Below, in pieces: positions 1-64,000 of a stretch of DNA of 64,000 nt. Source of the DNA: Thelephora terrestris (lineage: Eukaryota > Basidiomycota > Agaricomycetes > Thelephorales > Thelephoraceae); NCBI GenBank assembly GCA_015956445.1, contig WIUZ02000023.1, positions 310,001 to 374,000 on the forward strand, read 5' to 3'. The notes under the pieces were generated by a model. That model had not been told where the DNA came from. It worked only from the letters and a program-made list of their open reading frames with translations, and did not search any database. A program made the translations under genes and the position numbers. Positions within the stretch are counted from its first letter, which is position 1, and every line of letters begins with the position of its first letter.

Positions 1-14
1 CCTCTTCAACAATA

Positions 15-255
15 TGTATGATTGTCGTCAAGAACGGAAAGACCACAGGCACCACCGTGTGACACTCTGGCTCCATGTGGGTGGCCATGGCATAGTGATC
101 GACACGAGGGGCCGGGTTGCCGGGGTTGTCGGGCTGCTTCAATTGCCGGTGCCGCCGAAAAGATCAACGTCACGTGCCTCACTCCCTACCCGTGGATCGA
201 AGAGCAGATGAAGATGGAGTATCCTGACATCTTCCTCTACGAAATCGTCAACTAG
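15..255 (+). pseudogene. 3' remnant of trypsin-like fungal protein
   Basis: Three short stretches read like the tail of the basidiomycete family of degenerate trypsin-like proteins, but in different frames: VVKNGKTTGTTV near 30-60, IVIDTRGRVAGVV near 92-130, and AAEKINVTCLTPYPW to a terminal YEIVN ending with TAG at 253-255. In the family the first block is followed by about 80 residues before the second; here they are almost adjacent, so an internal segment seems lost. The 5' part lies outside the window. The family assignment is from memory of the motif order, and an ordinary spliced gene end that I mis-read is possible. Confidence 0.4.
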
Positions 256-539
256 GTTCGTCGTCTGGTAGCCTAGATGCAATGTGTCTGAGAGCATTAT
301 CCGATACATAAAACCTAAATAGCTGGTCGATATCTACCAATATGTTCTGGTGATGTTTGACTCAGCCTTTACCTCGTTCGACACAATTGATGTCACGCCA
401 GACGTGGGATTCTATTCAGCCTTGTATACAAAAATACACGAGCGAACGCCAAACCATGGGACCCGGAAGGAAAAACAGACTGGGTCAGTTCGGATGCCCA
501 ACGCATCTGTCGATTTCGACATCCCTCAAACCTTCAGCT

Positions 540-1863
540 TCAGACTTCATCACAGTGAAAGTCAACCGTTGCCACAGCTCCAGCAGCAGGCTCGCCAAGT
601 GCCTTTCCATCGCTCCCATGCATCGAGTTTACCATACGTCCGTCAGGGAGAGTCGCGCCGCTGCTCATTGACTCTCGTGGTTTCCTGACCATAAGCGAAC
701 CGGTGGTCCCGGAAATGGCATTGCTGTCCGCGAAGGCTCTCCGGTTGGCGACTCTTATGATGATGAGGAAGGGTGCGATGACCTGCCAGCCACGATCAGA
801 CAACGATGGCCAAAACTCGCGGTAAACCGCAGCACATACCTGAACGTTGGCGAGGAGCAGCAGGAAGGTATACTCGACGTAAACCCTGGCACCCCACGGT
901 GCGATAAACAATATCAAGGTAGCAGCGTAAAGGGCACAAGATTCGATAAGCATCGCGGCGACGGTCACGTGCGTTTGGCTACTTAGGGCCGGGGCCCCTC
1001 CCATATTTCGAATCTTCCTGTTGTGCAAAAACAACCGTGCGGCCATCATGAACGTCAGGAGGGCGTTTAGCGAAAGGGTGATCGAAAGCCATGAAATCTC
1101 GAAGTGACGTATGGCGTTAGAGTACCGGGCGGTGCTGTCTGGTCGGGCGACCTCGTAGTTGGTCGCTATACTCATCGCTGCATCGGAGAGGTTAGTCGAG
1201 AGTGTCGCTGCGGCCTTGAGGAGGGCTCGAGTACGGACCTACAGAGGCAAGGTACATCACACATGGGAAGGCGATGACCCAGAAATTCTTGGAATAGATA
1301 ACGTAGCAACGGTAGAGCTGTGTGAGTGGCTGGGGTTAGACACCTGGATAGCTACTTGGTAAGAAAACTCACTAAAAGGCCATCGGCCAACCAATTATTT
1401 AAGGAGAACAGGAAGTTGGGGATAATACTGATCGGTTTCGAGTAGAGGGTGAACTGGTATCCAAAAGGCCCTGGAGGCGCCACATTGCTTCCGGGGAACG
1501 CTCTGTTATCGACGTAGGAAACGGATTGAATATCGAGGTCCATCGCGATGAGCGTCGTAACAATCGAGAACATGGCCACGGTGTAGGCCACGAGTCCCCA
1601 CCTGATCCCCTCCATTGCGCGGTTGACGGGATTAAATAAGGCGCCCATACATTGGAAGAAGAGAACGATGACGACCCCTAGAGATACGGAATGACCGGAC
1701 CAGGTGAGGACAGGTAGACAGACTCCGGGTCGTTCGACGTACCGTAGAATATCGCACCGAGAAAGATTCCGGCAAAATTCTCCTTCTCTGCAACATACAG
1801 CCAGTGTGGGATCTGAGGAGCGTTAGGATTATTGGCCAAGGGCTCCCCTGAAGAATCGGCCAT
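540..1863 (-). CDS. Multi-helix (about seven TM) membrane protein, copy A
   Basis: A spliced minus-strand gene of the unnamed basidiomycete family of hydrophobic integral membrane proteins. The start at 1863 gives MADSSGEPLANNPNAPQIPH, followed by several hydrophobic segments: FAGIFLGAIFYG, a second exon in 1352-1648 (VAYTVAMFSIVTTLIAM), a short exon about 1250-1340 (CYVIYSKNFWVIAFP) and a long last exon with four more helices. A further intron of about 57 bp splits the last exon before VIAPFLIIIRVANRRA. The protein ends TVDFHCDEV at 540. The nearly parallel gene at 5674-7005 has the same exon pattern and ending, which supports the model. Function unknown; a receptor-like or transporter role would be a guess. 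Both copies are transcribed in the same direction around a quinone reductase gene. Confidence 0.85.
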
Positions 1864-2897
1864 GGCTCAGTTGCTTGCAGCTGGAGGAAGGGGTGTTGGC
1901 GAAGGAAGGGGGATCAGGGTGAAGGCAAAGGATCTTGGAGAGAAACGGACTGAACCGGGGTTATAAGTGTACGGTGGGATACAATTGTCAGCACCAGCGA
2001 GGAATATATCGTTGTTTCCATAAGAGCTGATTAGGGTGCAATATTGAGCAGTGGTGTGCGTTTATGAGTACCGATCCACAAACGAGGTGATCGCTTGTGC
2101 TCAGAGAGAACCAGTAAGGCCAACTTGTTGCTGGCTGTGTGCCCCAGCACTTTTCCGTCCCTTTTCTCTCCACTTTCACGTTATTTAAATTCCCTCTCTC
2201 AAATCGCACATGGCTCCCGGAATGGGCAGCATCAGACGTGGAATGCAGGCTCGTGGCTCACAACACCTCTTGGCACCCACTGGAATTTTACCTGGAGTGA
2301 ATATCTGTTGAGAATCAACTCGGTGTTGCGGTCAACGCTGCTCTGGGGATGACCACGTACATTTAGAGCGGCGTCCAACAGGAGCCGCGTTGTGGTTTGA
2401 CACTTCGGGGCACTTTGCAGGAAAGCTTACAGGTGGTCCAGAAATTGGGTTATCGACTTATCCTTTCCGAGGATGCGCCACGTCGAGCGAGCTTTCTCCA
2501 GACTTACCGTGATCCGGCGGATGAATAAAAATGAAACGGGCTCTTGCATCATCTCCTGTGGCGGCTCGCCGTCGGCGCTCCTCCGCTATGGGTTTCCGCT
2601 CTCCACGACCATCGCTCATGATCTGGTGGCAGTGGGCAACGCGGGCCATCCGATACCTCCTTTGGTCAACAGAATTCGCCCGTACCGCCATTCCCGTTGC
2701 TGGATGAGCTCAGGACATTGAAGGCGCTGAGAATTTCTTGGGCCTCTGACTCACATCCCTCAATCTCGTTCTCGTTGTGCTTCATGGGGTACAATTGGTA
2801 GTTTCGAGCTGGTCACCCAGCTGTTCCAATGTGTTTACTTCGTTGGTCACGTATGGTACAGGCAAGGCGTATAGTTCTTAGTTTAAATCTCCATTTT
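1864..2897. other. Intergenic, no gene seen
   Basis: About 1.0 kb between the 5' end of membrane protein copy A and the 3' end of the quinone oxidoreductase gene. Short open frames on both strands lack recognisable motifs or splice-linked continuations. The first 150 bp should hold the copy A promoter. Confidence 0.5.
1961..1966 (-). promoter_or_regulatory. TATA-like element of copy A
   Basis: TTATAA lies 98 bp upstream of the start codon. The paralogue copy B has the same hexamer in similar context 80 bp before its start, which is the main reason to take it seriously. Confidence 0.4.
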
Positions 2898-4117
2898 TCA
2901 ATCACCAATCTTTATGATCAATTTTCCCGTCGACTTTCCACGAGTCAAGTCGGTCTGGGCTTGCTGCACACCCTCCGCGGTAAAGGGATACTCGTGGAAG
3001 ATGTTGATCTTCACGATACCCTTATCCACGACATCGAAGAAGAGCTTAGAGTAGTGAGTGCCTTCCTCGGGAGTGACCATGTAGTTCCCAACTATCGGAC
3101 GGAGAAGTTTGATGTTTTTCTCCGAAAGTTTGAAGAGGGAGAATGGTGGGACCGGACCGGAAGCATTGCCGAAAGTGACGAGCGTTCCTTTCCTCTTCAA
3201 CAGCTTGAAGTTGTTGTCGAACCTGGATGCGGGGGTTTATGCATATGCACAGCTCATATGATCTGAACGAGACTTACGTGTCCTTTCCAACACCGTCAAA
3301 CACCGCATCCACTCCCACCCCATTCGTGATCTCCGCCACTCGTTGCACGGTATCCTCCTTCGTATACAGAATAACGTGATCCGCTCCATGAGACTTCGCG
3401 AGCTCAGCTTTACTCTCGATCGACGTCGTTCCAATCACAGTGGCTCCTTTGGATTTGGCATACTGAGTGGCGATAAGACCAAACCCTCCCGCGATGGTGT
3501 GGATGAAGACCGTGTCGCCCTTCTTGACTTCGTACGATTCGTTCATGAACGCAAGAACGGTCGTGGCTTGCAAGAAACCAGCGGCACCGGTTCGCGTGTC
3601 GATGCCCGAGTCGGGTGGGATGGGGAAAATCTTGTCCCAAGGAATGGCGACATATTCTGCGTCGGTGCCCCTAGCGTTCTGGGTAGATTAGATAAGATAA
3701 CCTGTTCGGACTCTAAAAGCTACGCTTTGAACGTACGGCGATGGCCTTGGCTCCGACAGCATAACATCTTGCCTTGTACTCTGGGTGGTTCAATATGGCT
3801 GGGTCGGTGGGGAGCGCGACGATCACCCCAGCAGCTTCCGATCCCACGATTGCGGGGAGTGGGACGGGATAGAGTCCACTCCTAAAGTAGGTGTCGATGA
3901 AGTTGACGCCGGCGTACTCAACCTACCCTCACAATAATGAGCGAACAAGACAGATAATTAGATATCGGTACGGAGGCCCTATGGTCCTGGCACACACCTT
4001 GAGTATGATATCTCCAGCGCCTTGCTGGGGATAAGCTTGTTCCGTCTTTTCAATCACATCAACGCCCCCCGTCTTGGAGAACGTGATGGCTTTTACGGTG
4101 GTCGGGGAGTGGGACAT
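2898..4117 (-). CDS. ZTA1: NADPH:quinone oxidoreductase (zeta-crystallin/ZTA1 type)
   Basis: Medium-chain dehydrogenase/reductase that reduces quinones with NADPH in the cytosol. The start at 4117 gives MSHSPTTVKAITFSKTGGVD. A second exon carries EYAGVNFIDTYFRSGLYPVP, which fits the substrate pocket of quinone reductases, and GSEAAGV. An intron (donor GTACGT) near 3680-3735 precedes NARGTDAEYVAIP. The Rossmann part has the NADPH loop IAGGFGLIATQYAK, then GADHVILYTKED and VDAVFDGVGKDT; a last intron near 3200-3280 precedes LLKRKGTLVTFGNASG. The C-terminus is LTRGKSTGKLIIKIGD. No zinc-ligand cysteine cluster is visible, as expected for zinc-free QORs. About 330 residues, normal for the family. 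All frames stay open, so the gene looks functional. Confidence 0.93.
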
Positions 4118-5673
4118 GGTTTCGCGGGGCCAGGGGGTCTGGAACGAGAGAGATTAACGCTTCCTTATATACGTCTGCGGAAATAGAACATGGTGGCAAC
4201 TTAAGTTAGATGACCCCTGATGACACCTCTCACGATCCCCCCGAATCCCCGCCACGTGCATTCATGTCAGCTTGTGACTTCGTCATCTTACCACTGGTTC
4301 TCGCCTTACATCACCTCATCAACACCACTGGAACTTTCCGGAACACCATGGCTCCTAGTAAGTAAGGCACTTAGAACGCGAGTCGGTCAACCCCAAATCA
4401 ACCCCCTCTGCCAAGACGGACTGGCAGTCAGCTTTCCCACGATCGCCGCGTTTCTTATCTGTGCTTCAGGCCAATCTCTCTAAGCACGCAAACGATTTCC
4501 ACTCCAACCAGGTTCAGTTCACCGTCTGACTTGATACGTGGGGTGTCATATCCCGATTGAATCACTTGATTTTGCGTTCTGAGTCTGGACGAAAAATCGT
4601 GCGTTCGTCCACTCAACCTAATCACTTCCCACTCAGAAGTGGATTCCTTACAGGCCGCTACTATGTTGACTGACCACCTTCGAGTGATGTCGGAATGATA
4701 TACTGAATCTATGCCGCAAAAAGCTCTCGATGACTTTGAGGAAGGAATCTCCCATAGGCCCGTCCAAGGGTACTCAAAGAGGAACTCCGTCAATAACCAC
4801 AAGATTGTGGGCGGTGTGAAGAGTAGGGACCATCAACAAAACCGTCGGGTCGCTGTGAGCATCTGCGGTTTCGTGGCAACCTCACAGCACCCTTAAACGC
4901 CCGACCCAGCACCACAACAGTCGGACGATTTTGCCGATGCACCCCTCGATGGGCCCGATAATTCCAGCTTGCTTGACGCGACTGGTACTTTGTTCAGCAC
5001 CGGTAAGTGTAAAGGGAAACGCTGGGTAACCACCTATTCGACCTTGAGACGGGTTTGTTGTGTGCAACCACCTTGACACCAAGCCCCTCTCAGTCTTCAA
5101 GAGTCCGATATGTTTCTCCTCGGTTTCCGAGATGAAGGACGGGTACTCGACCTGGATTGCGGAGATTGGGTGTAACTCCCCGATCGGAGGAGTGAGATTC
5201 GGGTTCCCGCTCTAGCGATGACATTTCATTGACGGAGTCATCCAGGGTCTTATGCATACATTGAGGCTGTACGAAATTAACGGGGGTGCCGAGGGGGACG
5301 GAAAGACCGAAGAAAAGGGAATGAAACAGGGTTGCGTGATCCAACGAATCAACATCTAGGGTCTGTGGGGCTCTGCGGCGATCGTGTGCCACCGGACCGC
5401 TCATCAGCGCTGAAGCGCCAATGATCATCTGCATAATGGCGGGGTCGGCAACGAGGCGAGTTTATATCCAGCCGCTCATGTAATTCACGATAGGGAGAGA
5501 AGAACCCAAGCCATGAGCCAAATGGGGGAGCTGAATGAATTGACTTTAACCAAAAGCTAGATAATACATGAGCAAACGCCAAATCCGCAGGAGCTGGAAC
5601 AGAAGAACTAGTTCCGAAGATGCTGAGGTGCTCAACGCACCCGCTGATCTCAACACCCCTCAGATATTCAACT
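4118..5673. other. Intergenic, no confident gene
   Basis: About 1.55 kb between the quinone reductase start and the 3' end of membrane protein copy B. There are isolated open stretches (for example minus strand 5090-5434 and plus strand about 4890-5010, the latter ending at a good GTAAGT donor), but I could not link them into a gene or recognise a family. The 5560-5673 part resembles sequence downstream of copy A (a shared block around gcaaacgccaaa), so the duplicated segment extends beyond the coding region. Confidence 0.45.
4164..4171 (-). promoter_or_regulatory. TATA box of quinone oxidoreductase gene
   Basis: TATATAAG on the minus strand about 50 bp upstream of the ATG at 4117, a plausible core-promoter position. 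Confidence 0.5.
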
Positions 5674-7005
5674 CTAGACCTCATCGCGGTGGAAGTCAAT
5701 CGTCTTCACCACACCAATACTCAGCTCGCCGTGGTACTTTCCATTGCCCCTGTCCCTTGATTCCATCGGATATCCATCAGGAAGGGTTCTGCCACTGCCC
5801 GTGAATTCCCGTTGACTCCTAACATTATACGAACCCGCGGTCACGGAAAGGGTATCGTCGCCCGAGAAAGCTCTCCGGTTGGCGACTCTTATAATTATGA
5901 GGAACGGTGCAATGACCTGTTAAAGCGATTAGACAACGATGCGCAAGACTCGGAAAGCGCTAGGTGGATGTAAAACACAGCACGAACCTGGGCGTCTGCG
6001 AGGAGCGGCAAGAAAATGTACTCGACGTAACCCTTGGTACCCCACGGCACGATATATAGTAACAAGGTAACAGCGTAAAGGGCACAAGACTCGATGAGCA
6101 TCGTGGCGACAGTCATGTGCGCCCGGCTGGTCAGGACTGACGTCTCTGAGATATTCTGCAGCTTCCTGTTGTGTAGGAATAATCGTGCAGAAATCATGAG
6201 CGTCAGGAAGACGTTCAGTGAAAGGGTGATCGAAAAGTATGAGATGCCAAAGCGGTATATGGCGAAAGATTTTAGGGCGATGCTTTCCGGTCGGGCGAGC
6301 TCGTAGTCGGTTGCGATGCCCATTGCTATATCGGTGGCATTAGACGGGGTTACCGCTGCGGACATCAGGGTTTGAGTACATACCTACAGAGGCAAGGTAC
6401 ATCAGGCACGGGAAGGCGATGACCCAGAAGTTCTTGGAATAAATAATGTAGCAACGATAGAGCTATGGGAATGGGCTACGTTAGACACCTGGATGTTTCA
6501 CTGGGAACAGAGCCTACCAAAAGACCATCGGCTAACCAATTATTCAAGAGGAACATAAAATTTGGAATAAAACTGATCGGTTTCGAGTAGAGGGTGAACT
6601 GGTATCCAAAAGGCCCTGGAGGTGCCGCATCGCTTCCAGGGAACGCTCGGTTATCGACGTAGGAAATTGATTGGATGTTGAGGTTCATCGCGACGAATGT
6701 CGTGACGATCGAGAACATAACTGCGGTGTAGATCACGAATCCCCACCTGATCCCCTGCATCGTGCGATTGACGGGATCAAATAAGGCGCTCATACATTGG
6801 AAGAACAGAACGATGATGACACCTAGAATTACGGATTGAAGAGACCAGGTGAGCACTGATATATAGGTAGGTAGTTCGACGTACCGTAGAATATAGCACC
6901 GAGGAGAAATCCTGCAAAATTTTCCTTCTCGGCAGTATACAACCAGTACGGGATTTGGGGTGCATTCGGATTACTGGACCAGGGCTTCTCCGAAGGCTCA
7001 GACAT
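5674..7005 (-). CDS. Multi-helix (about seven TM) membrane protein, copy B
   Basis: Paralogue of the gene at 540-1863, same strand and same exon pattern. The start at 7005 gives MSEPSEKPWSSNPNAPQIPY. Later exons hold VIYTAVMFSIVTTFVAMNL and YVDNRAFPGSDAAPPGPFG, then the MGIATDYELARPESIALK segment. The last intron, about 70 bp ending in CTTTAACAG, leads to VIAPFLIIIRVANRRAFSG and the end KTIDFHRDEV. Reading the unspliced frame would end the protein early near 5895, so the splice is needed to see the full C-terminus. Differences from copy A are spread along the gene and the frame is kept, which suggests both copies are under selection. Function unknown. Confidence 0.83.
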
Positions 7006-8481
7006 TGCTCATAGGGAAGAGATTTAGCGAAGGGAGGGGGGAGATTGGGGTGAAGGGAAAAGATCTCGGAGACAAGTAGAGCAGTTATAAGCACCCCATG
7101 AGTCCAATTGAAGGGTGACCCGGTACATGTAATGGGCGGTGCCACCAGTGACGCCGGTGACATACGATCGCTCGCCCTAGCGGCAACCTCGGACGGGATG
7201 GTCGGAAATAAGCGTCCCCTCTGCTTCGTGCGTTTCCCGTATGATACGGTCCCGTGTTACCGCCCGGTTTTGATTGCTTGGCCTCCGGGGTTTGCCGGAC
7301 GAGAACCTTCTGAATCATCTGTCGGATGTTGCCCCTGGTAGGGATCTATGTACATAAGACGCCCCGACCGTTTATACGGGGTCCGTAGTTGAGGGTTCGG
7401 GAATAACCACCATTGAAAGCGCCACCTTCTCACCAAGGTGAGATAAGAGCTGGAAAGGGCGTGATCGGACGGTGATGCCAATACATATGCACGAACCCAC
7501 GAGCGAGGTGATCACCTCGGCGACGCGGGAGCAATGTCAAACAGATGAAATTTCCACACTCCTCCCTATCGCCTCGCAGTCTAATCTGTAACTTTGAGCA
7601 CTCATTGGTCGTCTTCACCGAGTCTCGTTCGCATTCTGGGGTTCGTCGGATCTTGTCGACGTGCCATCAACAAGTCATGGAAGTTCTGATACTCACGCAC
7701 TGGTGATCGAGGCGTAGAACCATGAGGTAAGTCGTCACGAGCTGCGAGGCCTTGAGGGAGTATAAGGGGTTACCGGCCCTTGCCAGAGAAGCACTATTTT
7801 CCTGGGCGGCGCTTCGGACAGGGGTACGTATTGCGATAGAGGCGCTCACAATCGATTGCCAGACTTTCCACAATTCGCTGATGCCTTTTATACCACTTAG
7901 GATGAGTCTGGACCCCTGCGCATGAAGTCGATCGGTTCGAGGGCCCATACATTGGACGAGGGAAGATTCCTGAAGGTGAAATTCCAGCGGTTCAGAGGTG
8001 CTTTCTGATGCTTGGCGTAAGCGCCGTGCGCGAGGGCAGCTTTCGTAAATCGAAGTGAGTAACAAGAGCATTCGACGTCCGATCGTGACAGCGTTGGCCG
8101 CTTCTAGGGACAACCAGGTACACGCCACTTACATGTGTCATAAGCGGCGTTCGATTGAAGCCGTACTGTGCCCCGGTTACAGGGCCCAGGATACGGGAGA
8201 CCCTACTCAAAGGTTGTTCAGTGAGGAGTTGACCATTTCGGACACAGAATACATCCGATGAGTTGTGATGTGATCGAGGACCATCCTCTAGAACGGACGT
8301 CACGATCAGACGAACGAAGTACGATCGTGCAGCTCAAGGTAGATAGGGCAGGGGAGGGGTTGAACGTACGATAACCTAAATTACCATCAGTCATGCAGAG
8401 ACGGGGGCTCGTTACAAGCACATTCCTACTTAGGGCCGAGAGAGTGCTTAGCAGACTGCAGACATCACATTGAACGCAGTG
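7006..8481. other. Intergenic, possible unidentified minus-strand exon
   Basis: About 1.5 kb upstream of copy B. A 153-codon minus-strand frame at 7667-8128 and an overlapping one at 7992-8303 are the longest open stretches, but neither has a motif I know and I found no convincing splice partners. The right end should contain the 3' UTR of PRP40. Confidence 0.4.
7085..7090 (-). promoter_or_regulatory. TATA-like element of copy B
   Basis: TTATAA 80 bp upstream of the start at 7005, matching the position and context of the hexamer before copy A. Confidence 0.4.
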
Positions 8482-11437
8482 TCATATCTCTCCCTCCTCT
8501 GGTGTATCTTCCCTCTCAGGTGCGTCATCCTTGGGCGGCTCGCCATCCGGAACGTGTGTGTGTTTAAACCTCGCCCTCTGCGGTCCTTGAGCAACCAAGA
8601 AGGCGAGCAATGGAAGGGAGAGTTCTCACCTTTTCACTTCTTTCATCGCGTTCCTCCGTGGCCGGCCGATCCCTTTTGCTCCCACTCTCATCTCTACGGT
8701 CCTCGTCCCAATGTTTGCTGTACCTCCTCCTGTCATCCCTGTCGTGATCTTTGTAATGTTTCGACGACCGATGACCATAATCCCGGTCCCTATGGTCCCT
8801 TGAGGACCTATGACCGTCCTCGTGATCATCTCGTCGATGATACTTCCCCCCTCGACTATCGTAGTCTCGGTCTCTCTCCCGTTCACGGTCGCGGTCACGA
8901 TCCCGGTCCCTTTCCCTCTCCTTCTCACGGTGATCACGACTACGGTCACGATCTCGTTCGCGCTCGCGGTCCCCTCGATCCTTACTGTCTCTATCTTTGT
9001 CCTCCTTTTCCTTTGCCGGCTCCTTGCGTTTACGGCTAGTGGTGGACCCACCGTCCTCTGAAGCTTCCTTTTCGCGAAGACGTTCCTTTTGTCGCTTGAC
9101 AAATTTGGAGAAGGCGGCCCTACGGGCTTCTTCGTCTTCGAGAGCCTTATACTCGTTCAAGTTCTCAAAGAGCGGTACAGCCTGGAGAGTGATTAGACAA
9201 GACCATGGCCAATCAACTGTGTGTTCTTACCTCCTCGTAGGATAGGTTGATATCTAGGGGTTCCGGTAGCTTTTTCAAGGCATACCTCAGGTCGTCTTGG
9301 AGATGCCTGAGCTTCCTTTCGGCTCTCCGTTTTTCGTCCGCGGTTTGTTTCAGCACTTTTTCGTGTAACTTTCCAGTATATTATTCAGTACCACGTCAGG
9401 CAGGGGAAAGGATGAGAGAGCTCACAGCACGGAAGACATTAGACAATTCCTTGTCAGTCAAACCTTTGACTTGTTCGTCGGTATCAGCCTTGACAACCTC
9501 CAAGAATTCCTTTGTTGTGGTCTCGGTTACGACCTTGAATGCGACCGCTCCACCGTCCACCTCCATACCATCACCGGATTTATGTTTTTCGTTGTATCGC
9601 CTGATGGCACCTTCTACAATTTCGATCTTGCCTTCCAGCTTCTGATCCATAGTGTCGACAACATCCCAAAAGAGTTCCAATGGCCCAGAACCGGGGTTTC
9701 CGAGAATGTTGATGTAACGTTCGTCGTCCTTGAACAGCGGATAGACAGCCTTCCACTTTGCGCCGGCTTTGATATGACCCTGATCGGCGAGTTCTTGTAG
9801 AAGTGCCTGAAATCGTCATGAGTGTGACCAGGGAGTGCGAAATCAAAGTCACGCATACCTTGAACCCCTCTCTCGCCTTCCTTTCCTTCCTGTTCTTCTC
9901 CACCTGCGCCCTCCTCGTCTGCTCCTCGAATTCTCTCTCACGCACTCGACTGTAGTCCTCGAAAGCGAGTAGGATATCCAAAGTAGGAAGCTTCTGTATC
10001 TCGGGGTCTGCCTTCCAAACCTCCGATTCGAGTACCATCGAATGGGCGGTCCGCCATTTCGTCAACACGTCAACTTGCAGTTCCTTAAACAGATTTACGA
10101 GCTTTCCAATGCTCCGGGAGCGAGATGCTCGGCTCTCTTGCTACAAAAAAGGTGCAAAGAGAGATTAAGCCGTGCTGTGGTTGGGTAATCTCAATGGACA
10201 GGGAACGTACCATTTCTCGTTGTTTTAACTCCGAGACATGCTCCTCGAATATCAGTCTCCTTTCAGACTCGATCTTGGCCTGCTGCCAGATAGGATGCTG
10301 TGCAAAGAGCTTGTCGGCAGTGGGGAATGTCGTGTAGTGATTAACGTTTGGGTTTCCTTTGAGTAGGTTTCGAATGGAAGGTCGAAGTTTCGCCAGCCTG
10401 GCTTCTCTCTCCTCTTGCTCTTTGGCTTTCAAGCCGTCGGTGTACTATGAAAAATCCGCAACAACTAGTTAGTAAACGCCCATGACGGCGAAAATGCGCG
10501 GTTGGGAGTAATTACCTTCTGCCACGCAGCCTTTTTCTCAGCTAACGTGTTTAACGCCTTGTACAATGGGTCCGTGATAATCGCGCGCATTGTCTGATCC
10601 CATGTCCAGTTCGCATCGATGCCCGCCTTTCTAAGCAAATGAAAAAACGCTTTCTCGCCCTCTTCCACGGTCGCAAATCCGTTATGTGGTATGACGGGGT
10701 CGTCTGGGAGATTGGGTCTGGCTGGAAGGGACGAAATTGGCAGAGACCCAGGGATGATCAGGGCTGTAGATAAGTCTCCCGGTGTGGACTGTAAAGGGCT
10801 CGTGATGGCTAGAGCGGTTTGAGGTTGACCGGCTGCACCTGGGCCCTCTGCGATGGCCAGTGGCTGACCGGATTGCCTAGCACCATGCGACAAACTGTAA
10901 GATGGTGGCCCGCGGACGACGATGTGAGGTAGACGTACGGAATCGTTGCACCTGCGCCATCTCTCTCAACGTTCTCTAGCAACAACAGAAGCTCTTCTGG
11001 CATTTCCCATTTTGATACTTTTGTCTCGACCTTGAAAGAAGGTCAAGCGTGGCGCACCAAAGTGACGAATATAGTATACGCACGTTATGGAAATATTTCT
11101 TCCCGCCAGAAAAATACTCCCTCCACGAGGTCTGCGCGAGTGCGCGCTGCACAAATCATTCAGTACTCGTCCTTTGTTGAGAACTACTTTTGTTCCCCAA
11201 ACGCACCTCAAACGGGGTTTTTAGTTCTACACAAACCACAGAGTGGGGTCAGGATACGACAAAGTCGGGCCAGATAATCCGGTGACTAACCTTCAGGTTT
11301 CTCCCAGACGCTCTCCTTAGTCGTCGGGTTATACCAGTATGTCCGACCCTCGGGATTCCTGTGCTCCGTCTGTTCAATGAAGAGGTTAGCTCAGGGCCAT
11401 GGGCTGTAGGGGCGAAAGGTGTGAATACCCAATTCAT
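8482..11437 (-). CDS. PRP40: Pre-mRNA splicing factor PRP40 (WW and FF domains)
   Basis: U1 snRNP-associated factor that bridges the 5' splice site and branch point during early spliceosome assembly in the nucleus. The start at 11437 encodes only MNW before the first intron; the next exon gives [20 protein letters not shown] and VWEKPE, a complete first WW domain. A small exon near 11085-11125 ([16 protein letters not shown]) plus [14 protein letters not shown] forms the second WW. After a Pro/Ala-rich linker come FF domains, e.g. [67 protein letters not shown] and [16 protein letters not shown]. The tail is a long alternating Arg/Asp-Glu stretch (about 8690-9030). A last intron (donor GTGAGA) leads to [15 protein letters not shown] and TGA at 8482-8484. 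About ten exons, all in frame. Confidence 0.93.
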
Positions 11438-12503
11438 GATCGTGTCCGCGTCGGTGGTGGCTGGGCAGAAGGAAAGGGCTCCAAAACTTTCTCACGCTTG
11501 GTCATTTTTGATCTTCAAACCGCGCAAGGGCGTTCGCAGCGAGGAAAAAAGACAATCTGCAAAGTCCGCGGCATCAACTTCCTCACGTACATCACAGTGC
11601 GTTTACCAGGTGTCTCAACCTAGGCGTAACTAGCTGAGATGATTAATTGCTGATAGCTCAGATGGTTTTCCTTTTCGGCTAGGTTGCCGGCTCTTCATTC
11701 TCGACTCCACGAAGAAGTGGTTTCCTACCCCCAGGTCCTCTCGCCAGCAGCCAGCTCTACTTGCGTTGAAAGCCCTTCGAATCTCTTTATTATGGAAATC
11801 GTATCCAAAGTGACATTACCTTCCAGGTGAAGCGAGGTTCTGTGCTTTCAAAGCCGCCTTTTCCACCGATCGGAAGGCGCACCTGAAGGCTCGTATACCC
11901 AAGTTAGTTACTAAAAAATCTGACTGGCCGCGAAGGGTGAACCCCTTTGAACTTGTGACTGAGGTGCGGCGGAGTATTGTTCAAAGCGGTCAAACTCGTT
12001 GTAATCCGAACACGCTCACGAGAACACACGCAGGAGATGAACTAATCCACTGCCAATTTCCCTATCCTCCTCGGCTGGAATCCTCGTGGTTTCTTCTTAC
12101 TGGCGACAGACCTTCGCACCGCTTCAGTGTACGACTGTAAATGTCACCATTGGCTCGCTCAGCTTCCGAGTACTCAGCCCCATGGAAGCCGCCGTGAGGC
12201 GGCAACACTCAGAACGGGGACGGAAGGGACAACGGTTTGTTTTGCACGAGAGACAGAGAGACAGAGAAAGGTATCCTACTGTAATCGAGGTCGAATACTG
12301 TTTATATACTGTACTGTAATTCAACATGAACATAATGACGTCGTAATCATGGGAGCATGATTACACCCCAGCAGGAAGCGAATTTTATGGTTGCCTCCTG
12401 CTTAGAGGTTGGGTGAGACGAACAGGGACTGGAGTGGAGAATATCGTGGCTTATTGCATCGTGAACTCTCAGTGGCTGTCGTTCTGGCGTTAGATGAGTG
12501 ACC
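11438..12503. other. Intergenic, PRP40 upstream region
   Basis: No gene recognised. The first few hundred bases should contain the PRP40 promoter. Short frames near 12100-12350 carry no motif and are not conserved-looking. Confidence 0.5.
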
Positions 12504-12505
12504 TA

Positions 12506-12535
12506 TGGTGCCAATCACCTAAAGACCACTACTTT
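12506..12535 (+). repeat. Left terminal inverted repeat
   Basis: Pairs with 13779-13808 on the opposite strand; about 24 of 30 positions agree. Confidence 0.65.
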
Positions 12536-13778
12536 TGAACAAGCAGGCACCCAACAAAATAAGGGCACTTCCAATCGCCGTAGGGCTTATCTAATTTGAC
12601 AGAAAGGTTCCTTTTTATACATACAATCAAATAGCTCTAATTGCATAGTATCTTATTGCATAAATCCTAAAATGCATCGGATTTCGGCCAGAACAATGGT
12701 GGTTCAGGGGGGCGCTTAGAAATAATGCATAGACCTTGGGATGCCTTCTGTCAGCCATTTATGCAGGTAGGCCACCTCGCTTACAACCATCCGACATCGG
12801 ACCACGTGGTCATTTTTACTAGTGGAAGAGATAGACAATGACCGGGACCAGGTGGCAAGTTGAAACAATGCAAAAGCGACTATGCAATTGATTAAATAAA
12901 TAAAATTAGCCGTTCGGCCTAAATTTCCCAACCATAACTTAAGGGGCCCTGCCCTCAAAGCCGCTGGCACAAGGTGAAATTACACGACGAGATGTAGAAT
13001 GCTGGACTTATGGTTTGTTGGTCACGCATTTGAGTTAGTCACAACACGTTACGTATTTGTCACACGCGTTGTCCCTGCATAAATTGTTTAAATGCATAGG
13101 ATTTTCGTGCGACCGATGTCATGCAGTTAGAGCTATTCGACTGTAGAACAATCCTGTCAGACAGAATTTCGTAAAACCTTCTGGTTGTTGAGTTATTTTT
13201 TCTCACCAAAGACAAAATTTGCCGCACACTTAAATTACCTTATTTGGAAAGAAGTTCCCACGATAGGCACCCAAATTTTGGGAGTTGGCAACCTCACCAG
13301 TCTGAGCTGGTGAGTGAGCATGCTGGGAACTTGTCTAAGTAAACAAAATAAGATCCAGCTGCATGCCAGATAGGGGTATTAGCATAAATATATGAAAGAA
13401 GACAAACCTCAGCAAGTAAGGGGAAAAGCAACACTAAGGGGATGAAGCAGATGAACCACATGGAGGTTATCTACCAAGCGGGAAGTGGAACATCTCAAAA
13501 ATGAAGTGCAGGAACATACAAAATAGTTCAAGCACATGATCAAATATGTTAGAAAAAAGCAGTCAAGTAAAACAAAATGTGATTCTTTGGGAAGGTGAAG
13601 TAAACTTGAAAAATCATAACAACTGGTTGCTCATGGGCACTGCAGACCACCAGAGAAAGCAAAAATATGTGAATCAATGCCACTAAAATGTATATCCTGC
13701 TCAGGAGCAGTGCTGCTGATGCGGCGGCAGAGGTTTTGATGCCCACAAGGTTTGTCAACCCAATTTCGCCACTGTCAG

Positions 13779-13808
13779 AAAGTGGTGGTCTCTAAGTGAT
13801 CCGCACTA
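13779..13808 (-). repeat. Right terminal inverted repeat
   Basis: Reverse complement begins TAGTGCGGATCACTTAGAG, matching the left end; the next two bases are TA. Confidence 0.65.
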
Positions 13809-13810
13809 TA

Positions 13811-14805
13811 CATCCCACGTTTTTTTCTCAATATATTTTTCCACCTTTTGACCTCCGCTTATATACACTTTTCTTATCCAAGTCTGACGTGATACAAATC
13901 TTTACTGGCACTACTCACGTGAATGTCCATGAGTCACGCTGGTTTGTAACTGGGCACATTTTGCCAGCGGCTCATTAATTGGACTGGTATCAAACATCTC
14001 TGTAATGGGATCGGGGCACATAGTCGGGGGGCGTTCAAATACGGTGCTCTCTCCTGTGGCTCTGTTTTGCCTTCGTATTCATGATCTTGAAGTGGCGTGT
14101 AATTCGGGAGCGTTAAGGCGTACCTTCACAGCAACGTAAAAGGCCGTGTTACAAAGGATCTGGCATTACTTCAGTCCCAAGCTGAGGTCACCGAGAACAG
14201 AATTAACCGCCGTCGAGTTCAGCGCCTGGGCGGTAGACACAGGAAAAGCCAGAAGCAAAGATTGAATGAGCCACATGGGGGGAGAGTTGATGAAGTTGGA
14301 GGACGCGAGGTCAGCGAAAGGAGTTGTGGCGGTTATCACCGAAACCAAGAGAAAAAAATCTTGACTGTGCACTGACTGTGCACAAGGATGACCAAGCGTG
14401 GGAAACTTGTCTAGCTATCTTTTGGCGTCATACAACAGCACACAACGGCCCCCAAAATTAACGTACATCTTGTAGCCAAAAGCTGGTCATGGTTTGGTTA
14501 ATCGGCGCGAAACACGTGCGCAATGAGTTTCTGGTTCGTCTTTTCCTAACAGAGTCATCCCGTTCAAAGGGTTCATTCCTCCCCCCGCAGATTTCGCACA
14601 AGTGGCGAGGGATCGTGCTGGGTGCGTTTTCATTTGGGCCATCCTTCAAAATGAACTCTGAAATACCCTACGACGCTAAGCCTGTCGTCGGGTGAAGTTT
14701 CACTCCAACGCCTTGGGTGTCAAACACAGGACGGCATCTACCGAGGCAGGTAATGCAACAATATGGAAAGCGCTCGCGTTTATCCGTTCACGCTCCGCTT
14801 CTACC
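13811..14805. other. Intergenic upstream of STAND gene
   Basis: About 1 kb without a recognisable gene. A minus-strand frame at 14166-14372 has a hydrophobic N-terminal half but no further support. A short direct repeat (actgtgc twice) lies near 14366-14385. Confidence 0.45.
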
Positions 14806-16498
14806 ATGCCCGGAAAAAAGTCCAAGAAACCAGTCAAATCTCTCGCAAATCACCTCTTGTTGGGAATTCCCACCAACATCGCCGCTGGTCCGCTCGGCTT
14901 CCGAGTAGAACTGGACACCAACACCGAAGGTGAGTGGGATCATGATCTTACGACTCGAGAGCAGATCAAGCAGATTCGACTGTAACCCTAGATGCGGACA
15001 ACCGTAGGCCCTCACGAATCGTATTTCACCAAACAAAGAGTGACACTCAAAAACCTCCCACACCGGGAACCTCAGCTCCATGTGTTGTGGGTGGAGGGTT
15101 TGAACCTGGTAACGACCCTGCAGGTGAGTGTCCCTGATCCCTGCTATTGAAACCGACATTCAATTCAATCTCTGCTCCCCTCCCCAGTAGGACAGCAAGA
15201 AGGCGAACCGGCGGCAACACCGAAGGGTACGAGCTGATATCGTTGTGCTGTCCTCAATCATCTTAACACCAACCAGTTCCGGAGCGCGAGCGCAAGGATC
15301 ATATGCTTAGGGGCATCATATCTGACGATGTCAAGATAGTGAGGGGGGCTGCAGATGGTTTTGGTTCTCTCAAAACCGTCCTAGTTGCAATCTCTGCAAT
15401 TTGTGCTGATCACGAAGTTCGTTTACAATTCTTTGCCCGAGCTTCTTCGCTAACGCTCTCATCTGTAGGGAACTACCGCCATCGAAAACAAGATTGAAGA
15501 CCTTCTCTCGCGCGTAGCCACGCTGGAAGGACACTTCGGTTCATATCCGGGTGACGTGGCAGAGCAGAGACACCGGAGTGAAGTGATACGGTATGTCATC
15601 ATTTCTCTTGTGGGCTCGGTATTGAGTTTCTTCCAGAAGGTTTAAGGGGATTGAAGGACGACTGCAGTTTTCAGCTGAAAACCCTGAGCTGCAGCTGCAT
15701 GCTGATCTCGCCCAAGACCACGGAGAGGTCTTTGGGGCCCTCAAAGATATACGAGAGACTATCTTCAATTACCAGGTTTGTTTCCGACTCTGGCACCCTT
15801 GTAGATATTGACGAGAAAAACAGCTGGTGCGACAAAATGGGATCTACGAAGGAGAGCGCAAATTGATAGTGAGTGCTTTTCTTCCGTCTTACAATAAATG
15901 TAATGACCTCTCGGCAGGACCCAGGTCAGGACATCCCCCCACTCTACATTGCGCGCCTGTTACAAACCTCCAAATAGCTGATGCTGCGGCCCTCAACAAC
16001 TTTCGTAGTGCACAGGGGGCTGAGCATCAACATGGAGATCGCAAAGGTTGCCTCAAGGGGACACGTGGACCTGTTCTGTACGGGATCGGACTCTGGGCAA
16101 GGGACTTTGACAAGACACCGGTCTACTGGTTGAATGGATTAGCTGGCACAGGGAAGAGTACAATCGCACAAACGATTTCAGAAAGACTTTTCGCAGATGG
16201 ACAGCTGGGAGCCTCCTTCTTCTGTTCACGAGACTTCGAAGCCCGGAGCAACCTCCAATTGATCTTTCCGACCCTCGCCGTTCAGCTCGCTCGCAAATTC
16301 GCCGGGTTTCGGTCAATCTTTGCTCCCATGGTTCTGTCGGACCCAGGACTTGCATACGAATCCCTATACAATCAAATGGATAAGCTTATCGTGCAGCCTC
16401 TCAAGGAATCTGGTGTCTCGACTGTAGTGGTCGTTGACGCCCTGGACGAATGCAAAGATAAAGAACCTGCCTCAGCTATCCTGTCAGTCCTTGGGCGG
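14806..16498 (+). pseudogene. NACHT-WD40 STAND NTPase, 5' part (split by LTR element)
   Basis: N-terminal and NACHT part of a basidiomycete nwd2/HET-E-like STAND protein, a class tied to non-self recognition and cell death in fungi. ATG at 14806 begins MPGKKSKKPVKSLANHLLLG. Spliced exons follow: DADNRRPSRIVFHQTKSD, then PERERKDHMLRGIISDD, then a helical region IENKIEDLLSRVATLEG. A short exon (QNGIYEGERKLI) leads to the NACHT core: Walker A GLAGTGKSTIAQTI near 16140 and Walker B VVVVDALDEC near 16430. The frame is open up to SAILSVLGR, where the Gypsy element starts. The reading frame resumes exactly after the element at 32817-32821 with LVSKVPKVKFFLTG, so the gene was a single exon there. Called pseudogene because of the insertion and further breaks in the 3' part. 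Confidence 0.9.
16495..16498 (+). repeat. Target site duplication GCGG (left)
   Basis: GCGG before the TG of the left LTR equals GCGG at 32817-32820 after the CA of the right LTR. Only four bases match. Confidence 0.8.
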
Positions 16499-17471
16499 TG
16501 AACTGCTACTATCCGGGTGGAGTCGGGACACGACCAGAATAGCAGAAGTGGGGGTGAGGGGTCACCGGTTGTGCAGAGGTCGGGAAGGGGAGAGAAGCTA
16601 GACAGAGGAGAGGGAACCACGGTAGGTCGCGACGTTGTCGGGACGAGAAGGGAGAACTCCGTACTAGCAAACTCCTGCTAGACGATGACGATGGGCTAGG
16701 GGTCTATTGGAACTATGGGGCTAGTGGAATCGATGTCAGAGCGAGGAGCTGGAGGTTTTCGATGATCAGGTCGTTCAAGCAGAAGGGAGAAGAGGTGTGA
16801 AGAGGCCCAGGGGTTTCTTGGTCGTTCAACTAGCTAGTACAGGGTATTTATAGGTAAAGACAGTGCGATCTACGCGAAAGAGATGGGAAAAGTAGCGAAC
16901 AAATGGAGAAACGGTGGGAGAATAAGAACAGGTAGATAGAAGGGGATAAACGAGAGTCCGATGTAGGGTAGGGAGACAAACGGTTCATCGGGAGGCCGGA
17001 ACGAGGCTGGGACAGGTCTTACCGAGAGGATGGAGCGATCGTGAGAAACAGGACCGAAAGGGGAAGTTTACGGGTTCGAGATCAAAAGATCGTAACCGGG
17101 CGGGAGAGCGGGAGCAGTCGAAGATGATTGGCGAGCGAGAGGGAACGAGTCGACACGTGTATAGACTGAAGGGAACCGGACCGAGGGAGGGGACACGTCA
17201 TCTCGGCGAGATAAGGGATCGGGAGACATCGGCCGATCGCAACATCACGTGCCGTTCGGGGAGGACGGCCACGGAGGCAGAAACAGCGTGCGATGACGCG
17301 CGTCGAAGGGATCGCGGGAACGGTTCGATGATCGGGACGTCAAGTGGGCGTGACCCTCCTGTGACCGATCGAGGGGTCGTCGGCTCGCGTAGTCAGTAGC
17401 TAGCGGGGTAGGGAGGTAGGGACTGGGGACTAGCACTAGATTCGAAGGTCGCGCGAATAGACAGCGGGTCA
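16499..17471 (-). repeat. LTR (3' LTR in element sense)
   Basis: 973 bp, begins TGAACTGCTAC and ends GCGGGTCA. Same length and, where compared, same sequence as 31844-32816. Confidence 0.97.
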
Positions 17472-17490
17472 TCTCCTCGAGACTTTTAAA
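17472..17490 (-). promoter_or_regulatory. Polypurine-tract-like site
   Basis: Directly inside the 3' LTR; in element sense it reads AAAAGTCTCGAGGAGA before the LTR, the place of the plus-strand primer. A small hairpin (AACC, six-base loop, GGTT) follows on its inner side. Confidence 0.6.
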
Positions 17491-17623
17491 ATTCAACCAC
17501 CCTTGGTTGCGTGAGGTCGCCATGAGGCACACGTGAGGCGTCCGAATCGGGAAGGCCGCGCGGAAGCAAAACGACGAGATCGCGGTTTCGCCAGCTCATC
17601 ACTTCTCTTTTCTGGTCCTCATC

Positions 17624-19567
17624 ATGTCTTCCTCTTCTAAATGGACTCCTCCTGCTGCTGCCAGCGACCCGATTATCCTGGCCGCTATGATACAGAGCGC
17701 CAAGGCGGTGAAGATCCCGGACGACGAGAAGCATCCCGATTGGGCTCGCCCCACGATCAAGGCCTTGGTGTCGGCTCAGGGACGTCCGGAAGCGTTCGAG
17801 CCCGTCTGGGCGACGGTCCTGCCGTTTTGGCGGCTCAAGGGGTTGGAGGAAAGGCTGGAGGGGGATAAGGAGTTGCGGGACCCTTGGGCGATGCATGCGT
17901 TGGCTTGGCTGGTGAGTCGAGTCGCGACGTTTCGATGTGGCGGGAGGGAGGGACTAAATCGTCGAGTTTGTAGGCTTGTCATCGGGACGTGTGCCGTAGT
18001 TTTGGGCTCCCGCCGCTACAGTTGATCGTCGACTGGGCAGACGCGGCAGAGTCCATCGGTTGGCTGACTCCGGGCTCGACTCCTTTTGGCAAGGATGAAG
18101 AGGAGGCTCCTGCACCCGTGATCAGTCGTCAATCGACGCTTCGACCGGTCGGGAATGCTGGGGAGGCTGCTACGCCAGCTATGAGTCGTCAGCCGTCTAT
18201 CCAGGCGATCGGGAACGCGGGAGACGATTTCCCGCCGGTTACCAGTCGTGAGCCGTCTCTTCAACCGACTCCGCAGACGTCCGAGCGGGACGAGGACTTC
18301 GAGATGGAGGATACGCCTCGGAGGAGCGTCGGAAGCAGCCAGAGCACTAAGGGAGGGAAGAGTACGCTCATTCCGTACGTTGCCGTTCCTCCTCGTCCCA
18401 CAGCTACCCAAAGGCGTCTTCCGGCTGTGGAATCGAGCGTCGGGTCGAAGAGGGACCTCCCTAGCTCGCCGAACAAGGAGGAGTCGACTTCGAAACGTTC
18501 GCGAACGACCGGTACCGTGGAGAAGGGGAAAGGCGTTCAACGCACTCACGTTCCGGCCTTTCCAGAGGTCGATCTCTCCAAGGAGACATATGAAGAGGAA
18601 GCTCAGCTGAACACCGTGAGGTTTCCGGGTGCGCGCAACCTTGTGAGTCCCCCGTCTTCTCGCGTCGTATCCATGTTTCTCATAGCCCTGCTAGACGTGC
18701 GATCGGTGCGCTAGGTCTCCGTTACAGGAGGTGAAGGATGCGTGTCGTCCAACCTGGTGTGTCCCGATCAAGGAGGACCGTCCAACCTTCATTTGCGCGA
18801 GCTGCAGGAAGGACAGGAAGGGCTGCTCCTTTAAGTGGCTCACGCTCGGGATTACCCACTGGCCTACTGTCACCCGTACAGCTAAAGGGGACGCCCGTCG
18901 CAGGAAGGATGCCGCGGAACGTCGAGGTAAGGAGGTTGCCACGGACGAGCTCGCTGGTGACGACGGGAGTGTCCCGAAGCCAAAGAGAGCCCCTCGCCCT
19001 CGCGTGCGCAAGTCTGCTGCTTCTGCGGCTCTGGATCCCTCGCCTTCCGTTTCCACCCGTTCGAAGACTAGGGCGGCAACGTTAGGGTCCTCGACTGCGG
19101 TTCCCACTGTCGCGATGGCTGGTCTGTCCGTCGGGGGTCCTTCCAGCCTTTCCTCGGGGCTGCACAGCTGGGAGGTCGACCTTCGCGATTTTGAGCAGAA
19201 CTGGGGTGAGTCCGAGGATTCGCCGGTTGCTGTGGAGCAGCTTCGCACAGCCCTGCGTGTCCAGATGTCCAGGGAACGCAATGAGGTGGATCAACTCGCC
19301 GATCTGGTCGCGGGTCGTCGCTACATCTCGAAGCGGATCCTGGCGAGGATGAATGCGGAGATCGATCGCCGAGGTGGGGAGGAGATCTGGGACACCTCTG
19401 ATCTCGAGGGTTCGGGAGAGGAGGGAGGTGATGGCGACGTTTCTGTGGGTGCTGCGGGCGACGAAGATATGTTTTCGGACGGTGAGGATATGGCGGTAGG
19501 TGCGGGAGGGGGATCTCAAGGTGTGGGCGAGTCTGGAGTGGCTGAAGAGGGGTTGCGGGATGTTTGA
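17624..19567 (+). CDS. Antisense accessory gene 1 of the Gypsy element (Cys-rich motif)
   Basis: Three exons read on the strand opposite to gag-pol: 17624-17911, 17974-18642 and 18728-19567, each intron with GTGAGT and an AG acceptor, phase 0, about 598 residues. The N-terminal 100 residues are helical (PTIKALVSAQGRPEAFEPVW). The middle is Ser/Pro/Arg-rich and low complexity, with three repeats of a SRQ/SRE-P/S-x-Q type unit near residues 140-190. After the second intron comes a Cys cluster, CRPTWCVPIKED then FICASCRKDRKGCSF, resembling the Cys motifs of basidiomycete transposon-linked proteins and suited to bind metal. The C-terminal half has Arg/Lys-rich and acidic tracts and a helical segment (SRERNEVDQLADLVAGRR). 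Function unknown; a nucleic-acid-binding role is inferred from the Cys and basic content. Confidence 0.7.
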
Positions 19568-19788
19568 GGGACGAGGGGTAGGTCGCGACGAACTTTTACA
19601 ACTACCATCATGTACTTCTTGGCTTCTTGGACTTTTGGTTTCTTGAATCGACTTGTTTTCTTGGTTTGTCGTGTCTGAGAAGTGGTGAGATCCGTGAAAT
19701 CAGCTGGGTGAGACATGGGGACGGTCTGCCTCCTCTTTGGCGGGTTGCGGGGGATGATCGGGAGGCAGGCGCGATAGTGGGGACTAGC

Positions 19789-19807
19789 TCTCCTCGAGAC
19801 TTTTAAA
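19789..19807 (-). repeat. Second copy of the polypurine-tract module
   Basis: A 19 bp exact copy of 17472-17490 (tctcctcgagacttttaaa). As at the first site, a small hairpin follows (GACC, six-base loop, GGTC). It lies between the two antisense genes. Confidence 0.75.
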
Positions 19808-20069
19808 CACTGACCGTCCTCGGTCACCATGACGATGTCCTGCAGGTCTGGGAGGCGTTCCGCGACGGGAGGGGCGAGGAGCGCGGAGGGGAAAAGTCGA
19901 CGGCACCTGGGGTACAGCTTCGCGGTCCGGTCGGGACGATCGGGACGCTTCCGGCGTCTTCCGAACCACGTGGGACGCCGTACGGTCCGCGAGGAGGGGG
20001 GAAAACGTCGGGGGTGGGGATCGAGTGAGAAAAAAAATTTTGAAGTCCACCACCACCAGCACGACCGCA

Positions 20070-21380
20070 ATGCCTCTCATCGGGAATCACTATCTCACCG
20101 ACGGCGACAATCCTGTGTGGATAAACAGCCTTGAAGCTCGTGATCCCCCCACTGATCGTCCAGGGGTCGGCTTTCTCGACATCACTCTTGCAGACATCGT
20201 GGAACGCGTTCGGAGCGAGCGTGGGGATCGCGATGCCTTGGAAAGGGCCACGAGCTCAGATGCTCTCTTCGGATTCGCTATCAGGGCTATTGAGGACGAT
20301 CGAGGTCGCCCAGGCCGTCTGGGGGAGGACAGGGTTTGGAGGCGCCTCCTAGAGATGGGTCTCGCTGCTGATGGGATGTCGGGAGACGTTCGCGAGAGCA
20401 TCGCGACACGACAGGCCGTTCGTTATACCGCTGTAATCGCGAACGAGCTCATGAGGCGTCAGGAGGGACTTGAAAACAGGGTATGTCGCCGGGACTGGTC
20501 GCGTCCGAGCATAGTGCTGACTCTTGAATGGTAGATTGAGGAGGTCCGTCTTCGCAATGAATGGTTGAGGATCCGCGTGGGAATGATGGACCAGGCCATG
20601 GGCGAAATGGATCAGCACTACACCGCAGAGAGTGAGGCCGGGAGTCACTACGTGAGTCCTAGCTGTCCCGCGCAGGGTCGTGACGCTGACTGGAGCACAG
20701 GTCAGGGGTCTGAACGGCAGGATCATGTGGCTGGAGCAATCGCTCGCGGACTTCGTCGAGGCGTCTCTCATGCGTCGGGAGTACTACGGGGAAGTTGGGG
20801 TCCGTCGCGAGGAAGTCACCGCCGCCGCGGAGGAGCCGGTAGCCGTTGGTGGGGTGGAAGATCCGCCTGTGGTTACGGAGGTCCAAGCTCAGGCAACGGA
20901 CGAGGACGGGGATATTGTTCTTGCGCAGGGGGAGGATCGCGAGGAGGCTCCGGTGCCGCTCGAGCGCGCAGAAAACGCTGATACCACGGGGGGTGTTGAT
21001 CATGTGAGTTCATCAGCTTTGTCGCAACGTCCACTGGTTGACCTGGGAAATCGTAGGTACCAACACCAGGTGCGACGGTCGTCGGGGCTAACACCATCCC
21101 GCAAGAGGGTCCACCGCCTTCCTATACACGCCACCGCAACTATGGGCGACTCCCTCCTGCGGAATCAGACGTGGCCGCTCGTGTGCGCATGTTGCAGCAC
21201 GCTGTCGCCTACATGCTCCGTGCTCGTGAGATGTTCGCGAGATCCACGGGCAGATATGCGGGATATGAAGATGACCTCGACCCCACGGAGGACGCCATGA
21301 TGAACGTGGTTGGGGAGACCTCGCGACGCATTCGAGCTGAGTTTGGAGAGGGTCGCGACCGCAGAGGTGACGGGGCATAG
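20070..21380 (+). CDS. Antisense accessory gene 2 of the Gypsy element (helical)
   Basis: Four exons on the strand opposite to gag-pol: 20070-20480, 20535-20651, 20701-21003 and 21057-21380, all phase 0 with GT-AG ends, about 384 residues. I start at MPLIGNHYLTDGDN; an in-frame ATG at 20025 adds 15 residues. The protein is mainly helical and charged: DIVERVRSERGDRDALERA, RQAVRYTAVIANELMRRQE, then a short coiled-coil-like stretch IEEVRLRNEWLRIRVG. An acidic linker follows, and the C-terminus is VRMLQHAVAYMLRAREMF with a basic tail. No enzyme motif seen. The layout, including an intron directly before the coiled coil, resembles the gene in the nested element at 24652-26255. Stop lies about 220 bp from the end of the pol frame on the other strand. 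Confidence 0.7.
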
Positions 21381-21601
21381 CCCAAGGTAAGAGTGAACTA
21401 GCTGGTCATTGGTGCGCAACTGCAAAGAAAAAGGGGTTGTAAAGACGATGAAAGAAGAATAGCGGACGAAGGAAATGTGGGTGTCTAGAAGGTAGATCGA
21501 AAGTGAGACGGCATTAGAATCTTAGAAGGAGGTGGATGCGAGAGTCAATAGAGAGGTGCATAGCTATAGTCCGGAATAAATACGAGACAGGTTGGTCTGT
21601 C

Positions 21602-24283
21602 CTAGAACGAAGGGGAGGGGACCTCGCGATAAGATCCAGCAGCGGGGCCCAAGGAATCGAAGAAGTGGACATCTTCAGGGTCTTCGCTGGTGGAGTCCTC
21701 GTCGTCGGGAAGAGTCGCGAAGCTTGGGTCGCGAGTCTCTGTACGAGCAAGGTAGGGAATCAGACGAAACCCGGCTACCCTGAGCTGAGACTTGGCGCCG
21801 TCGAGTTCAGCGACGATGTAAGAGGGGCCAGCCTTCTTGTGAATGACGACATAGGGGCCATTGTACCGGGGCTTGGTCTTACGGTTCAGAGACTCTTCGA
21901 TGCGAGAATTCCGAACGAGAACCAGAGATCCAGGCTTGAAATCGAAGTCCACAATCTGTGAACCATGGCGCTTCTCAAACCGTTCTAGGTTCTTGATGCG
22001 GGAAGCGGTAACTGTCTCCTGCATCTTTTCAATATCCTCCTCACGCTTCGCAAGCTGACGAGCCCGGATCGCGATGAGTCCCTCGGTAGAGATGCCAAAG
22101 TCTTGGGCAGGGACGAGGTAAGTGGCCTCGAGAATATCAAAGGGGAGGATGGGGTGGACACCGTGGACCATGTAGTAAGGGGAGAACCCAGTCGCCTTCC
22201 GTACAGTGACCCGCTCGGCCCAGAAGACCTGCGGGAGAACCTCGCGCCACTTGGACTCGTTTCCATGACAGGTTTTCATGACAGCTTCACGGACATCAAA
22301 GTGCTTCGACTCGACAATCCCATTGGCTCGGGAGTTGTAGCCAGAGATGCGGATGTGTCGTATACCGTATCGCGATGCGAGGATGTCGAGGGCTGCGATA
22401 TAGGAGGAACCGTTGTCGGTGACAATCTCGGCGATGCCACCCCAACGACACAGGAGGTCCTGGAAGATGAAGTCGGCGATGACCTTGGCAGACTCGGAGG
22501 TAGTTGCCCGAGCTTCGGGATAAGATGTAAGCGCATCGCGAGCGTGGATGACGTATCGGTAGCTTCCAGTCCTGGGCATAAGAAAGGTATCGATATGGGC
22601 TTTCCAAAACAAGCCGGGAACGGTCGGGACGGTTGGCGGGATGTAGAAATATTCGGTTTGGCGCAGCTGACACTCGTGGCATGTCTTGACGTACCATCGG
22701 ACGTTCTCACTGAGGCAGGGCCACCAGAAACGCAGAAGGAGGTTGGCTGTCGTCGCGAAGGCTCCCTTGTGGCCGAGGTTGTCGTGGGCAAACCGAATGA
22801 GGCGGAGGCGATCTGAAGGAGGAGGAACGAGCTGTGGGCTACCCTTGCGATTCTTTCGGAACAGCTTGTTGCCAACGAGGAAGTAGTCTGTGGCTTGGCG
22901 GATGAACTGCCGGTAGTCGTGGTCAGAGAGGTCTGGAGGGCGCTCCAAGTCGGACAGGAACTTCTGTATCACGACCAGCCGTTCTTCACGACGGAGGCCT
23001 TTGGGGGACTGGGGGATCACGACATCAGTCTCAGAATCCGGTGAGGAGGATCGCGACGGAGCGGCAGAGTCGTCGGGAGGTTCTGGAGAGGGTCGAGGGG
23101 AAGGAGAGGAGGCATGCAGAGCTGGTTCGGGTTCAATGGCGAATAATATAGAAGGTGCTGGGTCTAGGGGGGATCGAGGTGTGTTGACTTCAAGGAAGAA
23201 TCCTGTGCCGAGGTCTATCCACTCTTCTAGTTCGTCCGGATCGTCGGGAGGCGGATCCTCAGGGGCGCGAGGACGACGGGAGAGACCGTCAGCTCCGGTG
23301 TGCTTGTCAGCGGGGACGTGGACGAGTTCGAAGTCAAAGAGCAGGATGGCGGATATCCATCGGTTCACGGCATCGTTGGGATGGAGCGTAGGGTTATTGA
23401 GCATCCCCTTGATAAACTTGGCATCCATTTCCACAGTGAGTTTCTTCACGCCGATGGTGTAAATCTGCGTCTGCTTGAGTGCGCGAAACAGCCCGAAGAG
23501 CTCGAGCTTGGCCTGGGAGTATCGCGACTCGCGATCGTTGAACGTGATGGACCCGAATCGACTGGGGTAGCGCTTTCCGTCTTCACCGACCTGAAGGAGA
23601 ATGAAACCAACACCGTTCATGCAGGAGTCGACGGCTAGGATGACTGGGCGTTGCGACTCGTAGTCGATAGGGCGTAGAGCTGGTGAGTTTACGATCGCGG
23701 CCTTGAGGTTCTCGATAGCTGCCAACTGCGGGGGTCCAATTTCGAAGGGTTCGTCTTTCCGTGTTAGCTGGATGAGGGGCCTTGCGACGAGAGTGTAGTT
23801 CTTGATGAAGATTCGAAGGACTCCACAGGTTCCCAGAAAAGCTCGAACCTCTGAAACATTTGTCGGGACTGGCCAGTCCTGGATGGCCTGGATTCGCGAA
23901 GGATCCGCGATACGACCTTCGTAAGTACAGATGTGTCCAAGGATGTCGGCCTGAGGTACTCCGATGAAGGCCTTCTTCCCGCTAAACGTAGCCCCGTAGG
24001 ACTTGACGCGCTGGATGATCCGGTGGACTGCTTGGAAGTGCTCCCAGACGAATCGTCGTATGCCTGGGTTTTCGGGGATAGTCTCATACGTTCCGTCGGG
24101 AAGCTCGTATCGCGACTTTGGGCCTTTGATGGGGACGTCGTCGGCGAAAGGCTGGGTCCAGTGTGGAATCTCGGGTCGAAGGATGTGGGATACGTCGCCC
24201 TGTAACACGGCTGGGGAGTTCGTCCAACCCATCGGTAGAACTGTGAGTCGGAACGCGCCGAGGGGAGTGTTGAACGTGGTCAT
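21602..24283 (-). CDS. Gypsy pol: reverse transcriptase (part), RNase H, integrase
   Basis: Part of the retroelement. In order: the later half of reverse transcriptase (TFNTPLGAFRLTVLPMGW, then PFADDVP), a Ty3-type RNase H (ILAVDSCMNGVGFILLQV, HTGADGLSRR), a Pro/Ser-rich linker, the integrase zinc region (HKGAFATTANLLLRFWWP, CHECQLRQ), the integrase core (TDNGSSYIAALDIL, SRANGIVESKHFDVREA) and a C-terminal module with RYNGPYVV. This order assigns the element to Ty3/Gypsy. The upstream part lies beyond the nested element. Confidence 0.9.
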   Translation of the reverse strand: MTTFNTPLGAFRLTVLPMGWTNSPAVLQGDVSHILRPEIPHWTQPFADDVPIKGPKSRYELPDGTYETIPENPGIRRFVWEHFQAVHRIIQRVKSYGATFSGKKAFIGVPQADILGHICTYEGRIADPSRIQAIQDWPVPTNVSEVRAFLGTCGVLRIFIKNYTLVARPLIQLTRKDEPFEIGPPQLAAIENLKAAIVNSPALRPIDYESQRPVILAVDSCMNGVGFILLQVGEDGKRYPSRFGSITFNDRESRYSQAKLELFGLFRALKQTQIYTIGVKKLTVEMDAKFIKGMLNNPTLHPNDAVNRWISAILLFDFELVHVPADKHTGADGLSRRPRAPEDPPPDDPDELEEWIDLGTGFFLEVNTPRSPLDPAPSILFAIEPEPALHASSPSPRPSPEPPDDSAAPSRSSSPDSETDVVIPQSPKGLRREERLVVIQKFLSDLERPPDLSDHDYRQFIRQATDYFLVGNKLFRKNRKGSPQLVPPPSDRLRLIRFAHDNLGHKGAFATTANLLLRFWWPCLSENVRWYVKTCHECQLRQTEYFYIPPTVPTVPGLFWKAHIDTFLMPRTGSYRYVIHARDALTSYPEARATTSESAKVIADFIFQDLLCRWGGIAEIVTDNGSSYIAALDILASRYGIRHIRISGYNSRANGIVESKHFDVREAVMKTCHGNESKWREVLPQVFWAERVTVRKATGFSPYYMVHGVHPILPFDILEATYLVPAQDFGISTEGLIAIRARQLAKREEDIEKMQETVTASRIKNLERFEKRHGSQIVDFDFKPGSLVLVRNSRIEESLNRKTKPRYNGPYVVIHKKAGPSYIVAELDGAKSQLRVAGFRLIPYLARTETRDPSFATLPDDEDSTSEDPEDVHFFDSLGPAAGSYREVPSPSF

Positions 24284-24324
24284 GTCGCGAGAGTCGGGAT
24301 GAAGCTGACGCTGGTCGAAGGAAA

Positions 24325-24329
24325 CGTAT
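24325..24329 (+). repeat. Target site duplication CGTAT (left, nested element)
   Basis: CGTAT before TGTCAGG; the same five bases follow CCTGACA at 27631-27635. Confidence 0.8.
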
Positions 24330-24651
24330 TGTCAGGAACATGGTATTTTTAAACTTTTTATAACACGCTCTTTCTTCGAACTCTTCTTATCACTTCTTAT
24401 GTTTCGAATGCTTCACACTCCTTATCCTTCACACCAATCATTCGAAACACACAAACGCGCATACATTCACGGCAATACGAAACAACCTGGCTATACAAAT
24501 GCTTCTACAACGTCCTCAAAAGTCGACTCTATCTACGGCAGGCCTGAAGGTCATCAAACGTCCATCTCGGAGATCATAGTGCTGGCCCCTCCTCGCTAGG
24601 ACCTCCCCAAACATGGCGTCACCATCTTCGGCACTCAGCTGAACGACTAGT

Positions 24652-26255
24652 TCAAGCCGATAGGAAGAGATACCTTCGAGCGGACCGATCAGTCTCCCAG
24701 ATGTCACCGAACTCTGGAACACCTGGTCCCACATCGCCATCACCGGGTGACTGCTCGACAGCACTGTCGACGTAGTCGGCAAGCGACCCTCCGTCTCCCT
24801 CATCGGACCCCTGGGCGGAATCCTGTCTTGCGAGTCGAAGCTGGTGGCGAAGCTGGATCTCCGACTCGACCTGTCGGTAGGGACGGTTGATTCGATAGCG
24901 GAACTCTCGTCCCCTATCTCGACCAGACTGGTCACCATCTGACTCAACTGGACGCGGGTATGGGTAAGCCGATGGAGCCATGCGATGAGCAGGACGGCGT
25001 CGAGAGCGCTTGCAACGTTGCCCCTTAGTCACCGGACGTACCTCGGCGACCCTCGGAGCATCTTCAGCTCGGTCAACCTCCATGACCACATCCTCGATCT
25101 TCACCAACTGACGGATCGGCTGCAAGGCGCAGCGCCCACAGTTCTCCTTGTCAGAAGCGGCCAAGGTGGAAGCCGGACCTGGAGTCGGAACGGGAACCGC
25201 GTTCTCGATCGGAGGCGTCGCATAGGACGACGGGTTAGGCGATGGGAGTACCACCTCGTCGGCGTACTCCAACTCGAACGGAACGTCAGCTGTCCCCTGA
25301 CCAACCAATTTGGGACCCTCTTTACAGTTACAGGTCTTGTCCTGCAAGGACTCGACCTGCGCTGTCAACACAGCCACCACGTTCTCGAGTTCTTCGGTCT
25401 AGGAAATGTCAGCTTCCATCATTCTAAGCAATGATGAAAGAGGCCTTACCTTTTCATCCCTCCTGGCCAACGCCCCCTTAATGTTGTTGTCCCGAACCTT
25501 CAACCCTGCGATCAACTCCTGATGGTTGGCGACCATGGCCTCCAACGCCTCGTTCGTCCCCTGCTGGAAGGCAGCCAGAGTCTCCTTCATCTGAAGACCC
25601 TCCGCCGACAAACGAAGGACGTCTGCCTTCGCTTCCTTCACCTCACGCTCCAATCGTTCAACCTAGGCAGTTTGGTTAGTCGAGAGTCATACTCGAATAT
25701 CCAAACGAAGGACTTACTTTGCTCTCCCCTTCCCGAACGAGCGACCACAATAACGAGGTAGCGGCAGTGGCATGGCGGACGGCCCGAGGAACGGTTGCTC
25801 CGTGCTCCAATAGGTCCTGGTCGTAGATTCCCCTTTGCAGGGTGTACCAGAGCTCCTTCTTGATCGGATGCTCCAGCTCCCCGAACCTACCCCTCATTCG
25901 GAATGCCACCTTCTCGGCGATGATCGTACGGACCCAAAGCTCATCATCCCAGGTTAACCCCATCAAATGAGGCATCGTCTCCCTGAGACGTTCGGCGTCC
26001 ACTTCCGTGACGACCTCCAAGATCTAGAAGCCGTTAGCTGGACATCAACGCCCAAAAGAACGTAACCTCTACCTAGAGGAAGGCGTTAGTGCTAGCACAG
26101 AAAGCTCTAGGTCTCCCCCATACCTGGTCATCCGTGGTATAGGGAGTCCCCGCCGCACAGGCGTAGGTCTTGCGAGCGGCGGCACGACGGTCGATGCGAG
26201 AGATGGTGGAGATACCATTGGCGACTTTGTAGGTATGGTTGTTGGGGAAGGACAT
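24652..26255 (-). CDS. Accessory-type gene of the nested element (helical, coiled coil)
   Basis: Four exons: 26124-26255, 25718-26023, 25450-25662 and 24652-25398, all with GT-AG boundaries and an open frame, about 465 residues. It starts MSFPNNHTYKVANGISTIS. Exon 2 is helical (HLMGLTWDDELWVRTIIA, ending SLLWSLVREGESK). Exon 3 is a coiled coil (VERLEREVKEAKADVLRL). Exon 4 has CNCKEG and NCGRCALQP Cys pairs, an acidic/Pro linker, an Arg-rich block (GQRCKRSRRRPAHR) and a long charged helix (VESEIQLRHQLRLARQD). No catalytic motif seen. The layout and the intron just before the coiled coil recall antisense gene 2 of the host Gypsy element. It could instead be a captured host gene; I do not recognise a host family. 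Confidence 0.6.
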
Positions 26256-27630
26256 GTTTTGGTAAGATGATGGGGAAGTTGCTGGTGTTGCTGATCAAGG
26301 ATGGCTCCAAGAAGACGTCCTTCTTATAGCCTAGATCGGTGATCCTTCACGTGACCTACCTCGACGAACCTCATTGGTCCGGGTCACATCAACTTCCGCC
26401 CCTGTACCATCATCGTTGGCTTACTACATCAAGCTGACACCTCGGCCCGCGGGACGGCCTTGGAAGAACTTCGTTCCGGAACGCCTAGAACGCGCGCGCA
26501 CTAAAAATAGGTCTCAAGACCCTGATGACCCCTTTATGACATCACGAACCCCTTTTTACGACCCCTCATGACTTTACGATTACGATCAACCCTGGACCCT
26601 GATCACACACGTGGACAGTCACATCACAGTCTCCTAACCGGAGGAAGGACTCGCCGCTATTCGGAAGCATTGCCTTAGGATCCTTCTGGTTAGCTCAGCG
26701 CATGTGGAGTAGCCGTTAGCGTGAAACGCCGGCGAATCTGTAATCCCTTATGTCCCATGAGTCTAGGCCCACGCTCCTCATGTTCGGACGCACGATAAGG
26801 TTGCCACTAGTCCGTGATGCTGTTACCGCCTACAGACAACAAGGGATGCTGCATGGTCTCTATCTTTGGCCTCTCCAAAGGAAGCATCCAAGAAGATTCT
26901 CACCTAGCCCTTGGGTGTGATCCCCAGGTACGAACTTTCATGACCCTATGCCCCTTTTTCTTTTAGGACTAGTGTTATCTTTACCCCTATGTTTCATGCG
27001 GACATTCCTTATCTTTTATGCAATCCTTCACACGCTAGTAGGGCCCTTTGTCCTTTATTCTCCCACGCGTCATATTTGTTCGCTTCCCTTACTTAGCGTT
27101 CTCACACTCCTTATCTCCCTTTGTTCGGACTTGATAAGGGTATATTAGGGTATTGACGTCATGGCCACTCCTTTAGTATAAGTAGCAACTGTGGCTGTAT
27201 CGTAGTACCTTAGTTTTGTAACCTCAGGAAATCCTCTGCCCTTCTCAGCCCAGTTGCAGTTAAGGACAAGTCAGAGTTTCTTGTTTGATCCAAGACATCC
27301 CCATCTGCTCTCCCTCCCGCTCTGCGCGTCGCCTGCGCCTCGTAACTATAGACTCCCAGCAGTCATATTAGAACACCTCGAGCGTCCAGTCGATCAACTG
27401 GTGGAGTTATCAAATCCTGTTGTAGGGATCAACCCTTGCTTGTTAAACCGAACGAAGTACGGTTTAGGTTGGGTTTCTCTTTAGGATTTCGACCTGACTT
27501 GTAGTGACCTCGGACAACCTACCGGAAGAATAGAGACGTGATCGTTCTCTCACAAGCTAGTTGGACTAGTGAGTACTCTGCGGAGTCGGCTCAGTGCACT
27601 GGTAGTTGTTGGGGTAGAGTGGCCCTGACA
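26256..27630. other. Noncoding right part of the nested element
   Basis: About 1.4 kb upstream of the nested gene with no open frame of note. It contains an imperfect inverted repeat near 26634-26695 (CTAACCGGAGGAAGG against CCTTCTGGTTAG) and pyrimidine-rich stretches near 26950-27120. The nested gene's promoter should lie at its left end. Confidence 0.5.
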
Positions 27631-27635
27631 CGTAT
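27631..27635 (+). repeat. Target site duplication CGTAT (right, nested element)
   Basis: Matches 24325-24329. Confidence 0.8.
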
Positions 27636-28945
27636 AGGTCGAGCGTGGTGTAGATGGAGCGACCAGCGAAGTCTTCGGCAACCACATCGGTGTAGGGAGG
27701 CATAGCGGCGTTCTTGATCGTAACGGCGTTGAGAGGCTCCAAGGAATGAACCAGACGTAATGACTTCCCATCCTTCTTGTAGACACAGAACCATCTACTG
27801 TTGTAGGAGGAGGACGAGGGCTCGTAGACACCGGACTGCCACTTGTTCTCGATGATCTGAGTAACCTCAGAGAGGATCCCGCGAGGGATGGGGCCTTGTC
27901 TGAGTACCCAGGGCGTGTGCGCGATGTGCGGGATCTCGATGGGGGCGAAGTACTTGGGATCGAATGTCCCTCTCTCGTCGTCAGTCCATGCGAATGCCGT
28001 GTGATGGGTGCTAACGATCCACTCCGCGAGCTTCACTTCTTCTGGTAGCAGAAGTCCTTTGCCAAGCGCCATTTGCTTCCGGCGTTCGGGAGTGAAGCGG
28101 GGGACGGGGGCGTATTCGGGAGGGTGCGTAGGCAAGGGGGGCATGTCGGCAAGGGGGTCGGGATGGTCGTGCCGAATGATCCGAAAGTTCTCTGGCAGGG
28201 TGGTGGCGACGGGTCGAGTCTTGTTCGCTACTTTCTTGTACAGGAACGTGGATCCACCGAAGGTTTCGCTAGCGAGCGGGATCCGGGAGTAGAGCTCCGA
28301 TAACCACATGCTGGCTGCTTGTGCGGGAGTAAGAGGGTCGAGAGGGGGAGATGGTAACTCTTCGCGAAGGGCTGCAAACTCTGTCGAAAGGTCGCGACGG
28401 GCGGGAGCGTTACCCATCGCGAGGAAGAGATGTTCTAGGCGTTCTGACGAAGTTCCTGCCACTTCGAGAGGTGGGTAACCGTCCTGGGTGCCTGCGTTGT
28501 TTTGGGGCGGTCCTTCCATCACACTCGATCTGAGAGCTCTGTAGACCTCTAATGCCAGGTGGCGGGTGAGAGCTGGTGTCGATGAGGTGGTCGCGACGTC
28601 GGGAGGATCGGGGATATCGAGAGTGGAGCGATCCGGTGGGGTCTCAGGATGGCCATCTATAGAATCGTATCCTATGAAGAAAGAGGAGAAAGGGGTGGGG
28701 GCAGCATAGTAGGATGATATGGGGAAGGGAGCAGAGGAGAGAAAAGGAGAAAGGACGGAGGAAATCGAGACAAGAGGAGGTGGGAGAGGAGACATAGGTG
28801 AAACTGACGCAAGTTCTGGTAGAGGGGACTGGGACAGGGAGGTATCATAGGGTATCCGATGTTTTGCGGCCTGCAGCTTGGCGTGCACTGCAGACACTGG
28901 GAGTCGGTTGGGTCGGGACGCGGGAGTAGGTTCAGACGGCTCCAC
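27636..28945 (-). CDS. Gypsy pol: linker and start of reverse transcriptase
   Basis: Part of the retroelement. A Ser/Pro-rich linker is followed by the beginning of reverse transcriptase: ESEVTQIIENKWQSGVYEPS-type fingers region, RWFCVYKKDGKSLRLVHSLE and IYTTLDLY. The nested element interrupts it on the left. It follows the gag-protease frame as a separate frame, as in many Gypsy elements that use frameshifting or read-through. Confidence 0.85.
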
Positions 28946-29013
28946 GAAGATGTGGGGCTCTTTGCGCGAGAGCGGGGGAGGTTGGGGCTCTGTCGCGACC
29001 GTAGTGCCGTCTG

Positions 29014-31695
29014 CTAATGAAAATTTACCGCTTCCTCGGGATTTGGTCGAGGAGACTTGCGGATTCGGGGCTGCGTCGCGAACACGTAGAGCTTTCCCGT
29101 TTTCGGATCTTTGACGCGGATCTCGTGCTTCCCTCCTGCGCTGCTGACTTCGGAGCAGCTGATGACATCGAAGAAAGGTCGTCCTAAAAGAACCTCGAAA
29201 GGCGCTTCTTCGACGACCTGGATCTGGAGATAGATAGTGATGGGACCGAGCTGAACTGGGTGGTCCTCAATAAGGCCTAGCGTCATGGTGGTGCTTGCGT
29301 TCGCCGACTCCATTGGCATAGCACGACTCGCGACGATGGGTGCTTGCAATCGGGACCAAACATCCTTTCTCATCACCACGACCTGAGCACCTCCGTCGAG
29401 AATGCACTCGGGTTCGACACCCGGCCCAAACGTCGGGTGGATGACGCGAAGGGGAAGGGAGGAGGCTGCTGCGGAGGATGAGGAGTCGTACTTCACGAGG
29501 TCCAAGAAGACTGAGGGGGGTTCTGCATCGAAACATCCAGCTAGGTAAGCATCCACTTCATCGACTTCTACCGTGTTGGCCGAGATCTTCTTGCTGGTGA
29601 CAATCTCCCTGACGTGTTTTCGAAGGTCGGGAGCGACGGCCAGAAGTTCGCGAGCGCTGAGGTTGACCTTGGAGTCGAGCACACGATGGACTATGTCGCT
29701 TGTCTTCACGTTGTGTTCGACTGGGGCCTGGAAGCGATACTTGGAGTCGTCGGGGGGTGGTCTAGGTGGATAGGAGACTGGTCGCATCGGTCCTTGGGGG
29801 CGCTGTGTCTGGCGATCTCCCGCTCGAGCTCCAGGCTTTCCGGAGGTGTTGGCGGGGTTCGTCTGGGTCTGGGTAGGAGCAGAAGTGGGCTTGGACGGTC
29901 CCGACTCGCGATTGGCTGGGGTAGGGCCTGTAGGGGCAGGTGGTAATCGTCCATCCCTTCGGGGTGGGCCCGTCCTTCTCGCGATCTCGACACCGTCAAA
30001 CCTGACTTTCTTGGGGCCAGTCTGCAGGGCGTAGATCTGGGCGTTGCGAATGGAGTCGAGCTGGGCTTGCATCAGTTCGACTTGTTCTAGTGTCTCGTCG
30101 TCGTACTTGGAGAGGGGGTTAGGAGCGTAGCGGTTCTCGACGGGAGTGTGTGGTATGCTGGTAGTCGCGTAGTCCTCTTGGTCGGGATCGCATTCCTCCT
30201 CGAAGAGGTCGTACTGTTCGTCGGGATGGGCGTCATACTCTTCGGCAGGGGGGTCTATGTCTATGGTGAACACACACTCGTCTGGGCCTTCTAAGAAGTT
30301 GGTTGCAAAGGCGTCGCGACCTTGTCCTTCGTCGAGGCCCTCTGATGTCCAGTAGTTGTCGATACGTTCGCGAAGGTTCTTGCCAGGGATGTTGCGTGGA
30401 GGGTAGCGGCCATCGGGCAAGGATAGCTTCCCGTAGCCGTTCTTGATGACTTTCCCTTGTACGAGGTAGTCCGCTGCGATGGGGCAGTTGCGAACGAAGT
30501 GGTCATGGGCGCTACAGAACACGCAGTTCTGGGTGTACTGCTCTGGGTTTAGGGTGTTCCACCGGGGGACGTTTTGAAATACTCCTCCCGGAGTAGTCTG
30601 GGAAGTAGCGGGATGAGGGAGGCGCGGTGGAGGGGCAGAAGGAGGGGGCCCACGGCGAGGCTGTACGTTCGCGGTGAAGACCCGAGTCAGGTTTGACATT
30701 GCCTGAATGAGCTCGCTGACGCTCCCCTGCTCTGCGGGCTCCGTCTTCGGGATGACGGCTCGAGAGTCGGGGTTGTCGTCGGGAGCGCGTGCGTTAAGGA
30801 CGAACAACGCAGCCTCGTGGACATCAGAGAACTGGTAACCGTCGTCGGGAAGGACGTCAGGCTTCTTGATCGACAGTCGATGCAGGATTCGTGCGCGGAT
30901 AGGCTGGGGGAATCCCCTGAGATAGGCGGCGTCACGCTCCCGAGCGGTGTAGCGTCCCTTCGCAATGAGGTACGCGGAATAGGTAAGGAAGGACCGGTGG
31001 TAGTCGCCGAGGTCTTCGCGACTCATGTCCCGGTACCCGCGAGTGCGTTCCAGGAGGGTATCCAGGTCTCGAGTGGTCCAGCGGCGATCCGCTTGGAGGT
31101 GGGAGTACAGATGTCTAACTTCGATCTTGAACTGAGCCCAAGTGGCGGGAGTGTGAGCGAGGACGTCCGGGTGCAAGCAGGGAACGTGCTCCCAGGATTC
31201 AGCTGCGCGACCGGCGTAACGCTGAGCCCAGTCAATCATCTGTGCGTCGTCCAGACCTGCGCGCTTGGCTACCTCCTCGAGCTCGTCAAAGAAGGTCTTG
31301 AAGCCTTGCTCAGTATCGGAGGCAAACCGGGGAGCCTCGCGACTGTGCGTCAGGGGCATGTTGGCCGTCATTGCTGGATAAGATACGGGTGGGCGGGTGG
31401 GAAAAGTTGGTGTCGTTATCGGGAGGGCCTGCGCGAGTCGCGACGGGGAGTCTGGGGGAGTGGGCGATCGCGACGGCGGAACGGTGCCTGGCAAGTCGGT
31501 GGGTGAAGATAGTGGGGTACGGAAGAAGGTCTCGTCTTGTTCGGGATGCGGGAGAGGGTTGTTCGATGAGGAAGCGATCTGCCGGGCTACGATGGCGGAA
31601 ACGACGTTGTCGAGTAGAGAGAGAGTTTGGCGAGTGTCGAGAATAGCCTGTCGGGCTTCCCGAACGTCTTGGTTAATCTCGGCTGGGGTTTGCAA
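29014..31695 (-). CDS. Gypsy gag-protease frame
   Basis: Part of the retroelement, 893 codons. The N-terminal part has a coiled-coil-like stretch (REARQAILDTRQTLSLLD), then a capsid-like domain of the fungal Gypsy type (QMIDWAQRYAGRAAESWE, YHRSFLTYSAYLIAKGRY). A nucleocapsid zinc knuckle follows (CVFCSAHDHFVRNCP), then an acidic linker and a retropepsin-like fold (ECILDGGAQVVVMRKDVW, FEVLLGRPFFDVIS). The translation start is the first Met of the long frame, about 150 bp inside the 5' LTR. Confidence 0.88.
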   Translation of the reverse strand: MQTPAEINQDVREARQAILDTRQTLSLLDNVVSAIVARQIASSSNNPLPHPEQDETFFRTPLSSPTDLPGTVPPSRSPTPPDSPSRLAQALPITTPTFPTRPPVSYPAMTANMPLTHSREAPRFASDTEQGFKTFFDELEEVAKRAGLDDAQMIDWAQRYAGRAAESWEHVPCLHPDVLAHTPATWAQFKIEVRHLYSHLQADRRWTTRDLDTLLERTRGYRDMSREDLGDYHRSFLTYSAYLIAKGRYTARERDAAYLRGFPQPIRARILHRLSIKKPDVLPDDGYQFSDVHEAALFVLNARAPDDNPDSRAVIPKTEPAEQGSVSELIQAMSNLTRVFTANVQPRRGPPPSAPPPRLPHPATSQTTPGGVFQNVPRWNTLNPEQYTQNCVFCSAHDHFVRNCPIAADYLVQGKVIKNGYGKLSLPDGRYPPRNIPGKNLRERIDNYWTSEGLDEGQGRDAFATNFLEGPDECVFTIDIDPPAEEYDAHPDEQYDLFEEECDPDQEDYATTSIPHTPVENRYAPNPLSKYDDETLEQVELMQAQLDSIRNAQIYALQTGPKKVRFDGVEIARRTGPPRRDGRLPPAPTGPTPANRESGPSKPTSAPTQTQTNPANTSGKPGARAGDRQTQRPQGPMRPVSYPPRPPPDDSKYRFQAPVEHNVKTSDIVHRVLDSKVNLSARELLAVAPDLRKHVREIVTSKKISANTVEVDEVDAYLAGCFDAEPPSVFLDLVKYDSSSSAAASSLPLRVIHPTFGPGVEPECILDGGAQVVVMRKDVWSRLQAPIVASRAMPMESANASTTMTLGLIEDHPVQLGPITIYLQIQVVEEAPFEVLLGRPFFDVISCSEVSSAGGKHEIRVKDPKTGKLYVFATQPRIRKSPRPNPEEAVNFH

Positions 31696-31821
31696 AGCCA
31701 GGAGCCGAGCGCGAGATCGCGTCTGAGGGGGGGAGAAATCTAGCGGGATAACCTTCTGCGCACGACCTCGTCCGCGGGGTGGAATGGCTGATAGCTTCTA
31801 GCCAGAAGTGACCTCTGAACC

Positions 31822-31840
31822 GGTCTCGGCGTGGGTTCCA
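31822..31840 (-). promoter_or_regulatory. Primer-binding-like site
   Basis: Three bases inside the 5' LTR the element strand reads TGGAACCCACGCCGAGACC, beginning with the TGG that pairs with a tRNA CCA end. I could not name the tRNA from memory. Confidence 0.45.
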
Positions 31841-31843
31841 AAA

Positions 31844-32816
31844 TGAACTGCTACTATCCGGGTGGAGTCGGGACACGACCAGAATAGCAGAAGTGGGGGT
31901 GAGGGGTCACCGGTTGTGCAGAGGTCGGGAAGGGGAGAGAAGCTAGACAGAGGAGAGGGAACCACGGTAGGTCGCGACGTTGTCGGGACGAGAAGGGAGA
32001 ACTCCGTACTAGCAAACTCCTGCTAGACGATGACGATGGGCTAGGGGTCTATTGGAACTATGGGGCTAGTGGAATCGATGTCAGAGCGAGGAGCTGGAGG
32101 TTTTCGATGATCAGGTCGTTCAAGCAGAAGGGAGAAGAGGTGTGAAGAGGCCCAGGGGTTTCTTGGTCGTTCAACTAGCTAGTACAGGGTATTTATAGGT
32201 AAAGACAGTGCGATCTACGCGAAAGAGATGGGAAAAGTAGCGAACAAATGGAGAAACGGTGGGAGAATAAGAACAGGTAGATAGAAGGGGATAAACGAGA
32301 GTCCGATGTAGGGTAGGGAGACAAACGGTTCATCGGGAGGCCGGAACGAGGCTGGGACAGGTCTTACCGAGAGGATGGAGCGATCGTGAGAAACAGGACC
32401 GAAAGGGGAAGTTTACGGGTTCGAGATCAAAAGATCGTAACCGGGCGGGAGAGCGGGAGCAGTCGAAGATGATTGGCGAGCGAGAGGGAACGAGTCGACA
32501 CGTGTATAGACTGAAGGGAACCGGACCGAGGGAGGGGACACGTCATCTCGGCGAGATAAGGGATCGGGAGACATCGGCCGATCGCAACATCACGTGCCGT
32601 TCGGGGAGGACGGCCACGGAGGCAGAAACAGCGTGCGATGACGCGCGTCGAAGGGATCGCGGGAACGGTTCGATGATCGGGACGTCAAGTGGGCGTGACC
32701 CTCCTGTGACCGATCGAGGGGTCGTCGGCTCGCGTAGTCAGTAGCTAGCGGGGTAGGGAGGTAGGGACTGGGGACTAGCACTAGATTCGAAGGTCGCGCG
32801 AATAGACAGCGGGTCA
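31844..32816 (-). repeat. LTR (5' LTR in element sense)
   Basis: Partner of 16499-17471, at a constant offset of 15345 bp. In element sense this copy drives transcription of gag. Confidence 0.97.
32190..32197 (-). promoter_or_regulatory. TATA box in 5' LTR
   Basis: TATAAATA on the minus strand inside the LTR, oriented toward gag; the twin in the other LTR is at 16845-16852. Confidence 0.5.
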
Positions 32817-32820
32817 GCGG
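32817..32820 (+). repeat. Target site duplication GCGG (right)
   Basis: Matches 16495-16498; the host reading frame continues from here. Confidence 0.8.
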
Positions 32821-35800
32821 CTTGTCTCCAAGGTGCCAAAGGTCAAGTTCTTCCTGACCGGTCACCTGGAGCCCCAAATCCGGGAGGGCTTCTGCCTCCC
32901 GTTGTTAGCGGAAGCAACAGACATATTCCTCCTTCATGACGTCAAACCAAGCCTTGTTAACAAGGATATTCGGCTGTACTTTGAGCAGAGTTTTCGTGAC
33001 CTTGCTCTCCGTCGACAAGGGCTGGACGACTGGCCAACCGAGGAACAACTGGACTTTCTTTGTGAACGAGCAGCAGGGCTATTTGTCTATGCTGTTGCAA
33101 CAGTCAAGTTCATTGATGGCCAGAATAGTAACCCAAGGAAACGACTGGATATCCTCCTCCGTATGCCAAAGAGTACTGCTCAGGAGGGGAAGATCAAATT
33201 CAATGAAAACACAACCCTGGATTCTCTGTACACATCAATTCTCAAGGAGGCATTCAGTGATGACGTTCCAGAGGATGACCCCAAGGTCCGCTCTGTCCTT
33301 GGTGCTGTTGTCCTTGCTGCAAACCCCCTCTCTCCATCAAATATTGCCACACTGCTCGGCTTTGACAGCGAAGATGTCACCCCATTCTTGTCATCAGTCC
33401 ATTCCCTTCTTATCCTTCGGGAAGATGCCAATCACCCTGTTCGGCCCTTTCACAAATCCTTCCCCGATTTCATCACTGATCCAACCCGGTGCATCAACCA
33501 GAGATTCCACATTTTCCCTCCTAACCATCACCTTCAACTCTTGGTTGGCTGTCTTGAGTTAATGGATAGAGAGTTGGAGAGGAACATGTGTAAACTCCCA
33601 GAGGCCACCATCAATTCTGAAGTGGGTGACTTACAGTAAAGGGCAGAGCAACACATCAGCTCTGCCTTGCAGTATGCTTGCAAGTCATGGCACAAGCACT
33701 TCACTACAGAGGACATGGTTCACCAGCCCAAGTTTACTTCTGCTCTCTGCCGCTTTTTGGAAAAGAAGTTTCTATTTTGGTTGGAGGTGCTCAGTGTCCT
33801 TGGTGCCACAAGGGAAGCAGTTGTAGCATTGGGAGTAGTTGCAAAATGGTTAAAGGTATTTTCAGTTGCTTCACTTGTTAAATTGACTGAACTAACTCAG
33901 AGTGAAATCAGGAATCACCAATGCTTGACCTGGTCAATGACTGCTTCAAATTTGTGACTACCTTCTTTGAGGTCATCAGTGAATCTGCTCCACATGTCTA
34001 TCACTCTGCTCTCCCCCTATCCCCCCACACATCAATTGTACAGGAGAAATACAAACAGTATTCCGAGCCCTTAGCAAGGATTTTCCAAGGGCTAAAACTT
34101 CATGGGATCTCAGCATCACAACAAAGAGGTTTAGTGGTGATGACATTGATTTTGTTATCTCATGGTCACCATGCAGTCAATTCATTGCAGCTGCCCCCAT
34201 ATATCCTGGAGAACCAATCAATGTTCTAGATCCAATGACTTTAGATCAGCTCACAATCCTCCGCACCCCACTGAACTTCAGTGTCCATGAGCTCTTCTTT
34301 TCTCCAGACAGTAATATGTTAACATGTTACGGTCTTGCCCCAGATCTATTAATCACATTTGACCTTCAGACGGGTGGTCTTGTTAGTTCTATCCCACTAG
34401 AGGAGCAGGTCCCCTCTGAGAAATTTCCATTCTACACCTATTCTACATGTGGAACAATGTTTGCAAGTTTGCAATCAACCAAAGGAATTTCTGTTATCCA
34501 GACCTATAATGTTCTCTCTGGCACACACATAGGTTCCATTGAAATGGAAGTTAACTCACAGAATATCTGGGCACATGGTGAATGCCTTTGGCTCACTGCC
34601 ATAGAACCAGGGTTTACCACCATATGGGAAATTGGGTTTACTTCAGAGCATCCAATCACAAAACTTAAGTCCTTGCCCGCTCCAGACAACTTCCATGATG
34701 CAGAGAGCTATTTCCTCCTCCCTACCCTCCACTACCTTGCCTTTATTATTGATATGACTGCCTATATTTGGGATACTCAACACTCCAGATTCCTCCTTGA
34801 ATTCTCAGGTGAATCAGATGTCATCAAGATATCCATCACTTCTGATGGCGGCTTTGCCTGTATAATTGACCACCTTGAGATTTACCTCTGGAGAGATTGT
34901 CCCACTGGGTACACCCTTCATAAGAAAATTACAGCTAGTAATATTCACCGTGGTTCTGTGGCTATACCATTCCTCTCTCCAGATGGTGAATATCTGGCTG
35001 TTGATGCTGGTTCAACCCTTCAAGCATGGCACACCAGAGAGCTAATTGCTTCCCCCAGTGATCCAACCCAAGATCTTGGGGGCAGGCTTTTCATCCTGTG
35101 ATTTTCACCAGATGGGTCATCAGTAGCAACTACACAATTCAGCAGTGGCACAGTTACAGTCCTTAGCCTTGAGCCTGGTACCCCACAGTTTACCATTGAT
35201 ACAGGCCTTGAGATTTCTGGTCTAAGAATGGCTGAGGATGTCATTGTTGTTGTTGGTGATGGAAAAGTCATTGCTTGGGATGTGTCTACTGGAGACTGTA
35301 CAAGAGCAAATTTTGATGATAGCTCTTGGATAACAGAATTTGATTACCCAACTCTCATCCCTAAATCATCAAGGTTTAGGCAAATTGCTTCAATATCCTC
35401 TGATTTGCATCACATGGCCATTGTGATCCATAGCAGAGAGATGAAGAGTATTCTATACCTCTATGATGTCCCTACTGGGCAATGCCTAAGGGAACTTTCC
35501 ACCCATTGGGCAAGTATCCCATTCTTTGCTGCAGGAGGGGATAGGATCTGGTACTATGCCAATGAGGATTTCCAAGGGTGGTCATATATCAAGGACAGTG
35601 AATCTGGGGAAGTCTTGTTGGAGTCACTAGAGCCAACCCAAGAATTGTCAGAAGGATGTCCCTGGAAACCCTCCCATGGATACAAGGTTACAGATGAAGG
35701 GTGGATTCTCAGTCCCAAAAAGAAGCAACTCTTGTGGTTACCCCCTCACTGGAGGTCTGATGAAAAGTTTGTAGTATGGAGTGGCCAGTTTCTTGCATTT

Positions 35801-35893
35801 TTGCATTACCAACTACCAGAGATTGACATTCTAAAGTTACTAGAGTGGTTGGTATTTTTCCTTTTCTGTTGTGGATTTCCTTCCTGTCAGTAG
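32821..35893 (+). pseudogene. NACHT-WD40 STAND gene, 3' part, with its own lesions
   Basis: Continuation of the gene begun at 14806. It opens with LVSKVPKVKFFLTGHLEP, the end of the NACHT domain, then a helical linker (LDFLCERAAGLFVYAVATV, HKSFPDFITDPTRC). A TAA at 33637-33639 interrupts the frame between EVGDLQ and RAEQHISSALQYACKSW. A normal intron at about 33857-33911 leads to ESPMLDLVNDCFKFV. A one-base loss in an A run near 34094-34097 shifts the frame before SWDLSITTKRF. WD40-type repeats follow (ELFFSPDSNMLTCYG, IYLWRDCPTG, GKVIAWDVSTGDC). A TGA at 35099-35101 stands where family members have FSPDG preceded by a glycine. These are host-gene lesions in addition to the Gypsy insertion. 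This half is clearly AT-richer than the 5' half. Confidence 0.88.
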
Positions 35894-36198
35894 CTCTGTA
35901 TTTCTTTACCAAGTTTTCTTTTGGCTTCTCCTCAATCCCCAATCGATCCAAATCCTCATCTGATTTTTGAAGTCAATGAACAGCACCTGGGTCTGGATGG
36001 TATTTGGCTCTGTTGTAAGTGTGAGGGGTAGCTCATTACCATGACTGCCAACAGGTTTAAGCAAGGGCTATTCAATGAAGGGTTAAAAAGGATCCTCAGA
36101 AATTTGCATGCTGGCCTCACTTCCAAGGTCTGGAATTGCAACCAGGTATTCAAGAATATTCTGACAATTGAAACAATGTCTACTGTCCCATGACACAC
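35894..36198. other. Short intergenic stretch
   Basis: AT-rich sequence between the STAND gene 3' end and the convergent NUDIX gene. Nothing recognised. Confidence 0.5.
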
Positions 36199-37081
36199 CT
36201 AATGATAGTGACCAGCAAGGAAGACCTTCATCAACAGGTTGAGATACCAGCCTGTCAACCCCCAGCTTTCTAACCACCCGCAGGTTCCCCCGACCAGCTC
36301 ATCCCCAGAGTTAACACCAGGATTGGACCATTCGATCCCAGGCTCCACGAGGTCTGTGACATCGCACGCCCAATACGGGGAAGACCCACGGAATCGATGC
36401 TCCCGAAGGTAACTCGGGTCTACGAGCCGGTTGAGAGGGAGATGGAGGACGGCAGCGACCTCGGTTCGGGATAACGTCAGAGAAGATAACATTGGGGAGC
36501 GGAGTGGTGACGTTTCGTGTCCGCTGGCAGGTATTTCGTGGGGATTTTCGTGGAGGAACGCCTTTCATCCCGGGGTTATTCTGTAGAAACGCGAATGGGA
36601 ACGCGGGTGACCCACCACGTAAGGCCAGACTCTGAGACCGGTCAACGAGCGCACAGGCGGGCCAAGCCTCCCAAGTATCTCAATCTTATCCGCACCTAAT
36701 CCCACTTCCTCCTTTGTCTCTCTCAGCGCAGCGTGCAACATAGATTCATCGGTCGGATCAACCTTTCCACCCGGAAAACTTGATCGTCCTCGATAAACAA
36801 AACGACGGCGAAAAGGAGTGCCAACAGAACGCATACACCTACCTAACTTCTCCGGAATGCGTCCGTAGCTTTCCTCTCACCTCGAGCAGCAAACCGGGAG
36901 CACCGTTCAGGTTACAGAGCGGGACTAGGACCGCCGCGTGAGTTTCCGTGGGATTGATGGCGTATTCCGTGGTGTACGCTGCCGACAACGCTTCCTTGAC
37001 CGTCCTTAAGGATCTTCTGGTGAATGGAGAAGTCAAGGAGACTATAGAAGCGTTCGGGTTGGGCATCGGTAACCGAGACAT
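36199..37081 (-). CDS. NUDIX hydrolase, coenzyme A diphosphatase-like
   Basis: Likely hydrolyses CoA or related nucleoside diphosphate derivatives, as the peroxisomal PCD1 family does. Start at 37081: MSRLPMPNPNASIVSLTSPF. Exon 1 ends LRTHSGEVS across an intron with donor GTAGGT near 36845. Exon 2 has the NUDIX box, GGKVDPTDESMLHAALRE then TKEEVGL, fitting G-x5-E-x7-RE-x2-EE-x-G. A 54 bp intron (GTGGGT..AAAG) joins VWPYV to AFLHENPHEI; without it the frame stops. The last exon has LSRTEVAAVLHLPLNRLVDP, the UPF0035/CoA-type signature region, and ends at 36199. The C-terminus (LNLLMKVFLAGHYH) is not a typical peroxisome signal. Confidence 0.87.
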
Positions 37082-37748
37082 TTATGATAAGTTAGGGAGC
37101 GTCATCATTTGCCTGTCAGGTGGCGATGTTTGAAAGTGATCGGCTGTTCCATTTCCAGTCCGATTCTCTCCTGCGGCAGCGATATACGGTAGTAATTCCC
37201 GTGTGCCAAACAGGATATCGATGCGTTATCTCACACACAGGCACTTTAATTCAGTAGGGTATCCGTGAAGGAACGAGATGAACCTGCGAAAGTATTAAAG
37301 CACTTAATATATGAGACCCCACCCCACGCAAGACGCAAACTACACAAACATGGCGTATTTATCTTATAGTACATTCACATCTCTGTTTTGAGACCTCTCA
37401 CTCATTCCTTCTCGAGCATTTGAACCGTTTCCTCTAGTTACCGAATGCACAACACGAGTGATTTACAACCATGAGATCTACATAGAGAATGAAAAGCCGA
37501 CGACACATTCCCGCCTCACCGAACAGCCCGTCAAAACACTCCAGTTCTATCTCCGGGCCCATCTCCTCTTCTAGAACACCGAAGATAATGAAGCCGAAAG
37601 AATGATCCAAAACGGGCTTCACCGAGGCGGCACAGCAGGGAAAGCGTCTGAATTCATCACCGCTCCCCTTCACCATCAACGCGAGGGGGACTAGTCACTT
37701 TGGGTGCAGACCATCATCACCAACAACCTTTCGACTCAAGGGGTCTCC
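37082..37748. other. Intergenic between NUDIX and DUF2408-like genes
   Basis: Contains the NUDIX promoter and the 3' UTR of the DUF2408-like gene. An 81-codon minus-strand frame (37434-37679) is open but starts 70 bp after the DUF2408-like stop and has no motif. Confidence 0.45.
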
Positions 37749-39878
37749 CTAGTCTTCTTCTTCCTCATCCAATAAATCTTCTTCGTCTTCGTCGTCTTCC
37801 TCATCCTCTTCATCCTGCTCGTTGTTCAATTGCTCCTTCAACTAAAGTGGGGTCAGCCTCATCACCAAGGAGAAAAAGTCAAAAGCGACGGGCATACCAT
37901 TTCGATTAGCTCATGGCATTCGTTCAAATTCGCCATTATGATGGCCTGTCCTTCGGGTATCGATCCATCCGCACCGTGAAACCTTCCGTTCACTCTTAAC
38001 GAATCAATCTGGTACAGCGCCAGTTGATACTTTGAGAGGTTGGAGACGTGTATTAGCCTCGGGGAACAGAGAAGAGAAGTGGGACTCACGGGATAGAGAT
38101 CCCTCGTGCTGAACGATCCACCATACTTTAGCACCTCGTTAAGGCACTTTTTGACCGTTGAAAGCTTGTTCGCCTGCGGAGAGATCATTCAAATCTATCT
38201 GTACCAACGTATGAATGATGCTTAGACTTACGATTGGGACGAGTTCTTCCGACACCGGCTCACTGGACAGAAGTAACCGATGGAGGATCCCGTAACACCT
38301 CCGCAGCAGATACAAAAGCGCCTGCGAAGATAGTAAACCGTTGAGAACATTCCGAAAGTCTGGAGGTCACCGGCGAAAAGAATAGCAAAATACCCACATA
38401 CTGTCCCTGCGGAACGTTCTTCTCCAAGTCAACGAACTTTCCGTCCACCCTCATCTTATCAATCTCCTGTAAGCTCAGTGTATAGTTCCACAGATCCGTC
38501 TCTCTCAAACTCCACCGGTGGGTCAATGCAAAGCCCTCCAGTTCCCTCCTGATCCCCGTCAGCCGGTCGAAGATTGGTTTCAGTGAGTCTGCGACGTGTT
38601 TCGACTCATCCTGTGCTTTGATCTCTTGCGTTATATCAAAGCATTCCTCGAGAAGGGAAGAGCAGGCGGCTTGGGAAGTAGGAATAGTGCCGTTCGGGCC
38701 GAGGAACTTTCCATCGACTCGCTTGCTGCATGTTGTGATCACGGTGTCGAAGAGGGGTAGCCGATAATTAGGAGAGAACCGTTGAGTCGAAGCTTCCTAA
38801 CGCGATTGACGATGAAAAGACTCAACGAATCGATCTTCCGTAACTCTTCTAACAACGGTTTCACTTCCGTGTGCTTGAGTTTGTCCTTGGCCGTTAGAGC
38901 AACGAGTTGCCTTCGGATGTTCACCAGTCGCTCGTGTATCGGGATGAGTTCAGGGGAGATAACCGAGAGAGAATCTTGCAGCGCTTTGAGGATTGCATCT
39001 GGAAATGAATGTGGTCAGCGCTCGTGGCCTGATGCGGGGCTCGACTCATTGGAGGAAACCTACCGCAATCCTTCAATTGCCGCTCGAGGAGCGTGACCAT
39101 AGCCTTCGGGTGACGTTTGTTCTCCTCATCGCTTTTGATTATTTGGCGAAGCTCGGCAATCCGCTTGTGGAACGGATTGAGATCACTCTCGTTGTACACC
39201 CCGGATTCGTTCATGTGGTCCAGAATTTGCTACATAACCCGTTTGCATCAGTCCTTTACCATCGAGCGTGAAAAATGATGTGAGGGACCCCTCGGAAGGA
39301 GGACCGAACTCACCCGCATGGATGCGATCTGGGAATAAGTAGCCGGACATTCGTTGGTCTTGCCGATGGTCATAAAAAACAGAGAAAGGAGGTTGAACAC
39401 ATCCGCCATGGTTGTATCCAGCCTGTTGTTGTACGTTTGTTGTTCGTCCCTGACTTCATTCAGCCTAGTGACTGCGCGATCCCGACCGGAGATAAAGAAC
39501 AAGTGACTTCGTCAGTCCGCCCAGTCCAAACAGGGCTCGGGATCAGTCCGCAGTAGGCCGGGCGAGCGCACCTTGTTTGATCACGGCCTGGTACAGTGAG
39601 TTGACATCAGCAGGTTTGATGAATTCGCCTCGATCTTTCTTGAGTGCTGTCAACCGATTGCGAATGCTGTATGGCATAAATGCCGCAACAAGTCAGTAAA
39701 TTCTCCACACACATAGATGCGATCTTGGTCGACTATATGAAGAACACGCACTTGATTACCGCCTCCAAGATTGGCAGTTCTGGACAGAACATGGGGTAGT
39801 CAGCCTCTGGGTGGGGCAAATGTCGCCCGATTGACACAAGAAGCGGGCCTTACCTTCCTGGGCCACTGGTGCAGCCAT
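37749..39878 (-). CDS. DUF2408-like conserved fungal protein
   Basis: Start at 39878 encodes MAAPVAQE before the first intron; small exons follow (ELPILEAVI; NRLTALKKDRGEFIKPADVN), then RLDTTMADVFNLLSLFFM, HKRIAELRQIIKSDEEN and a repeated helical unit. That unit occurs twice, SLQEIDKMRVDGKFVDLEKN and YQIDSLRVNGRFHGADGS, plus a partial KRVDGKFLGPNGTIPTSQ; the RVDGKF..G.IP.GQ signature is what I associate with DUF2408. The C-terminus after the last intron is purely acidic (EDEEDDEDEEDLLDEEEED). About eight exons, all open. No biochemical role is known to me. It shares a roughly 200 bp divergent promoter region with the tropomyosin gene. Confidence 0.8.
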
Positions 39879-40085
39879 CTGTGCGGGTTGCCTTCGTAAC
39901 TGTAGACGTGCGTGTCGGCGGTGGTTTGAGTATCCGAAGATGACTTGCGTGCTCGCCGCTTGGATTAGGCGAGGCCAATTAAGTCACGTGGGGGTAAAGT
40001 TATCGAATTTGAACTCCGACGGGACAATCTCGCAGTCGAACACCTCTCAACCTAAGTTCCAGAGATCATCTACGCTCACCAAACT

Positions 40086-40748
40086 ATGGATAGGATCAAG
40101 GACGTACGTGCTCTTGTTATCACACCTCTGATGGGATACGCTTCTAACCCGCTGGGCTGTAAGCGATTGGCTCAGCTCCGTAAGGAGGCAGATGACGCCG
40201 TGGAACGCGCTGAGAAAGCCGAGGGGGAGATCAAGAAGCTGCAGCAGGATATCTTGTCCAAGGATCAGAATATCCAGTCCCTCAGCCACAGACTTGCAAC
40301 TGCAGAGGACCAGTTGGAAAAGACGGAGGACAAATTGAAGGATGCGAAGCATGTTCACGACGAGCACGAAACGTCAAAGACAACGAACGAGGCCCTGCAG
40401 CGCAAGATCCAACTCTTGGAAGAGGAGCTCGACAGTGCTGAGAAGAACTTGAAAGAGACCGTGGAGAGGTGCGTTGGTACTTCGAAGGGCCGCCGCCCTC
40501 TAACTGATCCTCACACGATGTGTATCTAGGCTCCGTCAGATGGATCTGAAGGCCGAGCACTTTGAACGCCAGGTACACACATTGGAGCAGGAGAGGGACC
40601 AATGGGAGAAGAAATATGAAGTACGGCAAATTATTCGATGGTCGTTGTTCCCTACTTACATCCCATCTTTCTACAGGAGGCCCACACGAAGTATCAGGAG
40701 TCGAAGAAAGAGCTCGACGATCTCGTCGCCACCATGCAAGATCTATGA
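40086..40748 (+). CDS. TPM1: Tropomyosin
   Basis: Coiled-coil dimer that binds along actin filaments and stabilises actin cables and the cytokinetic ring. ATG at 40086 encodes MDRIKD; after a 63 bp intron the frame continues RLAQLRKEADDAVERAEKAE, matching the conserved fungal tropomyosin start. Heptads run without break (KKLQQDILSKDQNIQSL, TNEALQRKIQLLEEELD). Two further introns precede LRQMDLKAEHFERQV and EAHTKYQESKKELDD. It ends VATMQDL at 40746-40748. About 160 residues, the length of fungal short tropomyosins. All introns are in frame. Confidence 0.95.
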
Positions 40749-40922
40749 TCACACCTCGACTCATCTATGTGTGCGGGGTGGGCCTTCATGATAATAGGAT
40801 GATTTTTACTCTATCGATCCCAGTTTGGATAACTTCTTTGCATCCAGCAGACTCACACGACAAATGATTTGTATACTTCATTGGTTCATTCTACATCTAA
40901 ATAAACTCCTCCGACTTATCGC

Positions 40923-41547
40923 TTACTCTTCATGGAATTTAAGCGATACTGAGTTAACACAATGACGCTCATCCGCTAATTTGAGTAAACACGGTGAGGG
41001 AGGTCAGAGTTTCAGAAGCCCAAATCACGCACTTGGTGTTGGGAATCCTTCTCCTTTGAAGATATGGCCTAGGTGACCACCACAAGCGGTGCAAGTGATC
41101 TCTGTGCGGGTAACCCCAAAAGACTTGTCTTCGTGACGACTGACGGCCCCTGGGACAGCTAAATCGCGGAATTGGTAAATAGCGGGGGAACGATAAGGTG
41201 AATCGGTTACCGTCGAAGAAAGCAGGCCAACCACAACCACTCGAGAACTTGGTATCGCTCTTGTAGAGCGGTGTCCCACATCCTGCGCAAGAATAAACCC
41301 CCGGCTCCTTGTTGTGTTCGTACTCTCCGGTGCCGGCGCGCTCTGTGCCCTTCTGGCGCAAAATCCTGAATTGCTCTGGGGACAAGATGGCCCTCCATTC
41401 GGAATCCGGCTTTTGCTTGGACCCTTCAGTCATGGTTGTGGATGGTTCGGAGGTGGGTGCGCTCGTTGATAACGGAGCGGACGACTTTGGGCGGATGAGA
41501 TTTGACAAGAAACGCATGCGAGGGAGAGTGTTTCGAAGAGCAGTCAT
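40923..41547 (-). CDS. MXR2: Methionine-R-sulfoxide reductase (MsrB)
   Basis: Repairs methionine-R-sulfoxide with thioredoxin. The N-terminus from 41547 (MTALRNTLPRMRFLSNLIRP) is basic and Ser/Ala-rich, a plausible mitochondrial presequence; an internal Met at residue 39 (MTEGSKQKPDSEW) would give a cytosolic form. The catalytic domain shows both zinc CxxC pairs (YSCAGCGTPLYKSD; CTACGGHLGHIFKGEG), GCGWPAF, and, after a last intron (donor GTGCGT, acceptor AAATTAG), the catalytic-Cys motif ERHCVNSVSL with stop TAA at 40923-40925. Without that splice the protein would lack the catalytic Cys. Convergent with tropomyosin, 174 bp apart, and divergent from TIM44. Confidence 0.94.
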
Positions 41548-41549
41548 TT

Positions 41550-41557
41550 CTTATATA
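41550..41557 (-). promoter_or_regulatory. TATA-like box abutting the MsrB first ATG
   Basis: TATATAAG ends only three bases before the first in-frame ATG (41547). If used as a TATA box, transcripts would start inside the presumed presequence and favour an internal Met. Confidence 0.35.
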
Positions 41558-41778
41558 CTCTTCCCCAAACCTGTGCAACTTCCGAACACAGCCTCAGACC
41601 TGAGCTTATTAAGACGTGACCCTCGCCTTCGCTCTCTACCCTGATGATGACTGATGTGATGATGATGAGAGATATCCCGCGGGATGATCGACACACGTGA
41701 CCTAACGGAGCATTTCCTTCCGAGTCTCATTTCCCTTCCGTTCTTCACCCCCAGGTCACCTCGCGTTTCGCCAGAGCC

Positions 41779-43464
41779 ATGCTGCCGAGGAACCTTCTCT
41801 CGACCGTTGCCCGGTCTGCAGCCCGTCGTCGTTCTCAGTATGCTCCGTCCAGCACCCTCCGGATATACCCCGCTGGCAGCCATCGAGCGAACAATGCGCT
41901 GTTCATTAACGCAGCGGCGGCGCAGTTCCATTCCAGTGCACGTCGTCACAACGAACTCCCAAAATCTCCGTTCCAAACGTTCGTTGACGTGCTCAAGGAT
42001 GAACTGCGCAAGAACCGAGAGTTTGCCGAGAATGTAAAACAGCTCCAGGGGGATGTGGATAAATTCCAGGACTCGGAAGCTATGAAAAAGGCTAAAGATG
42101 CATACGAACGCGCCAGGGTGCGTTTTCTGCGCCCCGTGTACCGTGTTCTACTTGTCCGCTAACCTTTTTTGTTACAGCTTGCCTCCAGTATCAAGGAGAA
42201 CCCGAAATTACGCGCCGCGGCCGAAGAACTTCGCAAAGCGGGAGTTCAAGTCGGAGATGCCGTGTCGGAGGCTCTCAAATCCATGGAAGAGTCCGAAGTC
42301 ATGCGTGCTGTACGTCTCTGGAGTAATATCAACCCCTCGATGTTCCGGCTCAACTATCCCACGTACGGATAGATCTCACGTGCAACTGCCCGTGTATCTT
42401 CGACGATAGAGAAATCGACCGAACCTATCCGGAAAACCGCCGCTTACAAGAGCCTGGCAGATACTATCGTAGATGCTTTAGACGACAGCGGGACAGCCAA
42501 GCACGCTGGTTTTGAGGACAAGGAACTTCGAAGGCGTCGACGACAACTTCGATTGGCCAAGGCTGGACAGGAGGGCCGAGCAGGAAAGTTCGGTCGGGTG
42601 AAAGCCAACCCAGAGTGAGCAGAATTTGACGTTTCGACCTTATAACCCTTGATCAAATGTTCTCTCATCAGCGCCGGTTCCTCTGTGGTGGTCCACAATC
42701 TGTCTCCACGCCAACAAGCATGGGAGGAAATCAAATCCACAAATCCAGTCCTACGGAAATTTTCTGAATTCAAGCAAGCCTACGATGAGTCGGAAAATCC
42801 GCTCGTCTCCAGCATGCGGACTGTCACGGACACCATTGGCTCCTGGTTCGACGAGAATGAGACCGCGCAGGTGTTGAGGATGATGAAGAACTTGGACCCC
42901 GACTTCAACAGGGAGAGGTTTGAACGGGAACTCAGGGAGTACATTGTGCCAGAGGTCGTCGATGCATACTTGAGTGCGGATCGGGAGGCACTGAAGGCAT
43001 GGTGTGGTGAAGCTGTGAGCCCCTTCTTCTTCAAATCACCGCTTGGCAATGGAATTAACGAGTGTTTGGCAGACGTATAATGTCCTTTGGGCCACGATGG
43101 AGGTGTATCTCAGCAAAGGCCTTGTCAGCGCCAGCAAGGTCCTCGACATCAGACAGGTCGACGTGAGTCCACAGCGTGCCTTTCTCCGCTTCCACCCAAC
43201 CCATTCGATTTCCATTCACAGATCACCACTGGAAAGATGCTGGAGAATGAGGTACCGGTGTTCGTCGTAACGTTCGCGACGCAAGAAGTCCTCTGTTTCA
43301 AGAACGCTAAGACTGGTGAGGTCATCGTCGGTGCTGAAGACCGAGTGGAACAGTGTCATTATGCTGCCGTCATCACGAGGATCGAGGACGATATTGAGAA
43401 CGAACTGACGGCTGGATGGAAGATCATGGAGATGGCCAGGCGGTCGGCGAGGGCTTACCTGTAG
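41779..43464 (+). CDS. TIM44: TIM44, mitochondrial import motor anchor
   Basis: Peripheral matrix-side subunit that tethers mtHsp70 to the TIM23 channel. ATG at 41779 starts MLPRNLLSTVARSAARRR, a clear presequence. Next comes the charged helical region (FQTFVDVLKDELRKNREFAE; KDAYERAR then LASSIKENPKLRAAAEELRK), then KYKSLADTIVDALDD-type and RRRRQLRLAKAGQEG segments. The C-terminal Tim44 domain includes VVVHNLSPRQQAWEEIK, WFDENETAQVLRMMKNLDPD, EYIVPEVVDAYLSADRE and GAEDRVEQCHYAAVITR. Six or so introns of 50-60 bp, all keeping frame; stop ends at 43464. Length and domain order fit fungal TIM44. Confidence 0.95.
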
Positions 43465-44825
43465 AAAGTTCCCCTGGGCTGCTCTTCCTCGCCGGCCAGC
43501 CATTCGAGGGGTCACTTTGAATAAGTAGACTACAACTTTGCGAGTCTCACAGCTCCTAATCACGTATTTAGCATTAATTCGCACCGCTCATACATTCATC
43601 TAGATCTCAAGCCAACGTCAACAATCCAGAGGTTCACTTGGACTCACCTGCAAACACGAGCGACAACCTCTGGTAGCCCCAATCCGACAGCATAACGGAC
43701 CGTACAAGTGCATTTGATGCGTCAGTACTCAGCGCTCAGTAGCTGGCGATGGCACGATGCTGCCTGATTTTAGAATATTTTAATTGCCGGGGGGATTTCC
43801 CGCACAACGCACCACAGCAAGTGATGATAAAATCAAGGTCCAGGGCACTGTACCCCCGGGCCTAGCTCCAGGCCTCAACTCTTTGGAAGCCTGGACCGAG
43901 TTCGAATAAAAGGTTGTGCTCCGCCTGAGAGCAGTGGCATAGAGGCAGAAATTTCGCTATCCACTAAGGTTGCCGCTATGGTTCCGCCGAAAACCCTCCG
44001 GTCTTCGACTACCATTAAATTCGCGCACACCTGAGCGTGGTTTCTAGTGTGGATGGACACCCTGCGTGTAGTGCCCTAGATCCAACGAACAGAATACATT
44101 GTGCAGATCGGCTTGACACTATATCCGGTACACCACTAGCTCTGAGGGCGGCCAAGGACGAAAACGAGTGGTGTGTTAATTGACAGCCATTCGCGCGAGC
44201 CGGACAACCGGTGATTGTTTTTGTATTTCTTCAATTCAACCTTTCAACGAATCTTGAGCTCATGTTTACCCGTCGGATTTAGAGTACCATCTTGCCTGCT
44301 GGGAGCCTGAATTTGGAATCACAAGCCTCCTTGCCCGTGGGCTCAGATATCTTTGTTTTGTGGGCAACTTCCTCGTGGAGGCGACGACAATCACGCAACG
44401 GCTCTTGTAGACCATCTTCCGAACTTATAGTATCGATAAGACGAGTTTATTGAACCCAGCATACGCGACCTAACGCACTGAGGTTTGCCCTGAGACTCGA
44501 AGCTGAACTCAATTCCTACAATTCGTAATGGCACCGACTCGGATCTCTCGCACTCGCGAGGGCCGACTTTACTAACCTAAACCACTCCAAGAAATCACCG
44601 CGAGCAAAGACAAGCTAAGAAACGAAATTCCTATGGGCGTTTGCTTGTCCATGTTGCAAACAAACGGTTGCAACGGGAGTGGGGGCACTCCTTTGGCTGA
44701 TAATCCTTACACGAGCGTTAAGTCGTGTTCGCAGCCCTCTCCTTACGCTGGTCCTGGTATAGCATAACACCGTCGGGTCTTATTGAGGCATCTATTGTTA
44801 CATCGCCAAATACTCTGCTGTTTGA
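43465..44825. other. Intergenic, no gene seen
   Basis: About 1.36 kb between TIM44 and the convergent F-box-like gene. No long frame with coding character. Around 43840-43900 there is a G/C-rich stretch with short inverted repeats (CCAGGC/GCCTGG) but no tRNA fold. Confidence 0.5.
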
Positions 44826-46517
44826 TTACTCAAGAAGGATCGACGCCATGGCGCCTACGTCAAACGAACCTAGAACAAAACCAATGAGTGAGACGGTTGG
44901 TTCACATACCACATCCAGACTCACGACTTTACTCTCCTCGATAACCTCAAGAACGAGTTGTCCGACGAATGGGCGTAGGCGGGCAATCATCTGTGAAGCG
45001 AGCGAACGGTCAAGATTCAATACACGAAGCTGAAACACGCCCAGAGGCCTTTCAAGCCTCCATCTCGCGACCACACATGCCACAACGTCCGGGGTTACCC
45101 CTTCTTTCGTGGTCACTACCCGTAGGGTTCGAAGTGACTGACAAATAAGACCATTTTCCCCCGTCTGACACAATATGTCCCAGAACGCTGGCCAATCATG
45201 GACCGCGTCCTCCCCTGGCGCGTAAGATAGCACCTCGAGGTTGGGTAAGCGCCCCAGGATCTCCTTCAAAACCGCTGGCTGCATCACGAGCTCACAACCG
45301 AGGCTGATCTTCAAATGTCGAATCGACGGGCCTGCGCGATGGATCGCTTCTACCAACAGAAGGGTGAACGTCGTGTACGTGATATCGTTCGGACCGAGTA
45401 TCTCGGCCCACTCGTCTAGATATTGGATCTTCGTGCACCCTATCTCCAGTGCGGGACGGGATTCAATGACAGATACCCTCTGAAAAGATATTTGAGATGG
45501 TGCATCGAAGATGGGGGAGTTGGTCGGGCACAAAATGGAAAGTAGGCCCTCCAGTTCGTTCGGCGGGGTGTCTACTTTGAGAAGGACCTTCGCCGCGGGA
45601 GGGTATCGAATGTGCCTCAATAAATAAGCCACGTTGAGGGTCTTGTCGAACAGCGCGAGGCCCTCGAGGAAGGCGAGAACGACTGTCCGCGTGGGCCTGA
45701 CGTTCCGGAGAAATTCTTCGTCGTAACACTGGGGGAGAGCGAAGTGCAGAGAACAGCTCTCCAAACGAGGCGAGTGGGACAACACCTCGAGGAACGCGTC
45801 CATCGTGATTGAGATGGCGCCGGGGATGAACTTTCTGTAGTCCAGGTGAAGCGTGGACAATCCGTAGAAGATGTTCGACGTCCACGGAACGAAGACTTGT
45901 TGGAGATGAACTTCCTTCAGCGTGCGTTGGGTAATCGGGTTGATATTCCAAAGATCCGCGTCATCCTCGAGGGGAACCACGTCGCTTGTTACAAGGGCCC
46001 CGGATGCGAGCGTCAAGGTCTCCAATTTAGGCATGGGATAGTTGAAGATCCACCTCACAGCCAAGAATTCTCCGAAGGATCCGCAGAATTCTACAACTTC
46101 CAGCCGTGTGAGGTGAAGGTTTTGCATCCCCCTCCAGTAGTTCAGGCAGCGTAATATCCTTTCGTTACCCTCGGCATCTCCCTCCATGAAGTAGGGTACG
46201 ACAGAGATGGGATTGCCCTGACATCTTTCTAGGAAGAGGGGGCCGAGAGACCCGCGCATGCTGATAAACCCCCACAACTCCGGGATGCCAAACACGAGCG
46301 TGCGGAGGTGACGACATATGGAGGTGACAAGCTGGACGGCTTTCTGATAACCAGCGCCAGCCTTTATAACTTTACGGAGAATCGAGACGAGGATTTCAGT
46401 GGGGAGTCGGAGGATTGCCGCGTGCTGGCTGTTTCGAGGCCTGACAGCGGCGACCTCCATCGGGGACCAAGGTCCGACCTCCCCGTGGGGGATAAATGCC
46501 TGTAATATAGTGTTCAA
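44826..46517 (-). CDS. F-box-like/leucine-rich protein, intact copy
   Basis: A single-exon 563-codon gene. Residues about 33-50 (AAILRLPTEILVSILRKV) match the start of the F-box-like motif common in large basidiomycete families, which recruit substrates to SCF ubiquitin ligases. The rest is made of irregular leucine-rich units (LHLTRLEVVEFCGSFGEF; MPKLETLTLASG; SNIFYGLSTLHLDYRK; SPRLESCSLHFALPQC; PSIRHLKISLGCELVM; LPNLEVLSYAPGED). The C-terminus is hydrophobic (VSLIGFVLGSFDVGAM). The first ATG encodes MNTILQAFIPHGEVG; MEVAAVRPRNSQ further in is an alternative start that aligns better with the paralogue at 52548. Substrate unknown. Confidence 0.8.
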   Translation of the reverse strand: MNTILQAFIPHGEVGPWSPMEVAAVRPRNSQHAAILRLPTEILVSILRKVIKAGAGYQKAVQLVTSICRHLRTLVFGIPELWGFISMRGSLGPLFLERCQGNPISVVPYFMEGDAEGNERILRCLNYWRGMQNLHLTRLEVVEFCGSFGEFLAVRWIFNYPMPKLETLTLASGALVTSDVVPLEDDADLWNINPITQRTLKEVHLQQVFVPWTSNIFYGLSTLHLDYRKFIPGAISITMDAFLEVLSHSPRLESCSLHFALPQCYDEEFLRNVRPTRTVVLAFLEGLALFDKTLNVAYLLRHIRYPPAAKVLLKVDTPPNELEGLLSILCPTNSPIFDAPSQISFQRVSVIESRPALEIGCTKIQYLDEWAEILGPNDITYTTFTLLLVEAIHRAGPSIRHLKISLGCELVMQPAVLKEILGRLPNLEVLSYAPGEDAVHDWPAFWDILCQTGENGLICQSLRTLRVVTTKEGVTPDVVACVVARWRLERPLGVFQLRVLNLDRSLASQMIARLRPFVGQLVLEVIEESKVVSLDVVCEPTVSLIGFVLGSFDVGAMASILLE

Positions 46518-46958
46518 TAGCTGGATTGGATGCTAGAGCATTGACAACTGGTGTACCTGAGACATACGGAGGGGTGCGGTGGTGGTAGTGGCAGCGACAG
46601 GAGGAGAAAAGGCTAGAAAAAGTTGGGCCCCATTTCCGCAACACTGCGACACCTGGCACGGATCTCGGCGTCAATGCCCCACACCGCTTGACGTGAGTTT
46701 TGAAATTCGAATACAAGTTGGACTTCTGAACGCCCGGCTCGGATTTAGTGCGCTGTCCCCATAACGGAACTATTCCTCGTCGCCGTGGGACTCTCGATTT
46801 TTGCGCGGCCTCACTCGAGCTTTTTGTTTGCAAAACTCACTGGATGGTTTTCCAACGCGAAGGGTGAGAAGAATACATTACCCCGCCGTGTATTCGGGAA
46901 TAGCAGGACGCCAAATTGATGCACCAGGGGCCGCAACGAAGGCTTCATACAGGTAATC
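46518..46958. other. Intergenic upstream of F-box-like gene
   Basis: 441 bp between the F-box-like start and the 3' end of the SnoaL-like gene. No gene seen. Confidence 0.5.
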
Positions 46959-47583
46959 CTAAACCTTTTTCCCTCTCGCCTGGCGTTCGGCAACCTTCAC
47001 CATCGCCAACGAGTCCATGAACTCCAGCGTGGATATAAGCTTTGGAGCGCCGGTTTCGTCCTCGGTGAACTTGAACACGAACACGATTTCCACAGGGATA
47101 TTCTCTCCCCCGTCGTCAAACGTACATTGGGCCATGGTCTTAGTTGACATTATCAATAAACCAACCAACGCTACTCGGCAGTAGGATGGGACGCGGCTCA
47201 CATGCAGCGTGATAGAACCGGGGTTGTCAATAGTGTCGAGGATTTCGAACTGGAGTCGACAAGATAAGTTTGGCACGTGTACCGGACCGCTCCAGAAACA
47301 AATTCCTACCTTGAGAGACTTCAGTCTGGAGTTAATCGCGACAACGTGCGTTTTCCATTGATCCTTCGTGCGTCGGGGAGCCCCCAGTCTAGTCGAACAC
47401 CGCTCGAGGTCAGGACCGAGTTCACCCGTAGTCCAAGGACTAGGCCCCTGATGAGAGAGAAACGCACTGTGCGGGCAAGGCTTGATGCGTGAAATTATCA
47501 GCCATAAACGGAGTTGCAACCTCCGGGTTGCCTGTTTCTAACGCTTCCTTGAGCTTGTAGACAATATCGAGTTGGGCGGACAT
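46959..47583 (-). CDS. SnoaL/NTF2-like small protein
   Basis: A small spliced gene of the NTF2-like fold, common in fungi as short proteins of unknown role. Start at 47583: MSAQLDIVYKLKEALETGNP then EVATPFMADNFTHQALP, the typical helix-strand opening. Later exons hold TKDQWKTHVVAINSRLKSLK, LQFEILDTIDNPGSITLHV and TMAQCTFDDGGENIPVEIVF, a beta-strand-rich part, ending SLAMVKVAERQARGKKV. The family's hydrophobic pocket fold is inferred from this pattern; no catalytic residue can be assigned. Exact splice sites between the exons are uncertain. Confidence 0.65.
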
Positions 47584-49440
47584 GGTTTCAAGGTGGTTTG
47601 GAGGAAGGCGAGTTGTCAATAGAAACCGTATCTTTTTTTAATAGGGTCAGCGCTAGGCAGAGCGGTGATGGGGGGAGGTGGGCATCTGGGAGATCGGTGC
47701 CTGTCGAGATTATCAGGTTGAGAGATGGATAACCCCGTCCACCAATGATCTCTACCAGCGTCATCGTCAAGAGCTCGAAACAAGTCTGCTTGCGTTTTGG
47801 TTGGCGCAATGTTCTATCGATGATCTGTGCGAGTAAAATGCTGCCCAGAAATATCGGATTATCCGAGATCGACCCACTCGCGAGAGGCTAGAGGTGGACT
47901 TCATGAAAGGACTCGCGTCTCTGTATCAATTCCTTCACTCGACGCCTCACCACCCTCGGAGAAATATTTAGAAAATCTAACTGTCTTCAACCTCATCTTG
48001 TCTGCGGCATTCATTAGCATCCATTCGACAATTCCTCGTCTCACCGCCTTTTTCCGATCCTCCCAACTCTCACATATGAGTCCCAGCTACCCTCGTTCAT
48101 CTTGTGATAACCCACACACCCAACTCCGACTCCCTCAAAATCGTTTTCGTGACCGCAGTGGACCTTGGGATCGTATAGGTGATGGAGGTGAGCGCCGCAT
48201 ATGTGGGAGGCAAGAATTCGTGATCTGGAAGCCAACAGAAGGCGAACACAATCCAGACCCAAGAACCCCATTGGAACGAACAGAAAAGCCGGACCCGTCC
48301 TACTGCGCGAACCAAGATTCTTTCGTGATCCTGGAGTGCCTTGTTTGCATCCGTACCCAACCAATTTCGGTCCCTCAAAGTCTCCGCGTCAGGAGCGACC
48401 AGCCTCAGTTTCGATCTTGAAGGGGAGTACCTTCCCGTCTCATGGCAGGTGCGAGAGTTTTTTTCAAGTGGGACGGGGATGCTAGAGTCGCGAAAGGGGG
48501 TGCGGAAGTGATGAAATTCCTGGTGTACCGTGACGATTATCACGCGTTCACTCGGTGAGGATCTGTCCTCCCTCTCGATACACTCGATTGGTCTGTGGCC
48601 TCTAATTTTATGTGATAGAGAAACACCAGGGTGTGACCGGCTGTTCGGACGCAGCAATGCTAACGAGCTTCTTTCCCTTTCGGAAGGGCCCTGGCAGGTC
48701 ATCGGTGAGACTAGAAACCAGAGATGGGGTCAGTGCATCTCCCAGGGAAGACTTCCCGACGGTTTGTACTAGCGCCTCCGAAGGCCAAAGCGCTTTGGGA
48801 TTGTCGCGATTCCTAAAGTGCATAGCCGTCGCGAATCCCGAAAATTTCTTCCATCCGTGACCGCTGAAAGATCACCATCATTGTATTTCTCCTTTGTTTA
48901 ACCACCTGAATGGAATCCACGGATCACGCGAGCAAATTGCGATATTCGCGCCGCCTTTGATTTCAATCTCGGCCACGCCGTTTCAAAAAGATTTCGTCCG
49001 ACCTGTGGAAGTTCAGCCATGGGAAGCGCTACGCAACCGTCGCGATCGTCACAACTTTCGAACGGTTTGTGGTCGGAGATTCAAAGAATCCTGACCAAAC
49101 GAAAGGGCAGACAATGCCAGCAATGCCCCATGGTGTACCCACGGACCAACCGGGACGTGCGATATCCCGAAAGACGCCACGGGGAAGGGGCACCGTGCAA
49201 GCCAAGGGAAAGATTCCGATTGTCAATTGGTACTTCTTGACGTCCTAACGCCACAGTATGGTAGTAGTGCTGAGTGGCACAAATCGTCGACCAAACAAAG
49301 CAAAATTGTCGTTGTCCTGCATTATCGGAAGCTATTTAAGTCGAGGAGAGTTGGGGGGAAAGTCAATTCCTCACCCACCCAACTCCGTCCACTCAACGCT
49401 CAGCATACTTCACTCCTCATTCTCCCTCCAACCAGCATTC
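47584..49440. other. Gene-poor stretch, 1.86 kb
   Basis: Several overlapping frames around 47827-48702 on both strands lack motifs and splice support. I see no gene. The right end should hold the promoter of the gene at 49441. Confidence 0.45.
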
Positions 49441-50933
49441 ATGGCCTACCACAACAACCAAGAGGACCCTAGCTTCTACCCCACTTCGACCACGGAGTTT
49501 GGACCATACCCATCCCTACAAGAACCGCCGGCGGTTGACCTGTTCCATGGCCAGGGTCATGATATCCTTAGGGAACGCTGGGGTATGGCCCCTTGGGAAG
49601 GACCCTTACCCAGTCTGCCAACTAGCCTCCCTCAGGAGGCAAATTTTGGTAAGTGAAACTACAACCAATTTGTCAATCAGCGTCTGACACGCGTGTCTTT
49701 AGGATCGGTGGCCGGAGCCACCTCTGTTACAACTGGGCTTAGCGACTATGACCTGCCGCCGTGGATATATTGTGACCAGTGGCCTACCGTTCCCCAACGA
49801 CCTGAAGTCAACTTCCTCGACGCGGACGCTTCCTTCACTGAGAGCGCCGGTGGTTCGGGAGCGTTCGCTGCAATCCCCACTCCTAGTAGTGGTAAGTATC
49901 TTTTCCACTTTGCAACCTTAAGAAATTGAATACTCACCATGAACAGTGCCGTTCCACCACTGGGAGGAAAACCAGAACGAGCCCTCAACTAGCACGTTCG
50001 ACTGGGTGAGTGTGGGTTTAAACTATCTCTCTGGTGTTTCGTTGAAGCCTTCCCGCGACAGAACGTGAACACATCCAGTCAATCCGGTTTCGGTCCCGCT
50101 AGAACGGGACGCGTTTCATCAGGGCGATTCCAACCGTACAGGACATCCCGTGCCCATGAAAACGAGCACGGGAACACGGAGGTACATCAACCAACCGCTG
50201 TGCCTCCGCACGTCCTACACTTTGGCTTCCCGAAAACACAACCTACCGGGGGTACGATACCCGAGGCAACGGCCGACGCCGACAAAACGCAACCATTAAC
50301 AGAAGAAAAAGAGGTCCCGGTAAGCCACTTTTACCGTTCTCATATTCCTCGTGTGAACGATTGGTCATGCGGCATCAGGCACCGAAGCGAACCAGGCTTG
50401 CCAACGGCCAAGGGAAACCTCGTGAGGCCCGTAAGCGGGAACAGGCTGATAGCCGCGAGTTACGCAGCCTGATACAAAGGTGGAAGGGCCTCCAAACAAA
50501 GCCAAGCCTCGAGAGGGCTCTGTCCTGTAAGTAAACATTTCGTGGCAGGTAGAATGACGCACCTAACCCGGTTGGTCGCAATTCAGTCGCGGTTGAGTAC
50601 ATCCCGACGGTCCGGGCGGCGGTGTACCAGCTTCCACGCCTTGCAACGGGGGCAACCGAACCGTTACCAGAGAGCTCAAAGAGAGCCAGGAATGAGCGGA
50701 TAAGGAGGGATGCGGAACGCAGGCGGTACGAGGAGCTGAGCCGGTACTACCAACTGGACAGCAACTCTGGGGAAGAGGTGTGGAAGCGTCCGCCCTTACT
50801 CATGGAAGGTAAGCATTAGTCCAACCACTCATCACAATAACAACATTTACACTAACTTACATTCCTCTCAGTCCTGCAAGATCTGAAGGTCCGCCATCCC
50901 CCACCAGGCCTTGCCAACGCGCCAATTCCTTGA
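49441..50933 (+). CDS. Orphan protein with two bHLH-like modules
   Basis: ATG at 49441 starts MAYHNNQEDPSFYPTSTTEF. Five or six exons follow: a Pro/Ser/Trp-rich N-terminal half (DLPPWIYCDQWPTVPQRPEV; VPFHHWEENQNEPSTSTFDW), then EVP joined over a 59 bp intron to APKRTRLANGQGKPREARKR. The latter opens a basic stretch followed by ELRSLIQRWKGL, a loop, and LERALSFAVEYIPTVRAAV, which reads like a bHLH. After a short linker a second basic-helix follows (RARNERIRRDAERRRYEEL, SRYYQLD), a loop, and PLLMEVLQDLKVRHPP; stop TGA at 50931-50933. A DNA-binding or dimerising transcription-factor role is inferred from the basic-plus-amphipathic pattern. I know no family with this exact layout. Confidence 0.65.
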
Positions 50934-52547
50934 GCTTCGGCGCAGGCGGAGTGCTGTTACAGATAGATAGCAGACATGAGGACGTTGTTTAATTCATCTC
51001 ACCCTGTAGTTATCGTGTGCTGAATTGACCTAAGGGAACGTGGAAGATCTATAAGGTGACGCAGCCTCCCAGAATACCTGCATGTCTAAATGGCACCCCC
51101 TCGGTTTGCATCGGGCCTAGCGGACAAACATTGAATGGCGGATACCCAAATCTAGTAGACTTCGACAATGATCGCGACGCAATTGAAGCGATCCACGACA
51201 CCGTGGGTCATGTCAGCACCTGTCGAAGGACATAAGCAGGCAGAAGCCAATAGTACTGGTCGCGGAGGTGGTAGAGGGTGAAATCTGGAGGCAAAGTTCC
51301 CATGGCGAAGTGAAAGAGGATGATTACCAGCGTGGGAAACGGTAAATTTCCATGAATGAATGAAACAGTGGGAATCGGCGTTCCCCGAGGTTTCCGAGGC
51401 GTCCACGTTGAGAATGACTGTCTCTCCGCTAGCAGTACTGAGGAGCTGTTCGCAGGCAGCGCTGTGGCAACTTGATACAATCCCAGAGCGCTTTGATACG
51501 AAGACGAAACAGGTTATCGCTTTATGGGCCTCATCATTCTACCAACCGATCGCTTTCGGGGACCTCAGCTCAACTCGGTTCAGGGGTCAGGCCTATCAAA
51601 CCCCAAGAGTCCTTGTGAGATTATTGATATTCCCGGTGAGAGCAAGCGAAAAATATCACGAGAGTGTAACAAATAGCGACAAGAAAGGGACATGCGATGG
51701 TGAGGAGGGTTGGTAACAACAGTAAATATCAAGCAAAAGAACGAGCGAGTACGCGCGGTACGATATAGGCGACACCAAAACACAGTAGAGGTGAAGGGAA
51801 CGTGTGTACCAAAAAGGAATGGAAGGGGGATGCGAAGAGTATCACACCCACATCAAGAAAGGACTTCGCGTTGGGACGCGCACAACGCCCGAGGAGATGC
51901 GCTGACGGACGTGTAAGTTACTCGACCATGTGCGGGTGGGCTGGTTTACACATTGATTCCTCGTAAAGTTGAGATCTGCTCCTGAAGACAACCGATCTGT
52001 CCGGGGTAAACTCGGTCAGGCATAGTCTGGAATCCAGCCTCGAATTTAGAGGCGAGGAGGACGCGATTCGGAAGGGCACGATACCTAGGGGGACGACGCC
52101 TCTAGTCAGGCACGCGTCGTCGGAGTACTAAAGTAGTCCTGCATATACATAGCTGTGAACGCAACGGGATGAACAAAAAACAGTTCCACTTCCGACGATG
52201 ACGAGACGCCTGCTTGGCACGATCGTAAGGCTCGCCCGTACATAGTGGCGGGCCGCCTACAACCACTGCCGCTCCATGTATGGGCGCCTCCCACAAAGCC
52301 CACCTCGCTCCCTCGATCTGGGTCTAGCAGCTCCCTCAGCGTGGGACTCGCGAGCGTGAAACCCGTCTAGGAGTCAAGCTTCAAGGCGCTACGGACCAAC
52401 TCTTCCACCCTCTCGCCACCACAACTGCCATCATTCGGTCCCTCCATATGTCCCAGGTGAGCCAACTATAATTCCGCGTCAGCAATCGATGATAGCAATA
52501 CCGACCCGATGCTGTATATAGGAGCAGGCCCAACATACTATAAACCC
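50934..52547. other. Gene-poor stretch, 1.6 kb
   Basis: Short frames only (e.g. minus 51208-51480). No motif recognised. A TATATA at 52515-52520 lies 28 bp upstream of the ATG of the decayed F-box-like copy. Confidence 0.45.
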
Positions 52548-54056
52548 ATGGCCACCACGGAGATTGCCGCTGCCAGACTTCGACTCAACAGCCTTCACGC
52601 ACCGATCCTCCAGATCCCTAGCGAAATCCTCGTCTCGATCCTTCTCAGACTTATCAAGAAAAGCGCTACCCACGAGTGGGCCGTGCAGCTCATCATCTCC
52701 ATCTGTCATCACATCCGCACGCTCGCGTTCGACGCCTCCGAAACTATGGGGGTTTGTCAACATGGATTCATCCGTTGGCCCCACGTTTCTGGAACGATGC
52801 CGGTGGAATCCCGTTTCTTTCCATCATATCATCAAACTCAGCGATATGGGACCTCGAAGGGAGAACGAGGTCACTCGCCTATGTCGACCGTTGGAAATAT
52901 ATACCAAACCTCCACTTCACACGGCTTGAATCGATAGCATTCTCCGGGGACCGCGAAGACTTCGATGCCCTTTCGTGGACCTTCAATTATCATATGCCCA
53001 ACCTGGAGAGCTTGACACTTGTCTCAGGGTACATGGAAGCGGGAATCGTATTTGAATATGAGCCCGAGGAAGTGCTGGAGGTTTGGGAGGTAAACCCAAA
53101 CACTCAACGAACGCTCAAGGATGTTCTCCTCCAACAAATTTTCGCCCTGTGCGCCTCGAATATCTTCCACCTGGACTACAGAGGCTTCATCCCCGATGAA
53201 CTCGTTTCTCGAGGTATTATCTCAGTCTCCCCGCTTAAAGAAGTGCTTTCTGTACTTCGCTATTCCCCAATGTCACAATCAGGGGTTGCTACAAGACGCG
53301 AGACCCCACCGAGTCATCAGTTTTCCCCTCCTCCAGAAACTCACTTTGTTTGACAAGACTCTCAACGTGGCTTATCTCCTAAGACACCTCCACTTCCCTC
53401 CCACGACCAGAACCTTCCTGAAGTTGGACACCCCACCGGACCAACTGCATGGGTTGTTGTCCACATTTTTTCCTCCCAACTCATTCTCCATCGATGGCGC
53501 GACTCGGATAGCCCTCAACCAAAGTCTTGGTCACCAACGTCGTCCCGCGTTAAAGATCGGGTGTACGGATATTCGCTACCTGAAAGAACGTGGCGATTTC
53601 GTGGTTGCGCCCGACAACCCCGCGCAAATGACATTCGCCCTCCCGTTGGTCGAGGCGGTCCACCGCGTGGGGCAAAATACTCGGGCTTTGACCATTTGGC
53701 TAGATTGTGGGCTTGTAATGCGGCCCGAAGTATGGAGGGATCTGCTGGATCACCTCCCGTTCTGGAGCCTCTTGTGCCGAGTGGGGGGAGAGGGTCTCAT
53801 TTGCCCGTCTCTTAAAACCCTGTGGATCGACTCCATGCAAGGAATTCCCTCGGATCTTGTGCCTTGTTTGTCTTTGAGGTGTGAGTTGGGGAGACCGCTG
53901 GACGCGTTCCGCCTCGTCGTGAAGGGTTGTGGACTTTCGGATGCCCAGCAGGCCATCGCTCAACTCCGCCCCTTGGTCGGGCAGCTCACTTTCGAGGTCA
54001 TTGAAAGCGGACGGATCGTAAGTTTGGCATCTCGATACGTGAATTCATCTCGCTGA
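52548..54056 (+). pseudogene. F-box-like/leucine-rich protein, decayed inverted copy
   Basis: Paralogue of the gene at 44826-46517 on the opposite strand. From ATG 52548 it reads MATTEIAAARLRLNSLHAPI then LQIPSEILVSILLRLIKK. An extra base near 52740 shifts the frame before LWGFVNMDSSVGPTFLERC. The frame shifts again between about 52810 and 52860 before YIPNLHFTRLESIAFSG, and again near 53200 before LEVLSQSPRLKKCFLYFA. From there a long open stretch reaches the stop at 54056 (TLFDKTLNVAYLLRHLHFPP; WLDCGLVMRPEVWRDLLDHL). Compared with the intact copy about 20 residues are missing around 53755. At least three frame changes make introns an unlikely explanation. Confidence 0.82.
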
Positions 54057-54173
54057 TGCGTGTTCGAAGGTTTGTTTAGCGGAGCTCTGCCCGTGAAATC
54101 TCTTGGGACTGATCTCTCTCAAACCGATCTCGGTGGAGTGTATGCGTAGCTACCAAAATAATTTGCACCATGA

Positions 54174-55428
54174 TTACCAGGATGCAAGCACCTTCTGAGT
54201 CAGTGGAAGAGTTTCCGTGTCTTCGTACTCGACCTCCACCCTCGGACCACGACGCTTCTTCGCCCGTGGTTCAGGTGAGCGAGATCGCGGTCTCTTTTGT
54301 CGCCGTTTTCCTCTTGATGAATCGTCGCTGTCATCTTCATCGTCCTCATCACCCTCCTGAACCATAGATTAGTTCCAGCGTCTGTATGTTTTCGTGCTGG
54401 CACTCACCGCGGCCCCCTCCAAATCGCTTAACCCGTCGTCGGACTCCCCGCTGATGTCACTGACGAACTCCCGCTCGTCCTCAGACTCGTACTCGGCTTC
54501 GTCCAAATCCTCCTCCGACTCGTCGTCCATCAAGTCCAACTCAGCTTCCGCATCTTTGGACTTGGAAGCCTTCTTTTCACGATCCAGAACCGCTTGCCAC
54601 ACGGCTTCGTTCACGTTCAGCGGAGCATCGCCGTATGCTTTGGACATGAGTCGCTCGAGGAGCTCTTTCTCGATGGATTTTTCGATGTGTGCGGCCGACA
54701 GGGCCTTACGCTCACGCACGGCTTCTCTTCTGTCTAGCTTCTTCTTCACGCCGACAAGCTTCGGCCTAGATATGAACGTTCAGCCACCGTGCACGGAACC
54801 AGTTAGAGAGCACACGCACTGTTGCCGTAGTTTCAGCCGCCGCATCTTGATGAGGTATTGGGTGATTTTCGTAACCCGCTGTTTGCACTTGTGAACGGTG
54901 AAATTCGGCCAGTAAATCAGCTCTTTGTCGATCTAAAAAAACGCGCTGGAGGGTTCAACGCTCCCATCTGACCACGGGCGAAAACGAAAACGTGCGGGGG
55001 TGTGCCGCACCTGTTCGAGGGCTTTCGTGTAGTTGTTTGACAGTTTGATTTTTTCCCACATGCGGGCGGGTGTGTGCGCTCGTTCGATGGTCTTGACGTA
55101 CAAGTACATGATGCCTGCGGACCTCTCAAGATCAGTGAACGCTAAAAGTGGCGGCTACACCCCACGGGGGGAGGGAGAGATGACCTTCGTGTTCACGGAC
55201 GGTGGCATATCTGGAGTTTGCCAGTGGGCACGATTGGCGGTTGCAAAGACCAGTGACATTGTATTCGTTCCGGCAAAAGTTTTGTGTGACCGTTCTGAAC
55301 GAGAGAAAAAAAAGAGTGCGATCAGAGCGTTGTAAGTTTTGATGTGTAGGAAGGCGGTTGGCTCACTTGACTTTGTATGAGCAGAATTGCTGGTTTATTA
55401 CAGACCAGATGACGTCGTCGCTTTGCAT
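54174..55428 (-). CDS. MAK16: MAK16, 60S ribosome biogenesis factor
   Basis: Nucleolar protein needed for 66S pre-ribosome maturation. Start at 55428: [20 protein letters not shown], then after an intron [20 protein letters not shown] and [14 protein letters not shown], the conserved Cys-containing N-terminal domain. Next exons: [20 protein letters not shown] and [14 protein letters not shown], then [20 protein letters not shown]-type and IKMRRLKLR segments, and [20 protein letters not shown] plus [20 protein letters not shown]. The tail is acidic with [21 protein letters not shown] last intron (GTGAGT..TTCAG) joins LEGAA to [13 protein letters not shown], followed by a basic nuclear-signal-like region ([12 protein letters not shown]) and stop at 54174. 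Typical length. Confidence 0.95.
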
Positions 55429-56117
55429 CGTCGAGCGGCGGCGGAGAGGGATCTCGAGGAATGGACGGGAGCCGGGGATGCGGAACAGAAAATGTGTGTG
55501 CACGTGACCGTCCCGTCGAGATTGGACGACGGTGAGATCATATGGCCTTGGCTGACTTGGCCAAATCCATCATGCATCATGTACAACGGCTTGCACACCT
55601 CGACGGCCCATCGATATCGATTATATGACTTGATTACTTGTTCGCTGCGAGGCTTTCCGTCCCCTTACGCTTCTTTCCCACTTTCCGCAGCTCGCCGGGT
55701 GTTACGAGATCGACCCAGCCTGTTTTTGTGCCTTGTCTGTTCTGGATCGCATGTCCTAGCGTTGGCCAGGAGGTCTCCTCTGTTCGGCGCCCTCTGGGTG
55801 AACAGCAACTGTTCTAGTCTTGGCGCGGGCTTCTCGGTCTTGATGAATATATTGTTTCTGTCTATTTTGTTTCTCTAGGTTGAATTTGCGTCATGCCGGG
55901 GTGCCGAGCGCTGGGATGCAATTTAAATCGTTTGGCAGAGAACGAATTGGGGAAATGCAACTTGCTGGCTGAAGGTGAAGCGCCGATGACCCTTTTTATC
56001 TCGGACATTTGGCAAACACCCTACTGGATTCTACCGTCACTTCCGGGGACACTTTGAAATTCTATCACACGCTCTTTTACGCTTACGGTCTTCACTCCTT
56101 GTTACTGGAACACATAG
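55429..56117. other. Divergent promoter region MAK16 / membrane-anchored protein
   Basis: About 690 bp between divergent starts. A plus-strand frame (55387-55878) overlaps the MAK16 start and shows no motif; I regard it as chance. Confidence 0.45.
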
Positions 56118-57476
56118 ATGGCCATGGCTGCACTCGCCTCGCCGATGCTCAAGATTGGCCAGGGATTCGGGACTTGGCTCATTCCTATCATCATCTTCGG
56201 CATTCTCGGTTCTCTCTCCGTCCTCTCCTTGGCTGGCTTGGTTTGCGCATACTCCTGTCTGCCACGGAGGGAGAGAATGGATCAGGAGCCAGAGCTGACT
56301 CACGAAATCTACCGCACACCGACGACTCCTTACAGAGACCCTTCTTCCGATAGACCTGTCGACGCCACCATCGGCCGGTTGATCACCCATTCACGCAGTT
56401 TACACGTCGTAAGTCTATCCATCCATACACGTGCAAAACCCTCGAGTTCTCACTTTCATCAGCCTCGTAACCAAACGGTCAGTCCACACCGCCTTCGACC
56501 TCAACTGAGTTCTCCAGAATTGCGCTATACTTCCCAACCTCCCCCATACACGTACCGAAGGGCACCCACATCCACCCCTTACCGAAACCAACGACCGCAC
56601 GGACAAGTATACTTCAACCATATTACGCACCCTGGACGTACATACCCAATCCCTCGGCAACCTCAACAACAACCTCTACCACCTGAGAACGTTTCCATAC
56701 AACCAGAAAGATGTTTTTCTGCTTCTTCACCAAGCTCATACTCCTCGAGTTGTACGTCGATAGGAGGATCGGTATTCGCAGAAGTATTCTTTCCGCCCTC
56801 GACGCCTTCGATATCTAGTCAGGAATCGCTCGCTCCTGTGCAAACACTACATTGCGTCAACTTAACTGAACCTCGGGACTCGGATACGGACTACGATGTC
56901 CGAGTTGCCCTCTCTACACCGCCAAACCACAAAGAGCTCACTGATTTGTCTAACCTCCCTGATCCGTATGGGGCTGAGAAGCTTCCTACTCCCAGACCTG
57001 TAGGTGATCTGAACGGACGTTTCGGACGCGCCAACCGCCGGTTGATCATTGTGGACAACAACCTCATCGGTATGGACTCGCAAATACCGTCTGATCACCC
57101 CGAAGCCCGTGCTCTCGGGCAAGCCGAGGTCACACGACCAGTGGTCAGGAGTACCTCGGAATGGAGGACAGCCGAGCGCACAGCGGCTGTGGTCAGGGTC
57201 GACGAAGAGGAAACGAGAGTGCAGGCCGTGAAACCATCCCAGGTTGGACACGATGAGGCTAGAGGCGCAGTACTCAAGGTGATCTGTCCCGACACGGGCG
57301 ACCTATGGAAAATGCCGGTGATCCCTGGGGAGACGTTGGCTGGGTTTGCTGGTCGAGTCAAGCAGAGGACCGGTGGGGATGTGATGCTCTTCGTGGATGA
57401 TGAGATATTGGCGAGTGAGGAGGACTGGAAAGCTATGAGAGCTGGAGGTAGAATAGTTGCGCACTTGATTCGTTGA
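56118..57476 (+). CDS. Membrane-anchored protein with PB1/ubiquitin-like C-terminus
   Basis: A 452-codon frame. Residues about 18-45 (FGTWLIPIIIFGILGSLSVL then SLAGLVCAY) form one transmembrane helix near the N-terminus. The middle is a long Pro/Ser/Thr/Gln-rich, probably disordered region. The last 70 residues (AVLKVICPDTGDLWKMPVIP, GRVKQRTGGDVMLFVDDEIL, WKAMRAGGRIVAHLIR) look like a PB1 or ubiquitin-like fold, with the typical K near the first strand and an acidic DDE cluster. A GTAAGT..CATCAG segment at about 56409-56465 is a perfect 54-57 bp intron candidate that keeps the frame whether or not it is removed, so two protein forms are possible. I do not recognise the family. Confidence 0.7.
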   Translation: MAMAALASPMLKIGQGFGTWLIPIIIFGILGSLSVLSLAGLVCAYSCLPRRERMDQEPELTHEIYRTPTTPYRDPSSDRPVDATIGRLITHSRSLHVVSLSIHTRAKPSSSHFHQPRNQTVSPHRLRPQLSSPELRYTSQPPPYTYRRAPTSTPYRNQRPHGQVYFNHITHPGRTYPIPRQPQQQPLPPENVSIQPERCFSASSPSSYSSSCTSIGGSVFAEVFFPPSTPSISSQESLAPVQTLHCVNLTEPRDSDTDYDVRVALSTPPNHKELTDLSNLPDPYGAEKLPTPRPVGDLNGRFGRANRRLIIVDNNLIGMDSQIPSDHPEARALGQAEVTRPVVRSTSEWRTAERTAAVVRVDEEETRVQAVKPSQVGHDEARGAVLKVICPDTGDLWKMPVIPGETLAGFAGRVKQRTGGDVMLFVDDEILASEEDWKAMRAGGRIVAHLIR

Positions 57477-57640
57477 CTGGGAGCAATCGAGAGGCCGCGA
57501 TTCCGTTGTAACTTGTTTTTCCTGCACGGTGACCGGGCCGGCCGGGCGTCTTTCTTCTGAAAGCGGCAGGAGTTTCCCGCTCGCGCCTGCTTCGTGTCAC
57601 CGATCTCTTCTTGTGCATTGTGGTTATGCTCGCCAGATAA

Positions 57641-60600
57641 ATGTCTTTCTTCGGCATCGACAATAACGACTTAGAAAATGAAAAACGAAAGTACCTAGAA
57701 GGAACGCTCGACGATGGCTCCGATATTCCTGTCTACACCTGGGGAACTGAACGCTATGATGGTCTGGGAGAGGCCCTCCAAGAGGGTGATGATGATCTTA
57801 ACGACGAGACCTTTGGCGGGGCTGGTCCAATCGGTGCGTTTTTACCTCTTGCGAACTTTAGAGCCCCTCACTGACGCTTCTTTCGTGCAGGCAAGGACTT
57901 TGATTTCTCCCAGCCAGCGTTTTTCACCGACGACGTGCCCACAAAATCATCTGCGCCGGAACCAAGACAGAACGCATTCGGCAGGGATCCGTTGTTGGAA
58001 TCACGACCTCACATAGCCAGTGAGTGGCGCAGCTTCAGGATTCGTTTGTGGTTTTCTAAACTTTTTTTTCCCCCCCTGCTCCTTCCGTAACAGCACGGCC
58101 ATCCCAACCTTCGCTAGACTCACGATGGGACGATCGCTCCGTCACCTCGATGTTACCGCGTGCGAATGGGAACGGACGGTCTGGGACGCCCGGCCAGCAC
58201 CCGCACGTTCAGCAAGTTCAGCAACAGCGGCCCCCGTCTTCATCCGCCAGGTTTCATCCCTTTGGGGCGTCGGAGACCGTACATTACGAATCGCCCCATA
58301 TCTCCCATGGTCTGCCGCAGCAACAGCCTCAGGGATCGTTCAGTGGTCCCCAACCGAGTGTGGCGCGGACTCTGGAGGACGTTGAGGCGGAGATGAGGGC
58401 GTTGGCTCAGCGGAGTAGAGAAACCGTCGCGATGCCTCGGCCTTCCCCTTATCAACAGCAACAGCAGACTCCACAGCAGCAGTTACAGCAGTTGCAACAT
58501 TTGCAGCAGCGTAATACCCCACCTCCGCGGATGCACCCCCATTCCCAGTCCCCTCGTTTCCACCAACGACAGCAACAGGCTCTCCTTCAGCAGCAACAAC
58601 AGCTTCAGCAACAGCTCCAGCAGCAGCAGCAACTGCAACAGCTTAGGGAGCAGCAGCAGCTCCAGGAACTTCAGGAACTTCAGGAATACCAGGAACAGCT
58701 TCAGATGGAAGAGCTTGAGAGGCGGCTTCGCGCTCAACACCTCTACCAGGCCCAGCAGCAGCAACAAGCTCGTACGGCTCTACACCAACGCCAGGCTTCG
58801 GGTGAGCCAACGGCAGCGGAGATTCAGGCTGTGGAGCAACTTTTACGCCGTCGGCAACAACAGCAGTCTCCCGCCCCTTTTGTCAACGACCAACTCGAGG
58901 TCCCGTTCCAGCAGAGCATGCAATACCTTCCTCAGGACATCCGAGTTCAACAGAGGTTGCTCGCGGAGGCTGCCCAACTTGAGCTTTTGCAGCAGCTGAA
59001 AGGAACTCCTAGCCAAATCGACCAGGAGAGTCTCCGGGCCGAGGCTATGAGGAAGATCATGGAAGCCGAGCGTATGGAAGATAAGAGGAGGAGGCGACAG
59101 GCGAAGGTCGCTCACATGGTCAGCCTCGTCTTCGCTTCTTGACTGTCCGGCGATTCAGGTTTTCTTCAGTCCAGGTACAACGATTTGATGACGCAGTCGG
59201 ACAAGGACTTCATCACTCGGATCCAAGTCTCTCAGCTCGTAACTCAGGACCCCTACGCGGACGACTACTACTCCCAAGTGTTCACCTCGAACTTGCGATC
59301 GCTTATGGGGATGAACCCTGGCGAAGAACACATTGTGAAGTTCGGAAAAAGCGGAGGCGTCGGCATGGGTCTTACGCAGAAGGGCAGCGGAAGAAGGGCA
59401 AATGCGTTGCAGAAGATGGAGGCTCAAGTGGCACGCATCGTTCAAAACGCTCGAGTGCGGGAGAAGGAGAAAGCCTGTGAGTGCTCGATTCGAGTTCTGG
59501 GCTTGGGAAATGTCTGCTGATTGCTTCTACTTATCAGCTTTGAACAGCCTGCAAGGCGCTTTGGGAAAGACTTCCGGTCGCAGCTACAAGGCCGCTCCCC
59601 GCCAGCTCCTTCAAGTAGATTCCAGCTCTTCCGTGAATTCAGACCACGCTGCTGGCGGTGCCACGAACGGGGATAGCGCCGGAGCCGACCTTGCGAAGCA
59701 TCTCAACGGGGCTACCGCAGACGTGAGTGATTTGTTCGTCTCGTTGGGAATCTTTCTCACCAGGGCTTTATAAAGTCGAGTGGCGTTGTCAAGAAGGACC
59801 CTCTCACATACAAAGAATCACTCCGGATTCTTGAGCACTTGTATGAGCTCACCATGCACATCGATTCGCACAGACGGACTATTCCTGCTGAGACGGACAC
59901 TGTGATGACTGCCATTTGGTAAGATAATTTGACCATCTTCGGACCAGTTGACTAATCACGTTTTCGGAAGGCAAAACAAGGACGATGAACTCGTGGAGGA
60001 ATTGTGGGACGGTTGGAAGGTTATGGTCACCCTCGAGACTAGGTACTTCAAAACCCTACCCCCGGGTTCCATTGACTGACGCCGCGTCCGCAGCAAACCC
60101 CACCCATTCATTTCACTCCTCGTCCCGCCGAAGGGAAAAAAACTCCTCTCACGAGATGCACACATACTTGGCCAGAAACGGATGCTCACCATGCTCACGC
60201 TGCTCGTCGCTTGCTTTTCTCAACTCGACGTCGTCACCGATGCTACGATCATCTTCGACGTCTCAGAGGCCACGGATACCTTCCTGGGAACAGTGATGCA
60301 GACCATGATGCTCGTCGTCGCTAAGATCACGTTGACACCTATCAGTGGATTATTGGAACTCTTGATGAGGCACAACGACGTCATGAAACTTTGCCATGCA
60401 CGCGTGAGTACCCATCGAGTTTTTGCTTGCGTCTCCGCTGATTAGATCCCACTCCAGCCGCTGGTCGCGCTGCTTACCATTTTCCTGAGCCGAGTTGAGG
60501 ATCTCAAGCAGACCGCAGATCCGGCTGAAGTTCCTTCTCCGGAGGAACTCGATAAATGGTATGTAGTCCCACCCAAGTCCTTGCTAGTCGTGTCCACTAA

Positions 60601-60958
60601 GTTCCCCCCGAACAGGCAACTCGTGTTCAACACCTTGTTCCATATCATTGCGCAACACCTGCTACTCCTCTTCCCTTCGACGCGTGCTGCCGCCATCGCT
60701 GGAGCAACCTTCGTCCCCACGCCTCAACACGACATCGCCGATCAACAAGTCTGGCAACTTCTCGCGGCCATCGCCCTGCACGCCTCTCTGGAACAGCAGC
60801 AGCACCTGGTCACCACGCTGCGTGAGAAGATTCTAGACAACGTTTTGGCGGTGAATAGGGGATGGGCGACCAACGAGGAGGACGCTACGACTAAACTCGC
60901 CAACGTTAATATTTTCTTACATGCCCTGGGTTTAGATAGCTCTCAGGTCGTAGTGTAG
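57641..60958 (+). CDS. PAT1: PAT1, mRNA decapping activator
   Basis: P-body protein that links the Lsm1-7 ring, Dhh1 and Dcp2 to promote decapping of deadenylated mRNA. ATG at 57641 opens MSFFGIDNNDLENEKRKYLE, with the N-terminal acidic FDF-type motif KDFDFSQPAFF in the next exon. A Pro/Gln-rich middle follows, with long glutamine tracts at 58460-58890. Then comes the conserved core: RYNDLMTQSDKDFITRIQVS, DPYADDYYSQVF, and the C-terminal helical repeat domain (RILEHLYELTMHIDSHRRTI; KRMLTMLTLLVACFSQLDVV; LLELLMRHNDVMKLCHAR; QLVFNTLFHIIAQHLLLL). It ends LHALGLDSSQVVV at 60958. About ten exons, all in frame. Length and domain order match fungal PAT1. Confidence 0.95.
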
Positions 60959-61191
60959 CAAGGTCCCCCTCCCCCCAACACTCTGTTTCTCCCCTTTCCC
61001 CGTGCGTTTTGTGACAAATATCCTGTTCAGTTATCTTTCAGTACTAGTCTGAAGCCGTCTGTCGTACCGTCCTACAGCCATTATTATTTATGCGATGCTG
61101 CGGTGACACCCCACGTTTGAGAAAAGAAGGAAACGTTATGAAAACGTTACATCGGTTAAACATTGGAGACATGAAGTCGTGCAAAGCTAGC

Positions 61192-63698
61192 TTATTTCAT
61201 ACGAGACGCACAAAGAATATCTCTAAAATCGGGCCGAATGTGATTTTCGGACGATAGTTCACAGGTAGGGACCAACTCCGATTGCCGCTTTTTGCCCAAA
61301 CGGATGAGACTCTCCAAAGAGGCGGGCTGACCAAAGAGATCGAGAACGGGAAGGTCACCGAACGCAGGCAGCGCTCCCCGTGGGAGATCCAAGAGCCGCG
61401 TGGCACCATCCAACCCCATCAGCGGAACACGAAACATCTCCCTCTTTTGCGCGTAAGATTCCCGTGAGATGTCCTTCACATGCGACCCAGCCTCGAGGTG
61501 ATTGGTCGAAAAGGACACGAAGTTGTCGTAGTTCGGGTACACCATGACGTATCCGCGCAAGTATGCCAGTTCGATGAAGTACTTCTTCCACGATTTCGAC
61601 CACCGGTTCGACCTCGCATCTGGGACTACGACCACGTCGATGTCGAAAACGGCCTCGGAGAAGCGAACGTTGAGGTAGGAGTGGAATTCGCGCCAGTGTT
61701 CTGGGAAGTAGACGGCTCCCCAGCTGCAGGGGATTTGGGACAGGTACGGGGTCGTGTACTCGGCTACGTCGTTGGCTGCGAACGTGGTCCGGGGGTTGAA
61801 GAACGCTCTTCCTTCTTGTCTCGTTTCAATAACCTTCGGTTGATATAAGCTGATTCCAAACATCTGAGCGGAGAAGTTCTGGCTTCCTCCGTACCTATTC
61901 CGTTTCTACGATGTAAATTTCACGTCGGGGCCTCAGGGCAACGAATACGTACCTGTACCGAAGGAGATTCATCTTCACCCAACCATAGAAAAGGGGCGAC
62001 ACCTCCACATCATCTTCAAGGATTAACCCATACGAATGATTCGAGTGTGGGTACCACGATTCCACAACCGCAGGGAGGAGGCCAGCATGGATGACTCTCC
62101 TAGCGATGGATACGCTACCGTGTTCCCAGTTCCAATGGTCAACGAGGTCAAGCGTTTCGTAGTCAGCATCTTGTTCGATGTTGATCCGGACGTTCGGCTT
62201 ATCCCCGAAGTACCGAGCATTCGACAACGATCGCAGGAGCCGCCGTAGGGAACTCGGTCTGTCATTTGTGATGACAGTAATGTCAACCCTAGGAACGTGC
62301 CAGTCTACATCCGTCAGAACGCCTAGGGTGAATCTCAAGAGAGTACAATAAGTGCTCACTTCGTAATTCCCGGATCCCGAGAGAGGTCATCCAATCGCAA
62401 TGAGACAGATCGCTGCGAGGTATCTGAATTACCACTCCCCACGCGTTTGATCGGGGTAGAAACTCCAGAGGAATGCGGTACTCCAGTAGCGTTAAGAATA
62501 TGCCCTTTGAATGGTCGAAGAGCTGACGAAGCGTAAGGTCTTGTAGATCCTGAATGTGGGTTAAAGCGACACCACAACCCTCGCCTGGGGAGTTGATGTA
62601 ATCAGATAGGGATCCATATGCGATAATGTCGACTTCCGTTCCTCTGGATTTGAATTTGCACGCGAGTTGCAACAACGCTGGCAGGTCCCTTCCTTCAGCC
62701 ACCAGGACGACGAGCAGGTCATTAGGTTTAGAAGACTCAGAGGATAGGCACTCCACGTCCCCCGCAACCGTCTCCAAAGCATCCAGATCATGACAATTGT
62801 TTGCGCTTTCCAGCGCTTCGGGTGGAACTACCCCTCCCACTCCCTCGACTTGTGTGAAGTGCGCCCCTAGTTCTTGCCATGATGTCAGTTCAAAGTAGGA
62901 TTGATTTGTTGCCCCAAGACGCGACGGTAGAAGCAACGGAGGTGAAACAAAGCGAGCAGCCAAGAACCCTTGATATTTTGTCTCGCACGATATCTCAGAA
63001 CCACGGAGACCCAGGGGAACAGGTAGCGATGATGGCCCAGATAACATAATCCTTTGAAAGATTGGATCCATCGTGGCGAGAGTGTCTTGAGAGAGAATAA
63101 GGACATCGTTTGAGAGCATAGTCGAAGCCACCCGTAGAGCTGATTCTGCCTCGGACCACTCGTGTCGCCAAATGGTAATGAAGAACTCGATACCGCCAGG
63201 GTTTTGAATGTGAGACAGCGTTTGCCGAAGGCTGTTACGAACGCCACTCGCAATGTCTTCTGGGCAAAGTATGTATACCTCACTAAGGTAGGGAATGGTG
63301 GATAGCCCAGAGAGAGATTCAGATAGATAAGGGAGAGGAGAGGTTGTAACCAGGAGTATTGCTGCGAAGGTTCGGGGGTGAGGGGAGCCGTCGCCGGGGT
63401 CGGGAATTTGTAGATGGGAGTCCCGGCCGGAAGCATACCCTTTCGTGAGTATCGTATACGTTCGCTCTGTGTCATTGGGCATCCTGCTTGACCCGAAATA
63501 CCTCGTCGTTCGACCGATACCGCCATAGATCCAGAGCAAACACAAGGAAACGAGCAAGTATAGTCTGCGCCTGAGACTAAACACCTTCCTCCTGGCCATA
63601 AGCCCCGGTGAGCCGTGTAGATCGAGCGGCCGTCGGAGGGGCGAGCAGTCGGATATGATGGAAGTTCGTGACGAGTTTCTGAATCGGGAAATGTTCAA
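61192..63698 (-). CDS. Type II membrane glycosyltransferase (GT2-like)
   Basis: Start at 63698; a Lys/Arg-rich cytosolic stretch is followed by one anchor helix (LYLLVSLCLLWIYGGIG, about residues 47-63), the topology of Golgi glycosyltransferases. A lumenal region with a first Rossmann-like part ends at SLGIRELRS. A short intron then leads to VDITVITNDRPSSLRRLLRS, INIEQDADYETLDLVDHW and the acidic metal site YGLILEDDVEVSPLFYGW. The last exon has MFGISLYQPKVIETRQEG, IPCSWGAVYFPEHWREFHSY, RWSKSWKKYFIELAYLRGYV and STNHLEAGSHVK. This order is the one I know from a GT2-like family conserved in fungi and plants; the sugar substrate is unknown. Convergent with PAT1, 233 bp apart. Three exons, open frames, stop at 61192. 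Confidence 0.85.
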
Positions 63699-64000
63699 CT
63701 CTCAATGTCAACCGGGAAACTCGATGCCAAAATAGGCAAACACCTCAGATAACGCGTTCTTCAGGTAGAACGAGGTAGATCCGAATACAGTTTATTATGC
63801 AGTGAGTAATTACAGTGATAAATGCACGCGGGGATCTAGAAAATTCGGTCAGCAATTCATCGTCAAAACTTGAATCAAAGAGTTTCAGCCAATAATATAA
63901 TGATTCCGGATAGACTAATATCCTCATAGAAGCTCTCCGTAGAGGGAGTCTTGCTGTCATCAGCTAGGAAGTGACCAAACACCAGCTCACCTTAACGGTT
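63699..64000. other. Right edge, no confident gene
   Basis: Contains the glycosyltransferase upstream region. A 71-codon minus-strand frame (63745-63960) has some coding look (YYWLKLFDSSFDDELLTEF) but no family I know; it may be the tail of a gene beyond the edge. Confidence 0.35.

Follow-up and report, generated by a model that had tools for sequence, protein, structure and literature searches.

The window analysed here, 64,000 nucleotides of Thelephora terrestris contig WIUZ02000023.1, carries a Ty3/Gypsy LTR retrotransposon on the minus strand at 16499-32816, and it is this one copy that was examined. The two 973 bp LTRs are identical, have TG..CA ends and adjoin a GCGG duplication. Protease, RT, RNase H and integrase follow one another in the Ty3/Gypsy order, with RNase H, H2C2 and rve profile matches that exceed their cut-offs, protease-type matches slightly under theirs (28.1 vs 28.2 bits) and an RVT_1 match under its own (21.6 vs 29.6), and the RT is interrupted by a nested insert. 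Two further genes lie on the opposite strand. The features are:

16499-17471, minus strand: 3' LTR, 973 bp, identical to the 5' LTR, with 1 TCGCGA, 6 TCGGGA and 3 GCGGGA on the plus strand
16499-31843, no strand assigned: dispersed [T/G]CG[C/G]GA sites, the nested insert excepted (0 TCGCGA or TCGGGA, 2 TCCCGA)
16523-16643, plus strand: densest LTR cluster, with TCGGGA at 16523, 16580 and 16638 and TCGCGA at 16627
17624-19567, plus strand: antisense gene 1, candidate reader protein; exons by eye 17624-17911, 17974-18642 and 18728-19567, their borders inferred
17922-17927, no strand assigned: TCGCGA in intron 1 of antisense gene 1, read from the sequence
18743-18826, plus strand: Cys cluster of antisense gene 1, C-x4-C-x11-C-x2-C-x6-C in translation
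20070-21380, plus strand: antisense gene 2, intron-containing, exon model approximate, with 9 TCGCGA
21605-24329, minus strand: second segment of the pol frame (end of the RT, RNase H, integrase), with 13 TCGCGA and 9 plus-strand TCGGGA
24330-27630, no strand assigned: nested element of 3,301 bp with TGTCAGG/CCTGACA ends, a CGTAT duplication and 0 TCGCGA
27631-29016, minus strand: first segment of the pol frame, lying upstream of the nested insert, with 5 TCGCGA
29017-31695, minus strand: gag-protease frame with DUF4100 and aspartyl protease matches, 11 TCGCGA and 10 plus-strand TCGGGA
31844-32816, minus strand: 5' LTR, identical to the 3' LTR, adjoining the 4-bp target duplication GCGG

As the LTRs are identical and the long frames remain open, the motif described below was already present in the parent copy and is not damage acquired after insertion. 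Searches with the pol pieces found no relatives of the element in viral_contigs or genome_contigs, and eight coding pieces searched against the 64-kb window returned self-matches only. The translation of antisense gene 1 has basic stretches after its Cys cluster; a single-sequence structure model of an exon of this gene was poor (mean pLDDT 49.5). In plant Ty3/Gypsy cases, an extra antisense ORF is placed between pol and the 3' LTR. Such plant elements with additional antisense ORFs (PMC7264820, PMC11963269) resemble the present one in joining a gag-pol element to extra reading frames, but differ in that a dispersed hexamer is not reported for them among the matches listed.

Excess and exact form of the hexamer

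TCGCGA occurs 45 times in 16499-32816 with both LTRs included and 44 times in the element proper (~12.1 kb; one LTR, nested insert left out), where the LTR has 1, the antisense region 14, the pol pieces 13 and 5, and gag 11. A sequence-only reading of this DNA had put the number in the Gypsy element at about 44, and exact counting also comes close to its figures for the separate parts and for an 8-mer (GTCGCGAC has 9 copies in the element) and finds the nested element free of the word, as had been claimed. Its estimate of a tenfold excess over about 4 expected copies was right as to a strong excess, but the expectation depends on Markov order, from 3.5 (order 0) through 6.5 (order 1) to 8.9 (order 2), or 5.8 at order 2 when motif sites are masked. 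The highest counts in simulated sequences were 13 (order 1) and 17 (order 2) in 150 runs each. When all 6-mers were counted against the order 2 background, TCGCGA had the largest excess in the element (z 11.7), and the top words elsewhere scored far lower (z 5.3 in the host, 4.8 in the nested DNA). The host flanks hold 4 copies in 16.5 kb on the left and 12 in 31.2 kb on the right. Where the reading had roughly a dozen host copies at about the chance rate, the count is 16 (13.2 expected), near expectation overall but uneven: 11 of the 12 right-flank copies fall within 43274-52353, where 2.8 to 3.8 are expected (scan p 0.005); this cluster at 43-52 kb is without TCGGGA.

TCGCGA belongs to a sharply defined motif, [T/G]CG[C/G]GA, which is wider than TCGCGA alone. 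The fold enrichment is 8.0 for TCGCGA, 6.4 for TCGGGA, 4.1 for GCGGGA and 2.2 for GCGCGA, and most of the remaining one-base neighbours of TCGCGA lie between 0.3 and 1.5. TCGGGA had been described as common on the plus strand, and it is found there 42 times against 7.2 expected, with TCCCGA at 6 against 3.3; GCGGGA and TCCCGC number 22 and 7 in the element, each enriched 4.1-fold. Specificity so close to the single base makes a recognition sequence likelier than a mutational or compositional bias. The flanks of the 44 TCGCGA and 42 TCGGGA sites carry little signal beyond the hexamer, and a longer consensus was rejected because they are nearly featureless. Within these flanks, C is rare immediately before the hexamer (7/44 for TCGCGA, 3/42 for TCGGGA), and G is frequent 7 bases upstream of TCGCGA (28/44). 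Palindromes of the TCTCGCGAGA type are known for vertebrate BANP/Kaiso; they were rejected here, as CTCGCGAG is absent.

Codons, reading frames and noncoding DNA

At least 37 of the 44 TCGCGA are coding. Shuffling of synonymous codons (2000 shuffles) gave 5.6±2.2 copies with a maximum of 15, and a null that also kept the dinucleotides at codon junctions gave 14.1±2.7 with a maximum of 24, so that the coding count of 37 stays above an expectation corrected for both codons and dinucleotides. The word is used at 37 of the 87 coding positions that permit it, a share that ranks first among 2,179 words with a capacity of 30 or more, and usage among the remaining 15 NCGCGN words is 0 to 11% of permitted positions. 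The coding copies occupy all three frames (8/12/17). Codon usage is thus rejected as a full explanation of the excess, in line with the earlier argument that the codon choice of one protein could not account for it.

Site density is even, at 6 to 11 per kb across the element, and the TCGCGA, TCGGGA and TCCCGA sites have a mean spacing of 131 bp. The number of sites per kb is under-dispersed (chi-square 3.2, 11 df, p 0.012, the last partial bin left out); a gap test for regular spacing gave p 0.097, and short-range pairing of sites was not significant (11 gaps of 15 bp or less vs 7.9 expected, p 0.15). A search for tandem or long dispersed repeats in the element found none of relevance, there being two small tandem arrays only. 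In the strictly noncoding parts (2,146 nt) the 3 TCGCGA do not differ significantly from the 1.0 expected (p 0.08), TCGGGA occurs 10 times against 1.2, or against 2.3 when the dinucleotides of those parts are used, GCGGGA 5 times against 1.0, and TCCCGA is absent. Noncoding DNA thus favours TCGGGA over TCGCGA and, taken together, the two words occur in LTR, intron and intergenic DNA.

Possible readers of the motif

The data support a signal that acts at the level of nucleic-acid sequence. This part of the sequence-only reading is backed by the survival of the excess under two codon nulls, the spread over three frames and the presence of sites in LTR, intron and intergenic DNA; what has to be amended is the motif, which is wider than the reading supposed. 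A bias of the element in codon usage, base composition or mutation is very unlikely to be the cause. The plus strand is G-rich (0.351 G vs 0.233 C), keeping the codon-junction dinucleotides accounts for some of the excess by raising the expectation from 5.6 to 14.1, and TCGCGA is weak in noncoding parts, but its z over the two codon nulls is 8.5 and 14.3, other NCGCGN words are not favoured, most one-base neighbours lie near background, and TCGGGA is strong in noncoding DNA. Dimerisation of genomic RNA through palindromes is more improbable still and scarcely credible. Ty3 RNA does dimerise via a single 6-nt palindrome (PMC11381356), and TCGCGA is self-complementary, but this does not apply to TCGGGA and GCGGGA, which share its enrichment and outnumber their complements along a given strand (42 vs 6, 22 vs 7).

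The main rival to the proposal made below, although rather unlikely, is an RNA-level signal in which UC[C/G]CG[A/C] throughout the genomic RNA would be bound by Gag or another RNA-binding protein. Such a signal would serve packaging, export or protection, and the Gag frame has a zinc-knuckle-like CVFCSAHDHFVRNC. A full-length RNA would presumably include the LTR, coding and antisense parts, and the non-palindromic forms favour one orientation, antisense genes included: TCGGGA:TCCCGA is 42:6 overall, 12:3 in 17472-21604 and 10:0 in noncoding DNA; tested against composition, the bias has a binomial p of 0.0045 to 0.011, and pooled usage of permitted positions somewhat favours one strand (53/241 vs 12/152 in the opposite orientation). 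A partial strand bias is not needed for a mark on duplex DNA and would suit a role in RNA. The bias is nevertheless partly compositional, since across 119 control anagrams the odds ratio has a median of 1.29 and is at least as high as that of TCGGGA in 19% of cases; moreover, both orientations are enriched over the codon null (30 vs 8.3 and 6 vs 2.2), the fold enrichment of GCGGGA equals that of its reverse TCCCGC, and predicted accessibility was not significantly raised in 8 of 8 comparisons and was lower in one (p 0.025). Recruitment through the sites of a host DNA-binding protein, for instance a cell-cycle factor of the SBF/MBF type or a methylation-linked reader, is improbable. In its CGCG core and C/G choice the motif is similar to the fungal SBF CGCGAA and E2F GCGSSAAA sites given in PMC4862756, CGCGAA/TTCGCG occurs 23 times in the element against 9.0, and TCGCGA is also clustered in the host stretch at 43-52 kb. 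Against this, 17 of those 23 belong to a TCGCGA, leaving 6 outside, A is not preferred after TCGCGA (8/44), the host flanks overall are near expectation, and most sites are coding and do not lie in a promoter. Sites of SBF/MBF/E2F type, counted on both strands of the element, were rejected as an explanation: ACGCGT occurs once, CGCGAAA twice and TTTCCCGC, one E2F form, once.

Our tentative proposal, which we regard as the likeliest of these readings although short of probable, is a dispersed recognition sequence under selection that is read by an element-encoded protein with a VANC-like anti-silencing function. [T/G]CG[C/G]GA sites, with TCGCGA as the strongest form, would be maintained by selection on the nucleic acid, which would retain them in noncoding DNA mainly as TCGGGA; in the genes of both strands, synonymous codon choices would retain TCGCGA and TCGGGA. 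A sequence-specific protein of the element, with the Cys-rich product of antisense gene 1 as the candidate, would bind the sites along an integrated copy and identify its own family through their density. Once bound, it may counter silencing along the full length of the element, in the manner of VANC on VANDAL transposons.

VANC proteins are anti-silencing proteins, and the motif in Arabidopsis VANDAL21 is YAGTATTAY (PMC5735166, PMC10398659). VANC21 is described as requiring that a short motif, mostly confined to its own TE family, be locally present at high density, with the motifs mainly in noncoding tandem repeats (PMC5735166). The likeness lies in a short motif that is concentrated within a single TE family and uncommon outside it (here 44 TCGCGA vs 5.8-8.9 expected in the element, 16 vs 13.2 in the host and 0 in the nested element), and in an extra TE-encoded protein. 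The VANDAL elements are plant DNA transposons, whereas here the element is a fungal LTR retrotransposon, its reader a candidate, and its sites mostly coding and not tandemly repeated. VANC motifs share one orientation; the 42 TCGGGA to 6 TCCCGA found here are partly explained by composition. A VANC domain was not recognised, as Pfam gave 0 matches for pieces of the antisense genes at E up to 10 (three pieces) or at E up to 1 (four longer ones). Loss of methylation when the VANC protein is expressed is a further trait of such systems. Chi, KOPS and DNA-uptake sequences are likewise short words over-represented in coding and noncoding DNA of bacteria, some of them strand-biased, but they concern whole bacterial chromosomes, other words and other proteins, and here it is a mobile element. 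Searches for TCGCGA with retrotransposon or fungus, for antisense Gypsy ORFs and for dispersed motifs gave no report of the motif among the matches listed.

In plants, sequence-specific self-recognition is already documented for DNA transposons whose motif arrays are noncoding. In the present case an LTR retrotransposon seems to have its recognition code within the gag, pol and accessory genes. It is conceivable, and we put it with similar reserve, that the entire sequence of this retrotransposon, including a large part of the synonymous choices in its protein genes, has been shaped for reading by its own nucleic-acid-binding protein, and that a code distinguishing self from host runs along 12 kb. 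If a protein of the element does read the sites, this would be a directly testable case of protein-coding DNA with an additional message at the DNA or RNA level, and would offer retroelements a new way to escape silencing or to pick out their own RNA.

The element and its hexamer excess

A Ty3/Gypsy-type LTR retrotransposon in minus-strand orientation occupies the interval 16499-32816, laid out as follows.

16499-17471 and 31844-32816, minus strand: LTRs, 973 bp each, identical
29017-31695, minus strand: gag-protease frame
27631-29016 and 21605-24329, minus strand: pol frame, interrupted by the nested element
24330-27630: nested element, 3.3 kb, with short inverted ends TGTCAGG/CCTGACA and a CGTAT duplication
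Between pol and the 3' LTR, plus strand: two antisense genes, placed from sequence and open frames

As the LTRs are identical, the insertion is recent. No relatives of the pol pieces were found in the viral contigs or genome contigs searched, and a 248-aa frame of the nested element (24655-25398) had no Pfam match (E up to 1). By the character of its genes and of the element, the host is probably a fungus. The retrotransposon appears to lie within a gene (15827-16498 and 32817-35890) encoding a P-loop, GLAGTGKST, with weak WD40-type matches downstream that fall under Pfam cut-offs; we take this gene to be perhaps fungal NLR-like and broken by the insertion. Elsewhere in host DNA, 696-1869 and 5830-7011 share 78% identity over 1.2 kb in direct orientation, which points to a local duplication. 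Within the element an identical 18-base word, CTCCTCGAGACTTTTAAA, occurs in 17473-17509 and in 19790-19826. Three bases past each copy stands a 6-bp hairpin, with CCCT or TCCT as its loop and stems that differ in sequence yet pair. One base separates the first copy from the 3' LTR, the expected place of the polypurine tract, and each copy has its own antisense gene downstream; the pair could be read as a second polypurine tract or a shared promoter.

All counts come from one element copy in one window. TCGCGA occurs 45 times with both LTRs included, and 44 times once the nested element and one of the LTRs are set aside, where 3.5 copies are expected from base composition, 6.5 under a first-order Markov model, 8.9 under a second-order model and 5.8 when motif sites are masked from the latter. 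Its z of 11.7 (order 2) is the greatest excess of any word in the element; top words reach 5.3 in host and 4.8 in nested DNA. The enrichment claimed by the sequence-only reading is therefore borne out, as is the absence of TCGCGA from the nested element (0 copies in 24330-27630). Its view that host DNA is at the chance rate holds overall (16 observed in the flanks, 13.2 expected) but not locally, since 11 of the 12 right-flank copies fall in 43274-52353 (2.8 to 3.8 expected; scan p 0.005). In that interval TCGGGA (two copies) was not raised, GCGGGA showed no excess, and a search with the element's coding pieces found no relative. Six of these 11 copies lie inside 1.7 kb, 47336-49045 (scan p 0.002).

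Codon choice and noncoding DNA

Codon usage does not account for the excess, in agreement with the sequence-only reading, which pointed to copies in different frames, in genes on both strands and in the LTRs. A null that permuted synonymous codons separately in eight coding pieces and left the proteins unchanged (2000 shuffles) gave 5.6±2.2 copies (maximum 15), against 37 coding copies observed; a second null that additionally keeps first bases and codon-junction dinucleotides (2000 shuffles) gave 14.1±2.7 (maximum 24). The codon usage on which both nulls draw already includes the motif, which makes them conservative. TCGCGA fills 37 of its 87 protein-permitted places (8/26, 12/30 and 17/31 by frame), and the remaining 15 NCGCGN words fill 0 to 11% of theirs. 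When the 2,179 words that have 30 or more such places are ranked by use, TCGCGA comes first (0.43) and GTCGTC second (0.33), with TCGGGA at 0.32.

The noncoding DNA analysed, 2,146 nt from LTR, leader, intron and intergenic parts, holds 3 copies of TCGCGA where 1.0 would be expected (p 0.08), 10 of TCGGGA against 1.2 (2.3 from the dinucleotides of those parts themselves) and 5 of GCGGGA against 1.0; TCCCGA and TCCCGC have no copies there. Given these counts, support for a signal beyond genes rests more on TCGGGA and GCGGGA than on TCGCGA.

Breadth, spacing and polarity of the motif

Against a masked second-order background, TCGCGA was enriched 8.0-fold, TCGGGA 6.4-fold, GCGGGA 4.1-fold and GCGCGA 2.2-fold; TCCCGC, the reverse of GCGGGA, was also enriched 4.1-fold (7 copies). 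Other single-base neighbours on the plus strand lay mostly between 0.3 and 1.5, the exceptions, with small counts, being TCGCAA (2.7), TCGCTA (2.1), CCGCGA and TCCCGA (1.9 each) and GCGGAA, GCGGCA and TCGCGG (1.6 each); a few reverse-complement neighbours (2 to 9 copies) reached about 2.5. The pattern looks like that of a recognition sequence, [T/G]CG[C/G]GA, a motif wider and sharper than first described, with TCGCGA as its strongest form. When the TCG forms (TCGCGA, TCGGGA and TCCCGA) were masked, GCGGGA ranked first among words, followed by TTCTTG and CCTCCT. TCG-form sites run across LTR, antisense genes, pol and gag at 7, 6, 7, 10, 6, 7, 7, 8, 8, 8, 7 and 11 per kb, with 0 in the final, partial bin.

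Strand polarity of the motif is suggestive, and would suit the main rival explanation, in which Gag or another RNA-binding protein acts on genomic RNA. TCGGGA outnumbers TCCCGA 42 to 6 in the element, where composition alone predicts about 70:30 (p 0.0045 or 0.011, depending on the model), and 10 to 0 in its noncoding parts; for the three non-palindromic forms pooled, 53/241 permitted sites are used in one orientation against 12/152 in the other (Fisher p 0.0002). Control anagrams show the same lean (median odds ratio 1.29), 19% of 119 attaining TCGGGA's ratio, and each orientation exceeds its expectation from the codon null (30 against 8.3 and 6 against 2.2). Over 16499-31843, nested insert excluded, the sense (genomic-RNA) strand has 0.351 C against 0.233 G. 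This C-richness extends across the antisense genes and LTR.

A candidate reader

We propose that the product of antisense gene 1 may read the motif and thereby counter silencing, each step of this chain being conjectural. In its translation, basic stretches come after a cluster of Cys residues (18743-18826), a weak structure model gives a long helix, and Pfam searches of the pieces tested (E up to 10) returned no match. The closest worked-out precedent is VANC21 of Arabidopsis VANDAL21, which is reported to identify its own TE family by the dense packing of a short motif and to strip methylation across the entire element (PMC5735166, PMC10398659). The likeness is one of mode of working and not of family membership: the element lacks two of the VANC features tested, motifs mainly in noncoding tandem arrays and the VANC protein domains. 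Sites that are numerous, evenly spread and apparently retained through synonymous codon choice point to a binding signal that acts cumulatively, a single site presumably having little effect alone.
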